Assembly: GCF_963082655.1 (NCBI RefSeq)
Contig: NC_081552.1
Span: 99,521,823-99,585,822 of the forward strand
Reading direction: 5' to 3'
From: Stomoxys calcitrans
Taxonomy: Eukaryota; Arthropoda; Insecta; Diptera; Muscidae
Length of the DNA: 64,000 nucleotides
Made by a program: the position numbers and the translations under genes. Positions 1-64,000 of the stretch are shown here, in pieces. How positions within the stretch are numbered: the stretch's first letter is position 1; every line of letters starts with the position of its first letter. The notes beneath the pieces are model-generated. The model saw only the letters and a program-made list of their open reading frames with translations. It ran no database searches and was not told where the DNA came from.

Positions 1-835
1 GATGAAATTTATAATTTATAGACTCCGATTTGCGGAGTCGGTCTTTTTTCATGTCGAATGGTGACGACAACAACACAATTTGGAAAATTCTATATTTTTG
101 AAGAATGGTCCTTGATAATGCGGGATACATAAAATCGAATAGAATGGAGATATTTTAGTGTTTCTTTTTGGGTTTTATAGAGAACGCGATAGAGAATAAA
201 AGTTCGTTATTCATATTTGCAATAAAATGTGATGTTCTATTGGAATTTAACATTCAGAGTAACACTAGTTGAATGTCGAAAAATTGCAAATGTTGCCCAT
301 ATGAAGGAACAGGGGCAATCTTCCCATATATCAATGAGTGCAGTCTGATTCAAGTTTAAGCTCAATGATAAGGGGCCTCCTTTTTATAGCCGAGTACGAA
401 CGGCGTGCCGCAGTGCGACACCTCTTTGGAGAGAAGTTTTACATGGCATAGTACCTTACAAATGTTGCCAGCATTACGAGGGGAAAACCACCGCTGAATA
501 TTTTTTTTGATGGTCTCGCCAGGATTCGAACCCAGGCGACCATTTCAAGCTTTATTTCGTATACAAAAAAGGGGAAAAATAAGCGGGAATGTGATACCTT
601 TTGAAATTTTGTAAAAAATATTAGCCATATTGGCTTTAAGATAGCGGGGAGGTTTGATATGAAGTCGAGCCAATTTTGAATTTAAAAATTATCTTAATAT
701 TTCCCGTTTATGAAACTTCAAAGAAATGATCATATCTTGATGGCAAAAGCTTAAAAATAATAGAAGTATTTTATTTGGAAAATTTTGCAAATTTTTGACA
801 AATAGTCGAAACGTTTACTTTTTGCAAAAGTCCAC
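1..835 (-). mobile_element. Decayed Transib inverted-repeat relic
   Basis: Positions about 60-290 and 560-835 can be aligned by eye, with many mismatches and gaps, to the right inverted repeat of the intact Transib element (about 26390-26620 and 26750-26960). Shared landmarks are ATAAAAT..GAATAGAATGGAGATAT, TTTGCAATAAAATGTGA, TTGGCTTTAAGATAGCGG.G and GAAAATTTTGCAA. The relic is interrupted by a SINE at 284-540. No transposase remains and neither outer end is visible. That it is an old relative of the intact copy follows from the ordered matches. How old it is, and whether it is the same subfamily, cannot be judged without an alignment. Confidence 0.7.
284..540 (-). mobile_element. tRNA-derived SINE, 5'-truncated
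   Basis: Read on the minus strand this copy keeps the B box (GGTTCGAATCC-like), the CAGCGGTGGTTTTC stretch, the CGGACTCGGCTATAAAAAGG segment and the TTCATTGAGCTTAAACTTGA tail region seen in the full copy at 38782-39097. The tRNA 5' part with the A box is missing at the 540 end. It sits inside the Transib relic, so it inserted after that element. Confidence 0.85.
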
Positions 836-945
836 TTTTTGATAAAGTCGAAAAGTCGAATTTTTTTCATAGAAAAGTCGAAAAGTCTAAAAGTCGACTT
901 TAGCCATTTTGATAGAAGGCGAAAAGTCGACCTTTCGCCCCAACT
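829..945. repeat. AAAAGTCGA-rich short tandem repeat
   Basis: An imperfect array of the nonamer-like unit AAAAGTCGA and its inverted form TCGACTTT follows the Transib relic. It contains no reading frame of note. Confidence 0.6.
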
Positions 946-1164
946 TCGGATACCTACGATGAATTTTCTTAACAGAGCACGAATTCAATAGTTTGCTAGC
1001 GTTGTTCATTTGTAAGATGATTCATTGTTAAATTATAGACCAAACTGAAGATGTCTGACAGTGAAACAAAACACGAAACGTGCGTGAGCTGTTTAAAACA
1101 GTGTTGCTTAAAAGATTATAGCTAAAAAATCACCCTCAACAAAGAAATCGTAAAGACGTCTTAT

Positions 1165-1245
1165 CTAACGAGATCCCTGGTGGAGGGTATATAAGATTCA
1201 GCCAGGCTTTAGCTAATGCGTTTTGCGTTTTTACTCGTTACACAT
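1165..1245 (+). mobile_element. Family A 3'-end relic
   Basis: GGTGGAGGGTATATAAGATT is followed by a damaged hairpin (CAGCCAGGCTTT) and a GCGTTTTTACTCGTT tail, matching the 3' terminus of family A elements. Only the last 80 bp or so survive. It lies about 350 bp upstream of the cuticular-protein gene. Confidence 0.65.
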
Positions 1246-1567
1246 TTTTATGTTTTGTTCTTTTGAATTTCATTTGGACAAAATCAATTTTGTGTTTTAT
1301 TCAACAATAAACCAATTTTAATTAAATTGCAAACAAAAAAATATTGTTGCAAGTTGATCGATTTTACCTGCTTATTAATTGCACAGTTTTGACACGCGGG
1401 TTACAGAAATTAACTAACATGACGACATGCAATGTTTAAAATTTGCAACAGTGAAACTCATTAAATGTTGGTAATATTGGCAGTATTAACAACCATGATA
1501 GAAAACATTGAAGAAACCATTGCATTGAATTGTAATTAAAGAATCTTTTGTGAAATTAATGTAGAAC

Positions 1568-1575
1568 TATAAATA
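1568..1575 (+). promoter_or_regulatory. TATA box of the cuticular-protein gene
   Basis: TATAAATA lies 34 bp upstream of a TCAGT initiator at 1600-1604 (A of the initiator at 1602). This is the usual insect core-promoter spacing. The implied 5' UTR is 97 nt. Confidence 0.75.
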
Positions 1576-1599
1576 GTGGGTAATAAATTGATTTCGATA

Positions 1600-1604
1600 T
1601 CAGT
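1600..1604 (+). promoter_or_regulatory. Initiator (Inr) / predicted transcription start
   Basis: TCAGT matches the arthropod initiator consensus TCAKT. Together with the TATA box it predicts transcription from A1602. No transcript evidence is available here. Confidence 0.6.
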
Positions 1605-1698
1605 TGCGTTTTAAGTGCTCCAGATCGTCTTTATCAAATAGCGAATCAAAAACAAAAATTAGAAAAATCGAATTTTTGGAATTAAATTCGTTAATAAA

Positions 1699-2367
1699 AT
1701 GCTGTGTCTAAGAGTAGTTCTATTTGTCTTGGCCATCTCCGGCACGACGTTTGCAGGATATTCCCACGGAGGTACAAGCTACACGGTGGTAACAAAACAT
1801 GATGCGCCCCATTATTCCGTTAAATATGGCGGTGGTCTTGGCCAAGGCCATTATGACTTGGGTCATTATGGTATCCATTTAAATCATGGATATGGTCATG
1901 GTGCTCATATTGATCATCACCACAAACATGATTACTACAAATATCCCAAATACCAATTCGACTATGGTGTGAAGGACCTGAAAACGGGTGATATTAAGAA
2001 CCAATGGGAACATAGAGATGGAGGCTTGGTTAAGGGTAAGTGTTAAAATCTGAACTATTTTTTTTTTTTCTAATTTTATTAAGACTTTTCAGGTGGTTAC
2101 TCTTTGAAAGAAGCCGATGGCACAACCAGAGTAGTAGAGTATCATGCTGATGATCACAATGGCTTTAATGCCATCGTAAAAAAGATAGGTCATGCCCATC
2201 ATCCAGATTTATATGCAAAGTCCCATCACTATGGCGCTGATAATGGTTATGGTTATGCTACAAATGGCTTGGATTATGGCTATAATCATGGTGGATATGG
2301 TTACGGTCTTGGCCATGAACAAGGCCACGGACATGCCAGTAGCTATGTGAATGTCAAGCAATTGTAA
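1699..2367 (+). CDS. RR-2 cuticular protein (chitin-binding), two exons
   Basis: A structural protein of insect cuticle, secreted and binding chitin fibres through a Rebers-Riddiford domain. Coding exons are 1699-2035 and 2093-2367, joined by a phase-1 intron (GTAAGT...TTTTCAG), giving 203 residues. Residues 1-19 form a signal peptide with cleavage predicted after TFA. The RR domain spans about residues 83-144 and reads [12 protein letters not shown]...[10 protein letters not shown]...[14 protein letters not shown], a clear RR-2 (hard-cuticle type) match. The splice falls inside the domain and restores it perfectly. Both flanks are rich in Gly, His and Tyr ([20 protein letters not shown]), usual for sclerotised cuticle. 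RR genes often have their first intron right after the signal peptide; none is visible here. It has its own TATA/Inr promoter and polyadenylation signal. The family call is secure; orthology to a named gene is not attempted. Confidence 0.95.
2036..2092 (+). other. 57-bp intron of the cuticular-protein gene
   Basis: Donor GTAAGT at 2036, a T-rich tract (2057-2069) and acceptor TTTTCAG ending at 2092. Removing it joins VKG to GYSLKEADG in frame, which reconstitutes the RR-2 consensus. The length is typical of short dipteran introns. Confidence 0.93.
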
Positions 2368-2496
2368 TATTGTATGAACTTATGTGATTCCGCAAAACAA
2401 CATTGAATCCTGACTGTAAAGCTTTTACCATAATCCGATTGTTTCACCTCCAGAAATAGACGACCAAATAATAGTATGTATATAAAAATATAAAAA

Positions 2497-2502
2497 AATA
2501 AA
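2497..2502 (+). terminator. Polyadenylation signal AATAAA
   Basis: The canonical AATAAA lies 130 bp after the stop codon, the first strong signal downstream of the coding region. It most likely ends the cuticular-protein transcript. Confidence 0.65.
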
Positions 2503-2694
2503 TGAGAAACATTGTACTTGCAAAGAATGCAGAAAAATCATAAAATTGTAGAGAATTTTTATTTAAACGAGCGAGAGAAAACAGCTTCCATACGTTATAT
2601 TTCGGCACAGTCTTGGATTGATGGAACTCTGGTGTTGTCATTTGAAAGATCATGCAAGACAGATGAAACAAATCTAGAGGACAGAGTTGCCTGA

Positions 2695-3340
2695 AGTCAA
2701 AATTGAGAACCCAGTGACTAAGATCTGTGTTCGACTGCCTGACCATACGATCATACAGGCGGAGATCCGGGCGATCACGGAATGTGTGAGGTGGTGTTCA
2801 CGCGAAGGCGTCTAGTGTAAACATCTTTACGGAAAGTAATCTGGCCATCAGGGCAATAACAATCAAGGCGGTAAGGTCTCGAACAGTCTTGGAGTGTAAG
2901 AAGGAGATTAACGCCTTCTCTAAGGATGGCATGATCCGCACCGTTTGGTTGCCGGACCATGGCGGAAGCGAAGCCTTTCGCGTTGACTTAGTCCGAGTTA
3001 AGGGCGTGGACGAGGTAAATCATATGGGGAGATCCGGTTCTTGAGAAGACGAGGCTATTACTGAAAGGAAGTAAAAAGGAGGTCAGTATAGCCTTCGGTG
3101 TCCTAACGGGACACATTGAACTACGAGCTCAATTATCCAAAATAAGTGCGTCAATTGATAGCATTTGTATGTCATGTGAGGAAGATGATGCGACGTTGGA
3201 GCATTTTGTACGTCATTCCCCGACACCGTCACTTAGGTGGGGCATATTAATAAGTAGCCGTTGAGTGGAGCGGACTTGTTTTCATTTCGCTTCTCAAAGA
3301 AAAATATCCATACCTCGGAATAGGTACCATCTTTTACGAA
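2695..3340 (+). pseudogene. LINE pol fragment: RNase H and C-terminal zinc region
   Basis: Conceptual translation with frame changes gives an RNase H-like stretch: LPDHTIIQAEIRAITE, then NIFTESNLAIRAI, then IRTVWLPDHGG. After it comes LLLKGSKKEV..TGHIELRAQL and a CMSCEEDDATLEHF zinc-type motif. These are the order and motifs of the distal part of ORF2 in RNase H-bearing non-LTR retrotransposons (I, LOA or R1 type). In-frame stops (for example after SREGV) and shifts show it is dead. The segment around 3040-3240 is closely similar to the fragment at 43355-43854, so they are the same family. Confidence 0.75.
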
Positions 3341-3374
3341 AAAAATTTGAAAGCCTTTTTGGAGTAGGCTCAAA

Positions 3375-4240
3375 ATGGACTCCAAAGGCTCAACAGCAGC
3401 GGCTGAACCGTTTGTCCCTAGCCTTTAAGTAAAGGTGTTTTTTCCGACTTGGATTCAGACAGCAACAAGTCATCGCAGTCATCGCAGCCAATCCTGCAAG
3501 GGATAGAACTGACAATCCAAGCACCTCTACATAAGCTGGAAAGAGAATCTCCTGAAGAGTATAACACTGCTAAAATGCTGTAGAAGAAAAGAGCTTCCTG
3601 CTCTCAAGCACTCTTGAAATATCAAACCAGCCCTCTCGCAATGGGACTCCAGACAGGGTCCTGCGGAGGGAGACAAAGACAGATCAGGAACGAAGAAAGC
3701 GCGTACGGCCCCTGAGTCTTTATGGAGGGCTGTGACTTCCAAAAGGAGGCCACAGCCATCACGGAAGGGGAAGATGGTCGCTGAGAATGGCAAGGAGCCA
3801 CCCTCTTACGCCAAAGTGGCAAGAAAGCAAAACAGAGATGAATTGACTTATGCAGTCATAAATATCTGCAGTGCATCCGATAGGATTCCACCAGATCATC
3901 GGTCCCTAGTGGAGGATCTGGTTAACGAGCGGATTTTCGAATGTGGGGAAATATGTAGAGGGTCCAAACGATGCGCTGCGAGTATTGATGACGTCAAAAA
4001 GATCGTAGGAGGTATCCACGTTCCCTGGTGCTTAAGCTCGACCTGGTGAGAAAGATGAACATCCCCCAGCTCAATGAGGAAACGGTCTTCACCAAGGGAT
4101 GGGGTAGCAAATTCGTGACGGAAAGCAAGTTGGGATTCTTGGGCAAGCAAAACCAAGCTTTGGTGGCAGAGAAGTGAGAGGTCTTCCACAGGTAGGAGAC
4201 GGAGAAAGGAACTCTCCTTGTGATGTGCATTGATCAAGTC
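3375..4240 (+). pseudogene. LINE ORF1 (gag-like) remnant
   Basis: Starting at ATG 3375 (MDSKGSTAAAEPFVPSL, then a stop) and in shifted frames downstream, the translation resembles the gag-like ORF1 of LOA/jockey-type LINEs. It has a basic linker with AVTSKRRPQPSRKGK, a PPSYAKVARKQ segment, and AVINICSASDRIPPDHRSLVEDL. No zinc knuckles are visible. It follows the pol fragment of 2695-3340, so a 3' end precedes a 5' end, as in a head-to-tail arrangement. The assignment rests on motif resemblance only; an unrelated decayed gene is possible. Confidence 0.45.
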
Positions 4241-4309
4241 TCCGTGATAAGTTTGGTTAAGATTAAAGGCATGGCGGAGTACGGAAGCAAGGCTGTCCTT
4301 TTCAAGATT

Positions 4310-5057
4310 GGAAAGACTACAATATGCAGAAATTCTCATGTTGAGACATCAGGCCGTGCAGCGGCATTTGACTCAATACCACCAAACAAACAGGGGGCTT
4401 ACGACGAGACCATCACCGATTGTCCAAATAATGGAAGGAATAGGAAAATCAAAGATCCTAACCATAAAACATCAGGCAGTCAGGGTCGAGAGACTCAACG
4501 CAGCCTAACGAACAGGGACCCGACGATGGAACCATTACCTACTTTAACAAGATTAGAAAGACTAGGACTAGGAAAGAAACAACTACTGAAATATATGGCA
4601 GTACAGTGCCGGGAAAGTCAATGCAACCTTAAGAACAGGGAGCGGACGATGAAACCATTACCTTCTCCCAAGAAGCCCATTTAGAATACAAGGATAGGCT
4701 TACTTTGATTTACGTAGTACTAACATGACATAGCGAACGCAGCCGTTGTATTTTGATACGTGCAACTATGATATTGTCGTCATACAGCTCGTGGTTCATA
4801 CAATTCTCAATTAACGCAAACTGGACCATATATTTTAAAAGAATCTTTTTCCCAAACACTCCAACCACTGCCCCGTCTGCTTTCACAAGTACCCATGCCT
4901 CAGAATCATTTAGCAATACCGGTAGTATCAGTGTCTTGTAGAGTGCAAAGATCCTAATATTGGAATATCAGGCAGTGCAGGGACGGGAAACTCAATACAG
5001 CACAACGAACAGGGACCGGACGTTGAGACCATCACCCACTCCCAAGAAACCCATTTA
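4310..5057 (+). repeat. Imperfect ~124-bp tandem repeat units
   Basis: Four recognisable units contain CATCAGGC(C/A)GT.CAG, then ACTCAA(T/C)..AGC...ACGAACAGGGACC, then GA.ACCATYACC. They begin near 4310, 4435, 4559 and 4940. The first three are spaced 123-127 bp apart. The fourth is 372 bp further on, separated by an inserted LINE fragment on the other strand. The units may encode part of the preceding ORF1-like region, but the frame is not kept. Confidence 0.6.
4690..4945 (-). pseudogene. LINE reverse-transcriptase C-terminal fragment
   Basis: The minus strand reads TLILPVLLNDSEAWVLVKAD, then VVGVFGKKILLK, then MNHELYDDNIIVARIKIQRL. This is the typical post-catalytic segment of many insect LINE polymerases (the LYGSEAW..GVFERKILR motif region, then MN.ELY.LY). 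The catalytic YADD region is absent. It splits the 124-bp repeat array. A further-downstream piece of a similar protein lies at 46080-46260. Confidence 0.75.
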
Positions 5058-5343
5058 ATGGAGGACCAATGATTGAGGTCATCCAAATAAACCAACAAAA
5101 ATCAACTTAAGCGTCAAAACAAATAAACAGAGAGTAACAATAGCAAATCCAGGGATCTCTCTAACTCCCTCTCCCAAACAACAGAATAGCAACATCAAAA
5201 AAGATGTTTGCGGCATCAAATCACCTAGCTGCTGCTCCACTGAGAACAAAAGAGTTATGAAGGAATTTCTGCTACACAACGCGCCAATAAAACCGCGTAC
5301 CTCTCTTTTTGTATCACCAACTAGTATTATAAACATAATATAA
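5058..5343. other. Unassigned spacer
   Basis: Sequence between the repeat array and the family B relic. I see no conserved motif, and no reading frame I would defend. Confidence 0.4.
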
Positions 5344-6115
5344 TCAAGTAAAAAGGAGTTAAGTGTGGCCATGCCGAACTTTGGATACCCACACCTCGTG
5401 TAAACCACCTTTCGTCATAAATCAGTGCAAAATCTGAATCAATCTTAGCCAAATTGCATAAAGTTATCGAAGGGCTTAAAACAACTCATTGTCCTAAATT
5501 TCGGCGAAATCGGAAAATAAATGCGCCTTTTACGTGCCCAAAGCCTTAAATCGATAGATCAGTCTATATGCAGCTATATCCAAATATAGACCGATCTAAG
5601 CCAAATTGAAGAAGAATGTTGAAGGGCCTAACACAACTCACTGTCCCAAATTTCAGCGAAATCGGACAATAAATGTGAATTTTATGGGTCCAAAACCATA
5701 ATCGAGAGATCGGTCTATATGGCAGCTATATCCAAATCTGAACCGATCTATGACATATTGCAAAAAGATGTTGAGTGGCCTAACTTAACTTACTGTCTTA
5801 AATTTGGGCGAAATTGGACAAAAAATGCGCCATTTATGGGCCCGAAACCTTAAATCGAGAGATCGGTCTATATGGCAGCCAAATTGAAGATGTATGTAGA
5901 CTGGTCTAACACATCTCACTGTCTCAAATTTCAGCAAAATCGGATAATAAATGTCGCTTTTATGGGCCTAAGACCATAAAGCGGCGGATCGATCTATATG
6001 GGGGATATATCAAGATATAGTCCGTTAGTTTTATAGCCTATTTTCGAACTTAACCTGCTTATGGACAAAAAAAAAAAGAATCTGTGCAAAGTTTCTGCTC
6101 AATATTGCAATCCAT
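5344..6115 (-). mobile_element. Family B element, 5' truncated
   Basis: Begins on the plus strand with AATCAAGTAAAAAGGAGTTAAG and a damaged hairpin, then TTTGGATACCCAC and three to four 153-type units with CGAGAGATCGGTCTATATGG. It runs to the AACCTGCTTATGGACAAAAA spacer that precedes the microsatellite in complete copies, then stops. The orientation is such that the 3' hairpin end is at 5344. At 6130 a family A 3' half begins. Confidence 0.8.
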
Positions 6116-6129
6116 GAAAAAATAAATAA

Positions 6130-6568
6130 GTAAAAATTTGGCTGACATTTCGAATGTAGTGTTTTAATATGACTTCCAACAACTGTGATAATTACGGTCC
6201 AAATCGGTCTATAACCTTATATAGCTAAACCGATCTCTCGATTTGACTTCTAGAGTCATTACAATCCGCAATTTTTATCCGATTTGGCTGAAATTTTGCA
6301 AGCGGTGTTCTGTTACGATTTCCAACAACTGTAACGATTACGGTCCAAATCAGTCTATAACCTGATTTAGCCCCCACGTGAACAGGTCTTTCGATCATCC
6401 TTGTTTGGTTGCTAGAAGCTTTATTTTTCGCTGGTTTGACAGAAGTTTGGTATGTAGAATAAAATTGTGCTCTCAACTAAATTTAATTTGTATAAATTTT
6501 TAACAGAATCCATTGTGGTGGTTTCCCAAATTCGGCCCGGCCGAACTTAGCACGCTTTTACTTGTTAC
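6130..6568 (+). mobile_element. Family A 3' half
   Basis: Two tandem units (GACTTCCAACAACTGTGA..ATTACGGTCC) are followed by CCATTGTGGTGGTTTCCC and the intact 3' hairpin TTCGGCCCGGCCGAACTTAG with CACGCTTTTACTTGTTA. With the family B piece to its left this makes a block bounded by 3' hairpins on both sides. Confidence 0.8.
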
Positions 6569-6589
6569 TAAAATTCCAATCTATTATTT

Positions 6590-8270
6590 AAATTTAATAT
6601 TAGAGATTTCCAAAAATAATTTCAGGTCAAAATGACAAAATTTTTTTATTCTGTCAGAATCTCTATCAAAAGGAAAATAATTCACTCAGTAGAATGCCTT
6701 AATATCATTTATTTGAACCCCATATTGCCATTGGCATCCAAATTGAATATCAAATTCGTTTTCTAATCTCAAATACCTTTCACTTAAACCCCTTATTGCA
6801 AAAGTCAGCAAATATGTCCGATTTTAGGGTATGTACCCTAAAAATTTCCAATATCGAAATCCACTCCCTTTAAGACCCAAAATTTTCATGGTCAGCAAAT
6901 ACGTCATATTTGGACTTTGTTTTGGGGTGGGACGTCCCCCAGGTGATTGGTCCCGAATGTTGATATCAGATTCGTGATCTACTCGTAAATATGTTTCATT
7001 TGAGCCTAATATTTTCATGGGGCGGCCGTTCAGTGATGACCCTGAAAGTATATATTAGATTCGTGTTCAACTCGAAAATATTACTTATTACAGCCCCATA
7101 TTGGAATGGTCAGCAAATACGTCCTATATGAGTGATTCAAAGGAAAATTTTGTTCCATATAAAGTAAAAGAAGGTGCAGCAGAGCGTTCAGCTTGTCTTA
7201 TATATTAAAATCAATTTGTGTTTGTTTGTAGATTTGTGTGTTTGTTTGTTTGTTCATTTGTTTGTTTGTTTGTATGTTTGTGTGTTCCTTATGGACTCAG
7301 AAACGGCTGAACCGATTTTCTTGAAATTTCACAGATGGTGCATAATGACCCCGTGGTGAAAATAGGGTACCACATTCTTTGATATTTAAAGGGGGGGGGG
7401 GGGGCGGACCCTCCCCCTTACCCTAATTTTCAGAAACGCCAGATCTCGGAGATGGGTAATGCGATTTAAGTGAAATTTTGTGTGCTCTCATCAAGTACCC
7501 TGAAAATTAAAATTTGGCATCCAAATTTCGGATGGGGTACCTAGGGGGGCTGCCCCACCTTAAAACCTACCAAACATATATTTAGGCCAATCACGACAAT
7601 ATGCGACTCAAATGAAAGGTATTTAGGATAAGAAAACGTATCTGATATCCAATTGTCGGACCAAGTGTTAGGGGGACCACCTCAAGCCCAAAAACACCCT
7701 TAAATCGTCCAAATTTACCGACCATGTTAATATGGAGCTTAAATGAAAGGTATTGGGGGGAAGAGCAAGAACAGATACCCACTTTCGGAACCAATTTTCT
7801 GGGGGTCAACCCCTTTCCCAAAATACCCCACAAACAGCAATTTTTTAGTGACCATCTCAGTATGGGGCTCAAATAAAGTTATTTGGGAGTAGAATACGAA
7901 TTTGATATCCTAATGAAGGACCATATATTTAGGGCATCACTCCTTTCCCAAGAAGACCAATATTTAGGTATTTGCGATTAGAAAACGAATTTGATAACTT
8001 ATTTTGGGGTCATGTTTTTGGGGGACACCTCATCGTCTAAACTCCCCTAAGCCAATGTCAATGTTGGGTTTAAATAAACGGTATTTGAAAGAAGAGCACG
8101 ATGCTGATATTTTTTCAAGGCCAGTGTCTGGGGGATCACCTCACCCCGAAAACACTCCTTAATCAGATATCATGAGAATATCGGGCTGAAATAAAGTATT
8201 TTAGGAATGGAGTACACCTTGCATCCAAACTTAAATTCGTAGACCAATTAAGATCATATGGGATTCAGAT
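6590..8270. repeat. Family C repeat block
   Basis: Degenerate units of about 100-120 bp carry CTTTCATTTGA..CCCATATTG, a GGTCAGCAAATACGTCC-like stretch and a G-rich GGGGTGGGACGTCCCCC box. The left half (to about 7160) reads forward. From 7160 an inverted copy of the family's end is seen: a (GTTT)n tract at 7214-7285, GAAACGGCTGAACCGATTTT, then poly-G at 7386-7403. No protein is encoded. This repeat recurs through the window and seems to be an ordinary background repeat of this genome. Confidence 0.7.
7214..7285. repeat. (GTTT)n microsatellite in family C
   Basis: A run of GTTTGTTT units with a few substitutions, followed by GTTCCTTATGGACTCAGAAA. The inverse (AAAC)n tract marks the same place in other family C copies (17345-17370, 20128-20185, 54640-54663). 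Confidence 0.85.
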
Positions 8271-8499
8271 GAAGGCACTTATATTGCTTAACTTTTTAGC
8301 CAAGCGATATACTATTTTCGTAGCATGGTATTTCACTAAAAGCTCTTTAATTGTCGAAAATAAATATTCCAAGGAAGCTTTTGTTCCATGCGCAGCGGAG
8401 CGGGCCCGGGTCAGCAAATATAATCGGATATTATCCGGCTGCAGGCCACAGGATTATCTGTTTGTATTACAAATAGAAAACAAAAAACCCTTTTTTTAG

Positions 8500-9071
8500 T
8501 TAGGTTGGTTTCCTAGATCGCGATTTCGTTTGGCACCACCCAAGCTCGTCAGTACACTAAGAAAAAAGTGGTTCACAATATTAATTAAAAAACTAATTCA
8601 GTTAATTTAATCAATTTTAGTATAATTTGGTTAAATTTAGCATAAAACACACAAAAATTGCAACTGATAAATACATGTTGCACATGTGTAGTTAGTTGCA
8701 AAAAATTCATAAACTTGAATTTGATAGGTAATTTTACTAAACCAAATTTCTATTTAACAAGTAAAATGTTACTTTTGCTGGACAACGCTTTTATGAACTC
8801 ATGATAAAAGTTTCGTTGTTTTCAGTTTATCGATCCGTAAAATCGACGTTCTTTAAGTAGAATATACATTTGTACAAATTTAGTTCGAAAAATTTCCTAA
8901 ATTTGAATAGGTTTGCGTAAATTAAAGTACGCACAAGTTTTGACTTAAAATTTTAATAAAACGTGACTGTTTTGAAGGATTTTTAACTTTGAAGGATCAC
9001 TAACTTTCTAGGATTTGTAATTTCAAATTACTTAATTAAATGGTCATATGCAATTAAATTTTTTTTTCTAA
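8500..9071. other. AT-rich spacer
   Basis: AT-rich DNA with many TTAATTTAAT-like words and no recognisable gene or repeat end. Confidence 0.4.
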
Positions 9072-10375
9072 TTTTTATACCCTCCACCATAGGATGGGGG
9101 GTGTCATTCTGTTTGTAACTACTCGAAATATTCGTCTGAGACCCCATAAAGTATATATATTCTTGATCGTCGCGATATTTTATATCGATCTAGCCTTGTT
9201 CGTCCATCTGTCCGTCCATCCGTCTGTCTGTTGAAAGCACGCTAACTTCCGAAGGAGTAAAGCTAGCCGCTTGAAATTTTGTATTGGTATTGTAAATGGG
9301 CCATATCGGTCTATGTTTTGATATAGCTGTCATATAAACCGATCTTGGGTCTTGACTTCTAGAGCCTCTAGAGTGCGCAATTCTTATCCAATTGGGATGA
9401 AATTTTGCACGACATGTTTTGTTATGGTATCCAAAAACTGTGCCAAGTATGGTCCAAATCGGTCCATAACCTGATATAGCTGCCATATAAACCGATCTTG
9501 GGTCTTGACTTCTTGAGCCTCAAGAGTGCGCAATTCTTATCCGATTGGAATAAAATTTTGCACGCCGTGTTTTGTTATGATATCCAACAACTGTGCCAAG
9601 TATGGTTCAAATCTCTCAATAACCTGATATAGCTGTTATATAAACCGATCTTCGGTCTTGACTTCTTGAGCCTCTAGGGTGCGCAATTCTTATTCGATTG
9701 GAATGAAATTTTGCACGTAGTGTTTTGTTATGATATCCAACAACTGTGCCAAACGTGATCAACTTTTGTTATGATACCCAACAACTGTGCCAAGCATGGT
9801 TAAAATTGTTTCCTAACCTGATATAGCTGTCATATAAACACATCTGGGGACTTGAATCATGAGTTTCTAGAGGGCGCAATTCCTATCCCATTTGGCTGAA
9901 CTTTTGCAAGACGTATTTTATTCTTACTTTCAACAACTGTGTCAAATAAGTTTCAAATCGGTTCATAACCTGATGTAGCTGCCATATATATAAACCGACC
10001 TAGTATCTTCAATTCTTGAGCCTCTAGACGACGCAATTATTATCCGATTTGCTTGAAATTTTGTACGACGGATCCTCTCATGACCATCATCATTTGTGTT
10101 TATTATGGTCAAAATCGGTCTTTAGCCCGATACAGCTGCCATATAAATCGATCTCTCTATTTTACTTCTTGAGCCCCCAAAGGGCGCAATTCTTATTCGA
10201 ATTGGCTGACAGTTTACACAGGTCTCCTACATATAATTTAATTGTGGTCCAAACTGGACCATATCTTGATATCGCTCTAGTAGCAGAGCAAATCGTTTCT
10301 TATATCCATTTTTTGCCTAAGAAGAGATGCCGGAAAAAGAACTTGACAGATGCGATCCATGGTGGAGGGTATATA

Positions 10376-11402
10376 TTGGGTTGCCCAAAAAGTAATTGTA
10401 ATATTATAGTAGTAATATAGTCGGCGTTGACAAATTTTTGCAACGGCTTGTGACTCTGTAATTGCATTCTTTCTTCTGTCAGTTATAAGCTGTTACTTTT
10501 AGCTTGCTTTAGAAAAGAAGTGCGCGAAATTTTGTTTACATTTGTTTGTTTGGCGTCAATTTTAATATGGGTACCACATGTATTGAAAGAAATTCATTTA
10601 ACAAACCGAATCAACGCTTTAACAAACCGAATCAACACTGAATCAAGGTGCTTAACGCAATGAATTCGATCCGTTTTTAAATCGAATCATAACTGGAGAT
10701 GAAAAATGGATTGTTTACAACAACGTTAGTCGAAAACGATAATGGTCCAATCATGGTGAACCAGCTCGAATCACTTCAAAGGCTGATATCCATCAAAAGA
10801 AGGTTATGCTGTCTGTTTGGTGGGATTGGAAGGGTGTGGTATATTTTGAGCTGCTTCCAGGGAACCAAACGATTAATTCGGATCTTTACTGTCAACAATT
10901 TGACAAATTGAATACAGCCATCATGGAGAAGCGACCAGAATTGGTCAATCGTAAAGGTGTCATATTCCACCAGGACAACGCTAGACCGCACACATCTTTG
11001 GTCACTCGCCAAAAACTGAGTGAGCTTGGCTGGGAACTTTTGATGCATCCACCATATAGCCCTGACCTTGCACCATCAGACTACCATTTATTTCGATCTT
11101 TGCAGAACTCCTTAAATGGTAAAACTTTCGGCAATGATGAGGCTATAAAATCGCACTTGGTTCAGTTTTTTGCAGATAAAGGCCAGAAGTTCTATGAGCG
11201 TGGAATACTAAATTTGCCAGGAAGATGGCAAAAGGTTATCGAACAAAATGGCAATTATATATTTGATTAAAGTTCAGGGAGATGGTAAAAGGTTATCGAA
11301 CAAAATGGCAATTATATATTTGATTAAAGTTCATTCTAAGTTTTATTAAAAATGCATTTACTTTCTTTTAAAAAATCCGCAATTACTTTTTAGGCAACCC
11401 AA
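10376..11402 (+). mobile_element. mariner-family transposon, defective (1,027 bp)
   Basis: Terminal inverted repeats start TTGGGTTGCCCAAAAAGTAA (left) and TTGGGTTGCCTAAAAAGTAA (right, minus strand), 23 bp with one mismatch. A TA lies on each side (10374-10375, 11403-11404), the tc1/mariner target duplication. At 1,027 bp it is shorter than the usual 1.3 kb: most of the DNA coding for the N-terminal DNA-binding region is gone. A 57-bp direct repeat (11223-11275 and 11280-11332) covers the stop codon. The termini resemble the cecropia-type mariner subfamily, judged from memory. Confidence 0.93.
10656..11270 (+). pseudogene. mariner transposase remnant
   Basis: Encodes the C-terminal catalytic half of a mariner DDE transposase. 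Translating from 10656 gives RNEFDPFLNRIITGDEKWI, with the first catalytic Asp in ITGDEKW. An in-frame TAA at 10740-10742 follows SRKR. Beyond it an open stretch runs from about 10743 to 11270. It contains the second Asp in HQDNARPH and HPPYSPDLAPSDYHLF with the third catalytic Asp, as in D,D34D mariners. A frameshift just before 10656 and the missing helix-turn-helix region confirm it is inactive. Its ends are still recognisable, so it could be moved in trans. Confidence 0.9.
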
Positions 11403-11443
11403 TAAGATTCGGCCTGGCCGAACTTAGCATGCTTTTACTTGTT

Positions 11444-11658
11444 TAAGCTCAATTTGTTTCCAAAATGTCATTTAGTACAGTGACCCACATAAATATTTGT
11501 TTTTTTATTTTCTTAAAATATATTAGATTTCTTGTAAAGCTATGACCATTTTTGTAAAACTTTCAAAAGGCGCAAAATGCGCATATACCAAAAGCGAACT
11601 GTGCCAAAAAAAATTAAACAAATAGTTTATTGTATTATTCCTAAGAATTAATAGAAAA
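11444..11658. other. AT-rich spacer
   Basis: Short AT-rich DNA between two family A copies in opposite orientation; nothing recognised. Confidence 0.4.
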
Positions 11659-12626
11659 AACAAGTAAAAGCGATCTAAATTCGGCCAGGCCGAATCTTAT
11701 ATACACCACCATGGATCGCATTTGTCAAGCTCTTTCCACGGTATCTCGTTTTAGGCAAACAAAGGATAAAAGAATATTGACTATTGACTATTGGAGACCA
11801 TAGTAGAAGTCATTGCGTAAAATTTCAGCCAAATCTAGTAAGAATTGCGCACTTAAGGGGCTGAAGATGTGAAATAGGGAGATCGGTTTATAGGGGAGCT
11901 ATATTAGGCTATAAACCGATTCATACCATATTCGACACGTATGTTAAAGGTCATGAGAGAAGCCGTTGTTTCAGTCAAATCGGATAACACTTGCGCCTTT
12001 TAGAGGCTCAAGAAGTCATAATCCCATATCGGTTTATATGGCAGCTATACCAGGTTATGGACCGATTTGAACTATTCTTAGCACAATTGTTGAAAGTAGT
12101 GACAAAACACTTCGTGCAAAATTTCAGCCAAATCGGATAGGAATTGCGCACTCTAGATGCTCAAGAAGTCAAGACCCCATATAGGTTTATATAACAGCTA
12201 TATCAGATTATGGACAGATTTCAACCATACTCAGCACAGTTGTTTGAAGTCATAACAAAACACCTCATGCAAAATTTCAGCCAAATCGGATAAATATTGT
12301 GCCTTTAGCGGCTCAAGAAGTCATTATCCCAAATCGGTTTATATGGCAGCTAATATCAAAACGTGGACCGATATAACCCATTTACAATCCCAACCGACCT
12401 ACACTATTAAGAAGTATTTGGGCAAAATTTCAAGCGGATAGCTTTACTCCTTCGAAAGTTAGCGTGCATTCGACAGACAGACTGACGGACATGGCTAGTT
12501 CGACTTCAAATGTCATGACGATCAAGAATATATATTCTTCATGGGGTCTTAGACGAATATTTCGAGAAGTTACAAACAGAATGAAGAAATAAGTATACCC
12601 CCATCCTATGGTGGAGGGTATAAAAA
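11659..12626 (-). mobile_element. Family A element, complete
   Basis: The hairpin end AACAAGTAAAAGCG...TTCGGCCAGGCCGAATC is at 11659. TATACACCACCATGGATCG follows, then three to four tandem units with AAGTCATAATCCCATATCGG and GGCAGCTATA. Next come the AGCGTGCATTCGACAGACAG microsatellite area and CCTATGGTGGAGGGTATAAA at the 5' end. Both ends are present. Confidence 0.88.
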
Positions 12627-12764
12627 TATTGCTCAAAAATGTATTCGTCGGTAAATTTATCACAAAGTTTGGACAATGTGTTGATTTCATTTAGTAATTG
12701 GTATGGTAATCGTTATTGGTACGGTTGGCCTCTATTCTTCTTGGCATCGATTTTCCGATTTAAT

Positions 12765-13252
12765 CCGTACTTGGCACAGTTGTTGGATGTCATAACAAAA
12801 CACTATGTGTAAAATATCAGCCAAATCGGACAAAAAATTGCGGTTTGTAAGGGCTTACGAAGTCAAATCAGGAAATCGGTTTATATGGGAGCTATATCCA
12901 AATCTGAACCGATATGACCCATTTTCAATTCCCATTGACCTACATCAATAATAAAATATCTTTGCCCAATTTCAAGTGGCTAGCTCTACGCGTTCGACCC
13001 CTATCGTAATTTCAACAGACGGACGGACATGACTAAATCGACTCAGAATGTCGAGATGACTTCTACAATGTTTAGCATTTAATTCATTTATGGTCCGAAG
13101 AGGACCATAACTTGATAAAGCTCCAATAGCATAACAGTTCTTAATTATTATTCTTTGTTTGCCTAAAAAGAGAAACCGCGCAAAGAATTCGACAAATGCG
13201 ATCCATGGTGGAGGGTATATAAGATTCGGCCCGGCCGAACTTTTACTTGTCT
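12765..13252. mobile_element. Two fused family A fragments in opposite orientation
   Basis: 12765-13075 is a minus-oriented 5' half (units plus GACGGACGGACATGAC). 13080-13252 is a plus-oriented 3' end with TGCGATCCATGGTGGAGGG, the hairpin TTCGGCCCGGCCGAA and TTTTACTTGT. The junction lies near 13078. Confidence 0.75.
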
Positions 13253-13625
13253 TTAAATAAATACACACTTATACCCACCACCATATGATGGGGGTATACT
13301 AACCTAGTCATTCCATTTGTAACACCTCGAAATATTCATCTGCGACCCCATAAAAAGTACATATTCTGGATGGTCTCGACATTCTGATTCCACGTCCGTC
13401 CGTCCGTCTGTCGAAATCACGATAGTGGTCGAACGCGTAAATCTAGCCGCTTGAAATTTAGCATAGATCTTAATATTGATATAAGTGGGTGGACAATTGG
13501 GAATTACAAGTGGACAATATCGGTTCGGATTTAGATATAGTTCCCATATAAACCGATCACAATTTTCGTCCGATTTGGCTGGTATAGTGCACATAGTTGT
13601 TGTTGTTGTAGCAGTTTGTTGTGTT

Positions 13626-14257
13626 CTATCTTTCGTCTGCTTGATTCTGTTGAGTGTCAAAACCCAGGAACTCTGCGACTAAAATGGGGTGCATCCACAG
13701 GGATCTGGGTCTGAGTAGAGTTGGTCTGGCGTGGCAGTTAAAGAGGTGACGTTATTGTGCGGTTCCTGGTTACAATCGGGACATACATCTTGCACGTCGT
13801 CATCAATCCTTGCTCTGTAGGAGTTGTGGCGGCTGCATCTGCCGGATCCTAATTGAGCCAGAACTACTCTGGTTTGCCGGGGGAGGTCAATTTCTTCATG
13901 TGCAATGGGAGGCGGTCGTTCTCCAAGGACTATATTCACTCGGTAGCCATTTACCGCATCTGCTACCGTGTCTACATGAATGTTGTCTAAACCTGCTTGA
14001 CACGCAGCTTGATCTAGAGGTATTCTTTTGTAGCGCTCAACCTCATGCTCTAGATCATGTAGATCTAACTTAAGGCTTCTGGGCTGTGGATATCTATCCA
14101 CAAGTAGATGATTCGGATGGTCTCTGCGATAACAGCCAAAAAGGTATTGCTTAGACAGCATGTAGTTATGTCTTCGCACTGGTAGGATCTTTGTCTCCTG
14201 ATGGAGGTGGTCTACATAAGAACTGAGATGACATCCCGTCGCAGTTCGGAGGGCCAC
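13626..14257 (-). pseudogene. LINE ORF2 C-terminal region
   Basis: Encodes the thumb/connection and C-terminal zinc region: HLHQETKILPVRRHNYMLSK, then RSLKLDLHDLEHEV, then RARIDDDVQDVCPDCNQEPH. In related elements the sequence after CPDC..PH continues as H-L-F-x-C-P. Here a frame change replaces it, and the frame that ends FLGFDTQQNQADER at the 13626 stop is another one. The zinc motif is therefore broken. Confidence 0.85.
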
Positions 14258-14329
14258 ACTAGCGCTGCATAACTTACCACAGACCGGCCAATTGCTTCGT
14301 ACGTGATCAACAAGGTTTCTTTGTCTTCA

Positions 14330-15850
14330 CCTCAAGTGCTGCCAGCAAGTGACTTGATTAACTTCTTTCTACTTTTGACTTGATCGCAAATTGCTGTGGC
14401 ATGTGGTGACGGCAAATTGCTGTCAAATGTGACGCCAAGTATTTTGGGACATTTGATGGTCGGAATCATTTCTCCATCGACCATCACAGTCAGCTCAGTA
14501 TTCACCTCACGCGTATTTGTAGTGAACAATGTGGCTGAAGATTTGGCGGCAGATATCTACATATTTCTTGGAGTGAAATATGAGGCAAGTTGGTTGAGGT
14601 AGACGTTCAACCTATCGCAGATGTCAACAATGGGTGGGGGGCCTGATGCCATGATCGTACAATCATCCGCATATGATACGATCTCTATGCCGTCTGGTGG
14701 GGGTGGAATGGAGGATAGGTAGAGGTTAAACATTGCTGGAGATATCACCTCACCTTGGGGAACTCCTTATTTCACTCTACGGTGTTTCGACTTCTTATCC
14801 CTAAATTCCACAAATGACTGTCGACCACACAGATAATTCGCGGCCCAGGGTTTCAGGCCTGGATGGAGGGACGTGTTGGCGATATCCTCAAATAATTTCG
14901 TATGGCTGACCGTGTCGAATGCCTTCGATAGGTCCAGTGCCACAAGGACCGTCCTATCACATGGCCTGGTCTGATTGAAGCCACGGCAAATGTGTGCGGT
15001 GATGGCATGCAAAGCTGTTGTTGTGCTGTGCAGTCTTCGAAATCCACATTGATGCTTGGCGAATGGAAATTCTCCTACGAGGCTTGGGAGGAGTAATGCC
15101 TCAAGCGTCTTTGCCTTTGGTGAGAGAAGGGAGATCGGTCTGTACGACTCCCCCGAATTCGGGTCTTTTCCAGGCTTCAGCAGCGAGATCACTCTGCCCA
15201 TTTTTCAGACATCGGGAACTACATGAGTGTTCAAAGACAGGTTGAGGACAGTGGTAAGGTACTCAACTCCAGGTGAATCCAAATTCTTCAACATCAATGA
15301 AGAGATTCGTCGGGGCCCAATGCCTTAGATGATTTGGCGCCACGGATAACATTCGTAACTTCGCCCACGGTAAATTGTAATGGCTGTTCATCGGCTCGGA
15401 GAACACGAATACGGCGAATGGCTCTCCTCCTTCCCTGTCTCTCTCGGGATGCCCAATAAATTGACGGTTAAACAACCTGGCGCATCTCTTCGGATCAGTT
15501 ACGGTTATTTCGCCAAAAGTAACTGAGGTCTTGTCATCCCGTCTACCGGGGTTCGAGAGTGACTTAACAGTAGACCACAGTTTGCCTACACCGGTGCCTA
15601 AGTTACATTGCTCCAAGTGTTCCAGCCACAAATTCCGCTTATGTTCGTTGACTACCCTGTTTATTTCCAGATTCAGCTCACTGATTCTGGGGTTAGCGGG
15701 GTCCATAGCACGAATCCCATCACCCTCATCTGCGAGTACCACTACTTGCGCCGGGAAATTGGGCCGCACTTGGGGTATTCGACCGGCTGGTATAAAGCTA
15801 GCGGCTGCTGCGTTAATGATGTCTCGGAATATCTTCTCGGCCACAAGCAC
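14330..15850 (-). pseudogene. LINE reverse transcriptase domain, broken
   Basis: The polymerase that copies element RNA at the nicked target. Motifs in order on the minus strand: VISLLKPGKDPNSGESYRPI (fingers), KHQCGFRRLHSTTTALH, LVALDLSKAFDTVSH (palm, first catalytic Asp), then ISPAMFNLYL and IEIVSYADDCTIMAS with the YADD catalytic pair. After it comes CPKILGVTFDSNL. The parts lie in several frames: 15850-15263, 15201-14767, 14748-14557 and 14529-14332. There is an in-frame stop just before the P-A-M-F-N segment. It cannot make an active enzyme. Confidence 0.92.
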
Positions 15851-16148
15851 ATCAGAGGGGAGTGGCAGTTCACTGAAGCAGCGATTGGTATACTCTCTGA
15901 AGCCAGTCCAATCGGCCTTCTTATGATTGATAAACGTTCGGCCCTCAGAGGTTATGAGGTCGGGTGGTCTGACCCCAAAGAAATGACGGCTTGCCAGGAT
16001 ACGTCACTCAGGAGATCAGGCGATGCAATGGAAATGTTTGGCAAGCTGCTGCACCTCCTCGTAATCTTATTGGGGGCATCCTCATTCACCGTGCAAAACG
16101 TCGAGCCTTCAATCTGCTCTGCCAAAGCTATGCCACGTTGGTCTGTAC

Positions 16149-16745
16149 CTAGGGGAGAATGTCATTAAGTGCATGCGCATAAAAGTCCCCTAGAACCAGA
16201 CGATTATGGCCAGATAGTAACCCACTTATGTCGGGGTTGTAAGCTTGGCCATTAATCGGGACACAGTTACCAAACGGCGGTATGTACACGTTGTATAGCT
16301 CCACTTCGGCAGTACTGGACTTGACTACTATCCCCATGCACTCCATGTAGGGGTCACTAGCGCCAGACGCAGGCGAGATTGGTCTATATTGCACGGAATG
16401 GTGTATCACGAACGCCAATCCCCCACCTCCATTCCTTGAGCGATCCTTACGTAGCACATTGTATCCGTCACAACTGTGCAAGCTGCAGGTGTTGGTCAGC
16501 TTTGTCTACTTAATCGCTGCTACCAATATATCTTTCCAACTCATGAACTCCACGATCTTATCGATCTTGCCACGGATACCGTTGCAGTTTAGTTGCAAAA
16601 ATGATACATTTCCCGGCACTGGCCTGGCAATATTGGGGCTGTGATGCTGCCGTTGCGTATATTGCCGTACGAAAGAGGTCGGGGAGTCACATAGTCCGAC
16701 GACGAGGATGCAGAAGACGACGACGACGCATTGGACACACAGCAC
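16149..16745 (-). pseudogene. LINE AP-endonuclease domain, broken
   Basis: N-terminal nuclease of the same LINE, which would nick the target DNA. Minus-strand translation gives NVSFLQLNCNGIRGKIDKIV (the N-terminal LN.NG motif), then in another frame YNVLRKDRSRNGGGGLAFVI, YNVYIPPFG and GHNRLVLGDFYAHA (the LxGDFNAH-type motif, here with Tyr). The break is at about 16485-16505. Confidence 0.85.
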
Positions 16746-17334
16746 CTTGCGACATATCCAGTATGACTATACTCCCGTAGTGAAGTGAGGCCAGAGCCTA
16801 CTTCTACTTCTTTTCAATCCTGGCACGGACCAGAAGCGTGTGGAGAAGGCACTCCAGGATGTGCCTCTCCCATAACGAAAAAAGAGGAACACGTATACTG
16901 AGGCGGCAGCCCTTGCCGATTAGGGGTTCCATCGGGTCAATCCGGTGCGAACAACCGGCTGCCATGAGATTGGCAGTCGGTGGTAAACAAAGTCTTTTGT
17001 TATGACTTCCAACAACTGTGCGGTTTAAATAGGTCTATAACGTGATATAGCTCCCATATAAATTGATCTCCCGATTTGACTTCTTAAGCTCCTGGAAGCC
17101 ACAAATTTTGCCCAATTTGGGTGAAATTTTGCACATAGAGTTCTCTTATGACTTCCAACAATTGTAGAAAATACGGTCCTTTAATCTGATATAGCTCCCT
17201 GGAAGCCACAAATTTCGTCCGATTTGGCTGAAATTTTGCACGAAGTGTTCTGTTGAGACTTCCAACAACTGTGTGAAGTACGGTTCAAATCGTTCTATAA
17301 CCTGATATAGCTCCCATATAAACCGATCGTCGTT

Positions 17335-18050
17335 TTTGAGTCTATACGGAACAAACAAACAAAAATTCAATTTTATATATAAGATACAAGCTGAGCCCGG
17401 CCCGCTCCACTGCGCCGGATAATGCTATCTCGGAAAGGAGTACTCTCAATGTGGAAATTTTTAACTAATTTCACCTGAAAAAGTATTCCAATTTTCCTGT
17501 GGATTTTTCTACTCTCAATACCTCTTATTTAAACCCCATACTGCAATGGTCAGTAAAATTTGGACCCCTAGAGTCTTGGTCCCAAAAATTAAAGTCAATT
17601 TCGTACTCTACTTCCAAAGACCTTTCATTTAAGATCCATATTGTCATGGTCGGTAAATATGTCCGATTTGCGAGGGTGGGATGACCCACAAAACACTTAG
17701 TCCCATAATTGGGTATCAGATTCGTTTCTACTCCCAAATACCTTTAATTTGATTCCCATATTGTAGTGATTGGTCTAAAACTCCGTTTGGCGGGTTTTGG
17801 GATTGGGTTGCTGTAAGTGTGCAAACAAAATTTCGCTTAAATCGCCACACCCATCTACAATATCTGGTGTTTTTAAAAATTAGGGAAAATCGGTTCAGCC
17901 GTTTTTGAGCTTATATGAAACACACAAACAAAAAAATCGAAAAACAAACAAAAATTTATTTTTGTATACATAGATGGCTTAGCCCGGCCCGCATCGCTGT
18001 ACCTTAATTTTCACCACGCGAAAAATAAGTTTCTTATTTGGACAACATTT
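17335..18050 (+). repeat. Family C repeat block
   Basis: 17335-17400 is a family C end (TTTGAGTCTATACGGAACAA, AAAC tract, GAGCCCGGCCCGCTCCACTG). Units with CATTTAAGATCCATATTGTC follow, then a second end at 17900-17990 (GTTTTTGAGCTTATATGAAA, then CCCGGCCCGCATCGCTG). Confidence 0.7.
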
Positions 18051-18077
18051 TAACTAATAAGATTTTTCTGGAAATTT

Positions 18078-18465
18078 TTTTATACCCACTACCGAACGAT
18101 GGGGCTATATTAATTTTTTCACTCCGTTTGTCGCCGAAATTTGGGACAGTAGTTGAGTTAGGCTCTTCGACATTTTTCTGCAACTTGACCCAAATCGGTC
18201 CAGATTTGGATATAGCTGCAATATAGACCGATATCTGGATTTAAAGTCTTGGCCCCATTAAAGGCGCATTTATAATCGGATTTCCCACAATGCCACTTGA
18301 GCACAGAAATTTGACACAGTGACTTATGTTAGGTTTTTCTACATCCGTGTCGTATATGGTATGCATTTTTCTCCAGATTTTGACGAAAGGTGGTTTACGT
18401 ATACACCCGAGGTTGTGGGTATCCTAAGTTCCGCCCGGCCGAACTTAACGCCTTTTTCTATTTTT
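18078..18465 (+). mobile_element. Family B element, internally deleted
   Basis: TTTTTATACCCACTACCGAACG at the 5' end, one to two partial units, then GAGGTTGTGGGTATCCTAAG and a hairpin CCGCCCGGCCGAACTTAACG at the 3' end. At under 400 bp it has lost most of the array and the microsatellite. A related locus without this insertion is at 20295-20345. Confidence 0.8.
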
Positions 18466-18591
18466 TTCATATCTATTTTTTCTATGGTAAAGATTGGCAA
18501 CTAAACAACCTTAAACATCGTCTTGGGTGGAAAAGTTAAAAAACAATACCGCAAACAACAGCAATGAAATTTCTATATTTTATTTTTATAA

Positions 18592-19901
18592 CCGTCACCA
18601 TAAGATGGGGGGTATACTAATTTCGTCATTCTGTTTGTAACTACTCGAAATATTCGTCTGAGACCCCATAAAGTATATATATTCTTGATCGTCGCGACAT
18701 TTTATGTCGATCTAGCCTAGTCCGTCGGTCCGTCTGTCTGTCGAAAGCACGCTAACTTCCGAAGGAGTAAAGCTAGCCGCTTGAAATTTTACACAAATAC
18801 TTCTTATTAGTGTAGGTCGGTTGGTATTGTAAATGGGCCATATCGGTCCATGTTTTGATATTGCTGCCATATAAACCGTTCTTGGGTCTTGACTTCTTGA
18901 GCCTCTAACGTGCCCAATTCTTATCCGATCAGAATGAAATTTGGCACGACGTGTTTTGCTATGATATCCAACAACTGTGCCAAGTATGGTTGAAATCGGT
19001 CCATAACCTGATATAGCTGCCATATAAACCGATCTTGGGTCTTGACTTCTTGAGCCTCTAGAGTGCGCAATTCTTATCCGATTGAAATGAAATTTTACAT
19101 GACGTGTTTTGTTATTATATACAACAACTGTGCCAAGTATGGTTCAAATCGGTCCATAACCTGATGTAGCTGCCATATAAACCGATCTTGGGTCTTGACT
19201 TCTTGAGCCTCTAGAGGGCACAATTTTTATCCGATTTGAATGAATTTTTGCACGAAGTATTTCGTTATGATATCCAACAACTGTGCCAAGTATGGTTGAA
19301 ATCGGTTCATAACCTGATATAGCTCTCATATAAACATATCTGGGGATTTGACTTCTTGAGCTTCTAGAGGGAGCAATTCCTATTCGATTTGGCTGAAATT
19401 TTGCATGACGTATTTTATTTTTACTTTCAACAACTGTGTCAAATAAGATTCAAATCGGTTCATAACCTGATATAGCTGCCATATAAACCGATCTGGGATC
19501 TTGACTTCTTGACCCCTAGAGGTCGCACTTATTATCCGATATGCCTGAAATTTTGTACGATCCTCTCATGACCATCAACAAACATGTTTATTATGGTCTG
19601 AATCGGTCTATAGCCCGATACAGATCCCATATAAATCGTTCTCTCTATTTTACTTCGTGAGCCCCCAATGGGCGCAATTCTTATACGAATTGGCTGAAAT
19701 TTTACACAGGTTTCCAACATATAATTTAATTGTGGTTCAAACCGGACCATATCTTGATATCGCTCTAATAGCAGAGCAAATCTTTTCTTATATCCTTTTT
19801 TGCCTAAGAAGAGATGTCGGGAAAATAACTCGACAAATGCGATCCATGGTGGAGGGTATATAAGATTCGGCCTGGCCGAACTTAGCACGCTTTTACTTGT
19901 T
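18592..19901 (+). mobile_element. Family A element, complete
   Basis: The 5' end TTTTATAACCGTCACCATAA is followed by GTCCGTCGGTCCGTCTGTCT, GCTAGCCGCTTGAAATTTTA and five or so tandem units. It ends with GATCCATGGTGGAGGGTATA, the hairpin TTCGGCCTGGCCGAA and CTTTTACTTGTT. The uninterrupted target sequence is recognisable at 20410-20475. Confidence 0.9.
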
Positions 19902-20230
19902 AATATGAAATTCGTAGTCTACTCCTGAATACCTTTCATTTGAATCCCATATTGTCCCGATCGGTTCACTTTTATTTGGAGGTCGTACTTTTAGGGTATG
20001 GGGTAGGGTCCGACCCCTACCGATATCAATAAATGGTATAGTCTATTGCTCCTTTCGGCTCATTCCCCACAAACTGTGAAAATTTTAAAGAAATCGGTTC
20101 AGCCGTTTTTGTGTCTATACGGAACAAACAAATTTGCAAACCCACAAACAAAATACAAACAAACAAGCAAGCAAACAAACAAAAATTCATTTTTATATAT
20201 AAAGATAACTATCTGATCCCGGCCCGCATC
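19902..20230 (+). repeat. Family C end fragment
   Basis: CCTTTCATTTGAATCCCATA, a GGGTATGGGGTAGGGTCCGA box, GAAATCGGTTCAGCCGTTTT and an AAAC/AAGC tract (20128-20185) end in CCCGGCCCGCATCGCTG. Confidence 0.7.
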
Positions 20231-20480
20231 GCTGTGACTTCATTTTCACCACGCGAAAAATATGTTTCTTATTCTTACTCTAAAATTTTGACAATTTAAT
20301 TATTAAGATTTTCCTGCAATTTTTTTTTTTTTTCTATAGACATTTTTTGTATTTATATCTATTTTTTGTATGGGAAAAATTGGCAATTAAACTTACTTAA
20401 ACACCGTCTTGGGTGGAAAAGTTAAAAAATAATACCGCAAACAACCGCAATGAAATTCCTATATTTTATTTAGCATCTTT
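20231..20480 (+). other. Uninterrupted copy of the 18000-18592 target region
   Basis: CACCACGCGAAAAATATGTT..ACACCGTCTTGGGTGGAAAA..GCAATGAAATTCCTATATTT matches 18015-18077 plus 18466-18591, without the family B element between them and without the family A element after TATATTTTATTT. It is an empty-site paralogue for two insertions. Confidence 0.8.
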
Positions 20481-20639
20481 TACTGGCTGTATTCAATTGG
20501 ATCAACTAAATCCAAATGAATCAAGAAAATCCAATTGAAGACAGCTAGATGGCACTAATTTAAATGTTATTGCTACTCTCTTATAGTGGTGTTTTTCTAA
20601 GAATAGTCATTCATAGACAACCTCCATACCATATGACTA

Positions 20640-21931
<1,292 letters not shown>

Positions 21932-22142
21932 CATGTGTACCGTGACTTTTGGGGACCAAAAAATTTTCGGAGTTTTGACCGATTAAAAATTATCTCGCGA
22001 CTTTTTAAGCCTTTCTATATAAAAAAAACGTTTTTGCCCTATTTGGGGCCTATTTATCGCAGATTTAGTACCTACCGGTAATTTTGAGTACATTACTTTA
22101 TGTATCGTTACTTTCGAGGACGCGTCCTTGAATATCACGCTG
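21932..22142 (+). repeat. Family D repeat (CCGTGACTTT..GGGGAC)
   Basis: After the TA tract come GTGTACCGTGACTTTTGGGG, ACCTACCGGTAATTTTGAGT and TATCGTTACTTTCGAGGACG. These are degenerate copies of one motif. The reverse complement of 42560-42724 carries the same motifs and is likewise joined to a TA tract. The Transib element inserted in this repeat; traces continue at 27497-27600 (ACTTTTCGAGGACAAC). Confidence 0.65.
22138..22142. repeat. Transib target-site duplication, left (CGCTG)
   Basis: CGCTG precedes the left CACAGTG terminus and is repeated directly after the right terminus (27492-27496). Transib elements make 5-bp, GC-rich duplications, so length and composition both fit. Confidence 0.93.
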
Positions 22143-23573
22143 CACAGTGGGCCAAATGGCAAAAAAATTGGAAATAAGTCTACAACTTTTTATCTGTTGA
22201 TTTTAGCCATACAAAATGTTCTAGACATTTGTAGAGGAGGACATAGGCTTTCAGAAAAGTGCTGTTGTTGGTCCATATCTTTAATACAGGGTGAGCTACA
22301 GGGTGTCAAAGTTGACCACTTTTGACTTCTCCAAGCTTCTGGGGGCCATAACTTTTGATCTACTCAACCGATTTACATGATTTAGGACTCTAGAGAAAGA
22401 GCTTGACAAGATCTAAAAAACTTATGCATAAAGTACCATGCCATCGTGTACTGTTAAGGAGTTATGAATTGTTTAATTTTAAAATATGAAAATTTGGCCT
22501 TGGTTTTTTTCAGTGTTTTTTTAATAACTCCGTCAATTTTAAAGCTATAAACTTCATACTTCACACAAATTATGCCAGCATATGTGTGCATAAAATACAA
22601 AAGGAATCACGTGAATATCTTTGGCGGTTTAAAAATGGCATCGTTTTCAATATGAAAAATATTTTTTTTGTCAAAAAATTGCAAAATTTTTCAAAAAAGA
22701 TACTCCCATTTCCTTTAAGTTTTCGCAAACTTTGGCCGTCAAAGCATTATCATTTCTTTCCATTTTCACAAAGTCGAGGTATTAAGAAAAGTTTTAAGTG
22801 CTAATTTGGCTAATTTCGATATCAAACAACACCGTTATCTTAAGACCAAAATGGCCAATTTTTTTACTAAACTTCAAAAGTTTCTCACTGGAAAAAAAGT
22901 TCCACGGGGATTTTTTCGCTTTTTTTGAACTTAAATGAAAGCTTAAAATGTTCCCAACATTTTAAGGTATGTCTCGCCATATCCTAGCCATAAATGAGAT
23001 CGTAGCGATCAAAATACTGAAAAAAGTCAATTTTCAAGTAGTGCTATATTCATTGCTAAAAAACAAGTATTACGTCACATTTTATTGCAAAGATGTTAAA
23101 TAAACTTTTATTTGGTAACACTTCTTCTACAAAACACAAAAAGAATCATGGAAATATCTCTATTCTATTCCATTTTATGGAACCGGCAATAAAAAAGTCA
23201 ATTTTTCAAAAAAGTCGAATTTCCCAAATTTTGTTTTTGTTGTCCTAATTGCACATGACACACTATAGCCATATTTACGCAACATACCTTATCGTAAAGG
23301 AAATTTTCATACCTTTCCAACGATGTATAAAACATTTCTCAACTCGGATTCTATCTACTCTAAAATTCATTTACACTTCATTAAACTCTATATAAAAATG
23401 TCTATTTGTGAAATGGAACCTTATATGGGGCCTACACTAAAACATTGATAGATTTGCCCAGGGTTTACAATACAAATGTGTTAGAATAAAAAAAGGTCTC
23501 CTGCCAAAGTTTAAAAAAATTGGAATAAAAATATGTGTTTTAGAGCGAAAACACTTCGCATCGGCGTGCGTTT
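22143..23573 (+). repeat. Transib left terminal inverted repeat (1,431 bp)
   Basis: Starts CACAGTGGGCCAAATGGCAA and ends GGCGTGCGTTT. It is rich in A/T runs. Short frames inside it (for example 22586-22804) occur identically and symmetrically in the other arm (26830-27048, minus strand) and are not thought to be genes. The first 25 bases contain a CAAAAAAA run, loosely like the nonamer of recombination signals, with a 9-10 nt spacer from the heptamer. Confidence 0.95.
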
Positions 23574-23969
23574 GTATAGTACCTACATCTATTTTTAATG
23601 TAAGCTGATGATTTTTGAATAAAAAGTAACCTAGAAATATACCTGCATATATATATATATTTGTGTTAAGATTTGATGCAGACAAATGTTACCTGTTTCG
23701 CTATGTCGAATTCCCAGGAAATCCACCGTATCAATGAATGTGAAAAAACCTACCCATAAAAAATTCATTGTCATTTTTTTTAACCAAATTCGAGTCCAGG
23801 TAAATAATTATAGAAGAGTAAGTAAAAAGAGGCACTTTGGACCCCTTTTTACGATTGCGTCTGATACCTGAAATGGGTCATTAATTGTGAATATATTGCA
23901 TAAATATTTGAACAAAATCCAAATTTTCTTCATTATATTTTGTAGAGGCGTAAAGGACATTTATAAGTT
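23574..23969 (+). promoter_or_regulatory. Transib transposase upstream region
   Basis: 396 bp between the left repeat and the start codon. It should hold the promoter and 5' UTR. A possible 5' UTR intron (donor near CAGGTAAAT at 23798, acceptor TTATATTTTGTAG ending at 23945) is plausible: an in-frame TAA at 23964-23966 closes the frame upstream of ATG 23970. No clear TATA/Inr pair is seen. Confidence 0.4.
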
Positions 23970-26012
23970 ATGGAAGTCATACTGAAGTATTCCACTCTTT
24001 CGAAAATTGTATGGGACATCAAAAATGATTCCAAATCATACACGGAGTCATTTAAGGAACTTGTTTACACTTTGGACCACATATATGGAATAAGGCTAAA
24101 TAAAGACGCTTTAGACAAACTTGAAAAATTCTACAAATCATTTGAGAGAAGGTTGCCAGAATGTTCATTCGCAAAAATCAAGTTTTTCAAAATGTATGAG
24201 AAGTGGCTGAAATCGGATCTACTTATTGAAATTAAACCGCTGATTCCCGGCCGGCCTAGCAAAGCATACGACGAAGTTACGGAGAAAACCAAAAAGAAAA
24301 AACAAGAGGAACTATTGGCGGCACATCCGCCAAATTTAATAAAAGATACGTTCAAAACAGCATTGTTAAAAACACAACCAAAAAATGTTGGACGAATTGT
24401 CGATGTTTTACCATTAGCATCTCCGAAAAGGGTAAAGAGAATGGTAGAAAGTATTCCAACTCCAAAATCGACTACAGAATTCACGGAGGAAGATGCACTG
24501 GCCCTGATTTTGAACCTAGGCCTCTCAAGAAACAAATACTCAACAATGAGGAAGGCTCTTCGTGAAAAAGGATGGGGTTGTTTACCCTCAAAACATAAAT
24601 TGTACAACACCAGGACGAAAATGGTGCCATCAAATATATACGTGGACGAATTAAAAGCAAGAGTGAAACTTGCTGATCTTGTTGAAAATACAGCTGTTAG
24701 AATTATTTCTAATTTTACTGAAGAACAGTTGAACACATGTAATAATTCCGAAGTGGTTTTGATCAGCAAATGGGGATGTGATGGATCATCTGGATTTTCC
24801 GAATATAAGCAACAAACAGAAATAGATACCAACTTCGCATCAATTTTCATGGCATCATTAGTACCATTGAGAATGAGATTGTACAAGGACCAATCTTCAT
24901 CATCGAAAGAAAATGCATTTCAAGATATATGGATAAATAGAACACCTGGGTCAAAATATTTATGTCGCCCAATTCGGTTTGAGTATACAAAGGAAGACCG
25001 GAACACAACACGATCTTTGGTGAACGAAATAAAGGAAGAAATTGCTGCATTACCCATGATTGTTATAAACCAATTGGGAAGAAATATAAAAGTTTCGTTT
25101 CAACTACAACTCACTATGATCGATGGAAAGGTGGCAAACGCATTAACTGGCGTTATGTCCAATTGGAGATGCAATATTTGTGGCAAGAAGAATGGGCAAT
25201 TCGAGGACAAGTCTGATGAAAATTTAGTAAACGAAAATGCGCTCAATTTCGGTATTTCGCCCCTGCACTGTAGAATTCGATTCATGGAGTATTGTTTGCA
25301 TTTATCGTATGACCTTAAATATCGGACTAGCCCTGGAAACCGCGATGTCTCTGCTAGAAACAACCAAGATCTTCACAAAATGAGGCAGGAAGAGAAGAAT
25401 CGAATCCAGTTGGAGTTTAAACAAAAGGGACTTATAATAGATAAACCTCTTTACGGATACGGAAGCACAAATGATGGCAACTCGGCAAGGCGGTTTTTTG
25501 AGGACCCCGTATCGACATCTAAAATAACCGGTCTTGATGAACACTTGCTAAGACGATTCAAAGTGATTTTGGCTGTAATCAATAGCAAAAAGATGATAAA
25601 TTCAACCAAATTTGAAGCTTATAGTAATGACACAAAAAACATTTTATCTGATTTATATTCGTGGAAAGCTTTAACACCGACAGTACATAAAGTCTTACAT
25701 CATGGCAAGGAAATTGTGGAATACAACATACTTCCGTTAGGAGAACTTACAGAAGAAGCTCAGGAATCCCGTAATAGAGATGTTAAACAGTTCCGGCTTT
25801 TCAATACCCGAAAGAGCACCAAATTTAACCAAAATTATGATTTACTTCAATATTTATTGTTATCGTCTGATCCGGTACTATACAGCATCAGAACTAAATG
25901 GCTACCAAAAATATGTGACGATATAGATAAGGACGATCCCGATGCCATTCAAATTAAAGAGCTTTTAAATTTTGATACCTTAGATTATTTGGTAGAGAAT
26001 AAAATCAAATAA
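23970..26012 (+). CDS. Transib transposase (RAG1-core related), intact, 680 aa
   Basis: A DDE recombinase that would bind the CACAGTG ends, nick and form hairpins, excise the element and join it to a 5-bp staggered target. It is one uninterrupted exon; 680 aa fits full-length fly Transibs. An N-terminal lysine-rich linker (residues 105-113, EKTKKKKQE) and a GRPSKAYDE segment precede the core. Catalytic candidates: D271 in KWGCDGSSGFSEYKQ, D385 in LTMIDGKVANALTG and E596 in TEEAQESRNRD. Zinc candidates: C401 and C404 (CNIC), H573 and H578 (VHKVLHHG). PLHCRIRF at 431-438 resembles the conserved LHC segment of RAG1. From recall, RAG1 has the same order: Asp, Asp, CxxC, His-x4-His, Glu, with the Glu about 20 residues after the second His (18 here). 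ATG 23970 is chosen because an in-frame stop precedes it. Not tested: whether it is expressed or active. Confidence 0.93.
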   Translation: MEVILKYSTLSKIVWDIKNDSKSYTESFKELVYTLDHIYGIRLNKDALDKLEKFYKSFERRLPECSFAKIKFFKMYEKWLKSDLLIEIKPLIPGRPSKAYDEVTEKTKKKKQEELLAAHPPNLIKDTFKTALLKTQPKNVGRIVDVLPLASPKRVKRMVESIPTPKSTTEFTEEDALALILNLGLSRNKYSTMRKALREKGWGCLPSKHKLYNTRTKMVPSNIYVDELKARVKLADLVENTAVRIISNFTEEQLNTCNNSEVVLISKWGCDGSSGFSEYKQQTEIDTNFASIFMASLVPLRMRLYKDQSSSSKENAFQDIWINRTPGSKYLCRPIRFEYTKEDRNTTRSLVNEIKEEIAALPMIVINQLGRNIKVSFQLQLTMIDGKVANALTGVMSNWRCNICGKKNGQFEDKSDENLVNENALNFGISPLHCRIRFMEYCLHLSYDLKYRTSPGNRDVSARNNQDLHKMRQEEKNRIQLEFKQKGLIIDKPLYGYGSTNDGNSARRFFEDPVSTSKITGLDEHLLRRFKVILAVINSKKMINSTKFEAYSNDTKNILSDLYSWKALTPTVHKVLHHGKEIVEYNILPLGELTEEAQESRNRDVKQFRLFNTRKSTKFNQNYDLLQYLLLSSDPVLYSIRTKWLPKICDDIDKDDPDAIQIKELLNFDTLDYLVENKIK

Positions 26013-26060
26013 TACAAAACTAAAATGCTTTTTTATTTTGGGAGTAGCTAATATACATAT

Positions 26061-27491
26061 AAACGCACGCCGATGCGAAGTGTTTTCGCTCTAAAACACA
26101 TATTTTTATTCCAATTTTTTTAAACTTTGGCAGGAGACCTTTTTTTATTCTAACACATTTGTATTGTAAACCCTGGGCAAATCTATCAATGTTTTAGTGT
26201 AGGCCCCATATAAGGTTCCATTTCACAAATAGACATTTTTATATAGAGTTTAATGAAGTGTAAATGAATTTTAGAGTAGATAGAATCCGAGTTGAGAAAT
26301 GTTTTATACATCGTTGGAAAGGTATGAAAATTTCCTTTACGATAAGGTATGTTGCGTAAATATGGCTATAGTGTGTCATGTGCAATTAGGACAACAAAAA
26401 CAAAATTTGGGAAATTCGACTTTTTTGAAAAATTGACTTTTTTATTGCCGGTTCCATAAAATGGAATAGAATAGAGATATTTCCATGATTCTTTTTGTGT
26501 TTTGTAGAAGAAGTGTTACCAAATAAAAGTTTATTTAACATCTTTGCAATAAAATGTGACGTAATACTTGTTTTTTAGCAATGAATATAGCACTACTTGA
26601 AAATTGACTTTTTTCAGTATTTTGATCGCTACGATCTCATTTATGGCTAGGATATGGCGAGACATACCTTAAAATGTTGGGAACATTTTAAGCTTTCATT
26701 TAAGTTCAAAAAAAGCGAAAAAATCCCCGTGGAACTTTTTTTCCAGTGAGAAACTTTTGAAGTTTAGTAAAAAAATTGGCCATTTTGGTCTTAAGATAAC
26801 GGTGTTGTTTGATATCGAAATTAGCCAAATTAGCACTTAAAACTTTTCTTAATACCTCGACTTTGTGAAAATGGAAAGAAATGATAATGCTTTGACGGCC
26901 AAAGTTTGCGAAAACTTAAAGGAAATGGGAGTATCTTTTTTGAAAAATTTTGCAATTTTTTGACAAAAAAAATATTTTTCATATTGAAAACGATGCCATT
27001 TTTAAACCGCCAAAGATATTCACGTGATTCCTTTTGTATTTTATGCACACATATGCTGGCATAATTTGTGTGAAGTATGAAGTTTATAGCTTTAAAATTG
27101 ACGGAGTTATTAAAAAAACACTGAAAAAAACCAAGGCCAAATTTTCATATTTTAAAATTAAACAATTCATAACTCCTTAACAGTACACGATGGCATGGTA
27201 CTTTATGCATAAGTTTTTTAGATCTTGTCAAGCTCTTTCTCTAGAGTCCTAAATCATGTAAATCGGTTGAGTAGATCAAAAGTTATGGCCCCCAGAAGCT
27301 TGGAGAAGTCAAAAGTGGTCAACTTTGACACCCTGTAGCTCACCCTGTATTAAAGATATGGACCAACAACAGCACTTTTCTGAAAGCCTATGTCCTCCTC
27401 TACAAATGTCTAGAACATTTTGTATGGCTAAAATCAACAGATAAAAAGTTGTAGACTTATTTCCAATTTTTTTGCCATTTGGCCCACTGTG
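26061..27491 (-). repeat. Transib right terminal inverted repeat (1,431 bp)
   Basis: The exact-length inverse of the left arm, starting 48 bp after the transposase stop codon. The two arms could fold into a very long hairpin if a read-through transcript were made. Because the stop codon is so close, the transposase 3' UTR and polyadenylation signal must lie at the edge of, or inside, this repeat. Confidence 0.95.
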
Positions 27492-27496
27492 CGCTG
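27492..27496. repeat. Transib target-site duplication, right (CGCTG)
   Basis: Directly follows the right terminal CACTGTG and is identical to 22138-22142. Confidence 0.93.
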
Positions 27497-27999
27497 TATA
27501 TAAGTAAAACAGGATTGCCAACGCTGCTTAATTTATTTTCAATTTCTACGCATCGCCGTTGTTTTAGGACAACCGACTTTGACTACTTTTCGAGGACAAC
27601 AGCTAACTGCATATTACTGTCCAGAATTTTAATATTGTGATGAAATTTTGCCTCATAACAAATATAAAAAAGAAATAAGAAAACATATTGAATATTGGAA
27701 GTAAATGTGATTTTGAATGATTTATTTTGTGAAGTTGATTTAAATATATATTGTGAATAAATTCACAAATATGTGAATATGTGCATTCATGTCAGTCTTC
27801 TTGCCTATATGTCTGACCACCTTAAAATTAAAAACACATTTTGACCTGAAAATAAAACCTCGTGAATATGTTGTTCTAGTTTTGAATGTTTTGAGCACTC
27901 CCCAAAGGATCCCCAAAGTCTTTAGATGAGTCATAAATAAATAACATGACATGTTGGAGATCAAAACAGGATATCAAATGCAAAAAACACTAACCAAAA
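27497..27999. other. Spacer right of Transib
   Basis: The first 100 bp carry faint family D motifs (GACTACTTTTCGAGGACAAC). The rest is AT-rich with no recognisable feature. Confidence 0.4.
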
Positions 28000-28660
28000 A
28001 GAAAAAAGGCACTTAAAAAGCAGGGCCGAACTTTGGATGTCCGCCACGTCGGATACATTTTGTCGCTATTTGGTGAAAGATGCATAACATGTGAACCTAT
28101 GGCTGTATCAAAATATGGTCCCATTTGGATTCGACACCGACGTCGAGCAATCTAATACAATTCACCGTTCAAAATGGTAAAACAGAATATTGGTCTATGT
28201 GGTAGTTATATCTAAATATAGTCTGATCTCTACCATTTTCAGGACGATATGTGAAGGTGTACTACAGCCCAATGTACCCAACTTCAGAATAATCGGCAAC
28301 AAAATACAGCTTTTATGGGCCCAAAAACTTAAATCGGGTGATCGGTCTCTATGGCCGCTATATCCAAATATAGACCGATCTAAACTATATAGAGCCCTCA
28401 TGTCGAAAAGCCTGGCATAGCACACTGTAGCGAATTCCAGCGAAATGGGTTAAAAAATACGACTTTTAGGACCCAATACCCCAAATTGGGATATTGGTCT
28501 ATATAGCAGCATTGTCGAAATATAGACTGATCTGAGCCATATAGAAAACGGATGTCGAAGAGACTAACAAAGCTCACTGTGCAAACTTCCAGCGAAATAG
28601 GGCAATAAACTCTGCTTTTATCCGAGAGATCAGTATAAATGGCAGCTATATTCAAAATAA
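28000..28660 (-). mobile_element. Family B element, diverged, 5' part cut by a SINE
   Basis: AGCAGGGCCGAACTTTGGAT at 28030 is a worn hairpin end. Units with GATCGGTCTCTATGGCCGC and TATAGACTGATCTGAGCC follow. It stops at 28660 where a SINE begins; related scraps continue at 29149-29247. Confidence 0.65.
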
Positions 28661-28983
28661 TGGAGGCCACCGTAGCTCAGGTTAGCATGTCCGCCTTTGA
28701 CGCTGAACGCATGGGTTCAAATCCCGGCGTCGACATCCCAAAAAATTTTCAGCGGTGGTTTTCACCTCCTAATGCTGGCAACATTTGTGAGGTTCTTTGC
28801 CATGAAAAAACTTCTCCCGAAAGAGGTGTCGCACTGAGGCACGACGTTCGGACTCGGCTATAAAAAGGAGGTGCCTTATCATTGAGATTAAACTTGAATC
28901 GGACTGCACTCATTGATATGTGATAAGTTTGTCCCTGTTCCTTAATGGAATGTTCATGGGCAAATTTGCAATTTGCATTTGCA
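28661..28983 (+). mobile_element. tRNA-derived SINE, full length
   Basis: The tRNA-like head has TAGCTCAGGTTAGCATG (A box) and GGTTCAAATCCC (B box), the internal pol III promoter. A tRNA-unrelated body (CAGCGGTGGTTTTCACCTCC, GACTCGGCTATAAAAAGGAG) and a tail with GGGCAAATTTGCAATTTGCA follow. Only 38 bp separate its tail from an inverted truncated copy at 29022-29148. No clear target duplication is seen. It needs LINE machinery in trans. Confidence 0.9.
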
Positions 28984-29021
28984 TCTTAGCCATACTCGAT
29001 AGGAATATAGAAAGGCCAACT

Positions 29022-29148
29022 CAATTGCAATTTTGCCCATGAACATTCCATTAAGGAACAGGGGCAAACTTCTCACATATCAATTGGTGCTGTCCGATTC
29101 AAGTTTAAGCTCAATGATAAAGAGCCTCCTTTTTATAGCCGAATGCGA
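29022..29148 (-). mobile_element. SINE tail fragment, inverted
   Basis: Minus-strand 3' part only, from GGCTATAAAAAGGAGG to the tail TTAATGGAATGTTCATGGGC and AAAATTGC. With 28661-28983 it forms a tail-to-tail inverted pair. Confidence 0.88.
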
Positions 29149-29247
29149 CCCGATACAGACAGCTATAACTTAAATATACCGATGTTTACATATTTGGCAT
29201 GGATCGTTTCAACTAATTTTTTCAATTTTTATAGCCTGCATAAATAA

Positions 29248-30606
29248 AACAAGTAAAAAGGCATTAAGTTCGGCCGGGCTGAACTTTGGATACCAGCCAC
29301 CTCAGGTATATATGTAAACCACCTTTCGTCATAATCCGATAAAAGATGCATATTTTGTGCAACCATAGCAGCTATGTACGATTTGGACCAAACCCGGCAC
29401 GGACATTGATTGGTGTAATAAATAAAAGTCAATGTTCAATTTTGAATAACAAAATATTGATTTTGTTGGCAGCTATAACCAGATATATGCCGATCTGAAC
29501 CATATAACCCCTGGATGTCGAAAAGCCAAACATAAATCACTTCGTCAAATTAGAGCGAAATCAGATAGTAAATGGGGCCCAAGACCTTAGATCGAGAGAT
29601 CGGTCATATGGCAGCTATATCCTAATCTGAACCGATCTGGGCAAAATTGAAATTGAAAAGATATTGAGGGACCCAACACAACTCACTGTCCCAAATTTCA
29701 ACGAAATCGGACAATAAATGCGCCTTTTATGTGCCCAAAACCTAAAATAGAGAGATCGGTTTTTATGGCAGCTCTATTTAAATCTAGAGCGGTCTAAGCC
29801 AAATTGGAAACAGATTTTGAAGTGCTTAACACAATTCATTGTCCCAAATTTCAGCGAAATTAGATTATAAATTCGCCTTTCATGTGCACAAGACCTCAAA
29901 TCAAGAGATCGGTCTATATAGCAGCTATATACAAATCTGGACTGGTATTGGCCAAATTGAAGAAAGATATTGAGTGACCTAACACAACTCACTGCCCTAA
30001 ATTTCAGCGAAATCGAACAATAAATGCCACTTTTTGGATTATAAGACCTTAAATCGAGAGATTAGTCTATAAAGCAGCTATATCCAAATCTGAACCAATC
30101 TGGTCCAAATTTAAAAAATATGTCGAAGAGCTTAATACAACTTGCTGTCCCAAATTTCAGCGAAATCGGACAATAAACGAGCCTTTTATGGGCCCAAGAC
30201 CTTAAGTCGAGAAATCGGTCTATATGGCAGCTATATCGAAATCTAAACCGATCTTGTCCAAATTAAACAAGGATGTCTAGTGACCGAAAACAACTCTGTC
30301 TCAAATTTCTGCAAAATCGGGTAATAAATGCGGCTTTTATGGGCCTAAGACCTTAAATCGGCAGATCGTTTTATATGGGGTCTACACCAAGATATAGTCC
30401 GATATAGCCCACTTCACTTGCCTATGGATAAAAACAGAAAATGTGCAAAGTTACAGCTAAATATCTTTATTTTTAAAGACTGTAGCCTGATTTCAACAGA
30501 CAGATGGACGGACATGGCTGGGTCGTCTTATACTTTTACGACGATCAAGAATATATATGTATATTTTATAGGGTCGGATATTGATATTTGGTGATGGGTA
30601 TAAAAA
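29248..30606 (-). mobile_element. Family B element, complete
   Basis: AACAAGTAAAAAGGCATTAAG, hairpin TTCGGCCGGGCTGAAC and GGATACCAGCCACC form the 3' end. Units start with ATCGGTC-like words at 29599, 29755, 29908, 30061, 30214 and 30365 (spacings 156, 153, 153, 153, 151). A CAGACAGATGGACGGACATG microsatellite area and GGTGATGGGTATAAAAAG close the 5' end. A further partial 5' piece follows to about 30720. Confidence 0.85.
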
Positions 30607-30729
30607 GATTGTCTGCGAAGTTTCAGCTCAATATCGTTAAGCTGTGCCGTGATTTCAACAGACAGAAGAATAGAGAAACATGGCTATATCGTCATAAAGT
30701 TTAACGCGGAATAATAATATTACACTTTG

Positions 30730-32102
30730 TAGTGAAAGAAATAGATATGTGATGCGAATGAAATTACATAATTGAGCATACAAACGAATAAAGTATAGAT
30801 GAGCCAAATTTTGGATATATCATGTTTGTTATCCTATACAATACGAGCAACTATATTACATATAAGGAAATATTTAAACAATTTTGGATTGTACTTGAAA
30901 TGCGCATCGAATGATCCACTACATTTTATTTCAAACTTCAGAGATACCAATAATATATACTTGTGTAGACTCGCGGCCTTACATCTGAAGATCAGTCTAT
31001 TTTGCAGCTGCATATATCCATATATGACCCCATCCAATGTGTAGTCTCATACAAGACTATGTACAAATTTCAGAGTAGTAAGATAAGAGATGTGCCCTTT
31101 ATGAACTCAAGACCTTAAATGGTAGAAGTGTTTATATTATCCGAACATCTCAATTGTATTTTCGGTAATGTCCAATAAAACTCACTGAATCCTTCTAAGA
31201 TATCTTGACAATAAAAAAATCGATTAAGAAAAACATGATACATTTGCATAACACTTTATTAAATTATCACACTTTATTTAATTTTGACACTTAATTAAAA
31301 TTAACATTATAATATCAAAATACATATTTTTAAGGCGTTACGCTGCATGAATAATGTGGTATTTCATAATTAAACAAAATATTGTGCTGAGGCTTTGCCT
31401 TTTCTGACCACCTTTTGTTACGATCGATGCAGATCGCCCTTATGCAATACACTTTCCTTCATTGCATAGCAAATTTGATGTGGCATTTAGAGAGATGTTC
31501 ACCTTTTAAAACTCTCACTTAATATAAGCTGCAATGCTATTTTAATTTTCCTTGGGCTAGCGCACGAGTTTTCTTATGTTTATTACATTACAAATTGCCA
31601 TTGATTTGTTTTTTTCATTGTCTAGTTACTCACTCCACCACAGTTGAGTACTTGGTACTTTGATTAATTTGCTTTAAACTTAATGGGTCGTTCATACTTA
31701 ATAATTATGTATGTTGTTTTTATTCGATCTTCACATGTTATAAATAATCGGTATGAAATATAGTATAAAATTGTTTTATATATATTTCTTCCAATGCAAA
31801 TAATCTGAAAACAAGATTGGCGAATGACAGAATTTCGTAGAAATTTTTTTGTTGAATCATTTCGTGCTTTGTAACCGGCCATGAGTAATAGTAGCTTTGT
31901 TCTATTTAGCCATTAAGCGGATTTTCCCCGCTTAGTTTGTATGGCGAAAAATGCTATCCCCGATTAGCTAAGTGGCCAATCTTATCGCCGCTTATCAAAA
32001 CTTATGGTGTCATCATTCAATCTGAATGACAAAACTAAAAGAGGCAGAACGCAACATATTTATTCAATGATTAAACATTCTGGAATTCAAAAATTGCTTA
32101 AA
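30730..32102. other. AT-rich spacer without recognised features
   Basis: No convincing reading frame or repeat end. A faint family B echo (GAAGATCAGTCTATTTTGCA) lies near 30990. Confidence 0.4.
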
Positions 32103-32220
32103 CCCCGTTTACATTCGCCACTAAATCCGGATTTAATGGCTCGATCACCTGTTTTCCCTTTAGAAAATCAGCTGACGTGAGCCTTAAATCCTGATTTAGC
32201 GGCCAATGTAAACGGGGCTT
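32103..32220. mobile_element. Palindromic MITE, copy 1
   Basis: CCCGTTTACATTCGCCACTA is inverted as CGGCCAATGTAAACGGGG. The CACTAAATCCGGATTTAA and CTTAAATCCTGATTTAGCG arms flank a centre with AAAATCAGCTGACGTGAG. A TTA on each side fits a PIF/Harbinger-like 3-bp target. Two more copies lie at 35046-35145 and 35357-35475. Confidence 0.8.
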
Positions 32221-32287
32221 TAGAACTTTAATGAAATCGCAATTATAAACCCCGAGAAACATTTATATAAAATTAAAATGACTTAGT

Positions 32288-32382
32288 CACATTTGTATGT
32301 GGAGGTTGGTGGCGATTCTCGTCAAGCTCCTTTAGGTAAGCAAGCTCGTTCCGTTCCCAAGGACCGATCGCCGCCAGAACAT
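32288..32382 (-). mobile_element. LINE 3'-end fragment
   Basis: Inverse of the sequence at 36983-37100: GGAGGTTGGTGGCGATTCTC, then CAAGCTCGTTCCGTTCCCAA and GACCGATCGCCGCC. On the minus strand it ends with the CCACATG.AAATGTGG-like stem region of that LINE tail. Confidence 0.7.
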
Positions 32383-32539
32383 GATGGCCATTGGTTATTT
32401 AAAGGCACCAATAACTCGTCTTGTCATATCTAGCATCATTGCAGGCAAATGCAACTCTGCACACAAATCCCCAAAAAAAAAAAAAAAAAAAAAAACCGGT
32501 AAAGTTATATTTTTTTTGCCACATGTAGATATTGTTTTT

Positions 32540-33777
32540 AGTCGTCAAAGATAACAAGTTTTGCGTGTTGATTTTTTGGCATTTGTTTACAGTGTTGCAT
32601 TTTTGCAACGCGACACTCAAAAATGTTGGATATTTATTCCAAAATCCATTTGTCATATTACACTTTTCGTACATATCACACCTGAATTCACTAAAAGAAG
32701 GTTAGGCCACTTTCGAAAACATAAAGTGGATAGGCCCTATGAAGATCATTAAGGAAGGTGCAGGATAAAAATGAGACAAATAGGAGAAAATCTAAATAAA
32801 GAATGAATGTACAAAGAGAAAAAGTTGACATCCTCAATGCCGAGTATTGTCAAAACTCACAAATTGTATGTCGGCTGATTGCTTATGATATGTACAACCA
32901 AGACATATTTATTTACAGGTAGTGGCAGTTGCCCAACAACAAAATTTTGAGTACACTATCTGTCAAAATCAGTGATTAGTGCAACCCTGATTTTGAGCAT
33001 GTTACTAGTTCGCTCCATTTTTCATTGTTTGTTTGTGCTATGGTTCTTAACTATAATACACACACACACTCGTTGATAGATTGTGTACTTCGCGAGAAAA
33101 AATTGTACTCAGCTGTTTACAGTACGCTACCTGGTGATTATATCATGTGTACAACATTCAGAGTAGCTATTTTTGAAATAACCTATGACATGTCTGCTCG
33201 TCTAAAGGCATCTTAAGTAATTATGTTAAACAAAAAATTTTGTTTTTTCACAACGAATCCGAAAGCTGAATAAAATACTCTGCTTTAGCATTAGTTGCCA
33301 ATCTGGATTGATGTCATTTTCATACATATTTCATTGCAATGCACCATATAGTACATACTTAAATAATACACAGCCATTATGTAAAACGACCCATAATATT
33401 TGAAACCAAATGATTCAAAGTACAAAGTACCGAAACTCATATACCGGATTAAAAGGTACCCAAATTTTAAACCGCATTAAAAATAGCGGAAACAAGTGAA
33501 GTTTGTTGAAGCAATGATTTCAATGCATTCCCGAATGCAACAATGGGAAAGATCAAAATTTTGCTTTAAAAATGCAACCCTGTCAATTTCAACAAATTAT
33601 GAAGGGAAGTTCACAACTAATGCCCATATTCACAAAACTTAAAATAGTGTTAAACTATGCTTATTTGACAGATTTCCTTTATAGAACTGTCAAATAAACC
33701 CATTATAAAGCTGTTTTAAGTTTTGTGAATACGAGTGTAAAAGTTTTTTTGTTTAGAGTAGGTATTTTAAAAACTTT
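32540..33777. other. Spacer with scattered MITE-like pieces
   Basis: A GTTGCATTTTTGCAACGCGACACTCAAAA motif at 32592-32620 recurs at 36161-36190. The segments 32630-32670 and 33115-33215 match inverse parts of the MITE at 33778-34107. Poly(A) occurs at 32474-32495 and (CA)n at 33058-33069. No gene is seen. Confidence 0.5.
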
Positions 33778-34107
33778 TAACTAAAGCCTCCATTGACGAG
33801 CCGACAAGTCATATGTAATTTCAAAAATAGCCACGCTGAAAATTGTACACATCGTGTGATACGTAAGAAAAATTTAATATGACAAATGGATTTTGGAATA
33901 AATATGCAACTTTTTCGATTAAATCGAGCTTCTATTTCATCGAACATACATGTAGACACATGTCTATAAAAAAAAGTGCAATACATACGACAATACATGG
34001 CGATTAGAGAGCGCTCTATTCGTATTTGACTTACATAAGACAAGTCTTATGATTACAGAAAGTGACATGTCGTATGACTTGTCGGCTCGTCTAATTGGGG
34101 CTTTAAC
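33778..34107. mobile_element. MITE with TTAAAGCC termini
   Basis: The left end TAAAGCCTCCATTGACGAGC and the inverse right end GCTCGTCTAATTGGGGCTTTA frame a 330-bp element. Arms continue as GACAAGTCATATG / ATGACTTGTC. The outer bases GGGGCTTTA resemble the smaller palindromic MITE. Confidence 0.7.
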
Positions 34108-34433
34108 TTGCTTGAGTTTAAGCTTTCCAATTGTTTCGATTTACTGTCGTGCAGTATCTGCATTAACTCGCTTTGCTTTGGAAAACATCTGAACCCTTCA
34201 CACTTGTTGTTTTTAAACCCATCACCATAGGACAGGGGCAGGATTCACCAATAGAAGGTTAGGTCATTTTCGAAAACATAAAGTGGATAGGCCCCATTAA
34301 CATCATTAAGGATGTCATATGTGCCGAATGAAAATGACAAAAATAGGAGAAAATCTAAACAAAGAATTAATTTACAAAGAGAACAAGTTGACATTCTCAA
34401 TGCCAGGGTTCACTGAATAAGGTTAAGCTAAAG

Positions 34434-34895
34434 GCTCATTTAGACGGCATGTATTTGTCTAACATGTCAAATTTAGCACATGCAGAGTTGTACATGCCGT
34501 GTGATACAAACAAAACTAATATACGAGAATCACTTTTCAAAATAGCCCATGTAATTTCTTTCGATTAGAGCGCCCCCTATTCCTTCTGACAAAAACATAA
34601 AGAAATCAGCGGTTTTTGATATCAGTCGAATGAAAGTAACTCAAAATTAAATTGTTTTCGCAATTTTATAAATTAACCAGCTTTTCCACAACTTTAACAA
34701 TTTTTACGCATAAAAAAATCAGCTTGTGATCAAATTTTTAGGTTATGTCATACGGACATAAAATGCAGGTGTGATAGCAAAAATTATGAATCATATGTAA
34801 ATTCACAAATTTTGACAGACATTTTCAATTACATGTGAGTACAAAAAGTGACAGGTCATAAGACATTTACATTCCGTGTAAAAGCGGCTTAAGCT
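34434..34895. mobile_element. MITE, related to 33778-34107
   Basis: CTAAAGGCTCATTTAGACGG at the left is inverted on the right as CCGTGTAAAAGCGGCTTAAG. Subterminal GCATGTA/TACATT words and a TGACA-rich interior match the previous element in style. Less certain, since the arms are imperfect. Confidence 0.55.
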
Positions 34896-35045
34896 ATCAG
34901 CCGACATAAAATTTTTTTTTTTTTGAATTTTTGACAATACTTGGCATCGAATCGACCCAGATACGCAAAGTATTTAACTTAGAAACAAAACAAGACGATA
35001 TTTTAGCTCAAGATATATGTGTAATCTAATTTTGTTTATATATAA

Positions 35046-35145
35046 AAGCACGTTTACATAGGACACTAAATCCGGATTTAATGGCTCGATCACCTGTTTT
35101 CCCTTAAATCCGGATTTAGTGGCCAATGTAAACGTACTTTTAAAA
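35046..35145. mobile_element. Palindromic MITE, copy 2
   Basis: AAGCACGTTTACATAGGACA and the inverse GGCCAATGTAAACGTACTTT with CACTAAATCCGGATTTAA arms. The central 20 bp or so present in copies 1 and 3 are missing. Confidence 0.8.
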
Positions 35146-35159
35146 GCATTTTTGTATTT

Positions 35160-35583
35160 AATGGTAACGCTATTTGATTTGTTTTTGAACAAACAAAATG
35201 TGTCTAATATCAATGCAAAATCAAGAATTTTCGAATTTGACATATTTTGGGCATAAATAACAAAACAAGATGGATCAAATATTTGATAAATTTGAACGTA
35301 CCTTAACGCTATTTGATTCGTTTTTGAACAAACAAAATGTGTTAAATAAATGTGTCTAAAAGCACGTTTACATTGGCCACTAAATCCGGATTTAGTGGCT
35401 CGATCACCTGTTTTCCCTTAATAAAATCAGCTGATGAGAGCCTTAAATCCGGATTTAGTGACCATGGTAAACGTACTTTAATATAAATGCAAAAGCAAGA
35501 ATTATCGAATTTGACATATTTTGGGCATAAATAACAAAACAAGATGCAAGATGGATCAAAAATTTGATCAATCTGAACGTACC
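35160..35583. repeat. Tandem duplication, second unit with MITE
   Basis: Unit 1 (35160-35303) and unit 2 (35304-35583) share AACGCTATTTGATT.GTTTT, AAGAATT.TCGAATTTGACA, GGGCATAAATAACAAAACAA and GAACGTACCTT. In unit 1 ATGTGTCTAATA is uninterrupted. In unit 2 the MITE at 35357-35475 sits at the same point. Confidence 0.8.
35357..35475. mobile_element. Palindromic MITE, copy 3
   Basis: AAGCACGTTTACATTGGCCA to the inverse end GGTAAACGTACTT, flanked by TAA on both sides. The unoccupied paralogous site at about 35205 has a single TAA. This supports a 3-bp target duplication as in PIF/Harbinger elements. Confidence 0.85.
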
Positions 35584-35996
35584 TTTAGGCACACTGTGAA
35601 AATATTGGCCAGATGAGGCGCCAGATAGTCAGCCTCCTTCTGTATTAACACCGCAAATATTCCATCAGGTCCGGGTGATTTAAATGGTTTAAAGCTCCTC
35701 AGGGATTTCTTTACCATAAATTTTGTGATGATGATCCTTCGATCACTCTCAGTATACTGTGGAAAATGGGTTTTCACCAAAAGCCTCAAAATATACTCCG
35801 TTGTCTCTGCTCTCACTTCCATGTCATCTACCAACGTTTCAGTATAGACATAGGTTTTTGAAATAAACTTTTTCATTTTGAAGGCATCATTAACGTTATC
35901 GATCTGTTCGCAGAAAAGCTTCTAGGAGGCACGCTTTGCCTTGACACGCGGACAATTTGTATCTCCAGCTGAAAAGAACTACTTCTGTCTACACGG
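35584..35996 (-). pseudogene. jockey-type LINE polymerase N-terminal fragment
   Basis: The minus strand reads KLFCEQIDNVNDAFKMKKFI, then THFPQYTESDR, and SFKPFKSPGPDGIFAVLIQK followed by HLANIFTVCLK. This is the region just before the reverse-transcriptase palm in jockey-clade LINEs (the K-SPGPDGI motif). One in-frame stop precedes KLFCEQ. The palm is absent. It abuts the 35160-35583 duplication. Confidence 0.85.
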
Positions 35997-36296
35997 ATTT
36001 ACGCCTAGACCACAGTCACGGGGTAAAGTTAAAATTTTTTAAAATTTGGCGCTTGAAAATGGTCATCATTTATTGCTGGCACACGTGAAGTAGTGTTTGT
36101 AGTCGTCAATGTTAAAAATTGTTCAACTTTTGTGAGTAGATTTTTTGAAATTTTTTTGCAGCGTTGCATTTTTGCAACGCGACACTCAAAATAATACTCA
36201 TTGCGCTCATTCTGTTTCGGTCTTCATTCTGTTTTGCCATTGAGTTTGTCCAAAAACTGTTAAAGCTCCCATTAGCGATATAATTTTGGCAAAAAA

Positions 36297-36557
36297 TTGG
36301 GGTACATTGTTATGAGACCAAATCGACCTATAAATCGATTATTCCACTTTTTAATCAGTGATAGTGAACCTCGATTTTTTTACACAAAGTCAACTTATCG
36401 ATTAGGCGAAAGTCGATATCGAAATAAACATTTAGAATCATCCAAGGCGTATTTATCAGATGGTCTCATCAACCCAGATGATAAAATTTTATGTCAATTA
36501 GTTTTTGAATTCGCCTTACAAAAATGTAAACTTCAAAATAAACATTTTATAAATTGA
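36297..36557 (+). other. Open frame of 86 codons, unassigned
   Basis: Reads MGYIVMRPNRPINRLFHF...LCQLVFEFALQKCKLQNKHF. I do not recognise it, see no signal peptide or domain, and no promoter stands out. It may be chance in AT-rich DNA or a remnant exon. Confidence 0.15.
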
Positions 36558-36702
36558 TGTTTGTGTTCACTGCTGTTATGGTTATTAATCTTATGTTATA
36601 CAATGACACCTGTAGAACAAGCTCAATGGCTATCTGCTTTACTCTGGGAACTTAGGTCCATTGTGTCCGAAGAAAGATGAGGCAATGAGAAAGAACACAA
36701 AA

Positions 36703-37870
36703 CAATGAGAAAACGCATTAAGTTCGGCCGGGCCGAACTTTGGATACCCACCACCTCGAGTATATAACTAAACCACCTTTCGTAATAGTCCGGTGAAAAA
36801 TTCATAATTCATTTTTAGAACAAAATGGGTCTTTTTGGAAGCAAAATCCAGATATGGACCGATAAAAGGATGTCGAAAGGCTAAAATTAAATTTAAATTA
36901 ATTAAATTAAACTAAATTTCAGCGAAATCGAACAATAAATGCGCCTTTTATGGGGCCAAGACCTCAAACTGAGAGATCGATCTATTTGTATTCCCGCGGC
37001 GATTGATCCTTTGGACCGGAACGAGCTTGCTCATCTTGAAAGAGCTTGACGAGGATCGCCACCCATCTCCACATGCAAATGTGGCTACTACAACAACAAC
37101 ATCGATCATTTGGCAGCTATATCCAAATCCAGACCGATCTATGCCAAATTGCACAATGATGTCATGATACCTAACACAACTTGTTGTTTCAAATTTCAGC
37201 GAAATCGGACTATGAATGCGCCTATTATGGGTCCAGGATCTTAAATCGAGAGATCGGTCTATAAGGCAGCTATATCCAAATCTAGACCGATCTGACAGAT
37301 TAAAAACAGATACTAAATGGCCTAAGACTACTCACTGTCCAGATTTTCAGTAAAATCGAACAATAAATGCGCTTTTTATGGGCCCAAGACCTTAAATCGG
37401 AAGATCGGTCTATATGGCAGCTATATCCAAATCTGAACCGATCTAAGCCAAATTAAACAAGGATATCAACTGACTTAACACAACTCACTGTTTCAAATTT
37501 CAGCGAAATCGGACAATAATTGCGCCTTTTATGGGCCCAAGACCTTAAATCAGCAGTAAATCGGGAGATCGGTCTAGATGACAGCTGTACCCAAATCCTG
37601 ACCGATCTGAGCCAAACTAAAACAGAATATCCAAAGGCTAAACGTTACTGTTTCAAATTTCAGTGAAATCAGACAATAAATGCGCCTGTTATGGGCTTTA
37701 GACCCAAAATCGGCAGATCGGTCTATATGGCAGCTACATATATGTAAATATAGACCGATATGCACCATATTCAGACCGAATGCCAAAGTTCTTAGTACAA
37801 CTCATTGCTTCAAATTTCAGCGAAATCGGACAAAAATTGAGGCTTTTATGGGCTGAAGACCATAAAGAAG
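36703..37870 (-). mobile_element. Family B element, 5' truncated, with LINE tail inside
   Basis: 3' end: AACGCATTAAGTTCGGCCGG and TTTGGATACCCACCACCTCG. Six or so units follow with CCAAGACCTTAAATC and AGATCGGTCTATATGGCAGC. A LINE tail inserted at 36983-37100. No microsatellite or 5' box remains; it ends near 37870. Confidence 0.82.
36983..37100 (+). mobile_element. LINE 3'-end insertion with (CAA)n tail
   Basis: Contains GCGGCGATTGATCCTTTGG, a near-perfect stem CCACATGCAAATGTGG and a terminal CTACTACAACAACAAC. ATCGATC flanks it (36976-36982 and 37101-37107), a candidate target duplication. It is a 5'-truncated insertion typical of LINEs and disrupts a family B unit. Confidence 0.75.
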
Positions 37871-37879
37871 ACCCTAGGC

Positions 37880-38390
37880 AAATATAGGCAGAACGAGGAA
37901 CTGTAACGTAGTTACAAGAAAAAATATTCAAAAGTTACTAAACTTGAGAAATTACAACCATAAAGTTGCAGAATTGCATACGGTTTCGCAAATTCTTGTG
38001 GAAAATGCTGTGAAATGGATCCTCAAATTAGAAACTTGCGTCAAGAAACCGAAAATTATGAGGCGGAATGTTGAACTTTTAGAACAAAAAACTGTTTACA
38101 TCGTCTAAACAAAAAAAAAAAAAACTTTGGTAATTGTAAAAGTTGTTACTTAAATTCTTCGAAAAACTCTAATTTCTTAAAAGTTTATGAATAAAAATGA
38201 CGCCTATGTTGTCAAAATAGATTACTCAACAAAGGTTGATATATTGGATATATCAAATATGATATTTTCAACTCGCCACAAAAAGGATGGCGCAATATTT
38301 TTTGGTTGATAAATAAAAATTATTTTGAATAGCCTAAATAGGGGATAATATCATGTAATGAGACCGGCTCAAGCCTCTGCAAACCCCAAG
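37880..38390. other. Spacer
   Basis: AT-rich, with an A-run at 38110-38122; nothing recognised. Confidence 0.4.
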
Positions 38391-38399
38391 TACACCGTT

Positions 38400-39200
38400 T
38401 AAACTATCAAATATCTCGGTAGAATTATCGTGGTTAGGGGAATGTTTCTATACAATAAAGTGGACCTCTTGTATTGTATATAGGATATCGTTATATCTAC
38501 AAATTATTTTGAAAATTTACAGAATTGTGTCCTTGGATTATCTGAAGACTGTAGGCAAGTCGGATAAATTTTCCAACCGGATAAGAGCCTTAAGCACACT
38601 TCTTAATATAGACAACCTAGGTATAGAAGCAATAAAATGTCTGTTCTGTGTGGCCCCCAAAGTATCCGAATCTAAATTCGATTGAAAATGTTTGGTATAT
38701 CATTAAAACTCATATAAGGGGAATACTTCCTTTCAATTCCCATGAATTTTGGTTAACCATTTTACCTCCGTAGTTAATTATTGGAGGCCACCGTAGCGCA
38801 GAGGTAAGCATGTCCGCCTAAGACGCTGAACGCCCGGGTTCGAATCCTGGCGTGACCATCATAAAATTTTCAGCGGTGGTTATCCCCTCCTAATGCTGGC
38901 GACATTTGTGAGGTACTTAGCCATGAAAAACTTCTCATCAAAAGAGGTGTCGCACTGCGGCACGCCGTTCGGACTCGGCTATAAAAAGGAGGTCCCTTAT
39001 CATTGAGCTTAAACTTGAATCAGACTGCACTCATTGATATGTGAGAAGTTTGCCCCTGTTCCTCAATGGAGTGTTCATGGGCAAAATTTGCATTTGCAGT
39101 TAATTATATCAGTTTCGGTTCGCCTGAACTGAACCGACTCTATGCCCAGGATGGTCCAAGCCTTTATTAAGCACAAGAGATTGTTAAGTTACAACAACGC
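38400..39200 (+). pseudogene. Tc1-like transposase relic split by a SINE
   Basis: Frame-shifted translation shows Tc1-family landmarks in order: a V-W-G-C-F-like and G-P-L-like stretch near 38430-38460; QPDKSLKHTS near 38575, which corresponds to the QQDN-x-KHTS catalytic-Asp motif; a damaged SPDLNPIEN motif near 38675, followed by VWYIIKTHIRGILPFN; and, after the SINE, DSMPRMVQAFIKHKRLLSY. Stops and indels are frequent. No terminal repeats were found. The SINE at 38782-39097 separates the last two landmarks. Confidence 0.8.
38782..39097 (+). mobile_element. tRNA-derived SINE, full length with target duplication
   Basis: 316 bp flanked by AGTTAATTAT at 38772-38781 and 39098-39107, so both ends are exact. 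The head GGAGGCCACCGTAGCGCAGA begins a tRNA-like region with A box (TAGCGCAGAGGTAAGCATG) and B box (GGTTCGAATCC). The body has CAGCGGTGGTTATCCCCTCC and CGGACTCGGCTATAAAAAGG. The 3' end is GCAAAATTTGCATTTGC, with no poly(A). The tRNA of origin is uncertain; the ACG-like loop in the 60.9-kb copy hints at tRNA-Arg. Confidence 0.95.
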
Positions 39201-39429
39201 TGTTAGAACACAATTTGGCTGCACTTGTAACTCAAAACTTGCCTTCCTATTTTCTAGTTTTGTGATTTTAGTTTTAAAACCCGAAGTGTTCCTATTATTT
39301 TCGACAACTAAAAATTGGACTGCTTGTAGCAATAGAGCTTTCTTGTTAAATATCAGTACATGTTTGACATTTTCGTAACTAAAATCGTTTTTGCAATGGC
39401 GGTGCATTAAAAAAATTCTATAAAGAATC

Positions 39430-39610
39430 GATTTAGCTGTCGTTTTACTCGCTTTGGAATCCTTTATTTGTCCGTCTATCTGTTGTCCCTATTTTTTTGC
39501 ACATAACTGTATATAAGGCCACTCAAAATCCTAGCCTAATTTGACCCAGATCGGTGCAGATTTCGGTATAGCCCCCTATAGACGAAAAGAAACTGATGGG
39601 ATTTCGGATA
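39430..39610 (+). mobile_element. Family B fragment
   Basis: TTTGTCCGTCTATCTGTTGT (microsatellite), CACATAACTGTATATAAGGC and TTTGACCCAGATCGGTGCAG match the 5' half of family B. No ends are present. Confidence 0.55.
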
Positions 39611-39858
39611 TTGAGAAAAGACAATGAAACTTCTTTGTCAAATTAGAAATATTTAAAAAGGGGGTTGAAATCGAGATGTTCCCAAAAGAAACTGTGAAAA
39701 TACAAGCAAAAATTGCAGTGAAAAATGAAAAGACTACTAAAAAGTGATTTGCAATTAAAAAAATTGAAATCGCTTCGACATTTGGGTATGTTTTAGTCGG
39801 AATTTGTTTCTAAAGGTGCGTATTAACTTCAGTTTTCACAGTGAAACTCCATATAAAA

Positions 39859-41374
39859 AACAAGTAAAAAGTCGTTAAGTTCGGCCGGGCCGAACTTTGG
39901 ATACCCACCACCTCGGGTATATATGTAAACCACCTTTCATCAAAATTCGGTGAAAATTTTATACCTTATATCCCATATGAGTTATATCCAAATATGTTCC
40001 GATTTGGACCAAATACTAATAAGTACATTAGCTATATCTAAAAAGAAACCGATCTGAACTATATACGACACGGATTTCGAATGTCAATGTGCCAAATTTC
40101 AGTAAAATCGGATTATAAATGCGCCTTTTATGGGGCCAAGACATTAAATCGAGATATCGGTCTACATGGCAGCTATATCCAAATCGGGACCGATTTGGGT
40201 CAAGTTGCATAAAAATGTCGAAGAGCCTAACACAAAGCACTGTCCCAAATTTCAGCGAAATCGGACTATTAATGTCGCTTTTATGGGCCCAAAACCTTAA
40301 GTCGAGAGATCGGTCTATATGGCAGCTATATTCAAATCTGGACCGATCTGGGCAAAATTAAGGAAGGACGTCGAAGAGCCTAACCAAACTCACTGTCTCA
40401 AATTTCAGCGACATCGGACAATAAATGCGTATTTTATGGCCCCAAAACCTAAAACCTAGATATCGGTCTATATGGCAGCTATATCTAAATCTGGACCGAT
40501 CTGTGCGATATTGCAGAAGTATGTCAAGGAGCTTAACTTAACTCACTGTCCCAAATTTCGGCGACATCGGACAATAAATGAGCATTTTATGGGCCCAAAA
40601 CCATAAATCAAGAAATCGGTGTATATGACAGCTATATCCAAATCTGAACCGATCTGGACCAAATTGAAGAAAGATGTCTAAGTGCCTAACACAACTCACT
40701 GTTCCAAATTTCAGCAAAATCGGACAATAAATGTGCCTTTTATGGGCCTAGCACCTTAAATCGTAGGATCGGTCTATATGGCAGCTATATCCAAATCTGA
40801 ACCGATCTAAGCCAAATTATTGATGAATATCGACGGGCCTTACACAACTCACTGTCCTGAATTTCAGCGAAATCGGATAAAAAATGTGGCTTTTATGGGC
40901 CTTAGACCCTAAATCGGAGGATCGGTCTACATGGCAGCTATATCCAAATCTGGACCGATCTGAGCTAAAATGACGAAGGATGTCAAAGGGCCTAACACAA
41001 CTCACTGCCCCAAATTTCAACAAAATCGGATAATAAATGTGGCTTTTATGGGCCTAAGACCCTAAATCGGCGGATCGGTCTATATGGGGGCTATATCAAG
41101 ATATAGTGCGATATAGCCCATCTTCGAACTTAACCTGCTTATGGACAAAAAAAGAATCTGTGCGAAATTTCAGCTCAATATCTTTTTTTTGAAAGACTGT
41201 AGCGTGATTTCAACAGACAGACGGACAGACGGACGGACATGTCTAGATCGTCTTAGATTTTTACGCTGATCAAGAATATATATACTTTATAGGGTCGGAA
41301 ATGGATATTTCGATGTGTTGCAAACGGAATGACAAAATGAATATACCCCCATCCTTCGGTGGTGGGTATAAAAA
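39859..41374 (-). mobile_element. Family B element, complete (1,516 bp), 153-bp array
   Basis: The best family B copy. AACAAGTAAAAAGTCGTTAAG and hairpin TTCGGCCGGGCCGAAC lie at the 3' end. GATACCCACCACCTCGGGTA follows. Eight tandem units have the ATCGG word at 40156, 40309, 40462, 40615, 40768, 40921 and 41074, all exactly 153 bp apart, plus a partial one before. Then come a spacer with GCTTATGGACAAAAAAAGAA, a CAGACAGACGGACAGACGGA microsatellite, and CCTTCGGTGGTGGGTATAAA at the 5' end. Non-coding. Confidence 0.9.
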
Positions 41375-42290
41375 TAGTGAAAAAAATCTGTGAAAACATT
41401 TTCATTTGTGGTACTAAGTTCTTTATTGAGTTAAAAACTAGCTTTCTCTAAAAGCGTGGACGAAGCGTTTTTCAACATGGGCCAACATGATAACAAAAGA
41501 GTTTTAGTCGCTTTTTCGATCATTGTCGTTTCAATAAACAGTTGTTGTTGGCAAATATAGCTCTTACATTTTTATTTTTTATAATATAACTACACAAACA
41601 ATACAGTTTAGCAAAGTAAATTTTGGTGGTGGATCATATGTTTGACGTTGTTTTCATATGAGATCAAAAATGAGAGTAGACTTCATTGAGGTTCAACAAA
41701 TAGTGAAACAACGTTTTGTGAAAAATTTCCCTGGTGAACGAAGTTAATACCCACCTTAAAACCAAAATTTTTTCCACAACACAATTTAGTTAAGTAAGGG
41801 ATTCTTAAATAATATCCATGACAAAGCAATTTTAAGTATACATATTAAAATATTTAAGCCCCACACCACAACCGTGGAACAGAGTATTATAACTTAGTGC
41901 TTTTATTTGCAAAGCTAAAAAAATACCATTAAGCATACCGATTGGCTTGAACTACTTTCTGATTCGATTTAACTATGTGCGTTTGTCTGTTTATCCATGT
42001 TTTCTTGTAATCAAGGTACAGGTCGCATTCATTCTTCTGCAAATATTACTGAAACAATACGCGAACTGACCTATAGTGACCTACCAATATTGAAAAGTAC
42101 GCGAACACACTTATAGTGTTCTATTTGTCTATTCTTTCAAGAATGCATTTTTTACAAACACAAATAGAAATGTTAATATGTTTAATTAGCTGTGTCTTTA
42201 TAACCATAATCGTTTCCTCTAAAATCGACCACTAAGTAAATGAGTAGAACATTGTCGTCCATGTCACAATTAATATTTATGAATACATAT
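41375..42290. other. Spacer without recognised features
   Basis: AT-rich; no frames or repeat ends that I trust. Confidence 0.4.
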
Positions 42291-42299
42291 TTATATATA

Positions 42300-42724
42300 T
42301 GTACTCCGTTACAATCGGGGACATTTTTCCTTGCAATGTATCGGGTATTATGAGGACACTTGAGTACAAAGCCACATGAAATGTTTGTAGTTCAACGGCG
42401 TTGTACCCGTGATAATTAGTAACGAGGATGGCAACCCTGGGTTGAGAAAAATAATTTTAAAATGGGAAAAAAGGATGGAAATAGCGTGTACATATGAAAA
42501 AAAATAAAAATTTTATAATTAATAATAATAGAGCTTTCAAACGAACCAATAAACAATTTTTTTTTTAAATTGTCCTCGAAAGTCCCGTGTCCCCGAAAGT
42601 CACGGTACATGACAAAACTTTTGAGGACTGTCCCCAAAAAGCCAAAATGTTCTCAAAAGTACCGGTAGATAGGAAAAGTGTCGCCAAAAGTCTCAGTACA
42701 CATACATATATATATATATATATA
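42300..42724 (-). repeat. Family D repeat with (TA)n
   Basis: GTCCTCGAAAGTCCCGTGTC, CCCCGAAAGTCACGGTACAT and AAAAGTACCGGTAG are inverse copies of the family D motif at 21932-22142. The block ends at a TATATA tract (42708-42724) into which a mariner MITE inserted. GGGGACATTTTTCC at 42318 may be another unit. Confidence 0.6.
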
Positions 42725-42950
42725 TTGGGTTGCCCAAAAAGTAATTGCGGATTTTTTAAAAGAGAGTAAATGCATTTTTAATAAAACTTAGAATGAACTT
42801 TAATCAAATATACTTTTTTTCTAAAGCAAGCTAACAGTAACAACTGATAACTGACAGAAGAAAGAATGCAATTACAGAGTCACAAGCTGTGAAAAAATTT
42901 GTCAACGCCGACTATATGAAAAATCCGCAATTACTTTTTGGGCAACCCAA
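42725..42950 (-). mobile_element. mariner-derived MITE (226 bp)
   Basis: Ends TTGGGTTGCCCAAAAAGTAA and the perfect inverse, with TA on both sides. The left 85 bp or so match the inverse of the 3' end of the mariner at 11310-11402. The rest matches the inverse of that element's first 140 bp. The whole coding part is deleted, so this is a direct internal-deletion derivative of that subfamily. Confidence 0.93.
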
Positions 42951-43130
42951 TATATAGAATGCAGAATCCATGGTGGTGGGATCCCAAGATTCAACTCACT
43001 GCTTAATTTTCAAAACATGCTTTAGAGTTTGTAAACTTAAAAAATTTGCCGTCCACTGCAATATCATCTCGGAAACCAACTAACGGGGTAGCAAAACAGA
43101 CCGGGCGTACGTTAGTTTAAGAGTAAAACA

Positions 43131-43350
43131 GCTAAAAACGCATTAAGCTTGGCTGGTCCGAACTTTGAATACTCACCACCTCGGCTATATATGTAAACCA
43201 CCTTTCATCATCATCCGGTGAAAAATGCATTATTTATGCACCCATTGCAGTTATATCCAAATATGGTCCGATTTTGACCAAATTCGGCTCGGACATTGAG
43301 TGGTCTAATAAATACATGTCACTGTTCAATTTATGTATTGGTCTTTTTGG
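43131..43350 (-). mobile_element. Family B 3'-end fragment
   Basis: AAAAACGCATTAAGCTTGGC with a damaged hairpin, ACTCACCACCTCGGCTATAT and CACCTTTCATCATCATCCGG; cut near 43350 where a LINE fragment begins. Confidence 0.75.
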
Positions 43351-43354
43351 CAGC

Positions 43355-43854
43355 AACCTGATGGAACAACGAAACGGTCGGTAGGACGGGGAAAATCCTA
43401 TGGGGGGATCCAGATCGTGAGAAGACGAGGCTATTACTGAAAGGAAGGAAGAAGGAGGTCAGTATAGCTATTGGTATCATAACGGGACACATAGGACTAC
43501 AAGCTCACTTATGTAAAATCGGTGCGGCAAGTATGCTATCACTTGCATGCGAGGAAGATGATGAGACGTTGGAGCATTTCCTTTGTCATTGCCCGGCTTC
43601 CGCGTCCAACAGATACCGATACTTAGGTGAAGACACAATACCAGGCATGAACCAACTTAGGGAAGTGGCATTGAAAACAATTAAGGATTTTGTAAGTAGC
43701 ACGGAATTCCTAACTTAAAATTTTCTTTTTAGAGGTTACTTTATAGTTTTTAAAGCGCACAACAAGCCGATTAATGGCTTATGTGTATGTCCATAGTGGT
43801 ATGGGGCGGATTAATATCTGCACCCTCTTTCAACCTAACCTAAACTTCTGTTTA
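43355..43854 (+). pseudogene. LINE pol C-terminus and 3' UTR
   Basis: Open from about 43370 to the stop at 43718. It reads KILWGDPDREKTRLLLKGRK, then IITGHIGLQAHLCKIG and the zinc-type motif CEEDDETLEHFLCHCPA, ending FVSSTEFLT. A 3' UTR follows and ends in TTCAACCTAACCTAA at 43854, as in several LOA/I-type LINEs. It is 5'-truncated, as is usual for LINEs. Its conserved part closely matches 3040-3240. Confidence 0.82.
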
Positions 43855-43879
43855 ACCAGCAAAATAAAAAGCTTCTGGG

Positions 43880-44486
43880 AACCAAACAAGGATGACCGAG
43901 AGACCGGTTTATATGGGAGCTATATCGGGTTATAGACTGATTTAGACCGTAATTGTCACAGTTGTAACAGATCACTGCCTGCAAGATTTAAGCCAAATAT
44001 CTAAATCTGAACCGATTTGGCCTATTTGCAATCTCCAATGACCCACATCAATGTTAATTATCTGCGAAATTTCAAAATTTTACGCGTTCGACCGCTATCG
44101 TGTTTTCCACAGTCGGATGGACAGAGATGGCTAGATCGACTCCAAACGTGGAGACATTCAAATATATATACTTTATGGGGTCTTAGGCGAATATTTCGAG
44201 GTGTTACAAACGGAATGTCGAGATTAGTATACCCCTATCCAATGGAAGTGGCTATAAAAAAATCTTCTAGTTGTCCGACAAATTCTGCGAAGATCGCCAA
44301 AGTTAGAGTGCTGTCGACAGACGAACAGACAGGCAGACAGATGAACGGACTTTCTTAATCGACAAAAATGTCAAGACGATCAAAAATATATATAGTTTGG
44401 TGGGTCTCAAATCAATATTTCGATGTGTTACAAACGGTATTGCGAAATTATTATAGCCTCCATCTAATGGTGGAGGGTATAAAAAC
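43880..44486 (-). mobile_element. Family A 5' halves, two in tandem
   Basis: The first ends ATCCAATGGAAGTGGCTATAAA near 44255; a second follows immediately, with CAGACGAACAGACAGGCAGA and ends CTAATGGTGGAGGGTATAAA at 44486. Neither has the hairpin end. The order suggests one element inserted at, or recombined with, the 5' end of another. Confidence 0.7.
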
Positions 44487-44881
44487 ATGTACTTTGATCA
44501 TAAACAAAGTCCAACGTGTTTTGCAAAAAGGTTTACTTGTTAAAAATTTCCTTCATATGAAACTATTTTTGTTTGCGTGCAGGTAGCGTAATAGGCTGCA
44601 CTGAGAAAGGGTAGCGACGCACAAGCTGCTGAACTAACCAATTGATCGTATGCAACAATAAGGGAAGTACGCTCACCCACGCAGATCAACATGCATGCGT
44701 AGGTGCTACATTAACTAGAACATAAGACAAACTCATTGCTAATTATGTTTTTGTATTAATGACAAAAATGATTTTAATCGTGATAATGACGTTTAATGCG
44801 CTAGCGGTGATTTGGAGTAGCCGACGGAAAAATATATATGGAAAGAAATAGAAGAAGAAAAATATGATAAAATTATTAAAG
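44487..44881. other. Spacer
   Basis: No feature recognised. Confidence 0.4.
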
Positions 44882-46052
44882 TTTTTATACCCTCCACCAT
44901 AAGATGGGGGGTATACTAATTTCGTCATTCTGATTGTAACTACTCAAAACATTCGTCCGAGACCCCATAAAGTATATATATTCTTGATCGTCGTGAAATA
45001 TTATGTCGATGTAGCCATGTCCGTCCGTCCGTCTGTCTGTCGAAAGCACGCTAACTTCCGAAGGAGTAAAGCTAGCCGCTTGAAATTTTGCACAAATACT
45101 TCTTATTAGTGTAGGTCGGTTGGTATTGTAAATGGGCCATATCGGTCCATGTTTTGATATAGCTGCCATATAAACCGATCTTGGGTCTTGACTTCTTGAG
45201 CCTCTAGAGTGCGCAATTCTTATCCGATTGGAATGAAATTTTGCACGACTTGTTTTGTTATGATATCCAACAACTGTGCCAAGTATGGTTCAAATCGTTC
45301 TGTAACCTGATATAGCTGCCATATAAACCGATCTCGGGTCTTGACTTCTTGAGCCTCTAGAGTGCGCAATTCTTATCCGATTGGAATGAAATTTTGCACG
45401 ACGTGTTTTATTATGATATCCAACAACTGTGTCAAGTATGGTTCAAATCGGTCCATAACCTTATATAGCTGTCATATAAACCGATCTTGGGTCTTGACTT
45501 CTTGAGCCTCTAGAGGGCGCAATTCTTATCCAATTTGAATGAATTTTGGCACGTAGTATTTTGTTATGATATCCAACAACTGTGCCAAATATGGTTCAAA
45601 TCGGTTCATAACCTGATATAGCTGTCATATAAACAGATATGGGGACTTGACTTCTTCAGCCTCTAGAGGTCGCAGTTATTATCCGATTTGCCTGAAATTT
45701 TGTACGACGGATTCTCTCATGACCATCAACATACGTGTTTATTATGGTCTGAATCGGTCTATAGCCCGATACAGCTCCCATATAAATCGATCTCTCTATT
45801 TTTCTTCTTGAGCCCCCAAAGAGCGCAATTCTTATTCGAATTGGCTGACATTTTACACAGGTCTCCCACATGTAATTTAATTGTGGTCCAAACCGGACCA
45901 TATCTTGATAACGCTCTAATAGCAGAGCAAATCTTTTCTTATATCCTTTTTTGCCTAAGAAGAGATGCCAGGAAAAGAACTCGACAAATGCGATCTATGG
46001 TGGAGGGTATATAAGCTTCGGCCCGGCCGAACTTAGCACGCTTTCACTTGTT
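44882..46052 (+). mobile_element. Family A element, complete
   Basis: TTTTTATACCCTCCACCATA, a GTCCGTCCGTCCGTCTGTCT microsatellite, AGGAGTAAAGCTAGCCGCTT, and five tandem units with ACCGATCT.GGGTCTTGACT. It ends GATCTATGGTGGAGGGTATA, hairpin TTCGGCCCGGCCGAA and CTTTCACTTGTT. Confidence 0.9.
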
Positions 46053-46079
46053 TTTTTGTAAATTATTAAAGATTATGGT

Positions 46080-46260
46080 GGAGAAGGCGATAACGCATTT
46101 GTAGATGATGGCCTTCTAAATGGTTGAGGGATGTGGATATTTCCGTCAACACCTAAATTCGAGATGTTTTGCACCACTTGTTCTCTCCATCGGAGTTTAT
46201 GTCGTCCCGGTTTGCGTATACCTCAGTGGTCGGCTTAAAAAGACTTATTCGCTAGAGATG
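46080..46260 (-). pseudogene. LINE polymerase extreme C-terminus
   Basis: Minus-strand translation gives RKPGRHKLRWREQVVQNISN followed by LGVDG. This matches the GRPK-RW-dQV...LG segment that ends many insect LINE polymerases. It would lie just downstream of the type of sequence found at 4690-4945. Only about 60 codons are visible. Confidence 0.6.
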
Positions 46261-46269
46261 TTAGTTATG

Positions 46270-48242
46270 GTTCAAACACATTTTTCCTGTGAACGGTGAA
46301 AATCTTTTAAAATATATACTCGTATGTAATTTACGTTTAAAGATGTGGCTTTCCCTTTCTTCTGTAATTCAAGGTATTTAAGATAAGAAGGTTTTTACGA
46401 ACACAGATTGAAGTCTTAACAAGAAGGGTAATATTCATTTTATTTATGGAAATACACTAAAACCTATAACCAAATCGTCGTCTATCAAAGTTCGGTCACC
46501 TTTAACACATTCAAAACTTCAAATTTGGAACATACCCTCATTGAAACCAATATAGTATAACATCTGACTAAGCTTTTCTTATAATGACATATTTTTAAAT
46601 GACTAGCCATCTGCGAAATAAAAGCTCCTTAAATATTCAGAATAACCATATTCCAGGATTAAAAAACAACTTTCATTTTATTAAGACTGTTATAATTCAA
46701 TGACTCATTCAATGTCAAATTTAACCAAAGAGAAAAAAAAACCATTTTGATGTAACTGTTGATAAGAAATGACGGCACATTTCATTACAAAAAAATAACA
46801 AACAAAAACTTGCTTTATCTCGCAGTTCGATGAATGGAGTCCTTCTCTGGCTAAGACCAGTCAAGCAATTGGAAAATGTAACAGCCATGGAAAATCTTAC
46901 AAAATAACTGACTTTTACTTTTCATTAATGCAACCACAGATAGAAGGTGGAAGAAAACACGGGCTGGTAGGAGATGGACATATTGCGAATTTCTTGTACC
47001 ACCATTCAAGTTTAAAAAAAAAAATTAAAAACAAGTTGGAACTAAATCATGCAGATAATAAAAGTGGAATGGCAAATGTATTCAAATTAAACTGAAATTA
47101 CTAAATAAATCAAAGTGAAAACTTGACTTTGCGAAATTATGTGAGCTTTAATTAACATTCAGCAATAAAATCCAGGGGAAAATTCGGGAAGCTTCCCAAC
47201 CTTAGCGTGCAATCATGGTAACATTTAAATTGTTGGTTTAATATTCGTTATATATAGTTTATATACAAACTTTCCGCGAAAGAAAACAAATTGGGAACTA
47301 AACTTTTTATTATTCTTTACACGGCTGTCTAAGAGAAGAAAACAGATTTCAATTTGTAATGACGGAATAGTTAAGGCAGCTTATTTCTACTCCATTTAAA
47401 TGCCTCAACCATTTTGATGTGAGGGAGTAAGAAAAAATCATGGGGTACAAAATCTGGTCTGGACATTTCGACATTGGAAGTAAAATTGTTCATTGTTTCC
47501 ACAGCTTTCTACGAAAACTGAACTAATCAGAATTGATGCTCCTACTTTTCACTCAGAACAATGTGGCTACATAACCGACTATACCGAAAAAAGCTATCAA
47601 ACGATGTAAAGGTAGTGAATTGACAATTTTATAGTTCCCAAACTACGTCAACATGGTTGAGGCACTATTTAGAAGAAAAAGAGAAAGAGAGGCAGAGATT
47701 TCCGAACCTCCACTTGGAATAGCCAAGCTCTTTACATTGAATGTATTCGAAAAGTACAATACCAAGTCGGAGACTGAAACACATTGTCTTCATTCACAAC
47801 GTTGGATAAGAGACTACGCAGAAAAAATTAAAATCTTGGTGTAATTAAGCAATTAGCCATATATTCCGGTACAAATTTTGCAGAAATCGGTCCTAAAGAA
47901 ATTTGTATTGTTATTAAACAATTTTGTAATTTGCATTTATGACAAACTGAATAATTCAAATAAAGCGGTTATCAACTCAATAAACCATTTATTGGAAATC
48001 CATAAATAGACAATTGTTTATTTCAACCTATTAATTGACAATGAAAAATTAAATGTGTTGCACTAAAATATACTGTCTTTTTAGCTAAACTATCAACAGG
48101 AATACTACGTGTGTTACAGGTAGTACAATAGTCATTACATACAACATTCGATAAAGCTCTAGAATAAGCACTTATATTATAATAATAGAAAAAATCATTG
48201 TTATAACGTTGATAATGATAAAAGTGACATTAAGAAACTGCG
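46270..48242. other. Longest stretch without recognised repeats
   Basis: About 2 kb of AT-rich DNA. A frame at 47653-47844 (63 codons, starting MVEALFRRKREREAEISEPP) has no recognisable domain. I cannot support a gene. Confidence 0.4.
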
Positions 48243-48380
48243 GGCAAAATTATCTCATACCCATGCGTGGTGTCCGTTACAAGTTTAAGCTCAATGATAA
48301 GGGACCTACATTTTATTATCGAGTCCGAATGCCTTGCCGCAAAGCGACGCCCCTTAGTAGCACTAGGAGGTAAATACTGT
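48243..48380 (-). mobile_element. SINE body fragment
   Basis: Contains CAAGTTTAAGCTCAATGATA, ATCGAGTCCGAATGCCTTGC and CACTAGGAGGTAAATACTG, the worn middle of the SINE. tRNA-like head absent. Confidence 0.75.
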
Positions 48381-48395
48381 GGCATTATTAATATA

Positions 48396-50029
48396 AACAA
48401 GTAAAAGCGTGCTAAGTTCGGCCGGGCCGAATCTTATATACCCTCCACCATGGATCGCATTTGTCGAGTTCTTTTCCCGGCATCTCTTCTTAGGCAAAAA
48501 AGGATATAAGAAAAGAGTTGCTCTGCTATTAAAACGATATCAAGATATGGTCCGGTTCGGACCACAATTAAATTATATGTTGGAGACCTGTGTAAAATTT
48601 CAGCCAATTCGTATAAGAATTGAGCCCATTGGGGCTCACGAAGTAAAATAGAGAGAACGATTTATATGGGATCTGTATCGGGCTATAGACCGATTCAGAC
48701 CATAATAAACACGTTTGTTGATGGTCATGAGAGGATCCATCGTACAAAATTTCAGGCATATCGGATAATAATTGCGACCTCTAGGGGTCAAGAAGTCAAG
48801 ATCCCATATCGGTTTATATGGCAGCTATATCAGGTTATGAACCGATTTGAACCGTTGTTGAAAGTAAAAATAAAATACGTCATGCAAAATTTCAGCCAAA
48901 TCGGATAGGAATTGCGCCCTCTAGAAGCTCAAGAAGTCAAATCCCCAGATCTGTTTATATGACAGCTATATCAGGTTATGGACCGATTTCAACCATACTT
49001 GGCACAGTTGTTGGATATCATAACGAAATACCTCGTGCAAAAATTCATTCAAATCGGATAAGAATTGTGCCCTCTAGAGGCTCAAGAAGTCAAGACCCAA
49101 GATCGGTTTATATGACAGATATATCAGGTTATGGACCGATTTAAACCATACTTGGTACAGTTTTTGGGTATAATAACAAAACACGTCGTGCAAAATTCCA
49201 TTCCAATCGGATAACAATTGCGTACTCTAGAGGCTCAAGAAGTCAAGACCCAAGATCGGTTTATATGGCAGCTGAATCAGGTTATGGACCGATTTGAACC
49301 ATACTTGGCACAGTTGTTAGATATAATAACAAAACACGGCGTGCAAAATTTCATTTCAATCGGATAAGAATTGCGCACGCTAGAGGCTCAAGAAGTCAAG
49401 ACCCCAGATCGGTTTATATGGCAGCTATATCAGGTTATGGACCGATTTGAAACATACTTTGCACAGTTGTTGGATACCATAAGGAAACACGTCGTGCAAA
49501 ATTTCATTCAGATCGGATAAGAATTGCGCACGCTAGACGCTCAAGAAGTCAAGACCCAAGATCGGTTTATATGGCAGCTATATCAGGTTATGGACCGATT
49601 TGAACCATACTTGGCACAGTTGTTGGATATCATAGCAAAACACGTCGTGCAAAATTTCATTCCAATCGAATAAGAATAGCGCTCTCTAGAGGCTCAAGAA
49701 GTCAAGACCCAAGATCGGTTTATATGGCAGCTATGTCAAAACATGGACCGATATGGCCCTTTTACAATACCAACCGACCTACACTAATAAGAAGTATTTG
49801 TGCGAAATTTCAAGCGGCTAGCTTTACTCCTTCGAAAGTTAGCGTGCTTTCGACAGACAGACAGACGGACGGACGGACGGACGGATGGACAGACGGACGG
49901 ACATGGCTAGATCGGCATAAAATTTCACGACGATCAAGAATATATATACTATAGACGAATATTTCGAGTAGTTACAATCAGAATGACGAAATTAGTATAC
50001 CCCCCATCTTATGGTGGAGGGTATAAAAA
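48396..50029 (-). mobile_element. Family A element, complete, exact 153-bp array
   Basis: Ends: AACAAGTAAAAGCGTGCTAA plus hairpin TTCGGCCGGGCCGAA at 48396, and CTTATGGTGGAGGGTATAAA at the other side. The unit word ATCGGTTTAT (or a near form) occurs at 48809, 48949, 49102, 49255, 49408, 49561 and 49714. The last five spacings are all 153. The microsatellite is (GGAC)n at 49862-49905. It is joined directly to a second copy. Confidence 0.93.
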
Positions 50030-50961
50030 GGATATAAGAAAAGATTTGCTCTACTATTAGAGCGATATTAAGATATGGTCCGGTTTGGAACACAATTAAA
50101 TGATTTGTTGGAGACCTGTGTAAAATTACAGTCAATTCGAATAAGAATTGCGCCCTTTGTGGGCTCAAAAAGTAAAAAAGAGAGATCGATTTATATGGGA
50201 GCTATATCAGTCTTTAAACCGATTCAGACCATAATAAACACGTATGTTAATGGTCATGAGAGAATCCGTCGTACAAAATTTCAAGCAAATCGGATAATAA
50301 TTGCGACCTCTAGAGGCTCAAGAAGTCAAGATCCCAGATCGGTTTATATGGCAGCTATATCAGGTTATGAACCGATTTGAACGATATTTGGCACAGTTGT
50401 TGAATATTATAACAAAATACTACGTGCCAAAATTCATTCAAATTGGATAAGAATTGCGCACTCTAGAGGCTCATGAATTCAAAACCCCAGATCGGTGTGT
50501 ATGGCAACTATATCAGGATATGGACCGATTTGAACCATACTTGGCACAGTTGTTGGATATCGTAACAAAACACGTCGTGCAAAATTTCATCCCAATCGGA
50601 TTAGAATTGCGCACTCTAGAGGCTCAAGAAATCAAGACCCAAGGTCGGTTTATATGGCAGCTATATCAAAACATGGACCGATATGGTCCATTTACAATAT
50701 TAACCGACCTACACTAATAAGAAGAATTTGTGCAAAATTTCAAGCGGCTAGCTTTACTCCTTCGGAAGTTAGCGTGCTTTCGACAGACAGACGGACGGAC
50801 GGACGGACGGACAGACGGACGGACATGACTAGATCGACATAAAATTTCACGACGATTAAGAATATATATACTTTATGGGGTCTCAGACGAATATTTCGAG
50901 TAGTTACAATCAGAATGGCGAAATTAGTATACCCTCCATCTTATGGTGGAGGGTATAAAAA
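50030..50961 (-). mobile_element. Family A element lacking the hairpin end, fused to the previous
   Basis: Starts at GGATATAAGAAAAGATTTGC, a point about 90 bp inside a normal element, directly after the GGTATAAAAA of its neighbour. It then runs through three to four units, (GGAC)n at 50790-50823 and CTTATGGTGGAGGGTATAAA. Both sides of the junction share AAAAAGGATATAAG, pointing to recombination between two elements. Confidence 0.85.
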
Positions 50962-51097
50962 TAAAATATAGAAATTTCATTGCGGTTGTTTGCGATATTA
51001 TTTTTTAACTTTTCCACCCAAGACGATGTTTAAGGTAGTTTAGTTGCCAATCCTTACCATAGAAAAAAATGATATGAATACAAAAATTTTCTATAGA
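50962..51097 (-). other. Segment F, inverted copy of 18466-18591
   Basis: AAAATATAGAAATTTCATTG...TTTTCCACCCAAGACGATGT is the inverse of the segment between the family B and family A copies at 18078-19901, and of 20345-20470. Here too family A lies on one side and family B on the other. Confidence 0.8.
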
Positions 51098-51861
51098 AAC
51101 AAATAAAAAAGCGTTAAGTTCGGCCAGGCGGAACTTTGAATACCCACCTCCAGGGGTGTATACGTAAACCTCCTTTCGTCACGCATGTCGAAAAGCCTAA
51201 CTTAAGTCACTGTGTCAAATTTCAGGGAAATCGGATTATAAATGCGCCTTTTATGGGGCCAAGACTTTGAATCGAGATTTCGGTCTATATGGCAGCTATA
51301 TTCAATAAATAATAAATGTGGCTTTTATGGGCCTAAGGCCCTAAATCGGCTAATCGGTCTATATGGCAGCATAACTCCTTGTCCCAAATTTACGCGACAT
51401 CGGACAATAAATGCGCCTTTTATGGCCCCAAAACTTTAAATCGGGAGATCGGTCTATATTGTAGCTACATTCAAATATCAACCGATCTGGGCCAAATCGA
51501 AGAATGAAGTCGAAGGGCCTAATTCAACTCATTGTCCAAAATTTCGGCGACATCGGACAATAAATGAGCCTTTTATGGGCCCAAAACCTTAAATCGAGAG
51601 ATCGGTCAATATGGCAGTTATATCCAAATCTGGACCAATCTGTGCCATATTGCAGAAGTATGTCGAGGGGCTTAACACAACTTACTGTCCCAAATTTCGG
51701 GGACATCGGACAATAAATGCGGCTTTTAGGGGCCCAGAACCTCAAATCGAGAGATCGGTCTATATGGCAGCTATATCCAAATCTGAATCGATCTGGGCCG
51801 AATTGCAGAAAGATGTCGAAGGGCCTTTCACAACTCACTGTCCCAAATTTTGGCAAAATTG
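51098..51861 (-). mobile_element. Family B element, 5' truncated
   Basis: AACAAATAAAAAAGCGTTAAG, hairpin TTCGGCCAGGCGGAAC and TTGAATACCCACCTCCAGGG, then four units with AATCGAGAGATCGGTC. It ends at GGCAAAATTGTTTAAAAATT, where family C begins. Confidence 0.8.
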
Positions 51862-53913
51862 TTTAAAAATTTGGGGTGGGTGGCCGCCAAATCACAAAAC
51901 CCGCCAAACGGATTTTTAGACCAATCACTACAATATGGGAATCAAATTATAGGTATTTGGGAGTAGAAATTGAATCTGATATCTGCAATTTCATTTGATA
52001 CCCATTTTGTGACGTTGGACATTCATGCCAATTTTGTGGGCTTCTAAGTTTGGGGAGGAGGTAGACACCTTGGATGGTGCCTCAGACACCAAATAAATTT
52101 TTATGTCTGATTTGTACTATTCTTTTAAATATCTTTCATTTGACAACCATATTGCCCAAAGCGGTGAAAGTGTCTTGTTGAGGGGTTTTTGGGTGTTGGG
52201 GGCTAAGGGTGAAATTGGTATACAATTTTCGTACTCTACTCTAAAATACCTTTCATACCTTTGATATACACATTATACCAATCGGTATACATGTCCGTTC
52301 GGGTGGGTTTTGGGATGGGGCGTACCCCCAGGTTATTTGACCCCAATATTTAAACTAATAACGTGTATTGGGGTACCATAAAGTGGCATTCCAAATTTCG
52401 CTTAAATTAGTGCCCCCATCTCTGAGATCTGCTTTTTTGCAAATTGGGATATGGCTCACTCTTCGGATATCAAAAAATTTAGTACCCTTTTTTCACCCGG
52501 GGCTCAAACTCTACCATCTTTGAAAATTTAATGAAAAAATCGGTTCTAACAAACCAAGCGTAATAATTTCATTTGTATATAATAGATTAGCTGGCAGGGC
52601 CCGCTCCGCTGCGCCTTCTCTTACTCTCTTATCTTATTACTACTGTACTGGCAGGGTCACGAAAATCCTGTTTGGGGTTACTGGTACGGCCTTTCAGCTA
52701 TTTCACCCCAATGGGGATATCATACTAGTGCTCTACTCCCAAATAACTTTCATTTGAGCCTTATTTTGCTATGGTGGGTAAATAAGTCTGGTATGGGGGT
52801 ATATTTGGGGGTGAGGTGGACCGCCATAAATCAGATACGTTCTCTGGTCTCAAATACCTTTAATTTGAGCCCAATATTGTCATTATTGGTTTGTATTTCC
52901 ATTTAGAGTTCCTTGGAGGGATACCAAATTTCTCTTTTTGAGTTATTATAAACAAAATAAACTTTAAATTGCCCCACCCATCTCCGAGATCTGGAGTTTT
53001 TTTAAAAAAAGGTAAGGGCTGAGTCCGCCTATTATAGTTTGGATGTTAGATCCACTTCATTCTCTCGGTTTTGATATCCCCGAAAGTGGATATCACTTTC
53101 ATACTCTACTCTCAAAAATCACATTTGAGCTACATATTGCTATAGTAGTATAAATGTGTGGGCGGCCACCCACGCACTAAGCCCTGAAAGAATATCAGCA
53201 TCGTGCTCTACTATCAAATTATCTTTATTTGAGCCCCATATTGCCATTGTCCTCAAACTTGGTTTAGGGGGAGTTAATGGGGTGAGACGCCCCCCAAACA
53301 TTCGAACTCAAAATTGAATATCAAATTTGTTTTATACAATCCAACACCTATTATTTATTGCCATAGTAGGCAAACATAGTTTAGGGGGCGTACCCTGAAA
53401 TAATATCAGCAACGTGCTAGAGCACGATTTTGTTTGGCCCTATACATTATAGGCCATTTTTAAGTTGGCTATCAAGATATTCAGGGCTACGGTTCTCGTT
53501 CAGATCCACAGTAATTAATGTTTTTCTGTTTTGGTTATCTACGTTCAAAATCATATTTCAAAGCTACCACTTGGGATACTACATTTTAAAAGATCCGCAG
53601 GTCCTCCTGCGTCTATCAGAATTTGAGGGTAAAAAGTGTACTATACTACCAAAGACCTTTTATTGCTGTTCTATTCTATCCTGATTGGCCTTTACATATT
53701 ATTTTTAATTCCGTTTTTTGGTTAGGATAGGGGGAGAGGGATTGTGCTCTGACACATCCTTTGATTTGAGTAGAATATATAATCGGTCGTCCTTCATGAC
53801 AGTTTGGTGTTGTTTTTATTGGGAGGAGATGGACGCTCCTCCCGACGCTAAGACCCAATAGATAATTAATTTCAGTTCTTTATAATCAGGATATACATGT
53901 CCTACTGAACGAC
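51862..53913 (+). repeat. Family C repeat block
   Basis: Repeated CCTTTCATTTGA..CCATATTG units and G-rich boxes; an end with GGCAGGGCCCGCTCCGCTGC at 52590-52610. After 53410 the units become very worn. No gene. Confidence 0.65.
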
Positions 53914-55536
53914 AGGACGGCTGGACGTCACCCAGATTCGAAACCTACTGACACAGACCTTTCTTTTTATTCACATATTATTCCACTCGAACTACACGTC
54001 CTATTGAAGGGTTCTTAGTGGGTGGGTCGGCCCAGACTCTATCCCAAATATGTATACTAGATACTTAGTCAACTCACAAAGACCTTTCATTTGATACCCA
54101 ATTTGTTGATGTTGGACATTCATGCCCGATTAAGGGGTTATTGGCGTTGGGGAGGCCCCGTTGATGTCTTGGACCACATTCATATAACAGATGAGTACTC
54201 AACTTCCAAACACCTTTCATTTGATATCCATATTGTCCCGATTTGTAAATAAGCCTTGCTGAGGGTTTTGGGGGTGGGGAGGCGCCTCAGATACACAGGA
54301 AAAAATTTTGTATCAGATTCTTACCATACCTTTTGTTTGATACCCTTATTGTCCTAATCGGTACACATATCCGTGAGGGGGGTTTTGGGATGGGGAGTCC
54401 CCCCCGGTTATTTGACACAAAATGTGTATATCGAAATCAAAATTTCGCTTAAATCAGTGCACGCATTACCGAGATCTGGCGTTTTTGAAAATTGTGGTAT
54501 GGGGGAGGGTCCGCCCGCTTTCGGATATCAAAAAATGTAGTACCCTATCTTCACATGGGGCCCACGCTGTACCATCTGTGAACATTTCATGAAAATCGGT
54601 TCAGCTGTTTTTGAGTCTATACGGCGCAGACAAACTAACAAACAATCAAATTTATAAACAAAAAGCGCGCAACGATTTCATTTTTATACCCTCCACCATA
54701 GGATGGAGGGTATACTAATTTCGTCATTCTGTTTGTAACTACTCGAAATATTCGTCTGAGACCCCACATAGTATATATATTCTTGATCGTCGCGACATTT
54801 TATGTCGATCTAGCCATGTCCGTCCGTCTATCCGTCCGTCCGTCCGTCAAAAGCACGCAAACTTTTGAAGGAGTAGAGCTAGCCGCTTGAAATTTTGCAC
54901 AAATACTTCTTATTAGTGTAGGTCGGTTGGGATTGTAAATGGGCCAAATCGGTCCATGTTTCGATATAGCTGCTATATGAACCGATCTTGGGTCTTGACT
55001 TCTTAAGCCTACAGAGAGCGCAATTCTCTTCTGATTTGACTGAAATTTTGGTGTTTTGGTATCACTTCTAACAACTGTGCTAAGTATGGTTCAAATCGGT
55101 TCATAACCTGGTATAGCTGCCATATAAACCGATCTTGGGTCTTGACTTCTTGAGCTTTTAAAATGCGGAATTCTTATCCGATTTGACTGAATATCAGCAC
55201 ATAGTGTTTTGATATCACTTCCAACAACTGTGCGAAGTATGGTCCAAATCGGTCCATACCCTGATATAGCTGCCATATAAAACCGATCTGGGATCTTGAG
55301 TTCTTGGCCCTCTAGAGTGCGCAATTCTCATCCGATTTGGCACACAGTTTGTACAACGGCTTCTCCCATGGCCTTGAACATACGTGTACAATATGGTCTG
55401 AATCGATCTATAGCTTTACACAGCTCCCATATAAACCGATCTCCCGATTTTTTTATCCTCCACCATAAGATGGGGGGTATACTAATTTCGTCATTCTGTT
55501 TGTAACTACTCGAAATATTGGTCTGAGACCCCATAA
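53914..55536 (+). repeat. Tandem duplication, unit 1 (1,623 bp)
   Basis: Starts AGGACGGCTGGACGTCACCC. It holds family C units, the AAAC end (54640-54663), a family A 5' half (54681-55440) and the start of another family A element (55446). Repeated in 55537-58361 with very few differences: T54165 versus C55788, and one extra A in the A-run at 55278-55281 (the CCATATAAAACCGATC stretch). Confidence 0.9.
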
Positions 55537-56281
55537 AGGACGGCTGGACGTCACCCAGATTCGAAACCTACTGACACAGACCTTTCTTTTTATTCACATA
55601 TTATTCCACTCGAACTACACGTCCTATTGAAGGGTTCTTAGTGGGTGGGTCGGCCCAGACTCTATCCCAAATATGTATACTAGATACTTAGTCAACTCAC
55701 AAAGACCTTTCATTTGATACCCAATTTGTTGATGTTGGACATTCATGCCCGATTAAGGGGTTATTGGCGTTGGGGAGGCCCCGTTGACGTCTTGGACCAC
55801 ATTCATATAACAGATGAGTACTCAACTTCCAAACACCTTTCATTTGATATCCATATTGTCCCGATTTGTAAATAAGCCTTGCTGAGGGTTTTGGGGGTGG
55901 GGAGGCGCCTCAGATACACAGGAAAAAATTTTGTATCAGATTCTTACCATACCTTTTGTTTGATACCCTTATTGTCCTAATCGGTACACATATCCGTGAG
56001 GGGGGTTTTGGGATGGGGAGTCCCCCCCGGTTATTTGACACAAAATGTGTATATCGAAATCAAAATTTCGCTTAAATCAGTGCACGCATTACCGAGATCT
56101 GGCGTTTTTGAAAATTGTGGTATGGGGGAGGGTCCGCCCGCTTTCGGATATCAAAAAATGTAGTACCCTATCTTCACATGGGGCCCACGCTGTACCATCT
56201 GTGAACATTTCATGAAAATCGGTTCAGCTGTTTTTGAGTCTATACGGCGCAGACAAACTAACAAACAATCAAATTTATAAA

Positions 56282-57485
56282 CAACAAGTAAAAGCGTGCT
56301 AAGTTCGGCCGGGCCGAATCTTATATACCCTCCACCATGGATCGCATTTGTCGAGTTCTTTTCCGGGCATCTCTTCTTTGGGAAAAAAGGATATAAGAAA
56401 AGATTTCCTCTGCTATTAGAGCGATATCAAGATATGGTCCGGTTTGGACCACAATTAAATTATATGTTAAAGGCCTGTGTAAAATGTCAGCTAATTCGAA
56501 TAAGAATTGCGCCCTTTGTGGGCTCAAGAAGTAAAATAGAGAGATCGATTTATATGAGAGCTGTATCGGCCTATAGACCGATTCAGACCATAACAAACAC
56601 GTATGTTGAAGGTCATAAGAGAATCCGTCGCACAAAATTTCAGGCAAATCGGATAATAATTGCGACCTCTAGAGGCTCAAGAAGTCAAGATCCCAGATCG
56701 GTTTAATGACAGCTATATCAGGTTATGGACCGATTTGAACCATTCTTGGCATAGTTGTTGGATATCATGACAAAACACGTCGTGCAAAATTCCATTCCAA
56801 TCGGACGAGAATTGCGCTCTCTAGAGGCTCTAGAAGTCAAGACCCAAGATCGGTTTATATGGCAGCTATATAAGGTTATGGACCGATTTGAACCATACTT
56901 GGCACAGTTGTTGGATATCATAACAAAACACGTCGTGCCAAAATTCATTCAAATTGGATAAGAATTGCGCCCACTAGAGGCTCAAGAAGTCAAGACCCAA
57001 GATCGATTTATATGGCAGCTATATCAGGTTATGGACCGATTTGAACCATACTTGGCACAGTTGTTGGATATCATAACAAAACACGTAGTGCCAAAATTCA
57101 TTAAAATCGGATAAGAATTGCGCCCACTAGAGGCTCAAGAAGTCAAGACTTAAGATCGGTTTATATGACAGCTATATCAAAACATGGACCGATATAGCCC
57201 ATTTACAATACCAACCGACCTACACTAATAAGAAGTATTTGTGCAAAATTTCAAGCGGCTAGCTTTACTCCTTCGGAAGTTAGCGTGTTTTCGACAGACA
57301 GACGGACGGACGGACGGACGGACGGACGGACGGACGGACAGACGGACGGACATGGCTAGATCGACATAAAATATCACGACGATCAAGAATATATATACTT
57401 TATGGGGTCTCAGACGAATATTTCGAGTAGTTACAAACAGAATGACGAAATTAGTATACCCCCCATCTTATGGTGGAGGGTATAA
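56282..57485 (-). mobile_element. Family A element, complete, insertion absent from unit 1
   Basis: AACAAGTAAAAGCGTGCTAA with hairpin TTCGGCCGGGCCGAA to CTTATGGTGGAGGGTATAAA. Five or six units and (GGAC)n at 57301-57354. The unfilled site at 54658-54666 reads ATAAACAAAAAGCGCGC, so the element lies within an A-run (T-run on its own strand). At most AA is duplicated. Confidence 0.93.
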
Positions 57486-57502
57486 AAAGCGCGCAACGAT
57501 TT

Positions 57503-58270
57503 CATTTTTATACCCTCCACCATAGGATGGAGGGTATACTAATTTCGTCATTCTGTTTGTAACTACTCGAAATATTCGTCTGAGACCCCACATAGTATAT
57601 ATATTCTTGATCGTCGCGACATTTTATGTCGATCTAGCCATGTCCGTCCGTCTATCCGTCCGTCCGTCCGTCAAAAGCACGCAAACTTTTGAAGGAGTAG
57701 AGCTAGCCGCTTGAAATTTTGCACAAATACTTCTTATTAGTGTAGGTCGGTTGGGATTGTAAATGGGCCAAATCGGTCCATGTTTCGATATAGCTGCTAT
57801 ATGAACCGATCTTGGGTCTTGACTTCTTAAGCCTACAGAGAGCGCAATTCTCTTCTGATTTGACTGAAATTTTGGTGTTTTGGTATCACTTCTAACAACT
57901 GTGCTAAGTATGGTTCAAATCGGTTCATAACCTGGTATAGCTGCCATATAAACCGATCTTGGGTCTTGACTTCTTGAGCTTTTAAAATGCGGAATTCTTA
58001 TCCGATTTGACTGAATATCAGCACATAGTGTTTTGATATCACTTCCAACAACTGTGCGAAGTATGGTCCAAATCGGTCCATACCCTGATATAGCTGCCAT
58101 ATAAACCGATCTGGGATCTTGAGTTCTTGGCCCTCTAGAGTGCGCAATTCTCATCCGATTTGGCACACAGTTTGTACAACGGCTTCTCCCATGGCCTTGA
58201 ACATACGTGTACAATATGGTCTGAATCGATCTATAGCTTTACACAGCTCCCATATAAACCGATCTCCCGA
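57503..58270 (+). mobile_element. Family A 5' half (duplicate of 54681-55445)
   Basis: TTTTTATACCCTCCACCATA, GTCCGTCTATCCGTCCGTCC and four units. It is cut at CCGATCTCCCGATTTTTTTA, where the next element's 5' end begins. Confidence 0.85.
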
Positions 58271-59284
58271 TTTTTTTATCCTCCACCATAAGATGGGGGG
58301 TATACTAATTTCGTCATTCTGTTTGTAACTACTCGAAATATTGGTCTGAGACCCCATAAAGCATATATATTTTTTATCGTCGTGACATTTTATGTCGATC
58401 TAGCCATGTCCGTCCGTCTGTCTGTCGAAAGCACGCTAACTTCCGAAGGAGTAAGGCTAGCCGCTTGAAATTTTGCACAAATACTTCTTATTAGTGTAGG
58501 TCGGTTGGTATTGTAAATGGGTCATATCGGTCCATGTTTTGATATAGCTGCCATATAAACCGATCTTGGGTCTTGACTTCTTGAGCCTCTAGAGGCAGCA
58601 ATTCTTATTCGATTGGAATGAAATTTTGCACGACGTGTTTTGTTATGATATCCAACAACTGTGGCAAGTATGGTTCAAATCGGTTCATAACCTGATATAG
58701 CTGTCATATAAACAGATCTGGGGACTTGACTTCTTGAGCTTCTAGAGGGCGTAATTCCTATCCGATTTGGCTGAAATTTTGCAAGACGTTTTTATTGTTA
58801 CTTTCAACAACTATGTCAAATAAAGTACAAGTCGGTTCACAACCTGATATAGCTGTCATATAAACCGATCTGGAATCTTGACTTCTTGAGCCTCTAGAGG
58901 TCGCAATTATTATCAGATTTGCCTGAAATTTTGTACGACGGATCCTCTCATGACCATTAACATACGTGTTTATTATGGTCTGAATCGGTCTATAGCCCGA
59001 TACAGCTCCCATATAAATCGATCTCTCTATTTTACTTCTTGAGGCCACAAAGGGCGCAATTCTTATTCGAATTAGCTGACATTTTACACAGGTCTCCAAC
59101 ATATAATTTAATTGTGGTCCAAACCGGACCATATCTTGATATCGCTCTAATGGCAGAGCAAATCTTTTCTTATATCATTTTTTTGCCTAAAAAGAGATGC
59201 CGGGAAAAGAACTCGACAAATGCGATCCATGGTGGAGGGTATATAAGATTCGGCCCGGCCGAACTTAGCGCGCTTTTACTTGTT
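58271..59284 (+). mobile_element. Family A element, complete
   Basis: 5' TTTTTTTATCCTCCACCATA, microsatellite GTCCGTCCGTCTGTCTGTC, four units. It ends GATCCATGGTGGAGGGTATA, TTCGGCCCGGCCGAA and CTTTTACTTGTT. Confidence 0.88.
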
Positions 59285-59463
59285 CTTCTTAAGCTCCGAA
59301 TCGGACTATAACTTGATATAGCTCCTCATCCTCCTCCGTCCATATTCATTATTCTTTGTTTGCCTAAAAAGAGATACTGCGTAAAGAACACGACAGATGC
59401 GATCCATGGTGGAGGGTATATAAGATTCGGCCCGGCCGAACTTACCACTCGCTCGCTTGTTCT
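59285..59463 (+). mobile_element. Family A 3'-end fragment
   Basis: Last 170 bp only: TTGCCTAAAAAGAGATACTG, CCATGGTGGAGGGTATATAA, hairpin TTCGGCCCGGCCGAA, then CTCGCTCGCTTGTT. It follows the previous element directly, 3' end after 3' end. Confidence 0.8.
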
Positions 59464-59677
59464 TTTTTCAAAGAACCGATGGGTTGTCATAACAAAGTCC
59501 AATTTTGACTGCTCTGCCTCTATCTGTACGTGTAGGAGTCTCCATTCAGTTGATCCAATTGTCAATATATGGCGTTCATTTAAATTTTAGTGTTGCTCAC
59601 TTGGAGTGGCTTAACGCCTATGACATTGATCATCATGTGGAAGTTGTCTTACCTACTAAGTAGTCATCACTTAGTCT

Positions 59678-60366
59678 TTTTATACCCTCCACCATAGGAT
59701 AGGCGATAACTAACTTTGGCATTTCATTTACAACACAGCGAAATACTGATCTAAGACTCAATAAAGCATATATATTCTTCATCGCCATGACATATCCGTT
59801 CAACCGTCTGTGTGTCTGTGGAAAGCGCGCAAACTTCCTAAGAAGTAAAGCTAAGTTCATGTTTTGATATAGCTGCGATATAAACCGATCTCGGATCTTA
59901 ATTTTTTGAGCCTCTAGATGGCGCAAATCTTATCCGATTTGGTTGAAATTGTGTATGATATGTTTTGTATGGCTTCCAACAACTTTGTTAATATGGTCGA
60001 AATCGGTTCATAACCTGGCTGAAATGATCTCTCGATTATATTTCTTAAGCCTATAGAATGCACAATATTTATCCGATTTTGCTGAAATTTTTAGAACAAC
60101 TTCTTCCTATGACCTTCAATAAGCGTGTAGTCCGAATCGGTCTATAATTTGATATAGCTCCCATATGAACCGATCTCCGGATATTACTTCTTGAGTCCCT
60201 ATAGGTCGCAAATCCTATCCGATTTGGCTGACATTTTGACAAACCAAGCATGGCTGGAAACAGTTCATAATCTGGTATGGCTCCAATAGCATGACAATTT
60301 TTATCCATTTGTTTGCCTATAAGGAGATACTGGACAAGGACTTGACAAATAAACTTTTACTTGTTT
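59678..60366 (+). mobile_element. Family A element, old
   Basis: TTTTTATACCCTCCACCATA at the 5' end, diverged units, no hairpin; it ends ACAAATAAACTTTTACTTGT. The 3' box and hairpin are deleted. Confidence 0.7.
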
Positions 60367-61549
60367 TTAATCAAATTGCCGTAATAAACGATTTTCTCTT
60401 TAATATTTTCTAAGTTTCCAGTCTACATATTTGATGCGGTGGCCCCAGTTCGTAGTAATTAAACCATGCAAAACTTTTGAACAAAACAGTTGCCCAGCAG
60501 CACGTCGTTTCGACTTGTCTATCGATGAGCTAAAAATCGATTTTATTGATGAGCTAAAAATGGGGGGGCCTTGACGTTAGGGTTTGCATCCCCTCCTATC
60601 ACTCTGAACGAATCGTCATAATTTTGGGGGTGGGGCGACCAAAACAAACAACAAATTTTGTCCACTAAGGAACAGGGATAAACTTCTCACAAATCAATGA
60701 GTGCAGTCCGATTCAAGTTTTTAAGCCCAATGATAAGGGACCTCCTTTTTATAGCCTTTTTATATATGGAGAGAAGTTTTACATGGAATAATACCTCACA
60801 AATGTTGCCCGCATTAGGAGGAGAAAACCACCGCTGAAATTTTTCTCTGATGGTCGCACCAGGATTCGAATCCAGGCGTTCAGCGTCGTAGGCGGACATG
60901 CTAACCTCTGTGCTACGGTGGCCTCCTGGGTAGAGCTACCTACATTTATTTATGTCCCTAAATTAATTAAATCACTCAGTGTTAGGTAGGTCATTATGGG
61001 CCTGTTTTGAGGTTTGGTGGTCCCCTAGATATATTACCAGAATAACGAGATCAAATTCACAGGCCCCAACCTCATATGATATTTTTAATCCCATATTGTC
61101 GTGAAAGGTCTATGCAGGCATTTGGTGGGGGCGTCTATAGGAAGGTTGTGCGCAACATCTCTCCTGTCACTTGAGCACAAATGAGAATATCGCACTCCAC
61201 TCAAAAATATCTATCGCATGGTCCCCCATTGTCTTAATAGGTCAATTAACCTATTTGAAGCGTTTAGAACATAAAGCGCTACCTGGATACTAAAACACAA
61301 ATGTTAGTGTCATACTCGTAATATACTCTCAAATACCTTTCTTTTGAATCCCACATAGTCATAATAGGTTAGTATACCCATTTGGGGGACTTTTAAGGAG
61401 GGAAGGATCCCCAATTACTTGGACCCCATTTTTATGTCATATTCGTAATCGACTCCCTTTCATTTGAGTCTCATACTGATATGTACGTCTAATATGTCTG
61501 TTTGGGGGAGTTTTGGGGACAAGGCGGTCCCCTGATTATTTGAACCCCG
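60367..61549 (+). repeat. Family C-linked segment, paralogue of 20640-21715
   Basis: Collinear with 20640-21715 (AAAACTTTTGAACAAAA, CTTGTCTATCGATGAGCTAA, ACATTTATTTATGTCCCTAA, CACTTGAGCACAAAT). It is split by a SINE at 60662-60926. Confidence 0.72.
60662..60926 (-). mobile_element. SINE, nearly full, inverted
   Basis: On the minus strand GGAGGCCACCGTAGCACAGA (A-box region) and GGATTCGAATCCTGG (B box) are well kept. Part of the body (CGAACGGCGTGCCGCAGTGC) is deleted and replaced by TATATAAAAAGG. The tail ends CCTTAGTGG. Confidence 0.9.
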
Positions 61550-62420
61550 TTTTTATACCCTCCACCATAGGATGGGGGGTATACTAATTTCGTCATTCTG
61601 TTTGTAACTACTCGAAATATTCGTCTGAGACCCCATAAAGTATATATATTCTTGATAGTCGCAATATTTTATGTCGATCTAGCCGTGTCCGTCCGTCTGT
61701 CCGTCCGTCCGTCTGTCTGTCGAAAGCACGCGAACTTCCGAAGAAGTAAAGCTAGCAGCTTGAAATTTTGCACGAATACTTTTTATTAGTGTAGGTCGGT
61801 TGGTATTGTAAATGGGCCATATCGGTCCATGTTTTCATATAGCTGCCATATAAACCGATCTTTGGTCTTGACTTCTTCAACCTCTAGAGGCCGCAATTCT
61901 TATTCGATTGGAATGAAATTTTGCACGACGTGTTTTGTTATGATATCCAACAACTGTGCCAAGTATGATTCTAATCAGTTCATAACCTGATATAGCTGTC
62001 ATATAAACCGATCTTGGATCTTGTCTTGAGCCGTGAGAGGGCGGAATTCTGATCCGATTTGGCTGAAATTTTGTACGACGGATCCTCTCATGACCATCAA
62101 CATACGTGTTTATTATGGTCTGAATCGGTCTATAGCCCGATACAACTCCCATATTTATCGATCTCTCTATTTCATATCTTGAGCCCCCAAAGGACGCAAT
62201 TCTTATTCGAATTGGCTGACATTTTACACAGGTTTCCAACGAATAATTTAATTGTGGTCTAAACCGGATCATATCTTGATATCGCTCTAATAGCAGAGCA
62301 AACCTTTTCTTATATCATTTTTTGCCTAAGAAGAGATGCCGGGAAAAGAACTCGACAAATGCGCTCCATGGTGGAGGGTATATAAGATGCCCGGCCGAAC
62401 TTTGCACGCTTTTACTTGTT
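61550..62420 (+). mobile_element. Family A element, complete
   Basis: TTTTTATACCCTCCACCATA, GTCCGTCCGTCTGTCTGTC, about three units, GCTCCATGGTGGAGGGTATA, a shortened hairpin (TGCCCGGCCGAAC) and CTTTTACTTGTT. Confidence 0.88.
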
Positions 62421-63353
62421 AATACCAAATTCGTATTCTTTCTCCAATACGGTTCATTTTATACCAATATTGTTCCTATCCGTCAACTTTGGTTGAAGGT
62501 CTGCCCCCTTCAGATATCAACAAATTATATAGCCTACTAGCCGAACCGGGCTCGCTTCGCTGCGCCTTCTTTAACTATCTAATGTACTTTTAGGGTGAGG
62601 ACACTTCGCCCTGAATGTAGATATCGAATTCGTGCCACTGTTGCCAATATCCGCTAAAAGCCTACGTTCGAATTCTGACAAGAACACCGAAAAAAGTTTA
62701 AAGAGGTGGTTATCCTCTTAATGCTAGCGAAATTTTGCGAGGTTCCAAGCCATGCATGGTCGTGTAAATTCTTCCCAAAAAAGGTGTCGCACTGCCGCAC
62801 GCAGTTCCGACTTGGTTATAAAAAATGTCCTTTATCATTGAGTTTAAACTTGAATCGGAAAGGACTCGTTGATGTGCAAAATTTTGCTCCATTTCCGAAT
62901 GCCTTTCTTTGACTCCTATATTATTTGTTTACGGATTAGTTAGGGGATTGGATGGCCATCCAAACACATGACCCTTAAAGTAAATATAAGATTCGTGATC
63001 CACTTTCAAATGCATTTTGAAGGCCCCATATTGGCATGATCGGTAAATAATTTCTGTTTGAGGGTGGAGTGAACCCCAGGGTCTTTGTCCCAAAAATGAG
63101 TATCAATTTTGTACTCATTTCCCAAATTGCTTTTTATAGGCTATTTGGGGGCCAAACACATGGCTCTTCAAATGAATATCAAATTCGTTTGAGCGCTTTA
63201 TTGTCGTGTTTGGTCTATACTTCAATTTGCCAGGTATTTTGGGTAGCCCTCGAGGCACCCGACCCCAACAATAAAAATCATATTTTGTTTTAGCCGACTG
63301 TAAAAGGGCATACAAATTTCGAACGAATCGCATTACCAATCTCCGAGATCAGA
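62421..63353 (+). repeat. Family C block with worn SINE inside
   Basis: Family C end CCGAACCGGGCTCGCTTCGC at 62542-62562, and units with TTGAAGGCCCCATATTGGCA further right. A degenerate SINE occupies 62640-62898. Confidence 0.6.
62640..62898 (+). mobile_element. SINE, degenerate
   Basis: Damaged B-box region (CGTTCGAATTCTGAC), GAGGTGGTTATCCTCTTAATGC-like body, AGGTGTCGCACTGCCGCACG, TTATCATTGAGTTTAAACTT and TGCAAAATTTTGC near the tail. It is clearly the same family but the oldest copy here. Confidence 0.82.
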
Positions 63354-64000
63354 TTTTTATACCCACCACCGAAGGATGGGGGTATATTCATTTTGTCATT
63401 CCGTTTGCAACACATCGAAATATCCATTTCGACCCTATAAAGTATATATATTCTTGACCAGCGTAAAAATCTAAGACGATCTAGACATGTCCGTTCGTCT
63501 GTGCGTCTATCCGTCTGTCTGTTGGAATCACGCTACAGCCTTTAAAAATTGAGATATTGAGCTGAAACTTTGCACAGATTCTTTTTTTGTCCATAAGCAG
63601 GTTAAGTTCGAAGATGGGCTATATCGGACTATATCTTGATATAGCCCCCATATAGATCCATCCGCCGATTTAGGGTCTTAGGCCCATAAAACCCCCATTT
63701 ATTATCCGATTTGGATTAAATTTGGGACAGTGTGTTGCGTAAGATCCTTCGGTATATTTCGTTAATGTGGCCCAGATCGGTCCAGATTTGGTTATAGCTG
63801 CCATATAGACCGATCCTCCGATTTGGGGTCTTAGGCCCGCAAAAGCAACATTTATTATCCGATTTTGACGAAATTTGGGACAGTGAGCTGTGTTAGGCCC
63901 TTCGACATCCTTCGTCAATTTGGCCCAGATCGGTCCAGATATGGATATAGCTGTCATATAGACTGATCCTCCGATTTGGGGTCCAAGGCCCATAAAAGCC
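63354..64000 (+). mobile_element. Family B element, runs off the window
   Basis: 5' end TTTTTATACCCACCACCGAA, microsatellite GTCCGTTCGTCTGTGCGTCT, CTTTGCACAGATTCTTTTTT and the spacer CCATAAGCAGGTTAAGTTCG, then units with CGATTT.GGGTCTTAGGCCC. The 3' end lies beyond 64000. Confidence 0.88.

What the first reader, a model, noticed from the sequence alone, without database searches (positions are those of the whole stretch)
22143..27491. Intact Transib (RAG1-lineage) transposon with giant 1,431-bp inverted repeats
Seen: a 680-codon uninterrupted frame, two inverted arms of exactly equal length (1,431 bp) that look identical, and a perfect 5-bp duplication. Known: Transib transposases are the relatives of the RAG1 core, and fly Transibs usually have much shorter terminal repeats. 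Inference: this is a recently mobile, possibly active subfamily with an unusual architecture.
Basis: partly seen in the sequence, partly recalled or inferred. Interest (0 to 1): 0.92.

Follow-up and report, generated by a model that had tools for sequence, protein, structure and literature searches.

The report
Intact fly Transib with long arms
This is a complete, apparently young DNA transposon of the Transib family (relatives of the enzyme that rearranges our antibody genes) in a stable-fly-like genome; its unusual point is the great length of its two identical mirror-image arms, not its basic kind.

The parts
22138..22142 (.). left target-site duplication CGCTG
22143..23573 (+). left terminal inverted repeat, 1,431 bp, outer end CACAGTGGGCCAAATGGCAAAAAAATTGG
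   Evidence: 0 of 1,431 differences from the right arm
22143..22149 (+). RSS-heptamer-like terminus CACAGTG
23574..26060 (+). unique core, 2,487 bp
23970..26012 (+). Transib transposase gene, 680 aa, single uninterrupted frame; D271/D385/E599 and C401/C404/H573/H578 intact
26061..27491 (-). right terminal inverted repeat, 1,431 bp, identical to the left arm
27485..27491 (-). RSS-heptamer-like terminus (CACTGTG on +)
27492..27496 (.). right target-site duplication CGCTG
49..839 (-). degraded relative of the arm, a separate old insertion: window 538-839 matches arm 489-811 (69%), window 49-273 matches arm 891-1116 (74%); other sequence lies between the blocks at about 274-537
   Evidence: 136-139 bits against at most 39.2 bits in 20 Markov-generated controls

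Best explanation
A full-length, potentially autonomous Transib-superfamily cut-and-paste transposon in a stable-fly-like genome. Shown here: anatomy, homology of the enzyme, intact catalytic positions, CAC-heptamer termini and a 5-bp TSD. Inferred from the known Transib/RAG reactions: a transposase dimer pairs the two identical ends by the terminal tens of bases, nicks at the 5' side of CACAGTG, forms hairpins on the flanking DNA, excises the element and joins it to a target with a 5-bp stagger. Inferred, with less support: the 1.4-kb arms arose by past arm extension and are identical because of recent insertion plus gene conversion or templated repair between the arms; only their outer ends are likely to be needed for transposition.
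Against: No second intact copy, empty site or excision product was seen; the genome search was unanswered in 10 of 10 requests. Pfam RAG1 scores 24.1 bits, just below its cut-off of 25. With the single sequence, no RAG1 or RAG1L stretch printed is better than E 0.007 by itself. 12/23-type asymmetry is absent: both ends are identical, and the best nonamer match is only 6 of 9, at spacers 9 and 11. Nothing here shows how the arms became long.
Confidence: 0.93

Rival explanations
1. The equal arms are an assembly artefact (false inverted duplication, or the collapsed consensus of two arms that really differ).
For: Identity is exactly 100% over 1,431 bp, as a consensus error could produce; no reads were available.
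Against: The identity ends exactly at CACAGTG on both sides, outside of which lies a direct, not inverted, CGCTG repeat; a chimeric palindrome would have no reason to stop there. An independent diverged copy of the arm exists at window 49-839. Collapse of slightly different arms is not excluded.
Confidence: 0.05
2. The protein belongs to another superfamily (Chapaev or P), and the resemblance to RAG1 is remote.
Confidence: 0.01
3. The element is an old copy whose arms are kept identical only by gene conversion; it is not recently mobile.
For: Long inverted arms are a good substrate for gene conversion (general knowledge); no polymorphism data.
Against: The 680-aa frame, outside the arms and so not corrected by arm-to-arm conversion, has no stop or frameshift; the TSD is perfect.
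Confidence: 0.15

Closest known systems
Hztransib (Helicoverpa zea): PMC1852546 passages; PDB 6pqn, 6pqx
   Same: Superfamily, transposase fold and catalytic core, 5-bp TSD (GCTCG), one gene, described as having 'long TIRs'
   Different: 3,518 bp with a 489-aa protein; TIR length not given in the text seen; at most about 1,020 bp per arm if the reading frame lies between them (my arithmetic), against 1,431 bp here. Our protein has about 165 further N-terminal residues; 44 of the 47 aligned rows also have residues there, around G94.
Transib-like proteins of Stomoxys (P0054, S. calcitrans; P0042, name cut off in the listing after 'Stomoxys c')
   Same: Same superfamily
   Different: 35% and 48% identical: other Transib families, not copies of this one
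Galileo (P superfamily, Drosophila), PMC4168063 passages
   Same: DNA transposon with kilobase-long TIRs (one copy with 1,575/1,608 bp, 97.5% identical)
   Different: Different transposase superfamily
RAG1-RAG2-like transposons / ProtoRAG
   Same: RAG1-core fold, CAC heptamer, 5-bp TSD (PMC7204232 passages)
   Different: No room for a RAG2-like gene in the core outside the transposase frame

Membership tests
Transib | transposase homologous to known Transib transposase | tested here: met
Transib | intact DDE catalytic residues | tested here: met
Transib | 5-bp target-site duplication | tested here: met
   CGCTG
Transib | RSS-heptamer-like CAC termini in inverted orientation | tested here: met
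   CACAGTG at both ends
Transib | cut-and-paste transposition of this element | not testable with these tools
   needs an assay or a comparison of strains
RSS-like 12/23 asymmetry (some Transibs, V(D)J) | two ends with different heptamer-nonamer spacers | tested here: not met
   ends identical; best nonamer match 6 of 9 at spacers 9 and 11, 5 of 9 at 12, 4 of 9 at 23, spacers 5-34 tried
RAG1-type nonamer-binding domain | N-terminal GRP-containing DNA-binding region | tested here: inconclusive
   G94-R95-P96 present and aligned to the RAG1 GGRP region in two printed profile alignments, but at only 2.6 and 4.0 bits; G94 in 44, R95 in 32, P96 in 42 of 47 rows
RAGL (RAG1L-RAG2L) transposon | RAG2-like gene inside the element | tested here: not met
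   core outside the frame is 396 + 48 bp; longest open stretch in the arms 104 codons; the 251-aa antisense frame over the transposase has no Pfam match. A gene split by introns in the arms was not searched for.
Chapaev | 4-bp target-site duplication (recalled) | tested here: not met
   5 bp here
Chapaev | transposase matching a Chapaev profile | tested here: inconclusive
   no such Pfam match up to E 1, but whether Pfam holds a Chapaev model was not checked; HzTransib is the best PDB match

The most novel reading that the evidence does not exclude
A Transib lineage in stable flies in which kilobase-long arms are an inherited, functional feature: for example, recombination between the arms flips the core, or transcription through the right arm gives long double-stranded RNA that regulates the element. 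The diverged arm piece at the window start fits an old long-arm lineage but does not show function.
Probability: 0.12. Interest if true: 0.55.

Novelty: new member of a known kind. Interest (0 to 1): 0.33.

Why it matters
An intact Transib with identical ends and no sign of decay is a candidate for an experimentally active Transib beside HzTransib, and its very long arms allow a direct test of how much terminal sequence a RAG1-type transposase needs. It does not change the picture of RAG evolution.

Tried and rejected
An inner copy of the terminal motif near the inner arm end (23503-23525) looked suggestive, but is no better than chance: 19 of 31 matches, reached by 22 of 200 Markov-generated sequences. 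Other CACAGTG-type elements with matching 5-bp flanks in the window: none but this one. Related elements with flanks in IMG/VR (single protein, alignment, exact 29-base terminus) and in GTDB genomes (alignment): none, as expected for an insect element, so arm length in relatives could not be measured. Rfam on the whole window at gathering thresholds: no match. A second weak Pfam match of the transposase, DUF1280 at residues 165-234 (E 0.00092, 19.3 bits against a cut-off of 25), was not pursued. A further 44-bit alignment of the arm to window 1516-1688 under lenient scoring had no control and is not claimed. The protein search entry for the window's own protein lists 3 contigs, the longest 3,780 bases; their source is not shown, so this is no copy count. 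Literature on Transib arm length: Transib with 'long terminal inverted repeats', 'long inverted repeats' and 'foldback' gave 0, 0 and 3 papers (listings only); with 'long TIRs' 11 papers, of which only PMC1852546 was opened, for passages; Stomoxys calcitrans with Transib gave 0. Three wider Transib searches were seen as listings; four papers were opened for passages (PMC8355894, PMC4411706, PMC9435367, PMC7204232). The library is partial and the founding 2005 Transib paper is not held, so priority of the arm length cannot be claimed.

Full report
Observation. The element runs exactly from 22143 to 27491 (5,349 bp). Its arms, 22143-23573 and 26061-27491, are identical over 1,431 bases; the next base inwards differs and, after three more matches, similarity is at background. 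The repeat tool, which tolerates mismatches, gives 1,436. The flanks carry CGCTG at 22138-22142 and 27492-27496. The core is 2,487 bp and holds one 680-aa frame, 23970-26012, with an in-frame stop that begins six bases before its ATG. Elsewhere in the window the longest perfect inverted repeat, simple repeats aside, is 99 bp.

Host. A two-exon cuticular protein gene at 1699-2367 encodes a product 99% identical over its whole length to a Stomoxys calcitrans protein (the two differ by a two-residue insertion); the next hit, Haematobia irritans, is 76%. The genome is therefore probably the stable fly or a very near relative. This rests on one gene whose exons I joined by eye.

Ends. Both ends read CACAGTGGGCCAAATGGCAAAAAAATTGG. 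CACAGTG is the RSS heptamer consensus as I recall it; PMC8355894 (passages) stresses the CAC and gives CACAAAG as the commonest Ig heptamer. An A-rich run follows after 11 bases. Because the ends are identical there is no 12/23 asymmetry, and the best nonamer match is 6 of 9. PMC8355894 and PMC9435367 (passages) say that Transibs have symmetric as well as asymmetric ends, so this is ordinary.

Arms. Zero differences in 1,431 sites give a 95% upper bound of 0.21% divergence if the arms evolve independently. Gene conversion could also keep them equal, but the intact frame lies outside the arms. The arms carry no long reading frame (longest open stretch 104 codons). At the window start a degraded relative of the arm lies in reverse orientation: window 49-273 matches arm 891-1116 at 74%, window 538-839 matches arm 489-811 at 69%. 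The two blocks score 139 and 136 bits, against at most 39.2 in 20 Markov-generated controls. So the arm sequence belongs to an older repeat lineage; whether that relative was itself a long-armed Transib cannot be told, since neither its outer end nor a transposase was found with it.

Mechanism. The shown parts (fold, acidic triad, heptamer ends, 5-bp TSD) fit the nick-hairpin cut-and-paste reaction known for Transib and RAG. Excision, hairpin formation and insertion by this particular protein are inferred. That only the terminal tens of bases are needed is inferred too; PMC7204232 (passages) proposes that invertebrate RAG-like transposons rely mainly on the last 15-17 bp. How the arms became long is not shown by anything here.

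Known or new. Hztransib was described in 2007 as a 3,518-bp element with 'long TIRs' and a GCTCG TSD (PMC1852546, passages); the legend says the length is shown in a figure, which is not held. With a 489-aa frame between them its arms cannot exceed about 1,020 bp. Kilobase arms are also known in Galileo (PMC4168063, passages). So the long arms look like an extreme of a known range. Copy number, polymorphism and activity remain untested because the genome search did not complete (10 of 10 requests).

Noticed in passing
window 5442-5879, 9319-9752, 11969-12372, 18842-19560, 29575-30378, 37111-37866, 40084-41097, 45155-45858, 48740-49752, 50269-50742, 51373-51854, 54939-55442, 56633-57193, 57763-58265, 58540-58940, 63638-63999: Many dispersed copies, in both orientations, of sequences with tandem repeats of about 153 bp, some with GACG-type microsatellites near them; resembles DINE-1/Helentron-type elements (recalled, not tested).
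   Followed up: no
window 53914-55538 versus 55537-56288 and 57484-58361: Near-identical direct duplications (99.7% over 752 bp and 99.9% over 879 bp) within a few kilobases: a recent local duplication or an assembly effect.
   Followed up: no
window 21718-21930: A (TA) run of about 106 copies, ending some 210 bp left of the element.
   Followed up: no
window 10806-11333: Mariner-type transposase fragment (Pfam Transposase_1, E 1.2e-18) whose end carries a 57-bp tandem duplication at 11218-11333.
   Followed up: partly
window 14767-15201, minus strand: Reverse transcriptase fragment (Pfam RVT_1, E 3.8e-14); the neighbouring frame 15263-15850 has no Pfam match.
   Followed up: partly
window about 500-545: Sequence with a tRNA B-box-like motif (GGTTCGAATCC on the minus strand) between the two blocks of the degraded arm; perhaps a tRNA-derived SINE (motif recalled).
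   Followed up: partly
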